Assembly (NCBI RefSeq): GCF_003130405.1
Contig: NZ_QEAS01000003.1
Location: forward strand, 324,174-372,384
Direction: 5' to 3'
Source of the DNA: Pararcticibacter amylolyticus
GTDB lineage: Bacteria > Bacteroidota > Bacteroidia > Sphingobacteriales > Sphingobacteriaceae
Length of the DNA stretch: 48,211 nt
Shown one piece after another: positions 1-48,211 of the stretch (position 1 is the stretch's first letter; each line of letters begins with the position of its first letter). The notes under the pieces were generated by a model, which was given only the letters and a program-made list of their open reading frames with translations, made no database searches and was not told the DNA's origin. The translations under genes and the position numbers were made by a program.

Positions 1-33
1 AAGTACGCTTGCAATTTTATGAGTAAACTTCAT
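1..33 (-). CDS. Partial CDS, N-terminus only (unknown PUL protein)
   Basis: An ATG at 33-31 opens a minus-strand frame that reads MKFTHKIASVL before the window ends. The basic start followed by hydrophobic residues looks like the beginning of a signal peptide. It lies 27 bases after the stop of the SusD gene, so it is probably the next gene of the susC-susD-susC-susD operon. In such operons this position is commonly a surface glycan-binding lipoprotein or a secreted hydrolase. Only eleven residues are visible, so no function can be given. Confidence 0.5.
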   Translation of the reverse strand, partial: MKFTHKIASVL

Positions 34-60
34 CTTAATCTGTTTTAAATTGAAAATTAA

Positions 61-1749
61 TTACCATCCGGGGTTTTGCTCCAGAACACCTTTCGACTTA
101 GTGATTTCAACTTGGGGAAGTGGATAATAATACATTTTAGAAGCATTAAACATCCTGTTTTCCACGGTTACTGTGGTATATGTGTATACCCCTGTTTCAC
201 TTTTATTAACTAAAACTCCCGTTATTGCCTGATTAAGCACAATTTCAGCATCCTTCCACCTTAACAAGTCCCAATACCGGTAATTTTCAAAAGCCAGCTC
301 AATTCTCCTTTCGTGCTTCACAGCATCCCTAAAACCAGTCTGATCAGGTATTGTAACAGGAGCCATAGCTACCCCTGTGCGACCCCTAACCATGTTGAGA
401 GCCTGACGGGCAGTAAGACTGTAGCCATTATTGTTATCTGGCCCAAAAGCTTCATTCATTGCCTCCGAATATTCCAGTAACACTTCTCCATACCTGAATA
501 CTGCCCAGTTATGCGTTTTAGTTGCTCCCTGAACAAGGTTCATATTATCATTGAGGAATTTCTTCAGATAATAGCCGGTTCTGCTGGTATTGGCTTTCTT
601 CATATCATCAGATCCGCCGGGGGCTTCATTTATTGTCCTGTTGTTCCAGGTACTGTTATTTGTAACTACCGTAAAGTACAACCGTGGATCGCGGTTAGCA
701 TAGGGATCTGCCGGATCAGGTGTCCCTTTATATTCATACTCCGCAACAAGATTATGCGAAGGAGTAATTCCGCTTGATCCTCCAGGCGTTGAGATCGGAT
801 AATTATTTGTTTCGGGGGTATTATTCGCCTGATAACGGATAGCCCATATCGTTTCGGCGCTGCTTAGAGTATTACTTTCCAGGAAATAATTCTGATAATT
901 ATTGTGAAGGCTATACGCACCTGCCCCCTGTGCAAAAACAATGACATCGTTAAGCGCTTCTGCCGCCCTTCTCCATTTCAGGCCATCATTAGAAGGGTTA
1001 TGGAGAGGGCTTGCTGCGTATAGCAGTGCTCTCGCCTTTAAAGCAAGAGCAGCGCCTCTCGTTAACCTGCCGTCGTTACTGGTAAATGAAGAGGTCTTCC
1101 AGTTCGGCTGCAAATCATTCTTATAAGTATCCACTTCGCTTACAATAAAACTTATGATATCTTCAAAAGGCGACCTGGGGATGTTCGTATTATCCCGAAT
1201 TGTAAGAGTATTGGTCACAAGAGGAACTCCCCCATATCGTTTTGCTAATTCGAAATAGAAAAACGCCCTTAGAATATGTGCTTCTGCCCTGTACCACCCG
1301 ATGTTCAGAACATCATTCTGATAATTCGTTTTACCACTAGTTGAAATAGTATCTCTGTTTAGTGCGAGCCAATTCTTATAATCCACGGATTGTTCTATAA
1401 AGTAATTAGCTGCCCGGATACCTGAATAATAAGAAGCATAATAATTATCCGGATTATCATACTGACTCCAGCTCCCGTTGTTAAAACTCCTTACGTTTGC
1501 AGAGGCGGAAGTGTGTACAGCCTCATCTGAAACAGAAGCAAACAGATTGTTATCCATAATGGTAAATTCATTCCGCAAATAGTTGTAAGGCGCATTTGCC
1601 AGAGAAAACAAGGTATTATAATTCGAATTCAGCGTCTCCTGAGTCTGTGCGGTATCAATTTTTGTATCTAAAAAATCTTTACTGCACCCCATATAAAAGA
1701 GCATAATGGAGCAGCCGAGAATTAGCCTGTATGTATCTTGTAGTTTCAT
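61..1749 (-). CDS. SusD/RagB-family glycan-binding outer-membrane lipoprotein
   Basis: This 562-residue protein has a lipoprotein signal peptide with its acceptor at Cys22 (YMGC). The residues after it, SKDFLD, include acidic ones, as in surface-exposed Bacteroidota lipoproteins. The N-terminal SusD-like part and the C-terminal RagB/SusD part with the typical LAFENYRYWDLLRWK stretch are both present, and it ends in the family-typical NPGW. SusD proteins cap the SusC transporter from outside and bind the oligosaccharide to be imported. It starts 10 bases after the SusC stop at 1760, its obvious partner, and is the fourth gene of the susC-susD-susC-susD operon. The ligand cannot be read from sequence; nearby enzymes suggest arabinose-containing glycans. 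Confidence 0.95.
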   Translation of the reverse strand: MKLQDTYRLILGCSIMLFYMGCSKDFLDTKIDTAQTQETLNSNYNTLFSLANAPYNYLRNEFTIMDNNLFASVSDEAVHTSASANVRSFNNGSWSQYDNPDNYYASYYSGIRAANYFIEQSVDYKNWLALNRDTISTSGKTNYQNDVLNIGWYRAEAHILRAFFYFELAKRYGGVPLVTNTLTIRDNTNIPRSPFEDIISFIVSEVDTYKNDLQPNWKTSSFTSNDGRLTRGAALALKARALLYAASPLHNPSNDGLKWRRAAEALNDVIVFAQGAGAYSLHNNYQNYFLESNTLSSAETIWAIRYQANNTPETNNYPISTPGGSSGITPSHNLVAEYEYKGTPDPADPYANRDPRLYFTVVTNNSTWNNRTINEAPGGSDDMKKANTSRTGYYLKKFLNDNMNLVQGATKTHNWAVFRYGEVLLEYSEAMNEAFGPDNNNGYSLTARQALNMVRGRTGVAMAPVTIPDQTGFRDAVKHERRIELAFENYRYWDLLRWKDAEIVLNQAITGVLVNKSETGVYTYTTVTVENRMFNASKMYYYPLPQVEITKSKGVLEQNPGW

Positions 1750-1759
1750 TGATATCTTC

Positions 1760-4618
1760 TTAAAAAGTGAGAGAAATTCCTGTATTGAAAGATTTCAAGC
1801 CGGGGTATCCGGAAGTTGTTTCCGGGTCTATATGATAGTTTCGATGCAAAGAAGACCACGAAACGGGGTTAGCTGCACTAACATATAATCTCAACTTGTC
1901 AATGTGAAGTTTCTTTAGTGTTGCAGGTGACAACGAATAGCCCAATTCAACATTTCTGATCCGAAAGAAATTTCCGCTCTTCATCCAGAAAGTTGAGTTC
2001 CGGTAATTGTTGTCATTCGCTTTTGTTGTAAGCCTTGGATAATCGGCATCTGCCCTCGTGTCTATTCCTTTATCAGGATAATAGGCCCAGGCATTCCCCG
2101 CAATTGGATAAACATTTATGTTATTTACAAAAGCGACAGTTTGGTAGTAAGCAGCAGAAAGAAGATTAACGCTTACATCCGATGCTCCCTGAAGCAGGGC
2201 CGTAAAGTCAAAACCACGATATGCTGCCGAAAGACTAAATGCATAATTAAGTTTCGGGTAATCAGGATTGCCAATTACAGTTACATCATTCTGATCGATT
2301 TTATTGTTTTTGTCGAGATCCCTGTATCTGATATCACCAGGTTGGACAGCGCCGAAAACAGGAGCAGGATAACCTGATTTTAAAGAACCATTTGCATCAA
2401 AATCAGCGACGTCATAAAATCCCTCTGCAATCAGGCCCATTGGTGTTCCTATCGCCCGGCCCGTTGTTTTGCTGAAATCATTTACAGGAGGAATCTCCGC
2501 CTGATAGTCAATCCTGTTTTTAGCATATGAAGCCATTGCTCCGACCGTATAAACCAATCTCCCGGTTTTGTTTGAAAACTTAGCACTTACTTCAAGCCCC
2601 TTGTTTGTGACTTTTCCAATATTTGAATAGGGAAGTATTCCTCCAAATACAGCTGAAAGATCATTATTCTGTGTTATGATACCGCTTCTTTTATCCTGGA
2701 AAACGTCTGCTGTTAGAGAAAGATTGCGAAACAGCGTAGCGTCGAAGCCTATATTATATTTCGTGCTTTTTTCAGCAAATATGTCAGGATTCGCTGCATA
2801 TGACTGAATGACTCCTCCGTTAGCTGTAAGAGAACTTCCCCCTGTATAATAATTCCCGTTAGAAACAAAATACTGTTGATAGAGATACCTTCCACTCCCA
2901 GACTGGTCATAACCTGATGTACCAGCGGATGCCCGGACCTTCAGGTAGCTTATTATATTATTCTCTTTCATAAAGCTCTCGTTAGATGCAACCCACCCCA
3001 AAGCAAGAGCAGGATAAAATCCCCGGCGATTACCGGGTGCATAATTGTCTGAGCCGCTCCATCCAAAGCCAAAGTCGGCTATATAACGTGAGTTATATGT
3101 GTAATTAAGACGTCCGCCAAGGTTTTGAAAGTGGTAGAATATATTGTTACCGGTATTTTGTCCCAGATTATTGGTACCATAATCCGTTATGTAATTACTT
3201 ATAAAATAATTAAGCGCCCCGGAAATCGCATGAGGCCGGAAATCCCGTGCATACCCAGCTGTAATATTTACCTGCTTAAAATCATATTGATCAACGGGAG
3301 ATGAACCATTAGATGTTAAATCTGTGTTTCTGTCAGTTGTAGTAGCCGAGCCATTGTAAAATCTGGCATAGGTGGCAGTCTTACTCGCTGAATTCCGGCT
3401 CCAGGTATTAAATGAGACAGCTTCATTCAGGTACAATCCTGGGGTAATGAAATCCAATTTTTCTTTCAGGCTAAAATTAGCCTGCAGGGTCCGGTCGTGA
3501 GTCGAAAGCCACCCCAGGCCATTAAGCGAAGCAACCGGATTATTGGGGAAAAGTGTTGTGCCCGACCAGTTATTCGTTATGTCTTTAACCGGATAAATAT
3601 TAGAGGGATACTTAGACATATTTTCCCAAAGAGACGGCCCGTTAAAATTTGGATAACGCCGGTCTTCAATTCTTCCTCCCAGATCGATTTTTGCTTCAAA
3701 GATTTTAAAGAAGGTGAAATCAAAGTTGGACCTTAGATTAAAACGTTGAATCTGAGCGTTGGACTTTGTATCATTAGTTGGAACATCATATATCCCCCCC
3801 TGTTTCATGTAATCAAGGATCAATGCATACCTGCCTTTTTCCTCGCCACCCGAGAAAACGAGGTTAGCATCGGTATAAGGGCTGTTCTTCTTAAGTGCCT
3901 CATCATACCAGTCGACATTTGTCCCGCTCCCCTCTCTGTAATCCTTCAGTTGAGTGTCTGTGTAATATGGAGACCATAAATAACTATTTCCATTGAGACG
4001 ATAGTTATCGTTGCTCACTGCTTCATTATACAAACGCGCATAATCATAAGATCCGAAAGGCTTATTAATATTTATCGGGCTCTGCCACCCATTTAATATC
4101 TGAGCCTTAACCTTCGACTTTCCCGATCCGCCTCTTTTCGTTTCTATCCATAAAACTCCGTTTGCGCCCTTCATTCCCATAGCTGCAAGTGATACAGGGT
4201 CCTTAAGAAGCGTGATATTATCTATTTCAGCTGGAGAGAGGTAAGAAAAATAAGAATTAGTGACCTGAAATCCATCTACATAAATAATAAGAGCCGCATT
4301 ATCGTAGGTGCCTCTGCCACGAATTGAGAGAGAGGCATCATCATATCCCGGTTCTCCCGAACGCTGCTTTACCATCAAGCCTGGCAACTGGCCGTACAAA
4401 GTATTAGTAATATTGGCAACGGGAGTCTTGCTTAGTTCTGTTCCGCTTACTGAAACTGATGAGATTGCAGTTCGTTCTTTCGAAATTTTAAGATATGGCC
4501 CCGGAACTAAATAATCGCTATTGACGCTATCCGGTTGTATTTGTGCACTGACACTATATCCTGTCGCATTACACAACAGAAACACCAATCCCCCAATTAT
4601 TTGTCTTAATATTTTCAT
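1760..4618 (-). CDS. SusC-like TonB-dependent outer-membrane transporter, short N-terminus
   Basis: This is a TonB-dependent beta-barrel receptor that would import oligosaccharides with the SusD encoded next to it. I chose the ATG at 4618 because it gives a clean signal peptide (MKILRQIIGGLVFLL, cut near SAQ). The frame stays open to a GTG at 4654, which would add 12 non-signal residues. The protein is 952 residues. After about 20 mature residues it goes straight into the plug domain (KTPVANITNTLYGQLPG, the IRGRGTY stretch, and LLKDPVSLAAMGMKGANGV), then the barrel, ending in an aromatic F as expected. It lacks the carboxypeptidase-like N-terminal domain and any recognisable VVGYG-type TonB box, which the other two SusC proteins here have. 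It is the third gene of the operon. Confidence 0.93.
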   Translation of the reverse strand: MKILRQIIGGLVFLLCNATGYSVSAQIQPDSVNSDYLVPGPYLKISKERTAISSVSVSGTELSKTPVANITNTLYGQLPGLMVKQRSGEPGYDDASLSIRGRGTYDNAALIIYVDGFQVTNSYFSYLSPAEIDNITLLKDPVSLAAMGMKGANGVLWIETKRGGSGKSKVKAQILNGWQSPININKPFGSYDYARLYNEAVSNDNYRLNGNSYLWSPYYTDTQLKDYREGSGTNVDWYDEALKKNSPYTDANLVFSGGEEKGRYALILDYMKQGGIYDVPTNDTKSNAQIQRFNLRSNFDFTFFKIFEAKIDLGGRIEDRRYPNFNGPSLWENMSKYPSNIYPVKDITNNWSGTTLFPNNPVASLNGLGWLSTHDRTLQANFSLKEKLDFITPGLYLNEAVSFNTWSRNSASKTATYARFYNGSATTTDRNTDLTSNGSSPVDQYDFKQVNITAGYARDFRPHAISGALNYFISNYITDYGTNNLGQNTGNNIFYHFQNLGGRLNYTYNSRYIADFGFGWSGSDNYAPGNRRGFYPALALGWVASNESFMKENNIISYLKVRASAGTSGYDQSGSGRYLYQQYFVSNGNYYTGGSSLTANGGVIQSYAANPDIFAEKSTKYNIGFDATLFRNLSLTADVFQDKRSGIITQNNDLSAVFGGILPYSNIGKVTNKGLEVSAKFSNKTGRLVYTVGAMASYAKNRIDYQAEIPPVNDFSKTTGRAIGTPMGLIAEGFYDVADFDANGSLKSGYPAPVFGAVQPGDIRYRDLDKNNKIDQNDVTVIGNPDYPKLNYAFSLSAAYRGFDFTALLQGASDVSVNLLSAAYYQTVAFVNNINVYPIAGNAWAYYPDKGIDTRADADYPRLTTKANDNNYRNSTFWMKSGNFFRIRNVELGYSLSPATLKKLHIDKLRLYVSAANPVSWSSLHRNYHIDPETTSGYPGLKSFNTGISLTF

Positions 4619-4665
4619 CTTGAATTTTTTAAAATCATAAAGTTCAACGATCACTGTTTCCGCAA

Positions 4666-6399
4666 TTAGTATTTGGGGTTTTGAATAATCACACCTTTAT
4701 TCACTTCATTTTGCGGGAAGGGGTTAAGAAACTGATTAGGGCTCCAGAACGCTTGATAGATTACTTTATCAGTATAGTTGCTGTTTCCTGTGAGCTTTAC
4801 TGTGGTGTTATTGTTGAACGCAAAAGACTTGATCTGGCCTCCGATTATCCCATTGCCGATATTTGCCAGCTTCCAGTGTTTTACATCATGCAAGCGATAG
4901 TTTTCGTTGAAGAACTCAACAGCCCATTCCCGTTGAATAATCGTTCTAAGCTTATCTTTATCTGTCTCAGTCACATTGGGAAGCCCCGCACGGCGGCGTA
5001 TCATGTTTAACCTGTCAAGAGCTTTTTGAACCTGTCCGGTTTCATTGAACGCCTCAGCTGCACTCAAATAAGCTGCTGCGAGACGAAAAATCGGAAATTC
5101 GAACCATGCTCTTGATCCTGCTTTATAATAGAACTTGGTTATACGTGCAACACCATAACCCGGTCCATTACCGAAGGTGCTTTGATTCCTCCAGTTAACA
5201 TCCCCCGGGTTAGTCCAGGCGTCCATCTCCCATGGCTGAAAGCTGGCTTTAAAACGTGCCTCCATCTGATTCATCTTGGAAGTATAATCAGAGAAGGATA
5301 GGGTAGTGCTGGTATTGGGCCATACTTGTTCAGTTCCGTCCTGCTTATAGTAGTTTTGCAGATAATTAGAGGTTAATACGTTCCCCTGCGCCTCCCATAC
5401 CCTGGAATTATAAAATGCGTTCATCGGGAGATTATTCCAGTTACCCGAATCAAATAAAGTATTATTTATGAATTTGTAAGCAAGTAATACTTCAGGATTA
5501 CCGGGCTTTGATGTGGCATTACCGTAGTCGTCTAAGGGATTTCCGGTATTGATGATTGAAGCTCCTCCGTTGGTTTCAGCCTCCAGGATAACAGCTTCGG
5601 CTGCCTTAGCTGCCGCATCCCAGCGATTAGCATCGTACCCCCCTAGATAAATCAGATTATTGTTTGCTCCAAAATCGATATACGGATTCGCGTTGTTAAA
5701 CAAAGGTCTGGCCGCGTATAGCAAAACTTTAGATTTGATTGCCAGGGCCGCGGCTTTAGTCATTCTTCCACTCCAATTGTCAGCCCATTTTGAAGGCAAT
5801 ACACTTGCGGCCTGATCGCACCATGTTACAACAGAGTCAACAACATCCTTCAGTGGGCTTCTCGGAACAGCCAGATTCTCATTAGCCTGAAAACTCTTGC
5901 TTACAACCGGTACGCCTCCCCATATAATCAGCATCTGTTCATAACGATATGCTATTAAAGCCTGCATTTCGGCTTTTACTATAGCTTTGTCATTATCCGG
6001 CATATCTTTTACTCTGTCGATATTCTCTTTAACCTGGTAGGCCTGCCTGATAGGCGGAAAATTATTATTAAATCCGTCCATATCTTCAGACATTCCGCTT
6101 GCACTCATTCCGTTCAGAACGATATCCTTAGAAAGAGTCCAGCCAAAACCATAATTTAACGCTCCGGAAAGATTATCCTGAATCATTGCATTCCAATCAT
6201 TCTTATAGGGCAGACCTTGCGAAAGAATTCTTTTATATGCGTTCGCTATTGCTCCCTGGGCTTTTACTGTGGTCGAGAATACAGAGTCAGCTGTAGTGGA
6301 ATTTGAAAGAGGCATTTGCAGGAAGTCGTCCTGACAAGCACAGAATATGGTGATAAAGCTTGCTATAATTAATAGTGATTTATTTTTCATTGTTCTCAT
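4666..6399 (-). CDS. SusD/RagB-family glycan-binding outer-membrane lipoprotein
   Basis: A 577-residue SusD homologue with a lipoprotein signal peptide. The lipidated Cys is residue 22 (FCAC), followed by QDDFLQ, an acidic surface-export type sequence. A second in-frame ATG at 6390 (MKNKS) is an equally good start. Helical SusD/TPR-like features are visible, including RSPLKDVVDSVV and the C-terminal REWAVEFFNENYRLHDVKHW, which matches the conserved RagB signature region. It follows the SusC at 6411 by 11 bases and precedes the next SusC by 47, so it is the partner of the larger SusC and second in the operon. It should sit on the cell surface as the lid of the SusC channel. Confidence 0.95.
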   Translation of the reverse strand: MRTMKNKSLLIIASFITIFCACQDDFLQMPLSNSTTADSVFSTTVKAQGAIANAYKRILSQGLPYKNDWNAMIQDNLSGALNYGFGWTLSKDIVLNGMSASGMSEDMDGFNNNFPPIRQAYQVKENIDRVKDMPDNDKAIVKAEMQALIAYRYEQMLIIWGGVPVVSKSFQANENLAVPRSPLKDVVDSVVTWCDQAASVLPSKWADNWSGRMTKAAALAIKSKVLLYAARPLFNNANPYIDFGANNNLIYLGGYDANRWDAAAKAAEAVILEAETNGGASIINTGNPLDDYGNATSKPGNPEVLLAYKFINNTLFDSGNWNNLPMNAFYNSRVWEAQGNVLTSNYLQNYYKQDGTEQVWPNTSTTLSFSDYTSKMNQMEARFKASFQPWEMDAWTNPGDVNWRNQSTFGNGPGYGVARITKFYYKAGSRAWFEFPIFRLAAAYLSAAEAFNETGQVQKALDRLNMIRRRAGLPNVTETDKDKLRTIIQREWAVEFFNENYRLHDVKHWKLANIGNGIIGGQIKSFAFNNNTTVKLTGNSNYTDKVIYQAFWSPNQFLNPFPQNEVNKGVIIQNPKY

Positions 6400-6410
6400 T
6401 TATAATGGGG

Positions 6411-9400
6411 TTAGAACTGAACGTTTAAGCCAAAGTTGTAAGTCCGGGTAAGAGGGAAAAGATACCCCATACTATTTTTACCGGTATCGGCTTGTTCCGG
6501 ATCAATACCATCTATGAGACCGGAACCCCAGGTGAACAAGTTGTTGCCGTTAGCATAAATACGAACCCCTTTAATATTTGCCCGGTTAAGAAATGACGAG
6601 TGATTAAATGAATACCCGATTTCAAGATTCTTTAATCTTCTGAAGTTGTTTGATTTTAACCAGAAATCACTGAGAACAGCATTATTAGATTGTCCGCCAC
6701 TGAAGGACAGAGACGGATAGTATATAGGTTCTCCGTTTGCATATTTTTCCTGGGTCCAACGCCCGTCATAGGCATACTGTAAGACTTCACCCACATTCTT
6801 TGCAAAAGGAGTACTGAGAATATAACCGAACTGAGGAAAAGAACCCCGGTCTGTTCCTATGAAAAGCGCACTTACATCAAAACCCTTATATGAAAATCCC
6901 AGAGACAAATTGAAGGAAACCTGCGGAAGGTTTGAATAACCTATCGGAACAAGGTCTTTCTCATCAATAATGGCGTCACCGTTTACGTCTTTGAACTTTA
7001 GATCTCCCAACCTTGCATTATTGCCATACTTGTTGTAAGGCCTGTTGTTCAACTCTTCAGTCGTATTATAAAAGCCATTTGTCAGGAGCCCTTTGTACTG
7101 GCCTATCGCGTATCCCGTTGAATTCATCCATTCGAATGGATATGGCGCTTCAGCCTGATATTCGATTTTGTTTTTTGCAAATGAATAGTTCCCCTTTATA
7201 AAATAAGAGAAACTTCCTATTTTATCATCCCATCCTGATTCAATTTCAAAACCCTGATTACTTACTCTGCCAAGATTGAGAGGAGGAGTTGAACTCTGGG
7301 GAACACCATAAGTAGCAGGAATAATCCCAGAGGTTACCAGAATATTATTTCTCTTTTCCCGGAAATAAGACCCTGTAAGAAACAACTTATCCTTTATAAA
7401 CCTCAAGTCTGCAGAAAGATTCAGCTTTTGAGCCCTCTCCCAGGTTACTCCGGGATTGCCGAGTGCTGCCTCGGAAGCACCTGCATAATAAGGATTATTA
7501 CTTGACCCATCGCTATTACCAAAGTAATAACCGGAAGATGTTACTGACCACGTATTAGGCAGATAAAGATAACGCCTTCCTCCTATCTGATCATTTCCCA
7601 CCTCACCATAAGAGCCTCTGAACTTTACCCACGTCAGCCAGTCATTTTCAGAAAAAAATGCCTCATTTGAGGCAATCCAACCCGCTGATACCGCCGGAAA
7701 AAAACCAAAGCGTTTAGACTTCTCGAAGTTTTCAGTACCGTTAACTCCCAGATTAAACTCTGCCAGATATCTCTCTTTAAAATTATACGTTGCCCTGCTT
7801 ACAAACCCCATCAATCCCGATGGCGTATTAAATGCCTGCCCGTTTGAGGTGTACCTTTGAGCATTAGCAAGGATTAATCCGGAGACGTTATGCGGACCGA
7901 AACTATTATTATAGTTGACCGCAGCTTCAAGATACAGCTTACGCCAGGAGCTATTTCCCTGATTATCTGAGGTAGACGCCGGATTGATCTGCCCTCCTAT
8001 AAATACTATCTTTGCCGGATCCGAGGGATCCCTCATCGCGCTGTATTGAGGAACGCTGTTGGTTCTCTGAAAGCCTTTTGCATAACTGTCGTCATAGGCT
8101 ACAGATATATGAGATTCAAGCCCCTTGGTCAGATATCCCATCGTATGCTTTAAATTAACCACTGTGCTAAGCGTAGTCGTATACATCGTCCTGGACCCAC
8201 CTGTAAGCAACTGAGCCAACGGCGTATATCCGGATCCTCCTTTTGATCCTAAAGGGTTAGTGGGATCACCGCCCGTACCAATGAACCCTGTTACAAGATG
8301 CCCGTCGACGATCCCGGGTCCCGAAAATGGACTATTTTCAAGGATGTTCTGTATAATCGCCTGATACCTGTTTGCGAAGTCACTCGCTGAACCAGAGCCG
8401 GCAACCTTATTTATACTCGATTGGCCGCCAATATTGAAACTTAACTGGAAGTTCTTCATAACGTCCACATCAAAGTTCGACCGGAAATTATATCGTTTGA
8501 ATGTGGGATTATTATCAGCTCCTCCGTAGGAAGTATTCGACAGGATTCCATCCTGATTGAAATACCCCAGGGACGTAAAGTATCTCACTTTGGATGTGCC
8601 TCCGGAAATATTCAGGTTGTATTGCCCTTGCATCCCCGTTCCACTGAATTGATCTTTGTAATAGTTATGACTGGTATAATAGAGCGCCGGACTGTTTTTG
8701 AGAGCGGTTTTCTGCTCATCCGACAGATTTGCCATTGCATCTACCTCAGTTGGGGTATAATCTCTGTTATTCTGAAATTTCCAAAGTTCGTCGTCCGAAA
8801 AAAGGAGATTATCATAAGAATGATCACCTGCAGACTGAGCATTGTGAATAGCCTCATTTCTTAAAGATGCAAACTGATATGAATTCAGGGTTTGAAATAA
8901 TGACGCAGCCTTTGTGAAGCCCTGATTAAATGTAAAATTAAACTGAGGCTTATTCAGCTTACCTCTTTTTGTAGTCAGGATAATGACACCATTGGCACCC
9001 CTGATTCCATAAACAGCTGTCGCAGAAGCATCCTTTAATACACTGATCGTTTCTACCTCATTTGGATCTATAGCATTTAGTATTGTATATGGGTTTTCAG
9101 CCGGTTGCTGTATTCCGTCGATAACAATGAGAGGATCTTGCCCGTTCAGCGTAGCGATACCCCTTATGCGGATGGTTGTTGTGTTTAGTCCGGGCTCGCC
9201 GCTTGCCTGAACGGAGCTGAGTCCGGCAGTACGGCCAACCAGCATATTCGTTATGTTGGCAACTGGTGTTTGCGTCAGTTCTTTTGAGGTTATTGTCCCC
9301 ACAGCTCCTGTTACTGTTGGCAGTTTTTGCTTTCCATATCCTACAATGACCACGTCATTTAGCTGACTGGCGGACAATTTGAGCTCAACATTTATCACCG

Positions 9401-9773
9401 ACCGCCCTCCTGCCTTAATTTCCTGAGTAACAAACCCGATATAGCTGAATACCAATACCGCATCTTCCTGCACATTAATTGTAAAATGGCCGTTAACGTC
9501 AGTTCGGGTGGCTTTCCCCCCTTTTACGAGAACGGTGACATTTGGCAGAGGAGCATTCTCAGCCGTAACTTTTCCTGTAACCTGCCGTTGTGCGAAAAGA
9601 GAAACAGGCAATGTGCAATACAAAAAGAAAAAGATTACTACTGCTTTCTTAAAGAAAAGCTGCGTGATACCCGGGCGGCCAGCTTTTACAGGGCCTTCCG
9701 GAATCACATTCATGTCTGAATCATATTCAGAATCATGAGTCAAATTTTGAACAAAGAATAAAAGTTTATTCAT
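6411..9773 (-). CDS. SusC-like TonB-dependent outer-membrane transporter
   Basis: A full-length SusC (1120 residues from the ATG at 9773). The frame is open to a TTG at 9839, but that would start upstream of the predicted transcription start, because a TACTTTTG -7 box lies at 9826-9819. I therefore prefer 9773. Order: a rather long polar N-region, a hydrophobic signal segment at about 40-60 ending LFAQ, a CarboxypepD_reg-like domain (about 64-135, GKVTAENAPLPNVTVLVKG), a TonB box at about 139-148 (NDVVIVGYGKQ), a plug at about 152-270 (VSVLKDASATAVYGIRGANG), then the barrel. It is the first gene of the susC-susD-susC-susD operon. The HTCS gene upstream on the same strand is its most likely regulator. 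It would import oligosaccharides into the periplasm using TonB energy. Confidence 0.95.
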   Translation of the reverse strand: MNKLLFFVQNLTHDSEYDSDMNVIPEGPVKAGRPGITQLFFKKAVVIFFFLYCTLPVSLFAQRQVTGKVTAENAPLPNVTVLVKGGKATRTDVNGHFTINVQEDAVLVFSYIGFVTQEIKAGGRSVINVELKLSASQLNDVVIVGYGKQKLPTVTGAVGTITSKELTQTPVANITNMLVGRTAGLSSVQASGEPGLNTTTIRIRGIATLNGQDPLIVIDGIQQPAENPYTILNAIDPNEVETISVLKDASATAVYGIRGANGVIILTTKRGKLNKPQFNFTFNQGFTKAASLFQTLNSYQFASLRNEAIHNAQSAGDHSYDNLLFSDDELWKFQNNRDYTPTEVDAMANLSDEQKTALKNSPALYYTSHNYYKDQFSGTGMQGQYNLNISGGTSKVRYFTSLGYFNQDGILSNTSYGGADNNPTFKRYNFRSNFDVDVMKNFQLSFNIGGQSSINKVAGSGSASDFANRYQAIIQNILENSPFSGPGIVDGHLVTGFIGTGGDPTNPLGSKGGSGYTPLAQLLTGGSRTMYTTTLSTVVNLKHTMGYLTKGLESHISVAYDDSYAKGFQRTNSVPQYSAMRDPSDPAKIVFIGGQINPASTSDNQGNSSWRKLYLEAAVNYNNSFGPHNVSGLILANAQRYTSNGQAFNTPSGLMGFVSRATYNFKERYLAEFNLGVNGTENFEKSKRFGFFPAVSAGWIASNEAFFSENDWLTWVKFRGSYGEVGNDQIGGRRYLYLPNTWSVTSSGYYFGNSDGSSNNPYYAGASEAALGNPGVTWERAQKLNLSADLRFIKDKLFLTGSYFREKRNNILVTSGIIPATYGVPQSSTPPLNLGRVSNQGFEIESGWDDKIGSFSYFIKGNYSFAKNKIEYQAEAPYPFEWMNSTGYAIGQYKGLLTNGFYNTTEELNNRPYNKYGNNARLGDLKFKDVNGDAIIDEKDLVPIGYSNLPQVSFNLSLGFSYKGFDVSALFIGTDRGSFPQFGYILSTPFAKNVGEVLQYAYDGRWTQEKYANGEPIYYPSLSFSGGQSNNAVLSDFWLKSNNFRRLKNLEIGYSFNHSSFLNRANIKGVRIYANGNNLFTWGSGLIDGIDPEQADTGKNSMGYLFPLTRTYNFGLNVQF

Positions 9774-9818
9774 ACTACATAAAGTTTTACAATTGTTAGC
9801 TAGTGGCTGACTATCAAT

Positions 9819-9826
9819 CAAAAGTA
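9819..9826 (-). promoter_or_regulatory. Candidate -7 promoter element of the tandem susCD operon
   Basis: The minus strand reads TACTTTTG, a match to the Bacteroidota -7 consensus TAnnTTTG, about 45 bases upstream of the SusC ATG at 9773. No convincing TTG/TTTG -33 box is found 19-23 bases upstream, which would suit an activator-dependent promoter. It lies between the candidate terminator of the HTCS gene and the operon. Confidence 0.45.
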
Positions 9827-9862
9827 GATCCCGGAGCAAGAGCGAATGAGGGTATAATTCAT

Positions 9863-9893
9863 AAAAAAAGGGGGGGCAGTTCGTTTAACCCCC
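9863..9893 (-). terminator. Candidate intrinsic terminator after the HTCS gene
   Basis: On the minus strand GGGGG, a 12-base loop and CCCCCCC are followed by seven T residues. The stem is short but pure G-C. It lies about 95 bases past the HTCS stop at 9986 and before the SusC promoter, so it would separate the regulator from the transporter operon. Confidence 0.5.
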
Positions 9894-9985
9894 AAACTGT
9901 TTCAAAACCGAATGATTTTAAATACTCAAATAGGTCCTGAGCTAACGAAAATCAGAAGCGGGAGATAGCCCATTGAGAGCTGATT

Positions 9986-12900
9986 TCATTTTACCAGTTT
10001 CCCGTTCAGCTTAAAATTATTGCTAAGAGGCTTTCTGTATTTTTTGATGTATTCGGAAGGCTTCATTTCGAATAGCTTAAAAAATTGCTCACGGAAATAT
10101 TTAATATCACTAAACCCGGCCCGGAAAGCGGCCTCATTAACATTGCAGCTTGTATTAATGAGTACTTCCGCCGCCTTACGCAAACGAATAAATCTGATAA
10201 ACTCATTAATAGATCTCCCTGAAATGGATTTAACCTTTTTGTAAAGGCTGGAGTGACTCATTCCTAACTCAGAGGAGAAAACCTTTATATTAAAATCGGT
10301 GTCATCAAGATGGGCTTCAATAACAGTGATACACTTTTTCAGAAAGTCGCTGTATTCTGATGGTATCTGGAAATCATTTCTCTGCAACGTAACTTCATTC
10401 AGGAAATACTTCTGTAAGCTTTTGCGGCTTCTGATTATGCCGGCAACCCTCGCAATCAGCAAGTCTTTTTCAAAGGGCTTTGTGATATAGTCATCGGCGC
10501 CTCCCTCAATTCCTTTAAGTTTTATTTCTGACGAAGAACTCGCGGTAAGCAAAATGACCGGGATATGATTCAGAGCAGGATCCTCTTTTATTCTTGCGCA
10601 TAGCTCAATACCTGAAACGCCGGGCATAACCACATCAGAAATAACAATATCGGGTTGATACCTGGTAATTAAAGAGTATCCCTCTTCTCCATCCCCGCAT
10701 GTATATATGATGTACTCATCTTGAAATATACTTTTAATATAGTTGCGGATTTGAATATTGTCGTCAACGATTATCATAACAGGCCGTTCCGAGACAATAT
10801 CCTTTGCAGCCTCCGGTGCGGCTTTCTCTGAAGACGCTTCCAAAGAAAAAGAATTGACATCAATGAGTTCTTCAAGAAAAACAGAACTTTCACATACGTC
10901 TTCGAATATTAAAGATGAATGAAAGTGATCTTTACCTTTCAAAAAAGTGAGTTCAAAACAAGTTCCTTCTCCCTGTTTGCCCGAATAACCTATACTTCCG
11001 CGATGCGCTTCTATGAATTTCTTTACCAGGTAAAGACCTATCCCGAAGCCGGTTTGATGATTACTCTCTCTTACGCGATAAAACTTTTGAAAAAGAGCAT
11101 CTCCAATTTCCTCCGGAATACCGCAGCCATTGTCTGAGACGAAAACTTTCACATACTTATCCGTGGCTACTATTTCCAATGTAACACGTCCGCCGTCACT
11201 GGTATATTTTAACGCATTATTGATCAGGTTAAACAAAACGATTTCAACTTTCTCCCTATCGACAAACAAGTCGACTTGCGTCTCCCTGCAAATAATTTGA
11301 TAATTAATATTTCGATATGACGCCTGCTGACTAAAACACAAAAAAACTTCCTTACAGAGATCCACAAAATTCAGCTTGACAACCTTTAATTTGTCTTCAT
11401 TACAATCCGCTTTTCTAAACAGCAACAGTTGATCTACAAGACTTAGCAGGCGACGGGAATTCCGGTAAACAACCGACAACTCCTGGCTATCAATTATTCT
11501 GCCGGTGCTGTACAACATTTCCTTTACAGGATTTATGATGAGTGTCAATGGGGTTCTGAATTCATGAGCTATATGAGTAAAGAAAGAAAGCTTTTTCTCA
11601 TTGAGTTCTTTCTCCTGATCAATTTTTAAATTAACCAGTTGAATTTCATATTTCAAAAGAGCCTGTTTCTTCTGATAGGCGATGTAAGCATATACCACCG
11701 TCACACCCAAAATTGAGTACAACAGCCATGCCCACCACGATCTCCACCAGGGCGGCAGAATAACGACGTTGATATATCTCTCGGGGCAATTCTTATCCCA
11801 TATTCCATCAGTATTGGTAGACTTAATCCTTAATTTATAATGGCCTTCCTGGAGACGCGTATAATAGGCTGTTCTTGCTGTGCCACAATAATTCCAGCCT
11901 TTATCCCAGCCCTCAAGATAATAAGCATATCTTATTTTCTCCTGTGCAGAATACTCCAGGGCTGCGAAGTCCACGGATAACACAGCTTTATCGTAAGGTA
12001 ATGTAATGTCGGTAACATCGTAAATGGTTTTCCCCGGCGCATAGGAGTGATCTTTCTCAAAAGGAACATTATTAATCCTCAGACCCGTAAGAATGACTTT
12101 AGGAAAAGTAGAATAAGGCCTTATCTTACCGGGATGAAAGACATTAAACCCTTTAATGCCGCCAAACAAGAATTCACCGGTACTTAATGAGGCAGCTGCA
12201 TTATAATTAAACTGATTGCTTTGAAGCCCGTCAGACTCATAAAAGTTCTTGGCTTTTTTAGTTTCCGGATTAAATTTACAAAGGCCTTCAAATGTACTCA
12301 ACCAAAGACTTCCTTCTTTATCTTCCAGAACAGAAAGTATAGAATTGCTTGTCAGGCCTTCAGCTTCCGAAAAACGCTGGAAACTCCCGGTCTTCGGATT
12401 GAAATTTAATAACCCTCCGCCCTCGGTTGCAATCCAAAAGTTACGGCGGCGATCTTCCAGAATAGCTCTCACCGCATATCCAATGTGATAGATTATATGC
12501 TTTTTATTGCCAGGATCGATCCTGACGAGATCAGAGAAAGTTCCTCCCCACAAATTACCATTCCGGTCTTCGGCAAGGGTGATTATATTCTTAAGATCTT
12601 TGCTGAATAGTTCAAACTTATCCGTCTTTCTGTTCAAACGGTAGAGGCCCCCTTCCGTACAGGTACCAGCCCAAAGATCTCTGTGGCTGTCTTCGAAAAG
12701 GCTCCAAACATTCCAGTCATAATATCCGAAAGATGAATTATAACAAGGATACAGCTTAAAAGAATGGCCCTCAGTGACCCTGTTAATCCCACCGCCATAG
12801 GTAGCCAGCCAAATCTGGCCCTGGTAGTCCCGGACTATCCTGGAAACATTGTTGTTGCTCAGAGAGCCGCTACTGCCTGTATGAACATAGTTCATAAACG

Positions 12901-14065
12901 TATTTTTTTCCCTATCCCAGTAATTCACCCCATCACCGTCTGTGCCGATCCATACATTTCCAGACCTTTCTTCGCAAAAAGAAATAATGAAATTACTGCT
13001 GACGCTATTTTTCCTGAGCGGATCATGCTTAAAAGTCTGGAAACCGGATTTTTTCTGATCCAGTATATTAACTCCCCCTCTTAGTGTACCGATCCATATT
13101 CTGCTATCTTTATCCTGGAAAACAGCGTATACAGCAGAACTGGTTAAGTTGCCGGAAGCATGATCTATATAACGAAACGTTTTCGAGGCTATGTTGAGAA
13201 CATTAACACCGCCACCATCCGTTGCTACCCAAAGCTCACCATTCCTGCTTAAACACATTTGCACAACCTGGTCGGCTGACAGTTCTTTCTTATTAAGCCT
13301 GTAGCTTTCAGTGATTTTCTGTTCACGTAAGTTGTAAGCGTGCAACCCTAACTCTCCGCCAATCCATACATTGCCATGATTATCCGGTTCAATACACCTG
13401 GCAGTTCGGATCTCACTGTTTACCAACCTGACTGACGACGATTTAAAATCAAAAAGAGCCAATCCTTCTCCTTGTATAAACAGCCAGAGACGTCCGGCTG
13501 AATCCCCTTTAATTGCCTGAACATGATAATCCGCCAAAACTCCATGGCTACTTTTAAAAGGCACCTGTACCGGATGAAGAGCATCTTTACGTTTTAAAAG
13601 TAAGCCCATACCGGCGGTTCCGGTAAAAAAATTACCATTTCTGTCACGTTCCAGGCAATTAACCACATTTGTCATCTTCCGGAGCTTCTTATCAGTTGCT
13701 GAAAGAAAAGACAGGGGAACAAACGAAGACGATGCAATCCGATAAATCACTCCTCCACGTTTGGTCCCTACCCAAATATTGCCGTCATTGTCTTCATTTA
13801 TAGCGGTGATCCAATTGTTAACCAGCGATGATGAATCACCTAACCGGTTACGAAATACCTTAAAGCTGTATCCATCATACCGGTTTAGACCATCAAACGT
13901 ACCAAACCACATGAACCCGCGGCTATCCTGAAAAATGGAGGTCACCGCATTATTGGACAGACCATTCTCTATTCCAAGATATTGCAGGGAAGGAATAGTT
14001 GTAGCATTTACACTTGCTAAAAAAGACAGAAAAAAGAAAAAAAAGTAAATTTTTCTCATAAGCAT
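9986..14065 (-). CDS. Hybrid two-component system sensor/regulator (HTCS)
   Basis: This 1359-residue protein joins a periplasmic sensor, histidine kinase, receiver and AraC output in one chain, the classic Bacteroidota polysaccharide-locus regulator. In order: signal peptide/first membrane segment (1-21); Reg_prop propeller repeats (about 30-650, many GNIWVGT/GGGV repeats); a Y_Y_Y domain (about 690-770); a transmembrane segment (about 774-797); HisKA with phospho-acceptor His834 in HIAHEFRTPLTL; HATPase with the N box near 949 and DNGCGIP at 978-984; a receiver with Asp1101/1102, phospho-acceptor Asp1144, Thr1174 and Lys1196; and an AraC helix-turn-helix (about 1255-1345). All key residues are present, so it should be active. 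The start is ATG 14065 or 14059. A paired CGTTTCA repeat and a TAAATTTG box lie upstream, suggesting autoregulation. It should bind an oligosaccharide in the periplasm and activate the locus. Confidence 0.97.
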   Translation of the reverse strand: MLMRKIYFFFFFLSFLASVNATTIPSLQYLGIENGLSNNAVTSIFQDSRGFMWFGTFDGLNRYDGYSFKVFRNRLGDSSSLVNNWITAINEDNDGNIWVGTKRGGVIYRIASSSFVPLSFLSATDKKLRKMTNVVNCLERDRNGNFFTGTAGMGLLLKRKDALHPVQVPFKSSHGVLADYHVQAIKGDSAGRLWLFIQGEGLALFDFKSSSVRLVNSEIRTARCIEPDNHGNVWIGGELGLHAYNLREQKITESYRLNKKELSADQVVQMCLSRNGELWVATDGGGVNVLNIASKTFRYIDHASGNLTSSAVYAVFQDKDSRIWIGTLRGGVNILDQKKSGFQTFKHDPLRKNSVSSNFIISFCEERSGNVWIGTDGDGVNYWDREKNTFMNYVHTGSSGSLSNNNVSRIVRDYQGQIWLATYGGGINRVTEGHSFKLYPCYNSSFGYYDWNVWSLFEDSHRDLWAGTCTEGGLYRLNRKTDKFELFSKDLKNIITLAEDRNGNLWGGTFSDLVRIDPGNKKHIIYHIGYAVRAILEDRRRNFWIATEGGGLLNFNPKTGSFQRFSEAEGLTSNSILSVLEDKEGSLWLSTFEGLCKFNPETKKAKNFYESDGLQSNQFNYNAAASLSTGEFLFGGIKGFNVFHPGKIRPYSTFPKVILTGLRINNVPFEKDHSYAPGKTIYDVTDITLPYDKAVLSVDFAALEYSAQEKIRYAYYLEGWDKGWNYCGTARTAYYTRLQEGHYKLRIKSTNTDGIWDKNCPERYINVVILPPWWRSWWAWLLYSILGVTVVYAYIAYQKKQALLKYEIQLVNLKIDQEKELNEKKLSFFTHIAHEFRTPLTLIINPVKEMLYSTGRIIDSQELSVVYRNSRRLLSLVDQLLLFRKADCNEDKLKVVKLNFVDLCKEVFLCFSQQASYRNINYQIICRETQVDLFVDREKVEIVLFNLINNALKYTSDGGRVTLEIVATDKYVKVFVSDNGCGIPEEIGDALFQKFYRVRESNHQTGFGIGLYLVKKFIEAHRGSIGYSGKQGEGTCFELTFLKGKDHFHSSLIFEDVCESSVFLEELIDVNSFSLEASSEKAAPEAAKDIVSERPVMIIVDDNIQIRNYIKSIFQDEYIIYTCGDGEEGYSLITRYQPDIVISDVVMPGVSGIELCARIKEDPALNHIPVILLTASSSSEIKLKGIEGGADDYITKPFEKDLLIARVAGIIRSRKSLQKYFLNEVTLQRNDFQIPSEYSDFLKKCITVIEAHLDDTDFNIKVFSSELGMSHSSLYKKVKSISGRSINEFIRFIRLRKAAEVLINTSCNVNEAAFRAGFSDIKYFREQFFKLFEMKPSEYIKKYRKPLSNNFKLNGKLVK

Positions 14066-14101
14066 AATTGGGTTATTACTAAGCTAAACGGTTGTTAATA
14101 C

Positions 14102-14109
14102 CAAATTTA
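14102..14109 (-). promoter_or_regulatory. Candidate -7 promoter element of the HTCS gene
   Basis: The minus strand reads TAAATTTG, an exact match to TAnnTTTG, 37 bases upstream of the ATG at 14065. There is no well-spaced -33 box (the nearest TTG is 24 bases away). The paired CGTTTCA repeat lies 31 bases upstream, as at the GH92 gene. Confidence 0.5.
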
Positions 14110-14139
14110 AGTTCAAAGCCTGATTGAGTTGTTCAATTT

Positions 14140-14168
14140 CGTTTCATTTGTATGCTGTAATCGTTTCA
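14140..14168 (-). promoter_or_regulatory. Candidate AraC-type operator, paired CGTTTCA repeats (site A)
   Basis: Two direct copies of CGTTTCA start at 14140 and 14162, 22 bases apart (TGAAACG in the orientation of the HTCS gene). Similar pairs with 21-base spacing occur at 29760 and 34928, also upstream of locus genes. AraC-family proteins typically bind direct repeats about two helical turns apart, and both regulators in this locus end in AraC domains. It probably activates the HTCS gene itself. Confidence 0.5.
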
Positions 14169-14282
14169 AACTGATTTTCACAGCAACTCCTCGCTAAAAA
14201 CACCAAAGCGATCCTGATGCCTTCAAAGGCAGATGCTGAGCAAATCCTGTCAGTAAAGGCACCTTCTGTGGAAGGAGCCTCT

Positions 14283-14577
14283 CTAAACAAACTCATTTAT
14301 TACCATCGGGCTTTTTACAGCCCAGCCGATTTCAGGGTTGCGTTAAATGTACCTTTATTTTGCTTTAATCCCATAAAGCCAGCCCAAAATTCCATCCTGT
14401 ATGAGGCAATACTATTTCCCGCATCATCCCGGGCTTGAAATACAAACGGCACACTGGCGATTTCTTTAGGCAACTCTCCGGTGCTTTTGATTTCGCGGAA
14501 TTTTGATCTCTTTAGGTCCGCATACGGATAAAACTTCAGAAACCAGCCGTCGGCATCATCGTAAACGCCATAAGACC
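14283..14577 (-). pseudogene. Frameshifted C-terminal gene remnant, probably DUF4419-like
   Basis: A minus-strand frame encodes about 85 residues from CWSYGVYDDADGWFLKFYPY to YRMEFWAGFMGLKQNKGTF and then stops at 14315. Just after KGTF the neighbouring frame continues as NPEIGWAVKSPMVINEFV and stops at 14283. A one-base deletion (or an equivalent change) near 14340 would rejoin the two. The combination of ASVP, a MEF-AG-MG stretch and a final PEIGW resembles the C-terminus of DUF4419 proteins as I recall them. Everything upstream of about 14577 is missing, and the SusCD operon terminator lies there instead. I read this as a decayed tail left by a rearrangement. The family name is tentative; the frameshift is visible directly. 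Confidence 0.55.
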
Positions 14578-14584
14578 AACATTT

Positions 14585-14612
14585 AAAAAGGCGTGGCCAT
14601 AGCCACGCCTTT
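14585..14612 (-). terminator. Intrinsic terminator after the STN-type susC-susD genes
   Basis: A perfect 11-base inverted repeat (AAAGGCGTGGC / GCCACGCCTTT) with a 4-base loop is followed by a run of five T residues on the minus strand. It starts about 28 bases past the SusD stop at 14641. Confidence 0.85.
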
Positions 14613-14640
14613 ATCCGGATAATGAATATACAACTCTCAA

Positions 14641-16341
14641 TCAATAACCGGGATTTTGAGTTAGTTCAGCGTCTTTATTCAAGCGTATTTCCGTAAGCGG
14701 GATCGGTAATAAAATATTGTAGTCCTGAAATCCTGTAATGATCTTACCGGTTGGAGACATATCCCCATTCTTCGCTATCCGCTCTTTAAGCTTCCCGGTA
14801 CGAACAAGTGTCATCCTCCTGTTTTCTTCAGCAATCAACTCACGGGCTCTTTCATCGAGAATGAAATCTATCGTAATGTCTCCGGCACTAACCTTGCCAA
14901 GGTTCGGATTATTATTCGCAGTACGCGCAGTTTTAAAAGCCCTGTCACGTAATTTATTGATATCGTCAGCTGCTCCCTGCAGGTTATTTTGCCGGAAACG
15001 GGCTTCAGCACGCAGCAGGTAAGTTTCTCCAAGCCGCATCACAGGCCAGTCTTTTACAAGTGCATAACCAAAGTCGTCAGTAGGATCATAACCTCCCCAC
15101 TTTGTAGGATAAGGATACCACACTTCAAGGCTGTCTGTTCTGAATGGAACAGTGCGGTCCCCCGTTTTTATAGTCACCATCCTTACTGCTGTTGGTGCAT
15201 TTGATGCAACACGGAACCCATCTGCGTCTATACCAATCGGGGCACTGAAATTTGCACGGTTGTAATATGTATAACGGCGGATGTTATAGTTGCTGTTCCG
15301 GATATCTCCTTCAAGACCTGTCCATACTTTATATTTCATAAAATTGCTCAGGCGTAACCTGCCGTTTCCCCGTCCGCCGAGGGAATCCGCATTCACCATT
15401 CCGTCCCACTTATGATATGCTGGTTGCCACACGCGACGATGCTGTGGATTATCAACAGTCCCTCCTGCCACTACCCTGTTATACTCCATTTCGAAGGTCC
15501 AGATGCCTTCCGTATTTCCCTGTGACCGGCGTTGATTCCCCCAGCGGAACATATCGCGGTAATAATCACCGCCTTCAGTAAGGAACTTTCCATATCTTAC
15601 TCCAATTAACTGATATTTTCCGCCATTAATGATAGCGTCGGCCGCCTGTTCTGCTTTCGCGAAGTAACTATCATTTCGCATACCGATGCGCAGATAGACT
15701 TCAGCAGCCAATTGCCTGGCTATATCTTTATTGATACGGCTTTCGCTCGCAGCCTGTCCAACCTCAGGGAGATAGGTAATGGCATAATTGAGATCGTCCT
15801 CTATTAACTGATCAATTTCTGCAACGGGCTGACGCGTGTAATTGAAAACGGGAGTCGTGACAGGCGTTTTTACAAGGGGGACATCTCCCCACAAAGTTGC
15901 AAGTATATTATAGGCATAGGCCCTGAAAAATTTGGCCTCTGCAGTTGCTTTTATATTATTCTCGCCGACAGCAGCAATGATCACATTCGCATGGTTAATA
16001 AAATCATAACATTTTTGCCACAGATAGGATACACCGGCATTTTCAGAGTTCAGATCAGCATATTGATAAAATGGGTTTTCTACTCCCTGGGTAGAGCCTG
16101 CACTCGCCACATCTGTACCAATTTGCCAGCAGGCCAGAAATCCTTGCTGTCCGCTCCATCCCCAGAGCTCTGCAAAGATCTGGTGAAGCCCGATCACCTG
16201 GGCTTCAATAGTTTGAGCGTCTGTAGCCCCTGTACGATAGCTTGAGTATGGATTTTCTTCCAGAAAATCTTTTTTACAGGAAGCTGCTGTCAGAGAAACA
16301 ATTACCAGCAGCGTATATATTTTTTTATGGTATCTCATCAT
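14641..16341 (-). CDS. SusD/RagB-family glycan-binding outer-membrane lipoprotein
   Basis: This 566-residue SusD homologue has a lipoprotein signal peptide with the acceptor at Cys22 (TAASC). The following KKDFLEENP is typical of surface-exposed SusD lipoproteins. N-terminal TPR-like helices (FFRAYAYNILATLWGDVPLV) and the C-terminal RagB/SusD domain (FILDERARELIAEENRRMTLVR) are clear, and it ends TQNPGY. It starts 25 bases after the stop of the STN-type SusC at 16367 and is followed by a strong terminator, so susC-susD form the end of a unit. Unlike the two tandem pairs near the left edge, this pair sits with an ECF sigma/FecR system. It should bind a glycan outside the cell and hand it to the SusC. 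Confidence 0.95.
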   Translation of the reverse strand: MMRYHKKIYTLLVIVSLTAASCKKDFLEENPYSSYRTGATDAQTIEAQVIGLHQIFAELWGWSGQQGFLACWQIGTDVASAGSTQGVENPFYQYADLNSENAGVSYLWQKCYDFINHANVIIAAVGENNIKATAEAKFFRAYAYNILATLWGDVPLVKTPVTTPVFNYTRQPVAEIDQLIEDDLNYAITYLPEVGQAASESRINKDIARQLAAEVYLRIGMRNDSYFAKAEQAADAIINGGKYQLIGVRYGKFLTEGGDYYRDMFRWGNQRRSQGNTEGIWTFEMEYNRVVAGGTVDNPQHRRVWQPAYHKWDGMVNADSLGGRGNGRLRLSNFMKYKVWTGLEGDIRNSNYNIRRYTYYNRANFSAPIGIDADGFRVASNAPTAVRMVTIKTGDRTVPFRTDSLEVWYPYPTKWGGYDPTDDFGYALVKDWPVMRLGETYLLRAEARFRQNNLQGAADDINKLRDRAFKTARTANNNPNLGKVSAGDITIDFILDERARELIAEENRRMTLVRTGKLKERIAKNGDMSPTGKIITGFQDYNILLPIPLTEIRLNKDAELTQNPGY

Positions 16342-16366
16342 GATGTTATTAATGATTCACTATTCA

Positions 16367-19300
16367 CTAAAAAGTTATATTAGCCCCAAAAACAAAACTC
16401 TTTACCATCGGGTAATTGATCTCATAATCTGCCGATCCGCGTGTTATATCACGGGCCTCCGGATCCCAGCCGAACCAGTTTGTCCAGGTATGCAGGTTAC
16501 GCCCGCTTGCATACAACAACAAACCTCCCAGCCCTATTTTTGCTGTTAATGATTTAGGCACGTTGTAACTGAGGGTGACATCCTTCAGCCTGGTAAAACT
16601 TGCATCGGAGGGAAATCCATAGCCATGTATATTTGAATGATTGCCTAGTGATCGCCATTCATTGCTCTTATTCTCGCGGGTCCAGTATCCTATATCTGCA
16701 GGAGCATTACGGCGTCCGATCTCATCAGAAGCAGCCCCGAGCTGGGAATTATTACGAAGAGCCCCCTGTACGGTGTTAATGAAAATGCTTAATGTAAAAT
16801 CTTTCCAGGAAAAGGTATTAGTAATACCGCCTGTCCATTTCGGTGCCGTTTGTCCCAGAATACTCCGGTCATTATCATCAACCTTTCCATCGGGAACGCC
16901 GTCAGGACCGCTGATATCGGCCAATTTCAGATCACCAGCCAACGCAGCAACATCCCATCCCTGGTTAGCTCCGGATGTTATATCCTCCTCCTGCCAGATG
17001 CCCACTTTGGTATAGTCATAAATAACCCCAACTGGGTGACCAATAAACCAGCGGTTACCCACATCATCTTTCCCGTCACCATAAACTTCCTTAATCTTGT
17101 TTTTATTCCGGGAGAACACAATAGTGCTTGACCAGGTAAAATTCTTCCGAACCAGGTTTTTGGAGTTAACAGTCAGCTCAATCCCGGTATTGGCAACTTT
17201 ACCAATATTCGTCCACACTTCCTGGTATCCTGTCGCTCTTGGCATCCGCTGCAAAAGCAGCATGTCGTAAGTATTGGTTCTATAAACATCCACGCTACCA
17301 TTGATCCGGCTGTTCCATAAACCAAAATCAAGCCCGGCGTTGAATCCGGATGTTCTCTCCCATTTGAGATCATCATTTCCCATCCGGCTATTTATTTTGA
17401 GCGAAGTAAGAGATTTACCTCCCATTGCCAGAGAATTCGAGCTCATTAACGACAAGGTTTGATAGATGCCTATCGCTTCGTTCCCCGACACACCATAAGA
17501 AAGCCGGAGCTTCAGATTGCTCACCACATTCTTATACCCTTCCATAAATGACTCATTATGTAAATTCCAGGCTAAAGCCGCAGACGGGAAAGTACCGTAT
17601 TTGTTATTTTCGCCAAATACCGAAGCTCCATCCCGGCGCACAGTAAAAGTAAAAAGATACCGGCTGTCATAGCTGTAATTCAAACGCCCCATTTGAGATA
17701 CTGAACGATACTTATCAGCCTGAGAGGAAACTGTTTGTGTAGATGCAGACTCTAAGTTTCCCCATTTCAGATCATCGTTCGGAAAAACTTGTCCGGTTGC
17801 TATTGCCTGCTGCCAGTATTTCTCCTTAGCCGCATACAGGCCGGTAAAATCAAAATGGTGACGACCAATATCTTTGGTATAAGTAAGTATATTTTCCAGT
17901 GTATATGTCTGTGATTCATTATTTGTGATTCGGCCAAGGCCAGTCATATTATACACCGTTTTCCCTTCATATTCGTTAATGCGTACGGGGACATATGAAT
18001 ACCCTGCATTGAGCTTATATTTCAGCCCTTTCAATGGTGCCCATATTTCCCCAAAGTTCAGGTCCGCATATCCATTCAATGACAAATTGAACTGGCGGCG
18101 CTCCGGATCTAAGGTTGTCGGAAGCAAAGGGTTCGCCCACAATTGCTCGGAATACATAGGATACTGGGTGAGTGAACCGTCGTCATTATACATTCTGGCA
18201 AAAGGGCTCATAGCCGTTGCATTTAAAAGATTCGCCCTTCCTCCATCTCTGTTATGCGCAACAATAAATGATGAAGTACCAACCGAGATATATTTTGTGG
18301 GCTTAATATCCGTATTCGTACGCAGCGAATAACGTTTGTAATTATATCCCAGTAAAACACCTTTCTGATCAAGATAATCTCCTGAAACGAAATACTTTCC
18401 GAATTCATTCCCACCGGAAAGGCTCACGTTGTGATTCTGAACAATCCCTCGCTGTGTCACCGCGTCCAGCCAGTCTGTCGTTACCCCATTCACGTAATTA
18501 TCATACTCATATTGGTTCCTGACAGGACCACCGTTAAACAAACTGGTGTTTGTAATGCGGGCATACTCGGCGTACCTTTCCAACATCTGTTCCGGCGTAG
18601 CATTTTTAAGCATATGGGCTACATTCTCCACACCTGTATATCCGCTGTACCGGATACTTGGTTTACCTGTAGTACCTCGTTTAGTAGTAATAAGGATTAC
18701 TCCATTTGATCCGTTTACTCCGTATATAGCTACTGCAGACGGGTCTTTAAGTATTTCGACAGACTCGATATCATTAGGGTTAATGTCATTAACTGAACCA
18801 TCGGTCCTCGACAGGGGAATGCCATCTACTACTACATAAGGTTCAGATGATGCATTAATGGAGTTTCTTCCGCGAATCTGGGTCGAGGGCGCTTCCCCTG
18901 GTATGGAGGAAGCCTGGGATACCGTTACATTCGATACCGCACCCTGTATCGCTTGCATGACATTGTTAACGGGCAGCTTAGACAAACGTTCTTTAGGTAC
19001 TGATGCGACCGATCCGGTAACGTCAGAGCGTTTCTGGGTGCCGTAACCAACTACCACGACTTCTTCCAAAGAACGTTCTGAAACCTTTAGTATTACGTTT
19101 TGTATCACTTCATTTCCGGTTCCACCGATCTTAATGGTTTGATGAGAAAAACCAATGAAAGAAAAGGTCAGAGACGCTCCCGCATTCACCAGGATAGAAT
19201 ATTCCCCATTTGCATTCGCAGAAGTCCCCTCATTTGTTCCTGTAATCTTGATACTCACACCGGGCAGGGGATCTCCCCTCTCGTCCGAAACCTTCCCTCT

Positions 19301-19696
19301 TACACGTATCCTTTGCACTTCTCTGATTTCTATTGCCGGCAAATCCGGAATCCGTTTAATCAGCACAACATCTCCCGACTCTTCAAAGGATAGTCTGAGC
19401 GGAATAAGAAGCTCCAGTAAAACTTCACGAACCGTCCTGGTATCCGCCGTTACCGATACTTTCCGTTCTGCAGCTATGATGGCAGAACTATATATAAACC
19501 GTACTTCCGATTGTTTCTCCAGCTCTGAAAGCACCTTTTTCAGTTCCTGATTTTCGAAACGAAGGGATATATTTTTGTCAAGAGCATTCTGAGCCTTTCC
19601 TTCACCCGCAATAGCAGCACCCGCCAGGGCAAGCATCAGAGAAACCTGAATAAAAGTAATTTGCATGATTACTACATGTATAGGTTTTTTTTTCAT
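16367..19696 (-). CDS. SusC-like TonB-dependent transporter with STN signalling domain
   Basis: This 1109-residue SusC carries a signalling extension. In order: signal peptide (1 to about 35); STN (secretin/TonB short N-terminal) domain at about 42-113 (ISLRFENQELKKVLSELE); CarboxypepD_reg-like domain at about 130-205 (VRGKVSDERGDPLPGVSIK); TonB box at 211-221 (EEVVVVGYGTQ); plug at about 225-345 (VEILKDPSAVAIYGVNGSNG); then the barrel, ending in F. In this type of receptor the STN domain contacts a FecR anti-sigma factor in the periplasm and reports ligand uptake. The FecR and ECF sigma genes lie directly upstream on the same strand, so the three probably form a cell-surface signalling relay. 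The SusD follows after 25 bases. Confidence 0.96.
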   Translation of the reverse strand: MKKKPIHVVIMQITFIQVSLMLALAGAAIAGEGKAQNALDKNISLRFENQELKKVLSELEKQSEVRFIYSSAIIAAERKVSVTADTRTVREVLLELLIPLRLSFEESGDVVLIKRIPDLPAIEIREVQRIRVRGKVSDERGDPLPGVSIKITGTNEGTSANANGEYSILVNAGASLTFSFIGFSHQTIKIGGTGNEVIQNVILKVSERSLEEVVVVGYGTQKRSDVTGSVASVPKERLSKLPVNNVMQAIQGAVSNVTVSQASSIPGEAPSTQIRGRNSINASSEPYVVVDGIPLSRTDGSVNDINPNDIESVEILKDPSAVAIYGVNGSNGVILITTKRGTTGKPSIRYSGYTGVENVAHMLKNATPEQMLERYAEYARITNTSLFNGGPVRNQYEYDNYVNGVTTDWLDAVTQRGIVQNHNVSLSGGNEFGKYFVSGDYLDQKGVLLGYNYKRYSLRTNTDIKPTKYISVGTSSFIVAHNRDGGRANLLNATAMSPFARMYNDDGSLTQYPMYSEQLWANPLLPTTLDPERRQFNLSLNGYADLNFGEIWAPLKGLKYKLNAGYSYVPVRINEYEGKTVYNMTGLGRITNNESQTYTLENILTYTKDIGRHHFDFTGLYAAKEKYWQQAIATGQVFPNDDLKWGNLESASTQTVSSQADKYRSVSQMGRLNYSYDSRYLFTFTVRRDGASVFGENNKYGTFPSAALAWNLHNESFMEGYKNVVSNLKLRLSYGVSGNEAIGIYQTLSLMSSNSLAMGGKSLTSLKINSRMGNDDLKWERTSGFNAGLDFGLWNSRINGSVDVYRTNTYDMLLLQRMPRATGYQEVWTNIGKVANTGIELTVNSKNLVRKNFTWSSTIVFSRNKNKIKEVYGDGKDDVGNRWFIGHPVGVIYDYTKVGIWQEEDITSGANQGWDVAALAGDLKLADISGPDGVPDGKVDDNDRSILGQTAPKWTGGITNTFSWKDFTLSIFINTVQGALRNNSQLGAASDEIGRRNAPADIGYWTRENKSNEWRSLGNHSNIHGYGFPSDASFTRLKDVTLSYNVPKSLTAKIGLGGLLLYASGRNLHTWTNWFGWDPEARDITRGSADYEINYPMVKSFVFGANITF

Positions 19697-19747
19697 AATT
19701 TTGATTTAGAAGTTGTTGACCTTATAATTCGACAAAAAAAGTCCCTG

Positions 19748-19769
19748 TAATAACCTAAACGGGTTATTA
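19748..19769 (-). terminator. Hairpin between fecR and the STN-type susC, possible terminator
   Basis: An 8-base perfect inverted repeat (TAATAACC / GGTTATTA, 6-base loop) is followed on the minus strand, after eight bases, by seven T residues. It may end the sigma-fecR transcript before the susC gene, or act in the susC leader. The stem is A/T-rich and the T-run is offset, so the call is uncertain. Confidence 0.35.
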
Positions 19770-19799
19770 TAATATCTCTAGCTGGGACTGACTTCATGA

Positions 19800-19828
19800 A
19801 CGGTAGTGTTGGCCCACTGCCGTTTTTT
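19800..19828 (+). terminator. Hairpin with plus-strand T-run in the fecR-susC gap
   Basis: ACGGTAGTG and CACTGCCGT form a 9-base stem with one G-U pair and a 6-base loop, followed on the plus strand by six T residues. No plus-strand gene ends here, so it may act on antisense transcription. It may also serve on the minus strand as the 3' structure of the fecR transcript. Confidence 0.4.
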
Positions 19829-19881
19829 CTAAAAAGAGTTCTATGTTTTCATAATTATTCCTTTGATTTTAATCAGTTAGT

Positions 19882-20943
19882 TTAATGGGGTTTACATCCT
19901 TTCCCTGTTATTACAATCTTTCCATCGTGGGTTTCGAACGTCGCTTCAACTGCCTTGCATATCAATTCCAGTTTTTCATAAAAAGGCAAGTCACCCAGAG
20001 ATGCGGTAAGAGGGCAGTGAGACAATGCTTGTTCATCATATTCAACAGGAACCTCATAGGCCTTGCTGAGGGAAGCTATTACCTCCGAAAATGGCGCTTC
20101 GACAAAATTAAAACGGTTCCGCCCCCCCTCATGTGAAAGAACAGAAGGTTGCGGCAGCTCCTGCATGGTCACTCCCGGTTTATTTCTGTAGACCAGGGCC
20201 TCCTGATTCGGCGTTAGGATCACTTCTTTCCGACTGATATCATTCTCACTTAAAACAGCGACTTTTCCAGTCGTCACCGTTACACTAAAACGTTTATCAT
20301 GTCTGTATGCCCTTACAAAAAAGCTTGTGCCAAGGACTCTGACAACCATTTTATCACTCATCACCACAAATGGGCTGGAAGGCTTTTTTACCACCTCAAA
20401 ATAGGCTTCTCCCTCAAGAAAAACCGTTCTCTTTCCTCCATCAAACCTGCCGGGATATTTTATTGTACTTCCTGCACGTAATGTGACCGAAGTTCCATCC
20501 GGTAATCTTACCAGTCCCGGACGGCTTACAATTTGCAGCCCTGATACCGGCTGGTCCGCTACCTGCCCGCCTGACTGATAATAATAACCTAGAAATGTTA
20601 AAGCAGATGCAAGTAATACAACAGCGGCAGCCCTGGCCCATAAACCTGCCCGGAATCTGCGAACAGGCAGAGCTTCTATTACAGGCTCAGAGGTTTGGGC
20701 ATCGATCTTCTCGTTAATAAACCCCATAATTTTTAATATTTCCGGCTGTGGCAGTTCTTCAGAAGGTGTTATTTTAACAGATCTGATTATTTCACGGGCC
20801 TGTGTTACTTCCTCTTCTTTGCCCGGATTATTCAATAGCCAGCGTGCCCAGTAATGATCCGTGGAACAACCTGTTTTGACCCAATCAACAAAACTGTCGT
20901 CAAGTAAGAAATCCGCAACCGAATAGCTGGTGTGATCCTTCAT
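19882..20943 (-). CDS. FecR-family anti-sigma factor
   Basis: This 353-residue inner-membrane protein holds an ECF sigma factor inactive until the outer-membrane receptor signals. The N-terminal cytoplasmic part (1 to about 98) carries the sigma-binding region. A single transmembrane segment lies at about 101-122 (ARAAAVVLLASALTFLGYYY). The periplasmic FecR domain is at about 146-235 (RLPDGTSVTLRAGSTIKYP and FLEGEAYFEVVK). A C-terminal DUF4974 domain at about 278-345 (FVEAPFSEVIASLSKAYEVPVEYD) is typical of Bacteroidota FecR proteins and probably receives the STN domain of SusC. It lies between the sigma gene (120 bases upstream) and the STN-type SusC, completing the relay. Confidence 0.95.
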   Translation of the reverse strand: MKDHTSYSVADFLLDDSFVDWVKTGCSTDHYWARWLLNNPGKEEEVTQAREIIRSVKITPSEELPQPEILKIMGFINEKIDAQTSEPVIEALPVRRFRAGLWARAAAVVLLASALTFLGYYYQSGGQVADQPVSGLQIVSRPGLVRLPDGTSVTLRAGSTIKYPGRFDGGKRTVFLEGEAYFEVVKKPSSPFVVMSDKMVVRVLGTSFFVRAYRHDKRFSVTVTTGKVAVLSENDISRKEVILTPNQEALVYRNKPGVTMQELPQPSVLSHEGGRNRFNFVEAPFSEVIASLSKAYEVPVEYDEQALSHCPLTASLGDLPFYEKLELICKAVEATFETHDGKIVITGKGCKPH

Positions 20944-21063
20944 CCTGCTTATTTATAAAAGGTGTTTACTACTATTATCCTTGTTTCTGTAAATTCTACT
21001 GGTTAGGGAAGAAAAAAAAACAACAACTAAAACAATCAACTCATTTACAGTTAATTAATTTCT

Positions 21064-21663
21064 TCAAAAAACAATCTTCGGTAAAAGAGAAACGAGTAAC
21101 AAAACCTCGCTGAACCAGAATTTCCTGAGATTACAGACGGCATCATAAAGCAAATTATAAACGGATTGCCGGTTAAGCCCCATGACCTGAGCAATTCTGG
21201 CATGATCCAGGTTTTCGTAGAACCGGAGATATAATATTTCTTTTTGTCTGCGGGGCAGACGGTTCAGGGTATTTAGAATGCGAAGTCTGGTTTCGTTTCT
21301 ATTTTGCTCCTCGATCATTTTATCTTCCACACTAAAATCAACCTCAAAGGAATAGTCGGTATCCGCCAGATTATCTGAATTCCACTTATCTTTTTCTTTG
21401 AAAATGCGGAAACGAAGGGATTTTAACAAATAAGATTTAACCGAAGGAGTTTGATTAATGTGGAGTCTGCAATTCCAAAGCGATAGGAAAACATCCTGGA
21501 TGCAATCCTTCACAAAAGCTTCATCCTGAACAAACCGGAATCCATAGGTATACATGGGACTCATGTACCTCTTTATGAGAATATTGAAGCAAACCCGGTC
21601 TCCGTCTCTGAACTTACTCCAGAGTTCATTATCTGAAATCCCGCTGTCTTTTCTTGATTCCAT
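21064..21663 (-). CDS. ECF-type RNA polymerase sigma-70 factor
   Basis: This 199-residue cytoplasmic sigma factor is of the size usual for the Bacteroidota polysaccharide-locus ECF group. Sigma region 2 lies at about 24-90 (YGFRFVQDEAFVKDCIQDVFLSLW) and sigma region 4 with its helix-turn-helix at about 125-185 (LPRRQKEILYLRFYENLDHARIAQVMG). The hydrophobic C-terminal tail (EVLLLVSLLPKIVF) is a common feature of this group. It heads the sigma-FecR-SusC-SusD set on the minus strand and should direct transcription of the SusC/SusD pair, perhaps of the arabinofuranosidase genes too. The ATG at 21663 is the only good start. Confidence 0.94.
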   Translation of the reverse strand: MESRKDSGISDNELWSKFRDGDRVCFNILIKRYMSPMYTYGFRFVQDEAFVKDCIQDVFLSLWNCRLHINQTPSVKSYLLKSLRFRIFKEKDKWNSDNLADTDYSFEVDFSVEDKMIEEQNRNETRLRILNTLNRLPRRQKEILYLRFYENLDHARIAQVMGLNRQSVYNLLYDAVCNLRKFWFSEVLLLVSLLPKIVF

Positions 21664-21803
21664 GGCGACGAATTACCGGCTTCCCTGTGTTATAATCTGA
21701 TATAAATTTAGCTTTATCTCTGATCTTCGCAAAATGGGAAAAAGAAAGCACAGCTTTTGACGGCCAGACAGCAATATCCCCAAGCCGTACACTAACAGAT
21801 AGC

Positions 21804-21864
21804 GGGTGTCATTCTGCCCGATAATCCCGGATTATCCAAAAAATCATCCGGCAGAATCACACCC
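21804..21864. repeat. Compound inverted repeat between the GH51 gene and the sigma gene
   Basis: A 15-base arm at 21804-21818 (GGGTGTCATTCTGCC) pairs with 21850-21864 at 14 of 15 positions. The 31-base loop contains a second, perfect 7-base hairpin (GATAATC / GATTATC, 21820-21836). There is no T-run on either strand. It may stabilise or end the GH51 transcript, or act in the sigma-gene leader. Confidence 0.55.
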
Positions 21865-21909
21865 CAAATCATAAAAGCTCATAGCCGGTTGCTGACAGCT
21901 AATGGCAAT

Positions 21910-23877
21910 CTACATCTTTACCCTTATCACATTTACCGACCAGGGCTTTAGCGAAACGACCAGCTTCCCACTCCTCACCTGCACCGGTTTCTGTACCGGC
22001 CCGACAGCCAGAGGCACTTCAAACGAGTTGACAAGCTCCAGTTTGCCGCTGCTCAATTCGGTCATAGTACCCTTCTTTCCGCGGAAACCTTCTGTGATGA
22101 ACTCAGCGTCTTGAGGATTCTCAGCAGCGTTCACAACTTTCAGGATCAGTTCATTCGTTTTTCTGTCAATGCTCGCAGCCCCATATAAGCCTTTCTGCCC
22201 CGCAGCAGGCTCATTATTAATAAGCAAAGGAACGACCACAGAACCACGGTTAACAGAGAACAACTTTTGAACCTGGTAATTGGCAGTACCGTATGAACGT
22301 AAATTATCTACCCAGATCAGGTCAGGAGTCCATTGCCATCCTTCTGCATGAGCAAAAAGAGGGGCATACGAAGCCATAGTCACCACATCAGCATTACGCT
22401 CCAGGCCTGTCATGAAAGCAGCTTCTGAAAGAGCACACTGCCAGTTATTTTTATTATCGGGACTACCGGTTCTGACGCTTTGCGCTGCATATTCACCGGC
22501 AAATATTTTAGGACCCTTCCTGTCGTAACTGTCGTATCTTTTCACATTATCCAGGAACCATTGAGGGGGCCTGTAATAATGCTCATCAATGATATCTGCT
22601 TTCATTTCCCTCAGCTGGGTATTAAGATAATCAAACCGGTCTCCGTCAGGATCTGTGCCCGAACTGTTCACAAGTTTTATTTCAGGGTATTTCTCCTTAA
22701 TGGCCTTCGTAAAAAGCTTAAGGCGGTCAATATACTGGGATCCCCAGTTTTCATTCCCCACTCCAAGCATTTTCATATTGAAAGGCTCAGGATGTCCCAT
22801 CTCAGCCCGCTTCTTCCCCCAGGTTGAGTTTACCGGTCCATTGGCAAACTCAATCAGGTCCAGGGCATCCTGTATGTAAGGATCAAGCTGATCTAAGGCC
22901 ACCACTTCAGCTGTGTTAAACTGGCATGCCATCCCGCAGTTTAGTATCGGAAGCGGTTCAGCACCTATATCTTCACATAACTGAAAGTATTCAAAGAACC
23001 CAAGTCCGAAGGACTGAAAATAATCAGGAGTAAGCCTGTGTTTAAATTCAACATTCCAGCGGTTAATGATCAATTCCCTGTCTTCCGCAGGGCCGATTGT
23101 CTTCTTCCACTGAAATCTCTCATCAAGAGTGCGGCCTTCAACAATACACCCTCCGGGAAACCTCACAAAGCCGGGTTTCATGTCAGCCAGCAGCTGAACC
23201 ATATCTGCCCGTAAACCTCCTGCCCGCTGTTTCCAGGTATCTTTAGGGAAAAGGGAGATCATATCCAGGTCTATTGCTCCTTTACCATCCAGCAGCAGTT
23301 CAAGATGCGCTTTGGCTTCTGTAGCAACGGATTTAAAACTAACCGTATATTTTTTCCATTCTGCTCCTTCGGGCTTTAAGGTCGCGCTTCCAAGCCTTGA
23401 ACCGTCAGGGCCTGCCAGCTCAATCAATAGGCTGACAGAACCGCCATTTACCTGCCTTGCCCATACAGAAAAGTCATAACCATTATCCTTTTTTATTCCC
23501 ATCCCGCGGAACCCTTCATTTGAGATTCCGTAACCTTTTCCGGACAAAGATTCCAGGCGGATATAACGCGTATTTGCGGTGGATGACACGCCTTTATTCG
23601 TGATCAGGTAACTTCCGTCAGCACCATCCTTCTTTATCTCCCTCCACCCCATCATAGGAACATCAAACTCGAAAGAACGGTTCTTTACCAGCTCGGCATA
23701 TAAACCTCCATCCGCACCCTGATTAATATCTTCGAAGAACACACCCCACATGGTTGGCTCTATAGTCGCTTTCACCTCGTTGGCTTTCACCACGAATACA
23801 TTTTTTTGCTGAGCCCTTATGATGTATACCGGAAATATCAGGCACAGGAAAAACAGAATAAATGATCTTTGTTTCAT
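21910..23877 (-). CDS. GH51 alpha-L-arabinofuranosidase with carbohydrate-binding insert
   Basis: This 655-residue secreted enzyme (signal peptide MKQRSFILFFLCLIF, cut near RAQ) is predicted to remove terminal alpha-L-arabinofuranose from arabinan or arabinoxylan-type chains. The first strand segment (WGVFFEDINQGADGGLY, about 44-60) is followed by a CBM4/9-like beta-sandwich at about 100-215. The catalytic TIM barrel then carries the acid/base Glu376 in GNENW and the nucleophile Glu462 in FAGEYA, and a C-terminal beta domain ends the protein. The layout matches the long, plant-like GH51 subtype. It lies 7 bases after the shorter GH51 gene and is the second gene of that operon. Confidence 0.94.
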   Translation of the reverse strand: MKQRSFILFFLCLIFPVYIIRAQQKNVFVVKANEVKATIEPTMWGVFFEDINQGADGGLYAELVKNRSFEFDVPMMGWREIKKDGADGSYLITNKGVSSTANTRYIRLESLSGKGYGISNEGFRGMGIKKDNGYDFSVWARQVNGGSVSLLIELAGPDGSRLGSATLKPEGAEWKKYTVSFKSVATEAKAHLELLLDGKGAIDLDMISLFPKDTWKQRAGGLRADMVQLLADMKPGFVRFPGGCIVEGRTLDERFQWKKTIGPAEDRELIINRWNVEFKHRLTPDYFQSFGLGFFEYFQLCEDIGAEPLPILNCGMACQFNTAEVVALDQLDPYIQDALDLIEFANGPVNSTWGKKRAEMGHPEPFNMKMLGVGNENWGSQYIDRLKLFTKAIKEKYPEIKLVNSSGTDPDGDRFDYLNTQLREMKADIIDEHYYRPPQWFLDNVKRYDSYDRKGPKIFAGEYAAQSVRTGSPDNKNNWQCALSEAAFMTGLERNADVVTMASYAPLFAHAEGWQWTPDLIWVDNLRSYGTANYQVQKLFSVNRGSVVVPLLINNEPAAGQKGLYGAASIDRKTNELILKVVNAAENPQDAEFITEGFRGKKGTMTELSSGKLELVNSFEVPLAVGPVQKPVQVRSGKLVVSLKPWSVNVIRVKM

Positions 23878-23884
23878 GAAGTAT

Positions 23885-25435
23885 TTATTTAAGTTCCAGC
23901 ATTACCACAGATAAAGGAGGCAGCTCCACAGTCAGCTTGTTTCCATTCTTTTTCGCAGCTGTAAACTTCGAAGAGGTTATTTTATTAGCGTTATCAAAGC
24001 TGTTATAATCATTAAACTTTGGAGAAGTAACGATTTGCCCGCTGACACCGCTCCATTTTGTTCCGTCGAGTATAGATGAAACTGTTATCTTCTTCGAGGG
24101 GTCCACATTTACAAGGGAAATATGGATCACTCCTTTTGAATCAAGTGACGCCGATACATTCACTGCCGGGATCTTTTCATCTCCCGACACATAATCAGGA
24201 CTCGTAAACTGCACTGGTATCAGTCTCGCATCCATATGAGCCTTATACAGATCAAATACATGGTAAGTCGGAGTAAGAAGCATCTTTTCCTTTTCTGTCA
24301 GGATCAGGGCCTGAAGCACGTTAATCGTTTGAGCCAGGCTCGCAATCTTCACTCTTTCACAATGATTGTTAAAAATATTTAAGGTTGATCCGGCGATCAA
24401 AGCATCCCTCATCGTATTTTGCTGATAAAGAAACCCTGGATTGGTGCCAGGCTCAACATCAGTCCATACCCCCCACTCATCTACCACAAGGGCAACCTTT
24501 TTCTTAGGATCATATTTGTCCATGACCGCAGAATGCCGTTTCACTATTTCATCCATGGCGAGGCAATTCTTCATGGTACTGAAATATTCTTTCTCATCGA
24601 ATTGAGTCGCGGAACCCTTATGGCTCCATTTTCCGGTCGGGATGGTATAATAATGTAAAGACAAGCCCCACATCTGGCCGGCAGGCACATTCTTCATCAT
24701 CACCTCTGTCCAGTTGGTATTCCAGTCACTGGCGCCACTGGCAATCTTTTTTAATGGCGATCCGGGATAGTCCCTCGCATAAGTCGCATATCTCTTATAA
24801 AGATCAGAATAAAACTCCGGGGTCATATTCCCCCCGCATCCCCAGCTTTCATTTCCGACTCCCCAGAAAGTTACTTTCCAGGGTTTTTCCCTCCCGTTCT
24901 GCTTGCGGAGATTTGCCATCGGACTTATCCCGTCAAAGTTGAAATACTCCACCCATTTTGCCATCTCCTCAACAGTTCCGCTGCCAACGTTCCCTGCAAT
25001 ATAAGGCTCGCAGTTCAGCAGGCTGCACAGCTCCATAAACTCATGCGTACCAAAACTATTGTCTTCCGTTACTCCCCCCCAGTTGGTATTGACCATCTTG
25101 GGGCGCTGATCCCGCGGCCCGATCCCGTCCCTCCAGTGGTATTCATCGGCAAAACAACCTCCCGGCCAGCGAAGATTCGGAATATTGATCTTTTTAAGTG
25201 CGTTCACAACATCCATCCTGATCCGGTCCTGTTTAGGAATATTTAAACCAGGATCTACCCAGAATCCATCATAAATACACCTTCCGAGATGTTCTGAAAA
25301 GTGCCCGTAGATATGCCTGCTTATTGTATCCTTAGCTCCGGCAGCATTCAGATTCAGCATAACTGTACCCTGGGCGGCCGAACGAACAAAAGGGATAAAG
25401 AAAAGAACAATGAGAAAAAGAAGGGATTTCTTCAT
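23885..25435 (-). CDS. GH51 alpha-L-arabinofuranosidase (short type)
   Basis: This 516-residue enzyme of the compact GH51 type has a signal peptide (1-22, ending AAQ), so it acts in the periplasm or outside. Family marks are [17 protein letters not shown] at about 41-57, [14 protein letters not shown] at about 88-101, acid/base Glu196 in WGVGNESWG, nucleophile Glu320 in VVDEWGVW, and the barrel followed by a C-terminal beta-sandwich. It should release alpha-L-arabinofuranose from arabino-oligosaccharides. Two different GH51 subtypes in one operon suggest different linkages or chain positions. It is the first gene of the operon and has its own promoter at 25487-25517, after the terminator of the GH2 gene. 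Confidence 0.95.
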
Positions 25436-25486
25436 GAACGTGGTTTTAATGGTTATTAGTTAATGGTTTATCCTCAGATAACGCTT

Positions 25487-25517
25487 TAAAGATAAAATCA
25501 TTTATTTAAATGTCAAA
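25487..25517 (-). promoter_or_regulatory. Promoter of the GH51-GH51 operon
   Basis: The minus strand has TTTG at 25517-25514, a 19-base spacer and TATCTTTA at 25494-25487. This is close to the Bacteroidota TTTG-N19-21-TAnnTTTG promoter with one mismatch, about 50 bases upstream of the GH51 ATG at 25435. Unlike the GH127 and GH92 units, this gene has a -33 box and no CGTnTCA repeats. Confidence 0.5.
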
Positions 25518-25538
25518 AAAACAATTAAATATCACTGC

Positions 25539-25570
25539 AAAAAAAGAGACGCCTGCTTACGAGGCGTCTC
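25539..25570 (-). terminator. Intrinsic terminator of the GH127-GH2 operon
   Basis: A perfect 9-base stem (GAGACGCCT / AGGCGTCTC) with a 7-base loop is followed by seven T residues on the minus strand, about 34 bases after the GH2 stop. A textbook Rho-independent terminator. Confidence 0.92.
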
Positions 25571-25603
25571 CGAAGTATCTCTTTTTCAGACCGTATCCTT
25601 CCC

Positions 25604-27460
25604 CTATTTTCCCTGCATCTTTACCAATGAAGGATTATACAACTTTTGCGTTACTGACTTCAATTTTGATTCAGGAACCTTTATTACTTTCCTGTCGTAG
25701 GTCATCAATCCGTTCGTTTCCACCTCCACGTCGGTTGTCTGTGTGTAAACTGCGGCCGATAAACCGGACTTAATTAATGACTCCAGGTCATCCATGAATT
25801 CAGAATACCTTTTAAACAGATCGTCAGCGTTCTTAAAGCTCTGGTAGCCCCAGTTGTCCTTTTGCTGCCATACATGCCCGTTTACAGGCAGGCCCAGGCC
25901 ACCAAACTCTCCTAACACAAGTGCCCTTTCTTTTCCAAAAAGCTGAGGATCGGGCATAGCAGGTTCCGGATAAGTATGCAGGTCAACTATATGCCCCGTT
26001 TGATAAAAGTTTCCACCGCTCGCACTGTTTATAAGGCGTGAAGGATCCTTTTTTATGGTCCATTCAGTGATTTCCACTGTTTTAAACTGCCCCCAGGCTT
26101 CATTAAAAGGTGTCCAGACAACGATTGATGGATAGTTATATAAGGCATCAATAATAGCATTCCACTCTTTCCGGTAGTATCCTTCAGATTCCTTTGAACG
26201 TTGCTTTTCATTTGCCCGGCCAAATACCCCCGGACGCGAATCCCACCTGTTCCCCAAATCGCCGCTCGGCATATCCTGCCAGACCATTACCCCCATTTTA
26301 TCACAATGATAATACCAGCGGGCAGGCTCTACTTTAATATGCTTTCTGATCATATTAAAGCCCATATCCACCGTTTTCTCAATATCAAATTTCAACGCTT
26401 CATCTGTTGGAGCGGTATATAATCCGTCAGGCCACCAGCCCTGGTCAAGAGGTCCGTACTGAAAAACGAACTTATTATTCAGAAGCATTCTCTGGATTCC
26501 GTTGGCATCCTTTCCGAGGGAGATCTTGCGCATGGCAAAATAACTTTTTGCCTCATCCACTACCTTTCCGTTTCTCACAACAGAAAAACGCAGGTCATAT
26601 AAAAAAGGATTTGAAGGCGACCACTCCTTCGGATTATTAATAGTAAGAACAGCTTCCGCACCTGCGTTTACCTCAGCTTCGGCAATCTTTGCCTGCCCGT
26701 CCCATGCAGAAATCCTAAAAAGGTCTCCCGGCTTCGAAGCCGTCACCACAGCCTGCACAGAAAGAGTCTTCCTGTCAAGATCGGGAGTCTGCCTCACAGC
26801 AGAGATGTAAGTCTGAGGAACCGCTTCGAGCCAGACAGTCTGCCAGATACCTGTAGCCGGGGTGTACCAGATTCCTTCAGGCTTCCTTACCTGCTTGCCT
26901 CTCGGCTGCGGCCCCTGGTCTGTCGGGTCCCATACTCTTACCACGAGGTCCTGTTTACCGCTGCCTTTAAGAAAAGATGTAACGTCAAAAGAGAACGGAT
27001 CATTTCCGCCCTGGTGAGTGCCCACCCTCTTTCCGTTTACAAACACTTCTGTTTCCCAGTCGACCCCGCCAAAATGAAGCAGGACCCTGTTTCCCTTCAT
27101 GGAGGGCTGGGGAGTAAAGCTTGTCTGGTACCAAAGCGTACTATCTTTTCCCACATTCCTCCCCACTCCTGACAAGGATGACTCTATTGCAAAAGGAACA
27201 AGTATCTTCCCCTGGTATGAAGAAGGCCGGGCCGAACTTTTCGCATTGACCGAATAATTCCAGAGACCATTCAGGTTCATCCAGTTGGGTCTTACAAACT
27301 GAGGTCTTGGATATTCAGGCAGCACAGCTGAAGGATTGACCTGTTCACTCCACTTTGTGGAAATTTTGCCGGGCACAGGACGCCATCCGGTACTCTGGGC
27401 GTGTAAAAGAGAAATCTGACAGCACAGGAGAAGAAGAGGGGTAAGAAAAATTCGTTTCAT
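25604..27460 (-). CDS. GH2-family glycoside hydrolase, specificity unknown
   Basis: The start at the ATG 27460 gives a signal peptide (MKRIFLTPLLLLCC, ending LHAQ). The frame is open to 27502, but that would overlap the previous gene's stop at 27492. The product is 618 residues. Order: sugar-binding jelly-roll (about 50-215, with FGGVDWETEVFVNGKRVGTH), immunoglobulin-like domain (about 215-315), and a TIM barrel with acid/base Glu454 in PFNEAWG and nucleophile Glu518 in VLGEFGG. It lacks the extra C-terminal domains of LacZ-type galactosidases. GH2 covers beta-galactosidase, beta-glucuronidase, beta-mannosidase and alpha-L-arabinopyranosidase, and I cannot choose among them. It follows the GH127 gene by 31 bases and precedes a strong terminator. 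Confidence 0.9.
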   Translation of the reverse strand: MKRIFLTPLLLLCCQISLLHAQSTGWRPVPGKISTKWSEQVNPSAVLPEYPRPQFVRPNWMNLNGLWNYSVNAKSSARPSSYQGKILVPFAIESSLSGVGRNVGKDSTLWYQTSFTPQPSMKGNRVLLHFGGVDWETEVFVNGKRVGTHQGGNDPFSFDVTSFLKGSGKQDLVVRVWDPTDQGPQPRGKQVRKPEGIWYTPATGIWQTVWLEAVPQTYISAVRQTPDLDRKTLSVQAVVTASKPGDLFRISAWDGQAKIAEAEVNAGAEAVLTINNPKEWSPSNPFLYDLRFSVVRNGKVVDEAKSYFAMRKISLGKDANGIQRMLLNNKFVFQYGPLDQGWWPDGLYTAPTDEALKFDIEKTVDMGFNMIRKHIKVEPARWYYHCDKMGVMVWQDMPSGDLGNRWDSRPGVFGRANEKQRSKESEGYYRKEWNAIIDALYNYPSIVVWTPFNEAWGQFKTVEITEWTIKKDPSRLINSASGGNFYQTGHIVDLHTYPEPAMPDPQLFGKERALVLGEFGGLGLPVNGHVWQQKDNWGYQSFKNADDLFKRYSEFMDDLESLIKSGLSAAVYTQTTDVEVETNGLMTYDRKVIKVPESKLKSVTQKLYNPSLVKMQGK

Positions 27461-27491
27461 TGAGTTCAATATTATAAGATTGCGATATTTT

Positions 27492-29558
27492 TTAATTAAC
27501 AACCGGGAATGAGGATATTCTCAGCCTTGAACCTCCCATCGGGACTAGGGTAAGCTTCACTTTTTCAGTATTTACCCTTACCGGACTTTGAGGCAGAACG
27601 GACACCAGGCCATGCTCATCAATTTTCCAGTCGGGCAGCTTCCTTCCGGTCGCGACAATTTGGATCGGGGCTGTTTGATTCGTAAACGGATTATCATCTG
27701 ATGGCCATGCCCGCTTTTGAACCTTAAATGATGTTTCCGGATTTGCAGTATTAATGACAAGACCGAAGTTCCAGTCGGAAGCAGGATGTATCTCGAAAGA
27801 AGGCCATTTTGCAGGATCCGCTTTTTCCTGCCAGCCCGAATCTCCGATTGCAGTTTCCTTACTATCCTTCTTAATATAATTCTCTTTTATATTGAGGGAA
27901 TAAGTAAGAGGGCCGTAATTCACGCTGACGCTGTTCTTGTTCTTTTCCCAGGTACGAACCTTCAGCTGCATCGGCAGCGTCAAACTTATCTTATCGCCAT
28001 TCTTCCATAAATTGGAGATCTTCACATACTGTCCGGATTCAGCCTTTACCGCTATCGCCTTTCCGTTCAATTTTACAGAAGCCTGCCTGCACCATGACGG
28101 AATTCTCAGGTAAAGCGGGAAGCTGACATCAGAAGCAGTCCTGACCGTGAGTTCCACAGACTCTTCAAAAGGATATTTCGTGACAGCAGATAATGTAACT
28201 TCCTTTCCATCTCCTACTTTTGCTGTCACGTCTCCCTGCGCGTATAACTGAGCCGCCAGCCCCCTGTCGGGAGTAGCCATCCAGCTGTTTTCCGCGTAGT
28301 ATACCCACCCTGCAGCATGATTATGCTGGCAGCAACGGCTGCTGAAAGGATTCATCATCAGAAAGGGCCCCGAGTTATCAATGCCCGGATGATGGTTCTT
28401 GCTGTCACTGATCACCATGTTAGGTGCAGTAAGATACCGGAGAGCTTTATAGTCGGGCATAAATGCCGCCGGAAAACTATTGAATGCAATGTCTTCACAA
28501 TTATCAGCCCAGTATGGATCGCCGGTAGACCGTAACATCATCTGGTCTGAGGTCATCTGCTCTACAAACCCGCAGGTTTCGGTGGCCTGCCGGGGATCAT
28601 CATATCCTTTCCTGGCATTTTCGTCAGCTCCGAACATTCCGCCTGGCACATGTCCATAGATCTCCCTGATCAGCTTAAAGTTGTTATAGGAAGCGTTAAG
28701 GTCCTTTACATCATGACTTAGCAAATAGTACTGAGCCGGTTCGCGGAAGCATTCCGCGATATTGACATTGTGCCAGTTGGGCAAATTGTCCGCCTGCCTC
28801 CAGTTAGCCGTGTTCCGGTCCGTTTTCGCTGCAAGATCAAGCAGCCATTTATCTCCTGTTATATTATACAGCCAGAATACGCTGTACAGATTATCGCCCC
28901 CCCGGCTGTTTTCCCAGTAATCTTCCAAAAATAAGCTGTCGGGAACAGACAACTGCCATTTGAAATATTTCGTCATAAAATCAATTACGCGCTTGTCACC
29001 GGAATATTCATAATAAGATTGCAGGCACCAGATCATCGGCATGTTCGTCCAGAGATCCCTTTTCCCTTTACCCTTTTCAACATCAGGGCCAAAATCTCCG
29101 TTATCCCTTTGATTGCTGAGCACTGCCTCAATCCAGAACTTCGCGTCGCTGATCATTTTAGGATCATTTAGCATATACCCGATATTAGCATACCCCTTCA
29201 GCCAGTAGGGCAACTCTTCCCATCCATATTTCCCCTTTCCCTCCTTATTCAGCCAGGCATTATCTTCCTTTGAAAGCCAGATACTGATCTCTCCCAGGTT
29301 GCCCGTTAATCCCTCACGCTGAAGAACCAATGCTTTTTTAAGCCACCCACCCGGTTTGAACGATGTAACAGGCAGTTTCATGAACGGCTGCTTTAATAAA
29401 GGTGCGCGGTTGTTCATATAAAACTTGTTCACTTCCGATGTCTCAGGCTTTGAGACGACCTCTGTTTTAATACGGCTTTGTGCCAGTCCGGGCTGTACAG
29501 ACGAGCACAGCAGAAGTAATGATACCCCGATTGCAGCCCTTTTTGAAAAGTTATTCAT
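27492..29558 (-). CDS. GH127-type beta-L-arabinofuranosidase (DUF1680 family)
   Basis: The ATG at 29558 gives a signal peptide (MNNFSKRAAIGVSLLLL, ending GLAQ). The frame is open to 29657, but the added residues look non-coding. The product is 688 residues. An (alpha/alpha)6 barrel is followed by beta-sandwich domains (PLYLRIPSWC). In the characterised Bifidobacterium enzyme HypBA1, a Cys3-Glu zinc site contains the catalytic Cys. The same pattern is visible here: Glu327 and Cys329 in TETC, then Cys409-Cys410 in SRCCQHN, 80 residues later. It should release beta-L-arabinofuranose, as found on hydroxyproline-rich glycoproteins or pectin side chains. GH146 is an alternative assignment. It is first in a two-gene operon with the GH2 enzyme. 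Confidence 0.88.
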   Translation of the reverse strand: MNNFSKRAAIGVSLLLLCSSVQPGLAQSRIKTEVVSKPETSEVNKFYMNNRAPLLKQPFMKLPVTSFKPGGWLKKALVLQREGLTGNLGEISIWLSKEDNAWLNKEGKGKYGWEELPYWLKGYANIGYMLNDPKMISDAKFWIEAVLSNQRDNGDFGPDVEKGKGKRDLWTNMPMIWCLQSYYEYSGDKRVIDFMTKYFKWQLSVPDSLFLEDYWENSRGGDNLYSVFWLYNITGDKWLLDLAAKTDRNTANWRQADNLPNWHNVNIAECFREPAQYYLLSHDVKDLNASYNNFKLIREIYGHVPGGMFGADENARKGYDDPRQATETCGFVEQMTSDQMMLRSTGDPYWADNCEDIAFNSFPAAFMPDYKALRYLTAPNMVISDSKNHHPGIDNSGPFLMMNPFSSRCCQHNHAAGWVYYAENSWMATPDRGLAAQLYAQGDVTAKVGDGKEVTLSAVTKYPFEESVELTVRTASDVSFPLYLRIPSWCRQASVKLNGKAIAVKAESGQYVKISNLWKNGDKISLTLPMQLKVRTWEKNKNSVSVNYGPLTYSLNIKENYIKKDSKETAIGDSGWQEKADPAKWPSFEIHPASDWNFGLVINTANPETSFKVQKRAWPSDDNPFTNQTAPIQIVATGRKLPDWKIDEHGLVSVLPQSPVRVNTEKVKLTLVPMGGSRLRISSFPVVN

Positions 29559-29731
29559 ATATCCTTGTGTATGAGTGTGTGTTGCGGCGATAGAGAGGAG
29601 CCGAAGCGCGGCGCACATCCTGTGATTTTCTTTCAGAAGGAAAAATGAAAGAGACACATAGCTTGTTCATTTGAAAACCGGCAAAAAGCCAAATGAGCAC
29701 GGGCATAATAGAGTTAGTTTTTCGTACAGTG

Positions 29732-29739
29732 CAAATAAA
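29732..29739 (-). promoter_or_regulatory. Possible -7 promoter element of the GH127-GH2 operon
   Basis: The minus strand reads TTTATTTG, one mismatch from TAnnTTTG, 21 bases downstream of the paired CGTnTCA repeats. That is one helical turn closer than at the HTCS and GH92 genes. It would give a leader of about 165 bases. Confidence 0.3.
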
Positions 29740-29759
29740 AAGGTTTTCTTGGTTTAAAT

Positions 29760-29787
29760 CGTATCATTATTTCTCTGATTCGTCTCA
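29760..29787 (-). promoter_or_regulatory. Candidate AraC-type operator, paired CGTATCA/CGTCTCA repeats (site B)
   Basis: CGTATCA at 29760 and CGTCTCA at 29781 are direct repeats spaced exactly 21 bases, each followed by TT. They match the pairs upstream of the HTCS and GH92 genes and lie about 200 bases upstream of the GH127 ATG. This is probably the binding site of one of the AraC-output regulators. Confidence 0.5.
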
Positions 29788-29852
29788 TTTATAGCACTGA
29801 TCGCTGTAAAAGAGCCCCTGCCTGCCCACTTTGGACTTACTATCATCGTAAT

Positions 29853-29886
29853 AACAATGATGCGTCTGATTTCACGCATCACTGTT
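29853..29886 (-). terminator. Hairpin after the DUF4965 gene, probable terminator
   Basis: Thirteen-base arms (AACAATGATGCGT and ACGCATCACTGTT) pair at 12 positions with an 8-base loop. The structure starts 16 bases past the stop at 29902. The sequence after it on the minus strand (ATTACGATG) is only moderately T-rich, so termination may be partial. Confidence 0.5.
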
Positions 29887-29901
29887 AGAATGTTCATGGC
29901 T

Positions 29902-32373
29902 TTATTTCTTTTCAAGCATTTTAATAAAATACCCTCCCACCACACTCCGTGCCTGAAAACCAACCTGTTTGCCGTCCGTTGTTTCGTGCCAGTCGCTTAT
30001 CGGAACCCGCGAAGTGGTTTCTACAGCATATTTATATACCGGCGCAACGAGGGCCTCAAAATCTTTCTGATCTTCGGCAAGCACTGATGTCCAGATGATC
30101 CAGTCGGATTTGGTGTAGGTCTTTCTGCTGTCAAGCGGGAGGCCGTATGTATTCTGTTTATTGAGATAGAATTTAATCTCTTTCCGATACACCTCTTTGG
30201 GGAACAAATTTAAGCCGAGAAGCTTGTCCCATACCAGGTTGTACTTCTGGCTCCATGTCCCCTTATTCTCAAAAGCAAGAGTATAGTGGTCGCCATCCGC
30301 CGAAAGTTCCTGCCAGCGGGGTACCATCCCTTCAGCTGCTGTTCTGAATTTAGCCGCCGTTGTACTTTCTCCCGTCTGCTCAGCCAGCTTTGCATAACAG
30401 CCAAGAGCTACTATCGCTTTTACTGAAAGGTTTGCATTTCTGGCAAGGTGACCGGCAAAGTCATCCGTACACAACTGGTTTGCCGGGTCAAATCCTTCTT
30501 TCAGCAGATAATCAGCCCACACGGAAAGCGTTGGCCAGTGCTTCTTTGCATATTCTGCATTCCCTTCTGCTTTTGCAATTGCGGCTGTAAGAATGATCAT
30601 ATTTCCTGATTCTTCAACCGGCATATCTTCCCCGTATGTCTGACCATTCGCCAGAGGATAAGTTCCAAGATCATGAGCAGCAAAAGGTTTCTTCCACTTA
30701 CCGCTTTCACTGTAGTAAAAGATCCCGTTTAACATTCCCTTCAGCAAATCCGGATTGTACACCAGGAATAAAGGAGCAGAAGGATAGGTTACATCGACCG
30801 TATTAATAGAACCGTTGCTGAAGTTCTCCTTTGAGAGGAATAAGATCTCCCCTTCAGGGCTCTTAACCAGTTTATGAGCAGAGATAGCCTGGCGATACCC
30901 CAGTACACACAGGTCTGCGTATTTCTGACCTCCGGCTTTTAGCGCATCAGCATACATTTTCTTGTCAAATGCTTCACATCTTGCAAGCACACTTTTGTAT
31001 TCAGAGGAAGCAAGGGCGATTTGTTTTTCAATCGTTTGCTTTCCATCCTGGTTCCACCAGGGTCTCAGGTTCTGCCCAAAATATTGCACTGAATAAATAT
31101 CATCATAAGCCAGCATCACAAATTGCTCTTTAGCTGTACCGCTTACCTGACCAAATGGAATAACAGTATTCAGAACCAGCCGTCTGCCGGACTTCACGGC
31201 AGGAGCAGACGTTTGCCCGGAAAGGAAGGATACCAGGGCAAGATCACTTCCGCTGACATACTGAACAGCCTTTGATGATGAAGGAACAGCGACATACATA
31301 TATCCCCAGTCAATCCTCACGTCGTCTCCTTTTGTCTTAAGCACAGGCTGACTAACCGTCCCTGCTTTTAATATCGATGACCCACCGTTTGTATATTTAG
31401 TTACCGAAACCTCCTGCCCCGGGGAGTTTACAGCAATATCAGTAGAAGCTCCCAGGTAAAGTTTCACATTATGCGGGCGCCCGTCTGTAGATTTTACCTT
31501 ACAGGAAATATACGAAACAGGTCTTGCCATCAATGAAAGGTTGTCCATCAGAAGCGGACTTGTAAAAGTCAGGGTAAGATCAGTGTTACCACATGCAAAT
31601 TGGTAGATGGTCCGGGTAGCCGTTACTTCGACACTTTTCTGCCGGGCAAGCGTTATTCCGGCTGTCGTCTTCAATTCTTTTTCCTGAGCAATACCTGCAT
31701 CCAGCCATTGTCCGCCTGCAGTATTGGCGATATGGACAGCCAGGACGTTCTCTCCTTTTTTTAACGCCTTCCGTATTTTAGTGTCAGCATCTTTGTATTC
31801 GAACTTATGGTTCCACCCCTTATGATCATATATCCTTTGTCCGTTCAGATACACTTCAACATTATCATCATGCATTATTTTCAGATACAATTTCTTAGAA
31901 CTTATATCCCCCAGATTGAACTTCCGTCTCATCCAAAGGTCTCTTCCTGTCCAGGATGTTCCTGCATCATTGTTGTCTCCGAAAGATCCGGTTCCGGTTT
32001 TCCACTGGCTGTCATCAAATCCGGATTGCGACCAGCCTTCTCCGGGAGTACTTTCTGTATATTTAGTGGAATATTTCGCTTCTTCCGAAGTTGGTACCAG
32101 GCTCTCGTAAAAAGTTTCCTGCTTACCTAAAAAGCGGTATACTTTCCCGTCTACACTAACCAGACCTATCAGCGATTGATCTGTACCTGTCCAGTGTTTT
32201 GTAGGAGATGAGCTCAGCTCATCAGTCGTAGACCAGATACTAAAATAAGGATCATGTGTTATAAGCGGATAAGCAGGAGCCTTTTTAATTTGAGAAAAGC
32301 TCTCAGATGTTCCCGTAATGAACAAAAAGATAAGAAAAGAATACTTAAAAAGTGTGTGTTTGAAAGTGTTCAT
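29902..32373 (-). CDS. DUF4965/glutaminase-A-like secreted protein with jelly-roll insert
   Basis: This 823-residue secreted protein (signal peptide 1-27, ending SFSQ) resembles the DUF4964-DUF5127-DUF4965-DUF1793 family, some fungal members of which are called glutaminase A. The N-terminal part (LITHDPYFSIWS) matches DUF4964. From about 105 to 225 there is an inserted galactose-binding/GH2-like jelly-roll (GWSQSGFDDSQW, LYLKIMHDDNVEVYLNG). The C-terminal (alpha/alpha)6-type region (about 470-823) contains AAHDLGTYPLANGQTYGEDM and ISDWHETTDG. Its location among GH51, GH127 and GH92 genes argues for a glycan or glycopeptide substrate rather than free glutamine. No catalytic residue can be named with confidence. 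It appears to be a single-gene unit. Confidence 0.8.
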   Translation of the reverse strand: MNTFKHTLFKYSFLIFLFITGTSESFSQIKKAPAYPLITHDPYFSIWSTTDELSSSPTKHWTGTDQSLIGLVSVDGKVYRFLGKQETFYESLVPTSEEAKYSTKYTESTPGEGWSQSGFDDSQWKTGTGSFGDNNDAGTSWTGRDLWMRRKFNLGDISSKKLYLKIMHDDNVEVYLNGQRIYDHKGWNHKFEYKDADTKIRKALKKGENVLAVHIANTAGGQWLDAGIAQEKELKTTAGITLARQKSVEVTATRTIYQFACGNTDLTLTFTSPLLMDNLSLMARPVSYISCKVKSTDGRPHNVKLYLGASTDIAVNSPGQEVSVTKYTNGGSSILKAGTVSQPVLKTKGDDVRIDWGYMYVAVPSSSKAVQYVSGSDLALVSFLSGQTSAPAVKSGRRLVLNTVIPFGQVSGTAKEQFVMLAYDDIYSVQYFGQNLRPWWNQDGKQTIEKQIALASSEYKSVLARCEAFDKKMYADALKAGGQKYADLCVLGYRQAISAHKLVKSPEGEILFLSKENFSNGSINTVDVTYPSAPLFLVYNPDLLKGMLNGIFYYSESGKWKKPFAAHDLGTYPLANGQTYGEDMPVEESGNMIILTAAIAKAEGNAEYAKKHWPTLSVWADYLLKEGFDPANQLCTDDFAGHLARNANLSVKAIVALGCYAKLAEQTGESTTAAKFRTAAEGMVPRWQELSADGDHYTLAFENKGTWSQKYNLVWDKLLGLNLFPKEVYRKEIKFYLNKQNTYGLPLDSRKTYTKSDWIIWTSVLAEDQKDFEALVAPVYKYAVETTSRVPISDWHETTDGKQVGFQARSVVGGYFIKMLEKK

Positions 32374-32449
32374 AATTGTTGTTTGTAATTTTATGTCTTT
32401 ATTGTATTGTCATTCAGAATTCCGGGCATCTGTACAATCCGGAAAATCC

Positions 32450-32483
32450 TAAAAGTACGAATATTATAAAACGATTTAGCAAA
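32450..32483 (-). promoter_or_regulatory. Possible promoter of the DUF4965 gene
   Basis: TTTG at 32483-32480, a 22-base spacer and TACTTTTA at 32457-32450 on the minus strand lie about 80 bases upstream of the ATG at 32373. The -7 box has one mismatch and the spacer is slightly long. No CGTnTCA pair is seen in this gap. Confidence 0.35.
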
Positions 32484-32523
32484 ATAATAAATGTTCCATA
32501 TTTTCACTGAATATTTCTTTCTG

Positions 32524-34800
32524 CTATTTAAGAACGGCTCCGCCGGAAAGTGAAAATGGCTTATCCGAATCGCTTAACTTTATGCCTGTAGCCGGCTTGT
32601 CTTGCATATTAAATTCAAGCTTTCCTCCTTTTACAATATCAGAATACCGCAGGAAAGTTGGTGTATAGGCTTTTCCGTTCAGCGTAGCTGATCCTATATA
32701 TACATTATCCGAACTGTTGTCATTAGCCTGAATAACAAATTTCTTCCCGTCTTCCATGGTAATAGTGGTCTTTCTGAATACGGGACTGCCTATTACGTAC
32801 TGGTCGGTTCCCGGACAAACGCTGTAGAAGCCCAGAGCACTCAGGACGTACCAGGAAGATGTTTGCCCCTGATCCTCGTCACCCGGGTAACCGTTTTCAG
32901 TTGAATTGTAAAGCCTGCTCATTACCTGCCTGGCGTGATATTGGGATTTCCATGGCTGTCCTGCATAATTATACAGATACACCATGTGCTGGATAGGTTG
33001 ATTTCCGTGTGCGTATTGCCCCATATTAGCCATCACCATCTCCGTCATCTCATGGATCATATCTCCGTAAGTTCCGGGATTTACGCGGTTAGGCTCCGAA
33101 AACACCGAATCGAGCTTCGCTGTAAAATTTGCTTCTCCTCCCATTAATTTAATGAGCCCCTGAATGTCATGAAAAACCGACCATTGCCAATGCCATGCAT
33201 TTCCCTCGGTATAGGGACCGCCCCACTCTACAGGATCAAAGTTATTTTTCCACTCCCCCTTACTATTTTTACCTCTCATAAAGCGGGTGGCAGGGTCATA
33301 CACGTTCCGGTAGTTGAACATCTGGCGTTCGAAGATCTTTTCGTAAAAAGGCTGGCCTGTTTCTTTAGCAAGCTGATAGCCGCAAAAATCATCGTAAGCA
33401 TATTCCAGGGTTTTGGCTGTAGCTTCTCCATATTCGGGATAGGGCACGTATCCCAGCTGATAATATTCTTTCCAGCCGTGACGACCATTTGCCGGCCCCC
33501 AGGGACCTTTGTTTGTAGCTTCATGCAGATATGCCTCAAGCGCTTTTTTCGGATCGAACGTCCTGATGCCCTTTGCCCACGCATCAGCAAATAGTGAAAT
33601 GGCATGGTTACCGATCATGCTCCCCCCTTCACCAGGGAAAGACCAGGAAGGCAGCCAGCCGCATTGATCATATGCCGCCAGCATGGCCTGCATATAGCGG
33701 CCCTGCATAGTAGGATGAAGAAGTGCAGTTAAAGGAAACTGACCCCGGAAGGTGTCCCAGAAGCCGGTGTCGGTAAACATATATCCCGGATAGACCTTTC
33801 CGTCGTAAGCGCTGTAATAATATGGCTTTCCATCTTTATCATATTCGAAGAACTGGCGCGAAAAAAGGCTTGCTCTGAAGAAGCATGAATAAAAGGTTGC
33901 CTTCTCTTCCTCTGTTCCCCCCTCTACCAGGATGCGGCCCAGATGATCATTCCAAACTTTCGCTGCCGCATCGCGGGTGGCTTCGAGCTTTTTAAAACCG
34001 CCAAGCTCTCTTTTCAGCGTAATCCCGGCCTGCTCATGGCTTATATAAGAAGAGGCAACCTTCGCCTGCACAACCTCCCCTTCCTTAAATTCAATAAATG
34101 CCCCCGCTCCTTTTCCTTCTTTTTCGCTGGTTCCGGCGGCTATCGTGTTACTCGCATTATCCCAGGTGCCGTATGATTTGATCGGTTTGTCGAAAACCAC
34201 TACGAAATAGTTCCTGAAGTTTTGAGGTACATAATGCCCGTTATTCACATATCCGATGATCTTTCTTTCAGATGGAATGATTTTCACCATACTCATTTTG
34301 GTATATCCATCAAGAACAATATAGCTCTTACCTCCTTTTGGAAAGCTGAACCGAAGATGAGCGCCACGTTCAGTAGGTGCCATCTCTGTGGTAATACCGT
34401 TATCCAGTTTCACCTTATAATAATGAGGTTTAGCAATTTCGTTCTTATGACTGAAGGCGGCAGCCCGCTCATCTTCATTCACCTTCAGCGTACCAGTAAC
34501 CGGCATGAACGAAAATACTGCGTAATCATTGCTCCATGAACTGCACTGATGGGCCTGCTGAAATCCGCGGATCGTCTCCTTAAAATACTGATACTTCCAC
34601 CCGTCGCCGTTCCGGCCTGTCTGTGGAGTCCAGGTATTCATTCCAAACGGAAGTGCTGTGGTGGGATAGGTATTTCCTCTTGTCAGTTCGTGCTTCGAAT
34701 TGGTTCCCTGCAAAGTGTTCACATATTGTACAAGATTGTGGGTTTGGGCATTAGCAATCCTGCCAATGAAGAAGAGAACAAATAAATACTTCAGTTTCAT
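32524..34800 (-). CDS. GH92 exo-alpha-mannosidase-family enzyme
   Basis: This 758-residue secreted enzyme (signal peptide 1-18, ending ANA) belongs to the calcium-dependent alpha-mannosidases of GH92. The N-terminal beta-sandwich starts at the conserved VQYVNTLQGTNS, and the catalytic (alpha/alpha)6 barrel follows. Conserved stretches are DTGFWDTFRGQFPL (about 344-357), SFPGEGGSMIGNHA (about 387-400), EGNAWHW with Glu532 at the expected general-acid position, and YPGDEDQGQTSSWY with Asp641/Asp643 at the expected base and calcium-binding positions. The linkage (1,2, 1,3 or 1,6) cannot be read. In an arabinose-oriented locus it may trim mannose from plant glycoproteins. It is a single-gene unit with the paired CGTCTCA operator upstream. 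Confidence 0.94.
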   Translation of the reverse strand: MKLKYLFVLFFIGRIANAQTHNLVQYVNTLQGTNSKHELTRGNTYPTTALPFGMNTWTPQTGRNGDGWKYQYFKETIRGFQQAHQCSSWSNDYAVFSFMPVTGTLKVNEDERAAAFSHKNEIAKPHYYKVKLDNGITTEMAPTERGAHLRFSFPKGGKSYIVLDGYTKMSMVKIIPSERKIIGYVNNGHYVPQNFRNYFVVVFDKPIKSYGTWDNASNTIAAGTSEKEGKGAGAFIEFKEGEVVQAKVASSYISHEQAGITLKRELGGFKKLEATRDAAAKVWNDHLGRILVEGGTEEEKATFYSCFFRASLFSRQFFEYDKDGKPYYYSAYDGKVYPGYMFTDTGFWDTFRGQFPLTALLHPTMQGRYMQAMLAAYDQCGWLPSWSFPGEGGSMIGNHAISLFADAWAKGIRTFDPKKALEAYLHEATNKGPWGPANGRHGWKEYYQLGYVPYPEYGEATAKTLEYAYDDFCGYQLAKETGQPFYEKIFERQMFNYRNVYDPATRFMRGKNSKGEWKNNFDPVEWGGPYTEGNAWHWQWSVFHDIQGLIKLMGGEANFTAKLDSVFSEPNRVNPGTYGDMIHEMTEMVMANMGQYAHGNQPIQHMVYLYNYAGQPWKSQYHARQVMSRLYNSTENGYPGDEDQGQTSSWYVLSALGFYSVCPGTDQYVIGSPVFRKTTITMEDGKKFVIQANDNSSDNVYIGSATLNGKAYTPTFLRYSDIVKGGKLEFNMQDKPATGIKLSDSDKPFSLSGGAVLK

Positions 34801-34889
34801 CAGAGTGTGTGTAATCTTTTTATGATTGGTGTGTTAGTTTAAATAGCACCGGAAGTATGGCACCACGGCTCCGGCATTCTTTATTCTTG

Positions 34890-34897
34890 CGAAAATA
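34890..34897 (-). promoter_or_regulatory. Candidate -7 promoter element of the GH92 gene
   Basis: The minus strand reads TATTTTCG, one mismatch from TAnnTTTG, 31 bases downstream of the CGTCTCA pair. This is the same distance as at the HTCS promoter. There is no -33 box at the expected position. Confidence 0.35.
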
Positions 34898-34927
34898 AAC
34901 GGATTTCTCTGCCCTGTCTAGTTAAAA

Positions 34928-34955
34928 CGTCTCAATTACTATCCATTTCGTCTCA
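34928..34955 (-). promoter_or_regulatory. Candidate AraC-type operator, paired CGTCTCA repeats (site C)
   Basis: Two identical CGTCTCA copies start at 34928 and 34949, exactly 21 bases apart, in the same orientation as sites A and B. The site lies 128 bases upstream of the GH92 ATG and about 205 bases upstream of the sensor-kinase start, so it may act on one or both. Spacing, orientation and repetition upstream of three locus genes support a real regulator site. Confidence 0.55.
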
Positions 34956-34978
34956 TACAGGCATATCCCCTGTAAATT

Positions 34979-35000
34979 GTTACAAATACTTAAATGTAAC
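34979..35000. promoter_or_regulatory. GTTACA-N10-TGTAAC palindrome, possible operator
   Basis: Perfect 6-base arms separated by ten A/T-rich bases form a 22-base dyad. It lies 24 bases from site C and 160 bases upstream of the kinase start. The shape suits a dimeric repressor or activator, but none is encoded nearby that obviously uses a palindrome. Confidence 0.3.
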
Positions 35001-35159
35001 GAAGGTATTCAACTTGGGGAAGAAATAAAAGCTAAGCCCACTGTGGCAATCCCGGCCAGGTAATTCCTGCCGGCAGCATCCTCTCCGCAACGTCATCATA
35101 AAGCCGGCCTTCGTTTCCATTTTCTTTTTTGTCATTATAAACCTATTTTTAGAACCGCT

Positions 35160-38100
35160 TTGAACGGGAAACAATTATTCACCTTTATAACTCTCATCCT
35201 TCTTACAGGGTGTGTAACGGCTCAGCCTTATTATTTCAAACGCTATGAAGTTGAAAGCGGCCTTTCTACCAACACTGTGTACTGCTCGCTGCAGGACAGG
35301 CATGGTTTTCTCTGGTTTGGTACGATCGACGGGCTGAACAGATTCGATGGATATTCATTTAAGGTGTTCAGACCTGACAAAAGCAGGAAAGGCAGTATTG
35401 GAAACGGTTTTGTTATTAGTCTCTGTGAGGATAAAAAGGGCATTATATGGGCCGGAACAGAAAACGGATTATACCAGTATGACGCCGTGACGGAATCGTT
35501 TTTACAGATTAAGCAGACCAAAAACATGACCATCACGAATTTGAACGCATCTTCGGACGGCAACATCTGGTTTAGTGCCCGCTCTGCTATCTATTGTTAT
35601 TTCCCCTCCACCAACCATCTGCGTCTTTACCAGTCTAAAAACCATCCCGATATTACCACCCTGGTTGTGGATAGCTGTGGTACCGTATGGGCAGGTACCT
35701 TTTCCGGAAAACTATGCAGGCTTGTACCCGGAAAAAGCAAACTGCATATCTCCGACCTTTATACCCACTCTTCATTTACAACCTCCAGGATGGTTACCAG
35801 AATATTTCCGGTAAATGACAAGTTCCTGTTCGCAGGCACCTCAGCCCAGGGACTAAAACTGTTTAACAGGCGAAATAACACATACGAGGATCTCCCGCTT
35901 TACAACAAAAACAAAACACCGGTATATGTAAGAGATTTCATACATGATAAAGAAGGCCGTTACTGGATCGCAACAGAAGTGGGGCTTTTTATTTATGATC
36001 TGAAGACCAGGACCTTTGAAAATCTGGTAAAAGATCACAATAATCCATACTCGCTATCAGATAACGCAGTGTATACTTTATGTAAGGAGCGCGAAGGAGG
36101 AATATGGGCGGGGACTTTTTTCGGAGGACTAAACTACTTTCCCAAACAATATAATCTTTTCGAAAAATACTTCCCGGATAATGGTGCAACCTCTATCAGC
36201 GGTTCCGCCGTAAGGGAAATCTGTTCTGACGGAAAAGGCAATATCTGGATCGGGACAGAGGATGCCGGATTAAACAAATTCGATCCGGCTAACGCCACGT
36301 TTAAGCATTTCTTATCCGCCGGTGATAAAACCAACCTTTCTTACAACAATATCCATGGTTTACTAGTCGACTCACAGAAATTATACATTGGTACCTACGA
36401 ACATGGCCTGGATGTCATGGACCTGAACACCAGCAAGATCATAAAACACTTTGAGGCAGGCGATACCCGCGGCTCCTTAAAAAGCAATTTTATTACAACC
36501 TTCGGAAAAAGCAGACGGGGAGTAATGTATGTAGGAACATCAAGCGGGCTTCAAACATTCAATCCTCAAACAAACCAGTTCGGCCAGATTACCCTGGGCG
36601 ATGGGTTCCAGCCTTTTATTAACAGTATTACGGAGGATAGTTCCGGGAACATCTGGCTTAGCACATTAAGGGAAGGTGTCTTCGTAATTGAACAGAAAAC
36701 CGGTAAAGTACGCCTGATCCAGCATGATCCGAAGCGAAGTAACAGTCTCAGCAGCAACAGGGTGAACTGCATCTTTGAAGCTTCAGACAAAACAATCTGG
36801 ATGGGAACCGAGGGTGAAGGTTTATGCATGCTCGATAAGAATGGTCAAACCTTCACCCGGTATAGCACGAAGGACGGCTTTCCAAGTGACTTTCTCTTCG
36901 AGATACTGGAAGATTCCCGTAAAAATCTCTGGATCAGCACTTCGGGGGGTCTGGTATGTTTCAATCCTTATACTAAAGCGATCAATGTGTTCACCAAATC
37001 CAGCGGACTTCTCAATAACCAGTTTAACTATAGTTCTGCGTTTAAAGACACGGTTACTGGCTATCTCTATTTTGGAAGCGTCAGAGGACTGATACGCTTT
37101 AATCCCGACTCATTTACCAGGAACACATTTATCCCTCCCGTATACGTCACTGGATTTGAGGTAGATAATAAAGAACTCACGATCGATACTAAACACTCTT
37201 TACTGAAAAAATCGATGCTCTTTACCGACACGATTATTCTTCCTTACAACCAATCTACTTTCAGTATCAAATTTGCTGCCCTTACCTATACGGCTCCCGA
37301 GATGACAGAATATGCTTATAAGCTGGAGGGGCTGGACTCCAAATGGACGCATCTCAAAACTAACCGGCAGGCATATTTTACGGATCTTTCGCCGGGGGAT
37401 TATCTCTTTAGGGTGACAGCATCAAACAGCAGCGGTGTTTGGAACAAAATGGACAGAAAGCTTGCTATTATCATCCTTCCGCCATGGTGGGACACAGGAA
37501 TTGCGCGGGCGGGTTATACTGTTGCGGTTTTACTTTTAACCTGGCTAACTGTAAAGCAGTACCACAACAAGATAAGGGCAAGAAATAAAAGAAAGCTGGA
37601 AATGCTTACCTATCAAAAAGAAAAAGAGGTTTACCAGGCGAAAATAGACTTCTTTACAAATGTTGCACATGAAATACGGACTCCTCTGACATTAATAAAG
37701 GGACCTTTGGAGAAGGTTATGAAACGCGTGGAAGAAGTTCCCGCCATCGAAAGAAACCTCCGGATCATGGAGCGCAATACCGCACGGCTTCTTGAGCTCG
37801 CTACCCAGTTGCTCGACTTCAGACAGGTCGAAACGAATAGCTTTAGTCTTAACTTCCAGCCAATGGATATAAGCCAGCTTCTTAAAGAACTTCACCAGGT
37901 GTTCCAACCCACTGCCGAGCAGCAGAATATTCGTTTTGAGCTAGACCTTCCGGATCCCGCCGTAATTCTTAGTATAGATGCGGAAGCGCTCAACAAAATA
38001 TTAAGCAACCTGATTTCGAATGCTATTAAATACTGTGATCAGAAGGTCATGGTATCTTTCCGCACTCAGCAGTCCCCCGAAGGAATCGTCATAAAGGTGA

Positions 38101-38309
38101 AGAGCGATGGTGCCATCATTCCACAGGAATTGAAAGACAAAGTATTTGAAACATTCTACAGGATAAAAGGCAACAGGAAACAATCGGGTACCGGCCTGGG
38201 GCTTACGCTTTCGCGCTCTCTCGCCGAATTAATGAACGGAACATTGATATTGGATTTACCGGAAAATAACATGAATGTATTTACCTTATATTTGCCGGTG
38301 CAGTTATAA
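35160..38309 (+). CDS. Propeller-type sensor histidine kinase (HTCS lacking receiver and output)
   Basis: This 1049-residue membrane sensor matches the front two-thirds of an HTCS. In order: signal peptide (1-22, ending TAQ), Reg_prop propeller repeats (about 30-650), Y_Y_Y domain (about 695-772), transmembrane segment (about 780-798), HisKA with His837 in NVAHEIRTPLTL, and HATPase with the N box near 950-954 and GTGLGL at 1010-1015. The G1 box is degenerate: SDGAIIP where a DNGxGIP-like motif is expected. The start is a TTG at 35160. No in-frame ATG exists upstream to the stop at 35061, and TTG gives a perfect signal peptide. The matching receiver-AraC protein is encoded 22 bases downstream. 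It probably senses a locus glycan. Confidence 0.92.
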   Translation: MNGKQLFTFITLILLTGCVTAQPYYFKRYEVESGLSTNTVYCSLQDRHGFLWFGTIDGLNRFDGYSFKVFRPDKSRKGSIGNGFVISLCEDKKGIIWAGTENGLYQYDAVTESFLQIKQTKNMTITNLNASSDGNIWFSARSAIYCYFPSTNHLRLYQSKNHPDITTLVVDSCGTVWAGTFSGKLCRLVPGKSKLHISDLYTHSSFTTSRMVTRIFPVNDKFLFAGTSAQGLKLFNRRNNTYEDLPLYNKNKTPVYVRDFIHDKEGRYWIATEVGLFIYDLKTRTFENLVKDHNNPYSLSDNAVYTLCKEREGGIWAGTFFGGLNYFPKQYNLFEKYFPDNGATSISGSAVREICSDGKGNIWIGTEDAGLNKFDPANATFKHFLSAGDKTNLSYNNIHGLLVDSQKLYIGTYEHGLDVMDLNTSKIIKHFEAGDTRGSLKSNFITTFGKSRRGVMYVGTSSGLQTFNPQTNQFGQITLGDGFQPFINSITEDSSGNIWLSTLREGVFVIEQKTGKVRLIQHDPKRSNSLSSNRVNCIFEASDKTIWMGTEGEGLCMLDKNGQTFTRYSTKDGFPSDFLFEILEDSRKNLWISTSGGLVCFNPYTKAINVFTKSSGLLNNQFNYSSAFKDTVTGYLYFGSVRGLIRFNPDSFTRNTFIPPVYVTGFEVDNKELTIDTKHSLLKKSMLFTDTIILPYNQSTFSIKFAALTYTAPEMTEYAYKLEGLDSKWTHLKTNRQAYFTDLSPGDYLFRVTASNSSGVWNKMDRKLAIIILPPWWDTGIARAGYTVAVLLLTWLTVKQYHNKIRARNKRKLEMLTYQKEKEVYQAKIDFFTNVAHEIRTPLTLIKGPLEKVMKRVEEVPAIERNLRIMERNTARLLELATQLLDFRQVETNSFSLNFQPMDISQLLKELHQVFQPTAEQQNIRFELDLPDPAVILSIDAEALNKILSNLISNAIKYCDQKVMVSFRTQQSPEGIVIKVKSDGAIIPQELKDKVFETFYRIKGNRKQSGTGLGLTLSRSLAELMNGTLILDLPENNMNVFTLYLPVQL

Positions 38310-38331
38310 GCCGCGGCTAATGTAGACACTC

Positions 38332-39120
38332 ATGACGGAACTTAAAAGTACTTCTGAAAAACCCACTGTATTACTGGTAGATGACAATGAAGATATCCTC
38401 GACTTCCTTGCAGACGATCTGGAAGAAAAATACACTGTCGTCACCGCGTTTGACGGGAAAGAAGCCCTTGATATTTTATTGAAGGAATCGGTTCAGCTGG
38501 TTGTCAGTGATGTGATGATGCCCGAAATGGATGGATTTGAGCTGTGCAGCACCATAAAATCAAATTTTGAATATTGCCATGTACCAGTGATCCTGCTGAC
38601 GGCCAAAAACACGCTGCAATCTAAAATCGAAGGCCTTGAACTGGGAGCCGATGCCTATATAGAAAAGCCTTTTTCTCCCGAATACCTTCAGGCTCAGATT
38701 GCTAATCTGCTCTCTAACAGAAATAAGATAAGAAACTATTTTGCAAGCTCTCCTAATGTTCATATCCGGACGATGGCTTATTCAAAAGCAGATGAAAGCT
38801 TCCTGGAAAAACTGAACGAGATCATTTATAAGAATCTGTCCAATATCAATCTGGATGTTGAGCATCTGGCTGCCTTTATGAATATGAGCAGACCTACTTT
38901 ATACAGGAAAATTAAAGCCATTTCTAATCTTACACCAAACGAGCTCGTAAATGTGACCCGCTTAAAGAAAGCTGCTGAGCTTCTCCTCGAAGGCAGCTAC
39001 AAGATCTATGAAATAGCTGATATGGTGGGTTATAGCTCGCAAACACATTTCGGCAGGAACTTTAGCAAGCAATTCGGGATGTCTCCCAGCGAATATCAGC
39101 AGAAAAAAGGTGAAGCCTGA
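38332..39120 (+). CDS. Response regulator with AraC-type DNA-binding domain
   Basis: This 262-residue cytoplasmic regulator has a receiver domain (about 10-125) with acidic-pocket Asp17/Asp18, phospho-acceptor Asp60 in VVSDVMMPEMDG, Thr90 and Lys112 (EKPF), all intact. An AraC helix-turn-helix domain follows (about 155-258, LDVEHLAAFMNMSRPTLYRKIK and GYSSQTHFGRNFSKQFGMSPSEY). Together with the kinase 22 bases upstream it is the exact second part of an HTCS, encoded as a separate protein. It is a strong candidate for binding the CGTnTCA pairs, particularly the one next to its own operon. The fused HTCS is the alternative. Confidence 0.95.
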   Translation: MTELKSTSEKPTVLLVDDNEDILDFLADDLEEKYTVVTAFDGKEALDILLKESVQLVVSDVMMPEMDGFELCSTIKSNFEYCHVPVILLTAKNTLQSKIEGLELGADAYIEKPFSPEYLQAQIANLLSNRNKIRNYFASSPNVHIRTMAYSKADESFLEKLNEIIYKNLSNINLDVEHLAAFMNMSRPTLYRKIKAISNLTPNELVNVTRLKKAAELLLEGSYKIYEIADMVGYSSQTHFGRNFSKQFGMSPSEYQQKKGEA

Positions 39121-39161
39121 CAGTTGCGGCAGAGGGCAGATGATATACTGAATCAATTTTA

Positions 39162-39169
39162 TACCTTTG
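39162..39169 (+). promoter_or_regulatory. -7 promoter element upstream of engB
   Basis: TACCTTTG, an exact TAnnTTTG match, ends 5 bases before the ATG at 39175, so the transcript would be leaderless or nearly so. There is no clear TTG -33 box. It supports the ATG at 39175 over the upstream TTG at 39124. Confidence 0.4.
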
Positions 39170-39174
39170 CGGAA

Positions 39175-39789
39175 ATGCAGATACAATCCGCCGAGTTTAA
39201 GTGCAGTAATACCAGGACTGAGAAATTACCTCCTCCTGTTTTACCGGAGTATGCCTTCATTGGCAGGTCTAATGTTGGAAAGTCGTCACTCATTAATGCC
39301 CTTACGGCCAAAAAGGGACTGGCAAAAACATCTCAAACCCCCGGCAAGACTCAGCTTATTAACCATTTTCTGATTAACGAAAACTGGTACATAGTGGATC
39401 TTCCCGGCTACGGATATGCCAGGGTATCGCAAAAAACCCGTGAAGAATGGGAGCGCTTTATCCGCTACTATCTCAGGAACCGGGAAAATCTTCAGTGCGT
39501 TTTTGTCCTGATCGACAGCAGGATCGACCCCCAAAAGGCTGACCTCGATTTTTGCTTCTGGCTGGGAGAGAACGGCATCCCGTTTGTCCTTGCCTTCACT
39601 AAGGCGGACAAACAATCAAAAATCAAAACAACCCACGCAGTCGACGCCTTCAAAAAGGCACTTTTGAAATATTTCGAAGAGATCCCTCCTCTGTTTGTCA
39701 CCTCCTCCGAAACCAAAGAGGGCCGCGAAGAAATTCTTGATTTTATTGATGGCGTGAATAAAAATTTCAATCCTCCAACCCCGGTTTAA
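39175..39789 (+). CDS. engB: Ribosome-biogenesis GTPase EngB/YihA/YsxC
   Basis: This 204-residue essential-type GTPase takes part in assembly of the large ribosomal subunit. All G motifs are present: G1 GRSNVGKS (30-37), G2 Thr55 region (TSQTPGKTQ), G3 DLPGYG (75-80), G4 TKAD (142-145) and G5 TSS (176-178). The frame opens earlier at a TTG (39124), but the ATG at 39175 gives the normal family length and follows a TACCTTTG box. It lies 54 bases after the response regulator and marks the end of the polysaccharide locus. Confidence 0.96.
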   Translation: MQIQSAEFKCSNTRTEKLPPPVLPEYAFIGRSNVGKSSLINALTAKKGLAKTSQTPGKTQLINHFLINENWYIVDLPGYGYARVSQKTREEWERFIRYYLRNRENLQCVFVLIDSRIDPQKADLDFCFWLGENGIPFVLAFTKADKQSKIKTTHAVDAFKKALLKYFEEIPPLFVTSSETKEGREEILDFIDGVNKNFNPPTPV

Positions 39790-39840
39790 CAGGCTTCTAA
39801 TTGTACATTCCCCCCCACTTTCAACTTATTTAGCTTTCGG

Positions 39841-40692
39841 ATGAAGAAATATTTATCGCTGGTACTTTTTGCACATACTATCTTTGCGATGCCCTTCGCC
39901 TTTATAGGCTTCTTCCTCGCACTCAGTACAACAGAGAATTCATTTGACTGGATGAAGCTGGTGTTCATGATCCTTTGTATGGTTTTCGCCCGGAATTCTG
40001 CGATGGCTTTCAACCGGTATCTCGACCGGAATTTCGATTCTAAAAACCCGAGAACTGCTTTGAGAGATATTCCCGCAGGAAGGATACCAGCGAAGAATGC
40101 ATTGCTTTTCACTCTGATCAATTGCACCCTCTTCATTTTTACCACCTGGTTTATCAATCCCGTTTGCTTTTATCTGTCACCGGTCGCACTGGCAGTAGTG
40201 CTTGGATATAGTTTCACCAAAAGATTCACTCCTCTTTGTCATCTGATCCTGGGAGTGGGACTTGGACTTGCTCCGCTTGGCGCTTACCTGGTTGTCACCG
40301 GCAAATTCGATTTACTACCCGTCTTTTTCTCTCTTGCCGTTGTTTGCTGGGTTAGTGGTTTTGATATTATTTACGCATTGCAGGATGACGAATTTGACCG
40401 ACAGCAAAAATTATATTCCATACCAGCCTGGCTTGGAAGAAAAAAGGCTCTTACCGTTTCGTCGGTTCTGCACCTCTTTAGTGTAATTTTTGTAATCTTA
40501 CCTTTGTTCTTTACCACTCTGGGAGGATTTTATATTGCTGGTGTGGTCTTTTTTACGGGTCTCCTGATCTATCAGCATAGCCTTGTCAAACCTGATGACC
40601 TGAGCAAGGTAGGCCTGGCTTTTGGCACAACCAATGGCATTGCATCAGTCATCTTTGCACTGTTCTTTCTGCTCGATGTTTTTTTCAGGTAG
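39841..40692 (+). CDS. UbiA-family polyprenyltransferase
   Basis: This 283-residue integral membrane protein has about eight or nine hydrophobic helices. Both Asp-rich motifs of the UbiA superfamily are visible: NRYLDRNFD (58-66) and YALQDDEFDRQ (178-188), which bind the prenyl diphosphate through magnesium. It resembles the 4-hydroxybenzoate polyprenyltransferase/MqnP group and would attach an isoprenoid tail in quinone biosynthesis, most likely menaquinone in this kind of organism. The exact aromatic acceptor cannot be told from sequence. It starts 51 bases after engB. Confidence 0.9.
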   Translation: MKKYLSLVLFAHTIFAMPFAFIGFFLALSTTENSFDWMKLVFMILCMVFARNSAMAFNRYLDRNFDSKNPRTALRDIPAGRIPAKNALLFTLINCTLFIFTTWFINPVCFYLSPVALAVVLGYSFTKRFTPLCHLILGVGLGLAPLGAYLVVTGKFDLLPVFFSLAVVCWVSGFDIIYALQDDEFDRQQKLYSIPAWLGRKKALTVSSVLHLFSVIFVILPLFFTTLGGFYIAGVVFFTGLLIYQHSLVKPDDLSKVGLAFGTTNGIASVIFALFFLLDVFFR

Positions 40693-40783
40693 GATGCTAT
40701 TTTATAAACGTAAAGGAGTTTGACAACAACATGACCCGAATTTGGTTTAACTTAGCAAAGAATTAATCAAATCTGAAAGGATC

Positions 40784-42499
40784 ATGATCATTAAAAAGAA
40801 ACCAAGAACTTACGTTCCCGAGAACCTCGAAATAAAATGGGAAAATATTGAACCACTGTTTAAGGAGCTTCAGGCAAGAGAAATACAATCTGTCCCTGAT
40901 CTTGAACGCTGGCTGCAAAACCGCAGCGAGCTGGAAGCTGTACTGGAGGAAGATTTTGCATGGCGCTACATCAGAATGACCTGTGACACAGGAAATGAAG
41001 AGCTGCTCAAAAATTTCCAGTACTTTGCAATGGAAATAGAACCTAAGATAGCACCTTTAGCCAACGAGCTCAATAAGAAATTTATAGACAGCCCGCTTAC
41101 AGAACAACTTGACCAGGATAAGTATTTCGTCCTGATCAGAAGCATCAGGACAGCTCTTGATCTGTTCAGGGAAGAAAACGTTCCTCTTCTTACCCAAATA
41201 CAGGTTACACAGCAAAGGTATCAGTCTATCACAGGAGCAATGTCTGTTACCATTGACGATAAAGAATACACACTGGAACAGGCATCGGTGTTTCTGAAGA
41301 ATCCCGACCGTCTCCTGCGGGAAAAGGCCTGGGATGCAATATCGAAAAGAAGATTGCAGGATAAGGATCAGTTAGACGAACTGTTCAACGAATTATTAAA
41401 GCTTCGTCACCAGGTCGCTCTGAATGCCGGTTTCGAAAACTTCAGGGACTACATGTTCCGTGCCCTTGGCCGTTTTGATTACACGCCCCATGATTGCTAT
41501 AAATTCCACGAGGCGATTGAGCGGGAAGTGGTGCCTATCCTTCAGGAACAAGCGAGGAAGAGACAGGTGGCCCTGGGACTTGAGGCATTGAAGCCCTGGG
41601 ATATGGACGTAGACATCTCCGGTAAACCGGCTTTAAAACCATTCACTACCGGCGCTGAACTGATTCAGAAATCCATCGAGTGCTTTAAGGGATTGGATCC
41701 TTACCTTGGCGAAAGCCTTAGCATCATGCAGGCAAATAACCTGTTTGATGTGGAAAGCCGTAAGGGTAAAGCGCCCGGGGGATATAATTATCCGCTTGCG
41801 GAAACCGGTGCTCCCTTTATCTTTATGAATTCGGCAAATACCTTCCGGGACCTGACCACTATGGTGCACGAAGGCGGGCATGCCGTTCATACTTTCATAT
41901 CTTCCGGGCTTGAACTGAACGACTTCAAACACCTTCCGTCAGAAGTGGCTGAACTGGCTTCTATGAGTATGGAACTGATCTCCATGGACCGGTGGGATAT
42001 CTTTTTCGACAACCAGGAGGATCTTACCCGTGCAAAGAAAGACCAGTTAAAAGATGTATTAAAAACCTTGCCCTGGGTAGCTGTGGTCGATCAGTTTCAG
42101 CACTGGATCTACACTAATCCCGACCATACAGCTGAACAGAGACGCGAGGCCTGGGTACAGATATTCAAGCCTTTTGGGCTTAATTTTGCCGACTGGACCG
42201 GTTACGAAGAAGCCCTTGAAAACCTCTGGCAAAAACAGCTTCACATTTTTGAAGTTCCGTTCTATTACATCGAGTATGCGATAGCGCAGCTGGGCGCTAT
42301 TGCCGTATGGAAGAATTACCGGGAGAACCCGTCAGAGGGTCTTGAAAAATATAAAGCCGCCCTGAAGCTTGGCTATACCAAAACGATCAGGGAGATCTAT
42401 GAAACTGCCGGTATTAAATTCGATTTCAGCACCGAGTATGTAAAAGAACTGGCAGAATTTGTCCACTCAGAACTGGATGCACTGGACAATAACGGGTAA
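40784..42499 (+). CDS. M3-family oligoendopeptidase (PepF-like zinc metallopeptidase)
   Basis: This 571-residue protein has no signal peptide, so it is probably cytoplasmic. The zinc motif HEGGH is at 362-366 (MVHEGGHAVHTF) and the third ligand is probably Glu387 or Glu390 in LPSEVAELAS. The long helical N-terminal half and the C-terminal YYIEYAIAQLGA stretch match M3B oligoendopeptidases, which degrade short peptides. It is a stand-alone gene: 91 bases separate it from the prenyltransferase, and a long hairpin follows it. Confidence 0.93.
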   Translation: MIIKKKPRTYVPENLEIKWENIEPLFKELQAREIQSVPDLERWLQNRSELEAVLEEDFAWRYIRMTCDTGNEELLKNFQYFAMEIEPKIAPLANELNKKFIDSPLTEQLDQDKYFVLIRSIRTALDLFREENVPLLTQIQVTQQRYQSITGAMSVTIDDKEYTLEQASVFLKNPDRLLREKAWDAISKRRLQDKDQLDELFNELLKLRHQVALNAGFENFRDYMFRALGRFDYTPHDCYKFHEAIEREVVPILQEQARKRQVALGLEALKPWDMDVDISGKPALKPFTTGAELIQKSIECFKGLDPYLGESLSIMQANNLFDVESRKGKAPGGYNYPLAETGAPFIFMNSANTFRDLTTMVHEGGHAVHTFISSGLELNDFKHLPSEVAELASMSMELISMDRWDIFFDNQEDLTRAKKDQLKDVLKTLPWVAVVDQFQHWIYTNPDHTAEQRREAWVQIFKPFGLNFADWTGYEEALENLWQKQLHIFEVPFYYIEYAIAQLGAIAVWKNYRENPSEGLEKYKAALKLGYTKTIREIYETAGIKFDFSTEYVKELAEFVHSELDALDNNG

Positions 42500-42509
42500 A
42501 AGAATGAAT

Positions 42510-42556
42510 GATGAGCTGGGGTATGAACTGCGTAATCGTTCATAACCCGGCTCATC
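42510..42556 (+). terminator. Terminator hairpin after the M3 peptidase gene
   Basis: Nineteen-base arms at 42510-42528 and 42538-42556 form a stem with 17 Watson-Crick pairs, one G-U pair and one mismatch, and a 9-base loop. The stem starts 10 bases past the stop codon and is followed by CTTT. The T-run is short. Confidence 0.65.
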
Positions 42557-42651
42557 CTTTAAAAGCCTGATTCACCGCTCATAATCATAACATCCACCCT
42601 CGTCCTTCCCCTGTATTCAAACCTTTTTCCCTTAATCCGGGTTAAAAGGGA

Positions 42652-43311
42652 ATGAAAAAGTTAATTCTGATATACACATTTATACTCTCTTCTTTGGCAA
42701 CAGTTGCCCAGGAATGGAAAGCAATGACTATCGATGACTCTGTTCAGATCGCCCTGCCGCCCGGCTATGAAAAGAAAGATACCTTAGGGCAAACACTTAT
42801 AAACGCGAAGTCATCATTCGGGAACATTATCATTACAAAGCAGCCCGATAACCCGGCAAGTACCCCTGATATTGAAAAGAAAAAACAACTCGACAGTTAT
42901 TACAGTGATTTCGTTAAACGGATCAGCTCAACTTCCAAGGGGACGGTCAGGGATGAAAAAGACACGATCCTGAATAAGCTTCGTGTAAGAGAATTCACGC
43001 TGGAAGTAGACAGTGGAAGTGGCAAACAGTTCAGGCACATCCGGATCCTGCATGTCAACAATGCAACGTATACCTTCCAGTTCCTCTACAAGGAGATCCA
43101 TGCCGGCTATGCAGAGGAAGAAAGCAGGACGTTTTTTAAGTCTATTACGATCCCGCCCGATATCGGCTTATCAAGCCAGTTCACCAGCCCGGAAAACACA
43201 ACCGGAAAAAGTGCTTCGGGGAGCAATACTCTGCTGATCGGCGGAGGCGTTCTCCTTTTAGTAATCATTATTATAATTATCATTCTCCGCAAAAAGAAGC
43301 GAAGGCAATAA
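42652..43311 (+). CDS. Membrane-anchored protein of unknown function
   Basis: I do not recognise this 219-residue protein. It has a signal peptide (MKKLILIYTFILSSLATVAQ) and a periplasmic or extracytoplasmic domain of about 150 residues with alternating beta-strand-like segments (FRHIRILHVNNATYTFQFLY). A short Ser/Gly/Thr-rich linker and a C-terminal transmembrane helix (about 194-212, eight isoleucines in a row) with a KKKRRQ tail follow. This makes it a single-pass type I membrane protein. A mirrored terminator hairpin follows at 43340. Neighbours give no functional hint. Confidence 0.8.
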   Translation: MKKLILIYTFILSSLATVAQEWKAMTIDDSVQIALPPGYEKKDTLGQTLINAKSSFGNIIITKQPDNPASTPDIEKKKQLDSYYSDFVKRISSTSKGTVRDEKDTILNKLRVREFTLEVDSGSGKQFRHIRILHVNNATYTFQFLYKEIHAGYAEEESRTFFKSITIPPDIGLSSQFTSPENTTGKSASGSNTLLIGGGVLLLVIIIIIIILRKKKRRQ

Positions 43312-43339
43312 AAAAACTAATATTGTCCTGATAAATGAT

Positions 43340-43391
43340 AGCTAAAAAGTATTAAGGATTCACTCATTTGCAAATCGGATACTTTTTAGCT
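43340..43391 (+). terminator. Inverted repeat with T-run after the membrane-anchored protein
   Basis: Perfect 13-base arms (AGCTAAAAAGTAT / ATACTTTTTAGCT) with a 26-base loop are followed by TGTCATTTTTTATTT. It lies between the gene ending at 43311 and the permease promoter. The stem is A/T-rich and the loop is long for a terminator. Confidence 0.5.
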
Positions 43392-43421
43392 GTCATTTTT
43401 TATTTATCTTCAAATATTCTT

Positions 43422-43429
43422 TATGTTTG
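43422..43429 (+). promoter_or_regulatory. -7 promoter element of the amino-acid permease gene
   Basis: TATGTTTG matches TAnnTTTG exactly, 34 bases before the ATG at 43464. It supports that start over the upstream TTG at 43368, which would lie outside the transcript. A -33 TTG is not evident. Confidence 0.4.
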
Positions 43430-43463
43430 GCCTCGAAAAACAAGAAACAGATCAATAATTGGC

Positions 43464-45188
43464 ATGTTGAAAAACTACTTCCGCAGGAAGCCCCTTTCGA
43501 GTATCCTGTCGGATGTTCAGAGCGGTTTTAGTGATGGTGAAAGCAAAGAAAGCGGGCATTCAGGACTTAAACAGGTATTAGGAGTAAGAGACCTTACATT
43601 TATGGGAATTGCGGCAGTCATCGGTGCCGGAATATTCTCAACAATCGGCGAAGCTTCATTTCACGGAGGTCCCGGAGTAACATTACTTTTTATCATCACA
43701 GCCGTCACTTGTGGTTTTTCGGCAATGTGCTATGCTGAATTCGCTTCAAGGATTCCGGTCTCTGGCAGTGCTTATACTTATGCCTATGCGTCTTTCGGCG
43801 AACTCATTGCCTGGATTATAGGCTGGGACTTATTAATGGAATATGCCATCGGGAATATTGCCGTGGCAATCTCCTGGAGCCAGTATTTCACAAATCTTCT
43901 TGAAGGTTTCCATATTCATATTCCGGAGTATCTTACCATGGATTACCTCTCGGCATCCCGGGGGTACGAAAAAATACAGGAGTTAACAAGCAGCGGCAAT
44001 ACCGCAGAAATCACCTCGCAGCTTCAACATCAGGCAGCTGCATGGTCAACTGCACCAGGCTGGGGTAATATTAAACTTATTGCAGATATTCCGGCACTGG
44101 CTATTGTGATTGCGATTACTTATCTTGTATATATCGGCATCAGGGAAACGAAAAGAGCAACCAATGCCATGGTTATCCTGAAGATAGGAATTGTCATCGG
44201 AGTCATTATTCTCGGCTTCTTCTACATTACGCCGGCCAACTGGGATCCCTTTATGCCTAACGGATTTAAAGGTGTCATGCGGGGCGTGTCAGGTGTATTC
44301 TTCGCTTATATCGGTTTCGACGCAATTTCCACAACAGCAGAAGAATGCAAAAACCCCCAGCGCGACCTGCCCAGAGGTATGATTTATTCGCTCATCATCT
44401 GCACTATTCTCTATATCCTCATTGCGCTGGTACTTACCGGTATGGTAAATTATAAAGAGCTTGCAGTGGGAGATCCCCTGGCCTTTGTATTTAAACACGT
44501 TGGATTAAACGAGATCAGCTATATCATTTCGGTAAGTGCTGTCATCGCCACAGCCAGCGTATTGCTCATCTTTCAGATGGGGCAACCGCGTATCTGGATG
44601 AGCATGAGCAGGGACGGCCTGCTGCCAAAGGCATTTTCAAGGATACATCCCAAACATAAGACTCCTGGTTTTTCAACCATCGTTACCGGAATAGTAGTTG
44701 CAGTACCGGCCCTCTTTATGAATCTGACTGAAGTAACCGACCTGACAAGCATCGGTACACTATTCGCATTTGTACTGGTCTGCGGGGGAGTCCTGGTTCT
44801 CGATAAGGATACAGAACCAACCAGGGGCAGGTTCCGCATTCCATATATTAACTCAAGATATATCGTTCCGGCCTTATTAATTGCCGCTGTTGTGGTGTTC
44901 AGAGAACCGCTGGCAGGGCTCTTTAAATACTCAGGAGACTGGCACACCTACAAGGACAATCTCCCCTATTTTCTGTTTATCATCCTCTCCTCCGTCATCG
45001 CTGTATTATGTGTGGTTAAAAAACTGTCTCTTATCCCTGTTATGGGGCTTTTAAGCTGCTTTTACCTGATGACTGAACTGGGTTACACCAACTGGCTCCG
45101 CTTCCTGATATGGCTCGGTTTAGGCCTTATTGTGTATTTCGGATATAGTTACAAGAACAGCAAGCTGAATCTAAGATCTGAAGGATAA
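43464..45188 (+). CDS. APC-family amino-acid permease
   Basis: This 574-residue inner-membrane transporter has twelve or more hydrophobic helices. The hallmark first helix GIAAVIGAGIFSTIG is at about 48-62, and the conserved GVFFAYIGFDAISTTAEECKNP stretch follows in the middle; both are typical of the cationic amino-acid transporter (CAT)-like branch of the APC superfamily. The frame is open to a TTG at 43368, but the ATG at 43464 fits the -7 box and gives the usual N-terminus (MLKNYFRRKPL). The substrate is probably an amino acid, and its identity is not determinable. It converges on kup and shares a terminator with it. Confidence 0.93.
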   Translation: MLKNYFRRKPLSSILSDVQSGFSDGESKESGHSGLKQVLGVRDLTFMGIAAVIGAGIFSTIGEASFHGGPGVTLLFIITAVTCGFSAMCYAEFASRIPVSGSAYTYAYASFGELIAWIIGWDLLMEYAIGNIAVAISWSQYFTNLLEGFHIHIPEYLTMDYLSASRGYEKIQELTSSGNTAEITSQLQHQAAAWSTAPGWGNIKLIADIPALAIVIAITYLVYIGIRETKRATNAMVILKIGIVIGVIILGFFYITPANWDPFMPNGFKGVMRGVSGVFFAYIGFDAISTTAEECKNPQRDLPRGMIYSLIICTILYILIALVLTGMVNYKELAVGDPLAFVFKHVGLNEISYIISVSAVIATASVLLIFQMGQPRIWMSMSRDGLLPKAFSRIHPKHKTPGFSTIVTGIVVAVPALFMNLTEVTDLTSIGTLFAFVLVCGGVLVLDKDTEPTRGRFRIPYINSRYIVPALLIAAVVVFREPLAGLFKYSGDWHTYKDNLPYFLFIILSSVIAVLCVVKKLSLIPVMGLLSCFYLMTELGYTNWLRFLIWLGLGLIVYFGYSYKNSKLNLRSEG

Positions 45189-45436
45189 TTATTCCTGTTC
45201 AGCACAAAGGTTTTACGGCGTTCTTTTCTCTTTTGGATGCTGTATTTAGCGTATCAATCTTTCTTTATGCTGCTTACTCGTTACTGCCTTCTTACTCCGG
45301 CGGAGAGTAATAGGGTTTCAAAATAAATAACCGGATTAAATAAGTATCCTGTTGAAGAATACAGACCCTATTCCGTTAATAATAAAACACTTAGCAATCT
45401 TTTCTATTGTCCGAATCATGCGGACTTTCGGATATC
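45189..45436. other. Intergenic stretch with no recognised gene
   Basis: Between the permease stop and the shared terminator I see only minor dyads: GTCCG/CGGAC around 45410-45425, and AATAGGGT at 45309-45316 matched by ACCCTATT at 45365-45372. There is no coding region or RNA gene. Confidence 0.4.
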
Positions 45437-45484
45437 CTTTACTAAAAGGGCAATTCCAGATCCGGAATTGCCCTTTTAGTAAAG
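45437..45484. terminator. Bidirectional terminator between the permease and kup genes
   Basis: Perfect 21-base arms at 45437-45457 and 45464-45484 with a 6-base loop form a very stable hairpin. T-rich ends occur on both strands (TTTTAGTAAAG and its mirror). The kup stop codon begins at the next base, 45487-45485. It can serve both converging genes. Confidence 0.88.
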
Positions 45485-47431
45485 CTATTTAATCCTCTTC
45501 AAGGTAATTTCATCCCCGGTAGACACAATAAGCGGAACTTTCTCTACCGTAACAAAACTTAAATCAAGGCCGAACCCCCTTTCCTCAGAAAGCCCCAGTT
45601 TTTTGAGGACAAAATAATAGGCCATGATAAAGCGCTCCATAAACTGTAACTTATTAGAACGGGAAAGCACTTTTTCCAGAACAACAAATTTAAAATCGCC
45701 GACTATTTTATGTTTATTTAGTGAAGGATATTTACTGGTAATATCCACTTCTCCTTTTCTGACCAACTCCTCTACTACCATGCGGAAGAGGATATTAATC
45801 CGCTGCTCAACACGGAAGCCAAGCCTGAAATCAATACGAATCAACTTCTCAGGTACCAGAAAATCAACTTTATACTCGAGGGTATAAGGCTCGTCGGTAA
45901 CATCCACGTGGACCAGCCAGTAAAGGTCGGCCCTCTTTGGCTGCTTCTGCAAAATGGAGTACATGATCTTCGACTCTATTTCCGACTTGAAATTGGCACT
46001 GGTAAGATAAACAAGTTGTGAGGAATACTTGGGAACAGTTTGATCCTCGCTCAGTTCGCTGATTATCTCGTAATAATCCTCAATTTCAACAAACTTCACA
46101 TACCTGTTTTTAATCTTCCTGGCATTAGACCAGGCCCACATCACAGAAAAGAGGAAGGTACCAATCAGCAAACTGAACCATCCTCCGTGTGTAAATTTAG
46201 CCATGTTGCCCAGCAGAAAGGTAAGTTCAATAACGCAATAAACCGTCATAAAAATACCGATCAGGTATAGAGGGATCTTCATCCGCCTGAGGAATATCGC
46301 GACTAAAATAGTCGTCATCAACATCGCTACGGTTATAGACAGCCCGTAGGCCGCTTCCATTCTGGCAGATTCATGAAAAATCAGCATCACCAGGATACAG
46401 CCCCCCAGCAATAACCAGTTCATCGAAGGAACATACAACTGGCCTTTCTGATTGGTGGGGTAATTTATCCTGACTTTAGGCCACAAGTTGAGCCTCACAG
46501 CTTCCGATATTAATGTGAAAGATCCTGAAATCAGAGCCTGACTGGCAATAATGGCAGCTGCAGTTGCAATGGCGATCCCAAAAATCAGGAACCATCCCGG
46601 CATAATCTGGTAAAAAGGATTTTCGTTGATGTCGGTGTTCAATGTTGTACCCTGCCTCTGCCATAACCAGACGCCTTGTCCAAGGTAATTTAATACAAGA
46701 CAGGTTTTAACATAGATCCAGCTAACCCGGATGTTTTCGCGGCCGCAATGCCCCAAATCAGAATATAAGGCTTCAGCTCCTGTAGTACATAAAAATACTG
46801 CGCCCAGGATAATGAAAGCATCGGGAGATGTAGTAAGCAACTGCCATGCATAATAAGGATTCACGGCCTTGACGATAGCCGGATATTCCACCACATACCC
46901 TAATCCGAGCACCCCCATCATGGTAAACCAGATAAACATGATCGGGCCGAAAGCTTTACCTACCAGCGATGTACCAAACTGCTGAATGACAAAAAGGATT
47001 GTAATGATCGCAACAACGATTGGCACTGTTGGTAAACCCGGATATTTTGTTCCAAGTCCTTCAATTGCCGAGGAAACAGTAATCGGCGGTGTAATGATCC
47101 CGTCTGCCAATAGTGCACATCCCCCTATCATAGCTGGAATAACAAGCCAGCGGGCTCTGCGCCTCACCAGGGAAAACAAGGAGAATATACCTCCTTCGCC
47201 CTTATTATCAGCCCTTAAGGTTATCAGTACATATTTGACTGTAGTTTGTAATGTTAATGTCCAGAATATACAGGACAGACCGCCTAATATCAGATCCGGC
47301 GTGATCAGCCGCTCACCGATGATTGCTTTAAAAACGTATAAGGGAGAGGTCCCGATATCTCCATAAATAATTCCCAAACTAATCAGCAGGCCTGCAGCGG
47401 AGAGCTTATGAAGATCTTTATGATTTGCCAC
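45485..47431 (-). CDS. kup: Kup-type low-affinity potassium uptake transporter
   Basis: This 648-residue inner-membrane protein imports K+ with protons. The family signature LGIIYGDIGTSPLYVFKA lies near 19-36. About twelve membrane helices extend to near residue 435, including GALLADGIITPP-like and TGAEALYSDLGHCGR stretches. A cytoplasmic C-terminal domain follows (about 455-648, YWLVHVDVTDEPYTLEYKVD), as in family members. The start is a GTG at 47431, with no ATG nearby, 22 bases downstream of a strong promoter. It is a single-gene unit. Confidence 0.96.
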   Translation of the reverse strand: MANHKDLHKLSAAGLLISLGIIYGDIGTSPLYVFKAIIGERLITPDLILGGLSCIFWTLTLQTTVKYVLITLRADNKGEGGIFSLFSLVRRRARWLVIPAMIGGCALLADGIITPPITVSSAIEGLGTKYPGLPTVPIVVAIITILFVIQQFGTSLVGKAFGPIMFIWFTMMGVLGLGYVVEYPAIVKAVNPYYAWQLLTTSPDAFIILGAVFLCTTGAEALYSDLGHCGRENIRVSWIYVKTCLVLNYLGQGVWLWQRQGTTLNTDINENPFYQIMPGWFLIFGIAIATAAAIIASQALISGSFTLISEAVRLNLWPKVRINYPTNQKGQLYVPSMNWLLLGGCILVMLIFHESARMEAAYGLSITVAMLMTTILVAIFLRRMKIPLYLIGIFMTVYCVIELTFLLGNMAKFTHGGWFSLLIGTFLFSVMWAWSNARKIKNRYVKFVEIEDYYEIISELSEDQTVPKYSSQLVYLTSANFKSEIESKIMYSILQKQPKRADLYWLVHVDVTDEPYTLEYKVDFLVPEKLIRIDFRLGFRVEQRINILFRMVVEELVRKGEVDITSKYPSLNKHKIVGDFKFVVLEKVLSRSNKLQFMERFIMAYYFVLKKLGLSEERGFGLDLSFVTVEKVPLIVSTGDEITLKRIK

Positions 47432-47452
47432 GCTATTTTTTTAAACCGGGCA

Positions 47453-47483
47453 CAAAAGTAAGAGATGCCAGACAATTAAACAA
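47453..47483 (-). promoter_or_regulatory. Promoter of kup
   Basis: The minus strand has TTG at 47483-47481, a 20-base spacer and TACTTTTG at 47460-47453, a full match to the Bacteroidota TTG-N17-23-TAnnTTTG promoter. It lies 22 bases upstream of the GTG start. Confidence 0.65.
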
Positions 47484-47534
47484 CCATGATTATCAGTAGT
47501 TTTTATTTTTTATTTAAAACTGAAAATCAAGTAC

Positions 47535-47569
47535 TTTGTTAAATTCCCGGACGGCTTGCTATATCTTTG
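47535..47569 (+). promoter_or_regulatory. Candidate promoter of the sorting-domain protein gene
   Basis: TTTG at 47535-47538, a 23-base spacer and TATCTTTG at 47562-47569 form a near-ideal promoter about 75 bases before the ATG at 47645. A second -7-like box, TAGCTTTG, lies at 47622-47629 without a -33 partner. Confidence 0.5.
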
Positions 47570-47644
47570 TTAAATTTTGTTAAATAAACTTACCAGATAC
47601 CATTAATCGTATTTAAATTATTAGCTTTGTTGAGGAGATAAAGG

Positions 47645-48211
47645 ATGAAAAAATTTTACCTGTTAGCTATTTCGTTTTATTTTATACTGCTGGGCGCCAG
47701 AGCCTTCGACAGCAAGAGCATACTAGTGCTCAGAAATGAAACTATGGATTCTATAAGAAGGCTTCAGCCAAAGCCGGCTAGCAAAATAACCGACACACGG
47801 CCGGACAGGCCAACCAGGAACGAGCTAAAGATCAACATAACTCCGTTTAAGCCTATTAGTACAAGAACATCATCTGCAGCTTCTTCATCTCCGGCTTCAG
47901 CGCCAGCATCTGCCGGCGGGCCTCAAAAAACTGCCGGGCAGGATGTGAAAGCTTTAAGCAACGTCAAGGTATTCCCCAACCCGGTGGAAGATCAGATCAA
48001 TATCTCTTATTCCCTCAGTAAAGATGCCAACGTAACAGTTAAGGTAATGGATGTACTCGGAAACGAGATAGCAACCCTCCTCTCTCAACGCCTTCCCGCA
48101 GGAGAGCAGAATCACAGCTTTGCTATTACTACCAAGCTTAACAGCGGATACTATTTCATCCGCGTAATCGCAGGAAACGAAACAATCATAAAAAGGGTAT
48201 CTGTATTATAG
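47645..48211 (+). CDS. Small protein with type IX secretion sorting domain
   Basis: A complete 188-residue protein with a stop codon at the last base of the window. The signal peptide (1-20, MKKFYLLAISFYFILLGARA) is followed by about 50 polar, basic residues, a Ser/Ala/Pro-rich linker (about 74-96) and a C-terminal sorting domain of the Por_Secre_tail type (about 102-188, with VFPNPVEDQINISYSL and the final GYYFIRVIAGNETIIKRVSVL). Such domains direct proteins through the type IX system to the cell surface. No catalytic or adhesive domain is present. A GGAG-like sequence precedes the ATG. Confidence 0.85.
   Translation: MKKFYLLAISFYFILLGARAFDSKSILVLRNETMDSIRRLQPKPASKITDTRPDRPTRNELKINITPFKPISTRTSSAASSSPASAPASAGGPQKTAGQDVKALSNVKVFPNPVEDQINISYSLSKDANVTVKVMDVLGNEIATLLSQRLPAGEQNHSFAITTKLNSGYYFIRVIAGNETIIKRVSVL

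Follow-up and report, generated by a model that had tools for sequence, protein, structure and literature searches.

The Locus and Its Genes

The window, by which we mean the whole stretch of 48,211 nucleotides analyzed here, was assigned by Pfam on mechanically called open reading frames (ORFs). It contains two SusC/SusD pairs, the hybrid two-component regulator HTCS1, and a SusD3/SusC3 pair accompanied by FecR and an ECF sigma factor. Further genes encode two alpha-L-arabinofuranosidase-type enzymes, GH2, GH127, a GtaA-like protein and GH92, after which come the divergently oriented HK2 and RR2. The features discussed below are collected in Table 1.

Table 1. Genes, repeats and promoter elements of the window; positions are counted from its first base.
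Feature	Position	Strand	Remarks
Exact -7 element TACTTTTG	9819..9826	-	after the candidate HTCS1 operator
Candidate HTCS1 operator, CCCCCCC...ACCCTC	9848..9876	-	before SusC2; second half degenerate; read by eye
HTCS1, full hybrid two-component regulator	9986..14065	-	relatives' loci carry another repeat
Perfect -7 element TAAATTTG	14102..14109	-	offset 59 from S1
S1, TGAAACG-N15-TGAAACG	14140..14168	-	CGTnTCA at 14140 and 14162; before HTCS1; doubtful member
GH2 glycosidase	25604..27502	-	Pfam; overlaps GH127
GH127 (beta-L-arabinofuranosidase family)	27492..29657	-	Pfam; first gene behind S2
Candidate -7 element TTTATTTG	29732..29739	-	one mismatch; offset 48 from S2, closer than the usual offset by about one helical turn
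S2, predicted operator TGAGACG-N14-TGATACG	29760..29787	-	CGTnTCA at 29760 and 29781; before GH127-GH2
GH92 glycosidase	32524..34800	-	Pfam; proposed S3 target
Candidate -7 element TATTTTCG	34890..34897	-	one mismatch to TAnnTTTG; offset 58 from S3
S3, predicted operator TGAGACG-N14-TGAGACG	34928..34955	-	CGTnTCA at 34928 and 34949; before GH92, in the gap to the divergent HK2-RR2
HK2, propeller-type sensor histidine kinase	35160..38309	+	Pfam Reg_prop, Y_Y_Y; proposed RR2 partner
RR2, stand-alone response regulator	38332..39120	+	Pfam Response_reg, HTH_18; orthologs; proposed DNA-binding protein

Two ORFs, each in a frame of its own, encode HK2 and RR2. Pfam finds in HK2 a propeller sensor with HisKA/HATPase domains, and neither a receiver nor an HTH; RR2 supplies a receiver and an AraC-type HTH. 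The two proteins have the domains of an HTCS without being the single polypeptide of one, and we propose that together they form a split HTCS with RR2 as the detached response regulator.

Three Paired Repeats

Three gaps of the window each hold two copies of the word CGTnTCA. All six words lie on one strand, at the positions and with the spacings (22 bp in S1, 21 bp in S2 and in S3) that a sequence-only reading had reported for them. Read on the minus strand, S1, S2 and S3 point at HTCS1, GH127-GH2 and GH92, respectively. The single word is not enriched in the window, where it occurs 21 times with 16.0 expected, and 11 of 100 shuffles reach 21. A strict form of the pair, TGANACGA-N13/14-TGANACG, has four matches in the 6.31 Mb genome and its reversed control pattern has none. 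Three of the four are S1, S2 and S3; the other, at C137:20892, falls within an ORF and was disregarded. With a single match in the ~6.27 Mb beyond the window, ~0.01 would by our own arithmetic be expected per 48 kb, a figure to be taken as a guide only, the pattern having been derived from the window itself. The looser TGANACG-N14-TGANACG with up to two mismatches is not enriched genome-wide (332 matches vs 374 for the control) and is uninformative.

The sequence-only reading had joined the three pairs into one likely local regulon and had named PUL genes genome-wide and orthologous loci as places to look for the motif. This is partly supported and can be sharpened considerably. Outside the window, the motif does stand before PUL genes of this genome, and it is kept in related loci, which favors the regulon idea; genome-wide, the strict pair is rare and the loose pair is not enriched. 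In orthologous loci, it is the S2/S3-type motif that is conserved, around RR2 orthologs, and not S1 before HTCS1. A single three-site regulon was rejected because S1 departs from both the spacing and the motif class, so that only S2 and S3 fit. The proposed TTnAAC or TTTAAC tail was also given up, since it is not kept in the relatives. The relatives do keep A-rich flanks, a spacer GAAA and, at a greater distance downstream, an element resembling TAnnTTTG.

The Motif in Loci of RR2 Relatives

Matches to RR2 at E <= 1e-100 are present in 89 of 301 family genomes. The RR2 locus set consists of 70 of 96 match rows, the window included; 26 rows, mostly in the lower half of the list, were left out, and L132, L134 and L139 were excluded. 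The loci span 12.7 to 20 kb, and L131 and L136 are without RR2, hence counts per regulator have n = 68. Intergenic same-strand TGANAC pairs in these loci have a single preferred distance, with 30 pairs (in 26 loci) at 21 bp and no more than three at each of the other distances between 7 and 45 bp, although these counts are not independent since many loci come from near relatives. The coding sequence of the same loci holds two pairs at 21 bp. The earlier proposal of an AraC-type output domain and of repeats two helical turns apart is supported.

With up to two mismatches allowed, the motif is found in loci of RR2, GH127 and GH92 orthologs. It lies between HK2 and GH92 in G002 (locus L130), before GH92 in G003 (L131), before SusC and in the HK2 gap in G006, before SusC and GH2 in G020, before GH2 in G004, in the HK2 gap in G008, between GtaA and RR2 in G001, and near RR2 in G012.

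A matrix was made from 101 intergenic sites that deviate by one mismatch at most; the 84 of them lying 20–300 bases before a gene start collapsed to 59 non-redundant sites, whose consensus is approximately TGAGACAAAATGnnGAAAnATTGATACAAATTG. Trained without the window, it ranks S2 first (34.3) and S3 second (27.2) among window positions; the next-best score is 9.9, inside an ORF, and S1 has -9.6. In a two-fold held-out test, a score of at least 15 was reached in 34/35 and 32/35 RR2 loci, the two folds sharing close kin, and in 0/70 resampled loci and 0/40 of the HTCS1-type loci described below. Training on L153–L212 only gave scores of 19.9–39.7 for the ten loci of the first set, with 34.6 for S2 and 26.1 for S3. 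As expected of HTCS-type operators, these are direct repeats of ~21 bp conserved before PUL genes in related genomes. We predict, with a probability of about 0.86, that RR2, as the response regulator separated from its kinase in a split HTCS, has its operators in S2 and S3. The loci were chosen by RR2, so a neighboring regulator inherited together with it would formally be a possible reader of the motif.

Promoter Register

The -7 element has been published as TAnnTTTG and the -33 element as TTTG (PMC7366714). Offsets to such elements were counted from the first base of the distal half-site and scanned from 28 to 99. Of 101 sites scoring at least 15, the 88 that have a gene start within 350 bases were kept, 13 being left out, and these were reduced to 69 non-redundant sites. 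TAnnTTTG with at most one mismatch occurs at offset 58 or 59 in 36 of the 69 (four exact; two sites matching at both offsets are counted once) and in 50 of all 88, and a -7-like element at any other offset is found in at most three sites. The other 33 of the 69 are without a -7-like element at 58/59. In the search for a -33 element, TTG was found at offset 33–37 in seven of the 69; the TTG peak is at offset 30 (16/69), and this is the tail of the repeat, 28–29 bases before the -7-like element. The proximal half is close to the expected -33 position, which would suit class II-like activation.

S1 and RR2

RR2 might also read S1, as an operator with a spacer one base longer, and would then switch on HTCS1 and couple the two circuits. 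We put this at somewhat less than an even chance. When one spacer base is ignored, S1 scores 18.3, ahead of every other one-deletion match in the window (10.4 for the runner-up). Its perfect TAAATTTG is 37 bases from the start of the proximal half, like that of RR2 sites, and an exact -7 element has an intergenic frequency of 0.0009 per position and strand. Opposed to this are the ungapped matrix score, already given, and the spacing, since the 70 RR2 loci have one intergenic pair at 22 bp vs the 30 at 21. Moreover, no exact TGAnAC pair at 21–23 bp is found in the 400 bases upstream of 15 HTCS1 relatives, one own-genome paralog among them. L214 alone among the 15 has a one-mismatch pair at 21, which is by estimate at about chance level.

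S2 and a Paralog of RR2

The genome has a second HK/RR pair at C95:141158 (L149), which is 57% to RR2 and has altered HTH2 residues. Five own-genome sites (C95:110907, C95:136521, C95:145230, C84:275722 and C30:101082) have a sister motif whose end is TGAACAGA or close to it. These are presumed to be the paralog's; two of them precede GH115 and GH43 genes, and a -7-like element is at offset 48 in four of the five. The motif and the HTH2 helix of the paralog may have changed together. It is conceivable that S2 belongs to this paralog or is common to both regulators, but we think it unlikely. The presumed sites, TGAkACGAATCrAC...TGAACAGA, do look like the S2 distal half, TGAGACGAATC, and four of the five share with S2 the offset of 48. 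However, the proximal half of S2 is RR2-type (TGATACGA), the RR2 matrix gives S2 its 34.3 vs 12.8–18.1 for the paralog sites, and GH127 lies 13–16 kb from RR2 in G006 and G020. The combination of a paralog-like distal half and 48 register with an RR2-type proximal half would allow some shared control, with RR2 still the predicted reader of S2.

A Different Repeat in HTCS1-Type Loci

The sequence-only reading had treated the two AraC-output regulators as equal candidates for reading the CGTnTCA repeats. We compared the RR2 loci to a set of 40 HTCS1-type loci, 20 of them drawn, at >=39% identity, from 69 loci around HTCS1 relatives. The set includes paralogs, the own-genome L227 among them, and L229–L232 match over the C-terminal 60% only. 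The gaps of the 40 loci contain no TGANAC pair at any distance from 7 to 45, and the strict motif is in none of the 69 loci around HTCS1 relatives. A crude first search for an HTCS1 motif returned weak candidates only, and it was on inspecting them that a G-run repeat was recognized. Pairs of AGGGG[GT] 20–23 bp apart are found in 18/40 HTCS1-type loci vs 0/70 RR2 loci, with 2, 7, 7 and 3 loci at 20, 21, 22 and 23 bp, respectively. Written toward the SusC gene in the loci inspected, the repeat is ATTTACCCCC twice. A -7-like element follows the second C-run by 21–22 bases in 10/26 sites of this type.

The window itself has such a repeat before SusC2, which the strict AGGGG[GT]-pair scan did not list, and 9819–9876 on the minus strand is probably the operator and promoter of the HTCS1 circuit, to judge from the repeat and the exact -7 element behind it, which agree with the HTCS1-type motif and register. 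With that element at 9826–9819, the start of SusC2 would have to lie beyond the TTG of the called ORF, in the downstream direction, and may be the ATG at 9773, which is in frame.

That HTCS1, alone or together with RR2, binds the CGTnTCA repeats is thus very improbable, and HTCS1 was rejected as the motif reader. In its favor are the position of S1 before its gene and the 35% identity, over 252 residues, of its receiver-AraC part to RR2. Yet the TGAnAC repeat is absent from all 40 HTCS1-type loci, where the other repeat is found in 18, and the window's SusC2 promoter has the HTCS1-type repeat, though degenerate. The recognition helices also differ from those of RR2, which are strongly conserved across the 70 RR2 rows (RPTLYRK; SSQ.HFGRNF). 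The motif tracks RR2, and HTCS1 would be a separate circuit acting through another repeat, probably on the adjoining SusC/SusD pairs. Chance resemblance among A/T-rich gaps, which could appeal to the unenriched single words and loose genome-wide pairs, is scarcely credible as the source of all the repeats, and the 21-bp peak, the held-out matrix scores and the promoter register speak clearly against it for S2 and S3.

Two HTCS1 relatives, L016 and L017, have 31–33% identity over query residues 8–1345 and 8–1332 and lie on contigs labeled candidate division KSB1. KSB1 is outside the phylum to which HTCS are confined in PMC3878776, as far as the part of that paper used here goes.

Split and Fused Forms of the Regulator

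By the form of the kinase, the RR2 loci (n = 68) comprise 53 split, 13 fused and two in which no kinase gene was recognized alongside. One locus counted as split, L142, has a kinase-like ORF of just 148 aa. Sites scoring at least 20, with the window and three side loci removed, are present in 48/53 split loci, 12/13 fused loci and 2/2 loci in which no kinase gene was recognized; 6/68 have no such site. The two RR2 orthologs without a recognized adjacent kinase gene are in L141 (G001, 10044–10865) and L211, and the motif is still in the locus of each.

The 13 fused RR2-type HTCS group in a single clade (SH-aLRT 100), to which a split one is sister (83). A fourteenth fused HTCS, the distant own-genome L146 at 49% to RR2, falls outside this clade. 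The tree comes from a quick search and leaves 40 of 70 inner branches open, with the deep part unresolved. In the fused loci among L157–L203 the operator differs slightly, as in L187, where it is TGATACGTTTTGACTAATAATTGATATGATTTGG.

Proposed Targets of the Motif

The first gene behind the 88 motif sites is SusC in 44 cases, GH2 in 12, GH92 in three, GH127 in two and GtaA in one; 26 are unassigned. Pfam was run on nine of the 26, giving clear GH43 in L154 and L211, GH67 in L208, weak GH43 in L130 and L163, a weak GH5-type match in L133, FG-GAP/ASPIC in L166, and no match in L140 and L142. Operon neighbors add SusD, DUF3823, GH43 and GH67. The presence of SusCD, GH2, GH43, GH67, GH127 and GH92 behind the family motif suggests that the substrates are xylan- or arabinan-type glycans.

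Within the same genome, the fixed pattern with up to two mismatches has 26 matches vs seven for the control, from which it follows that some of them are chance. One match, C2:467399 on another contig, precedes a SusC-SusD-DUF3823 operon. Its SusC is the best of the 100 own-genome matches listed to the RR2-linked SusC of G006, at 47% identity; second among those listed is the SusC at C95:128751 (44%). In a comparison of the C2:467399 SusC with the three SusC of the window, C95:128751 not being included, 32 of 42 RR2-linked SusC of relatives match the former better. The other ten match a window SusC best, seven of them SusC3 and three SusC2. The simplest reading is that the regulator and its SusC partner have parted in this genome, while the operator stayed with the target.

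We propose that HK2 senses oligosaccharides in the periplasm and would then phosphorylate RR2. An RR2 dimer would place each AraC-type domain on one TGAnAC half-site, the two lying 21 bp apart on one face of the DNA. The promoter-proximal half would be 37–38 bases before the TAnnTTTG-like -7 element, near the place of -33, and from there RR2 could recruit RNA polymerase in class II fashion; the register is seen across relatives, and activation is what it suggests. The RR2 regulon would take in GH92 and GH127-GH2 in the window plus at least one SusC-SusD-DUF3823 operon elsewhere (C2:467399). In short, the sensor-regulator pair HK2/RR2 is predicted from sequence to switch on genes for digestion of plant-type sugars.

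Comparison to Known Systems

In the part of Ravcheev et al. (2013, PMC3878776) drawn on here, B. thetaiotaomicron has 36 HTCS, and Bacteroides HTCS operators are direct repeats of two conserved sites, on average 21 bp apart. The system described here has in common with these a direct repeat of that spacing before PUL operons and an AraC-type HTH, and a dimer on one DNA face was proposed there as we propose for RR2. The likeness is one of layout; the alignments of the 16 motifs in that paper are not part of the comparison. The Bacteroides HTCS is one polypeptide, whereas HK2 and RR2 are separate genes, and the fixed -7 register present here is not mentioned in that part of the paper. The 21-bp direct-repeat layout is therefore known; the motif, the split regulator and the promoter register are added here. 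Within the open-licence literature, supplements aside, we found no publication with this motif, such a split HTCS or a fixed -7 register, which is weak evidence of absence.

HK2/RR2 is like a classical two-component system in that the kinase and response regulator genes are separate, adjacent and in the same orientation. It is unlike one in its HTCS-type propeller sensor, in its HTCS-layout operator, and in having 13 relatives in which the orthologous output domain is fused into a full HTCS.

According to the portion of PMC4855328 considered, the HTCS of B. xylanisolvens PUL 43 regulates GH genes (GH67, GH10, GH2) in PUL 70, where there is also an ECF/anti-sigma pair, along with a SusC gene that is not lowered when the HTCS is mutated. 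The window is similar in that its GH genes behind RR2-type sites adjoin an ECF/FecR/SusC3 set without such a site. Control in PUL 43/PUL 70 was shown by mutation, and here it is read from sequence. SusC3/SusD3 (19697–21663) follow the ECF sigma/FecR pair, and their lack of an RR2-type site suggests that the GH genes and the nearest SusCD are under different regulators.

HTCS-type regulators are numerous per genome, and their targets beyond the local cluster are hard to name. The presumed operator of RR2 is defined narrowly enough to lead to a SusC operon far from the locus, and it can be told apart from that of the neighboring regulator in the same locus and from that of the paralog in the same genome. 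The operator class stays recognizable whether the kinase is split or fused. We give it even odds that HTCS-type regulators, fused or split, have one layout, with a 21–22 bp repeat, a half-site set by the recognition helices and a fixed distance to the -7 element that puts the operator near the -33 place. Two unrelated motifs, of the RR2 and HTCS1 classes, fit this, and one distant target was found in this way. If it is general, each of the dozens of regulators per genome could be paired with linked or distant targets from sequence alone.

Finally, the part of PMC11253607 used here deals with receiver-DBD inhibition in HTCS and an S/CHIP-DK motif, and by eye, the CHVP in the receiver of RR2 resembles its S/CHIP.
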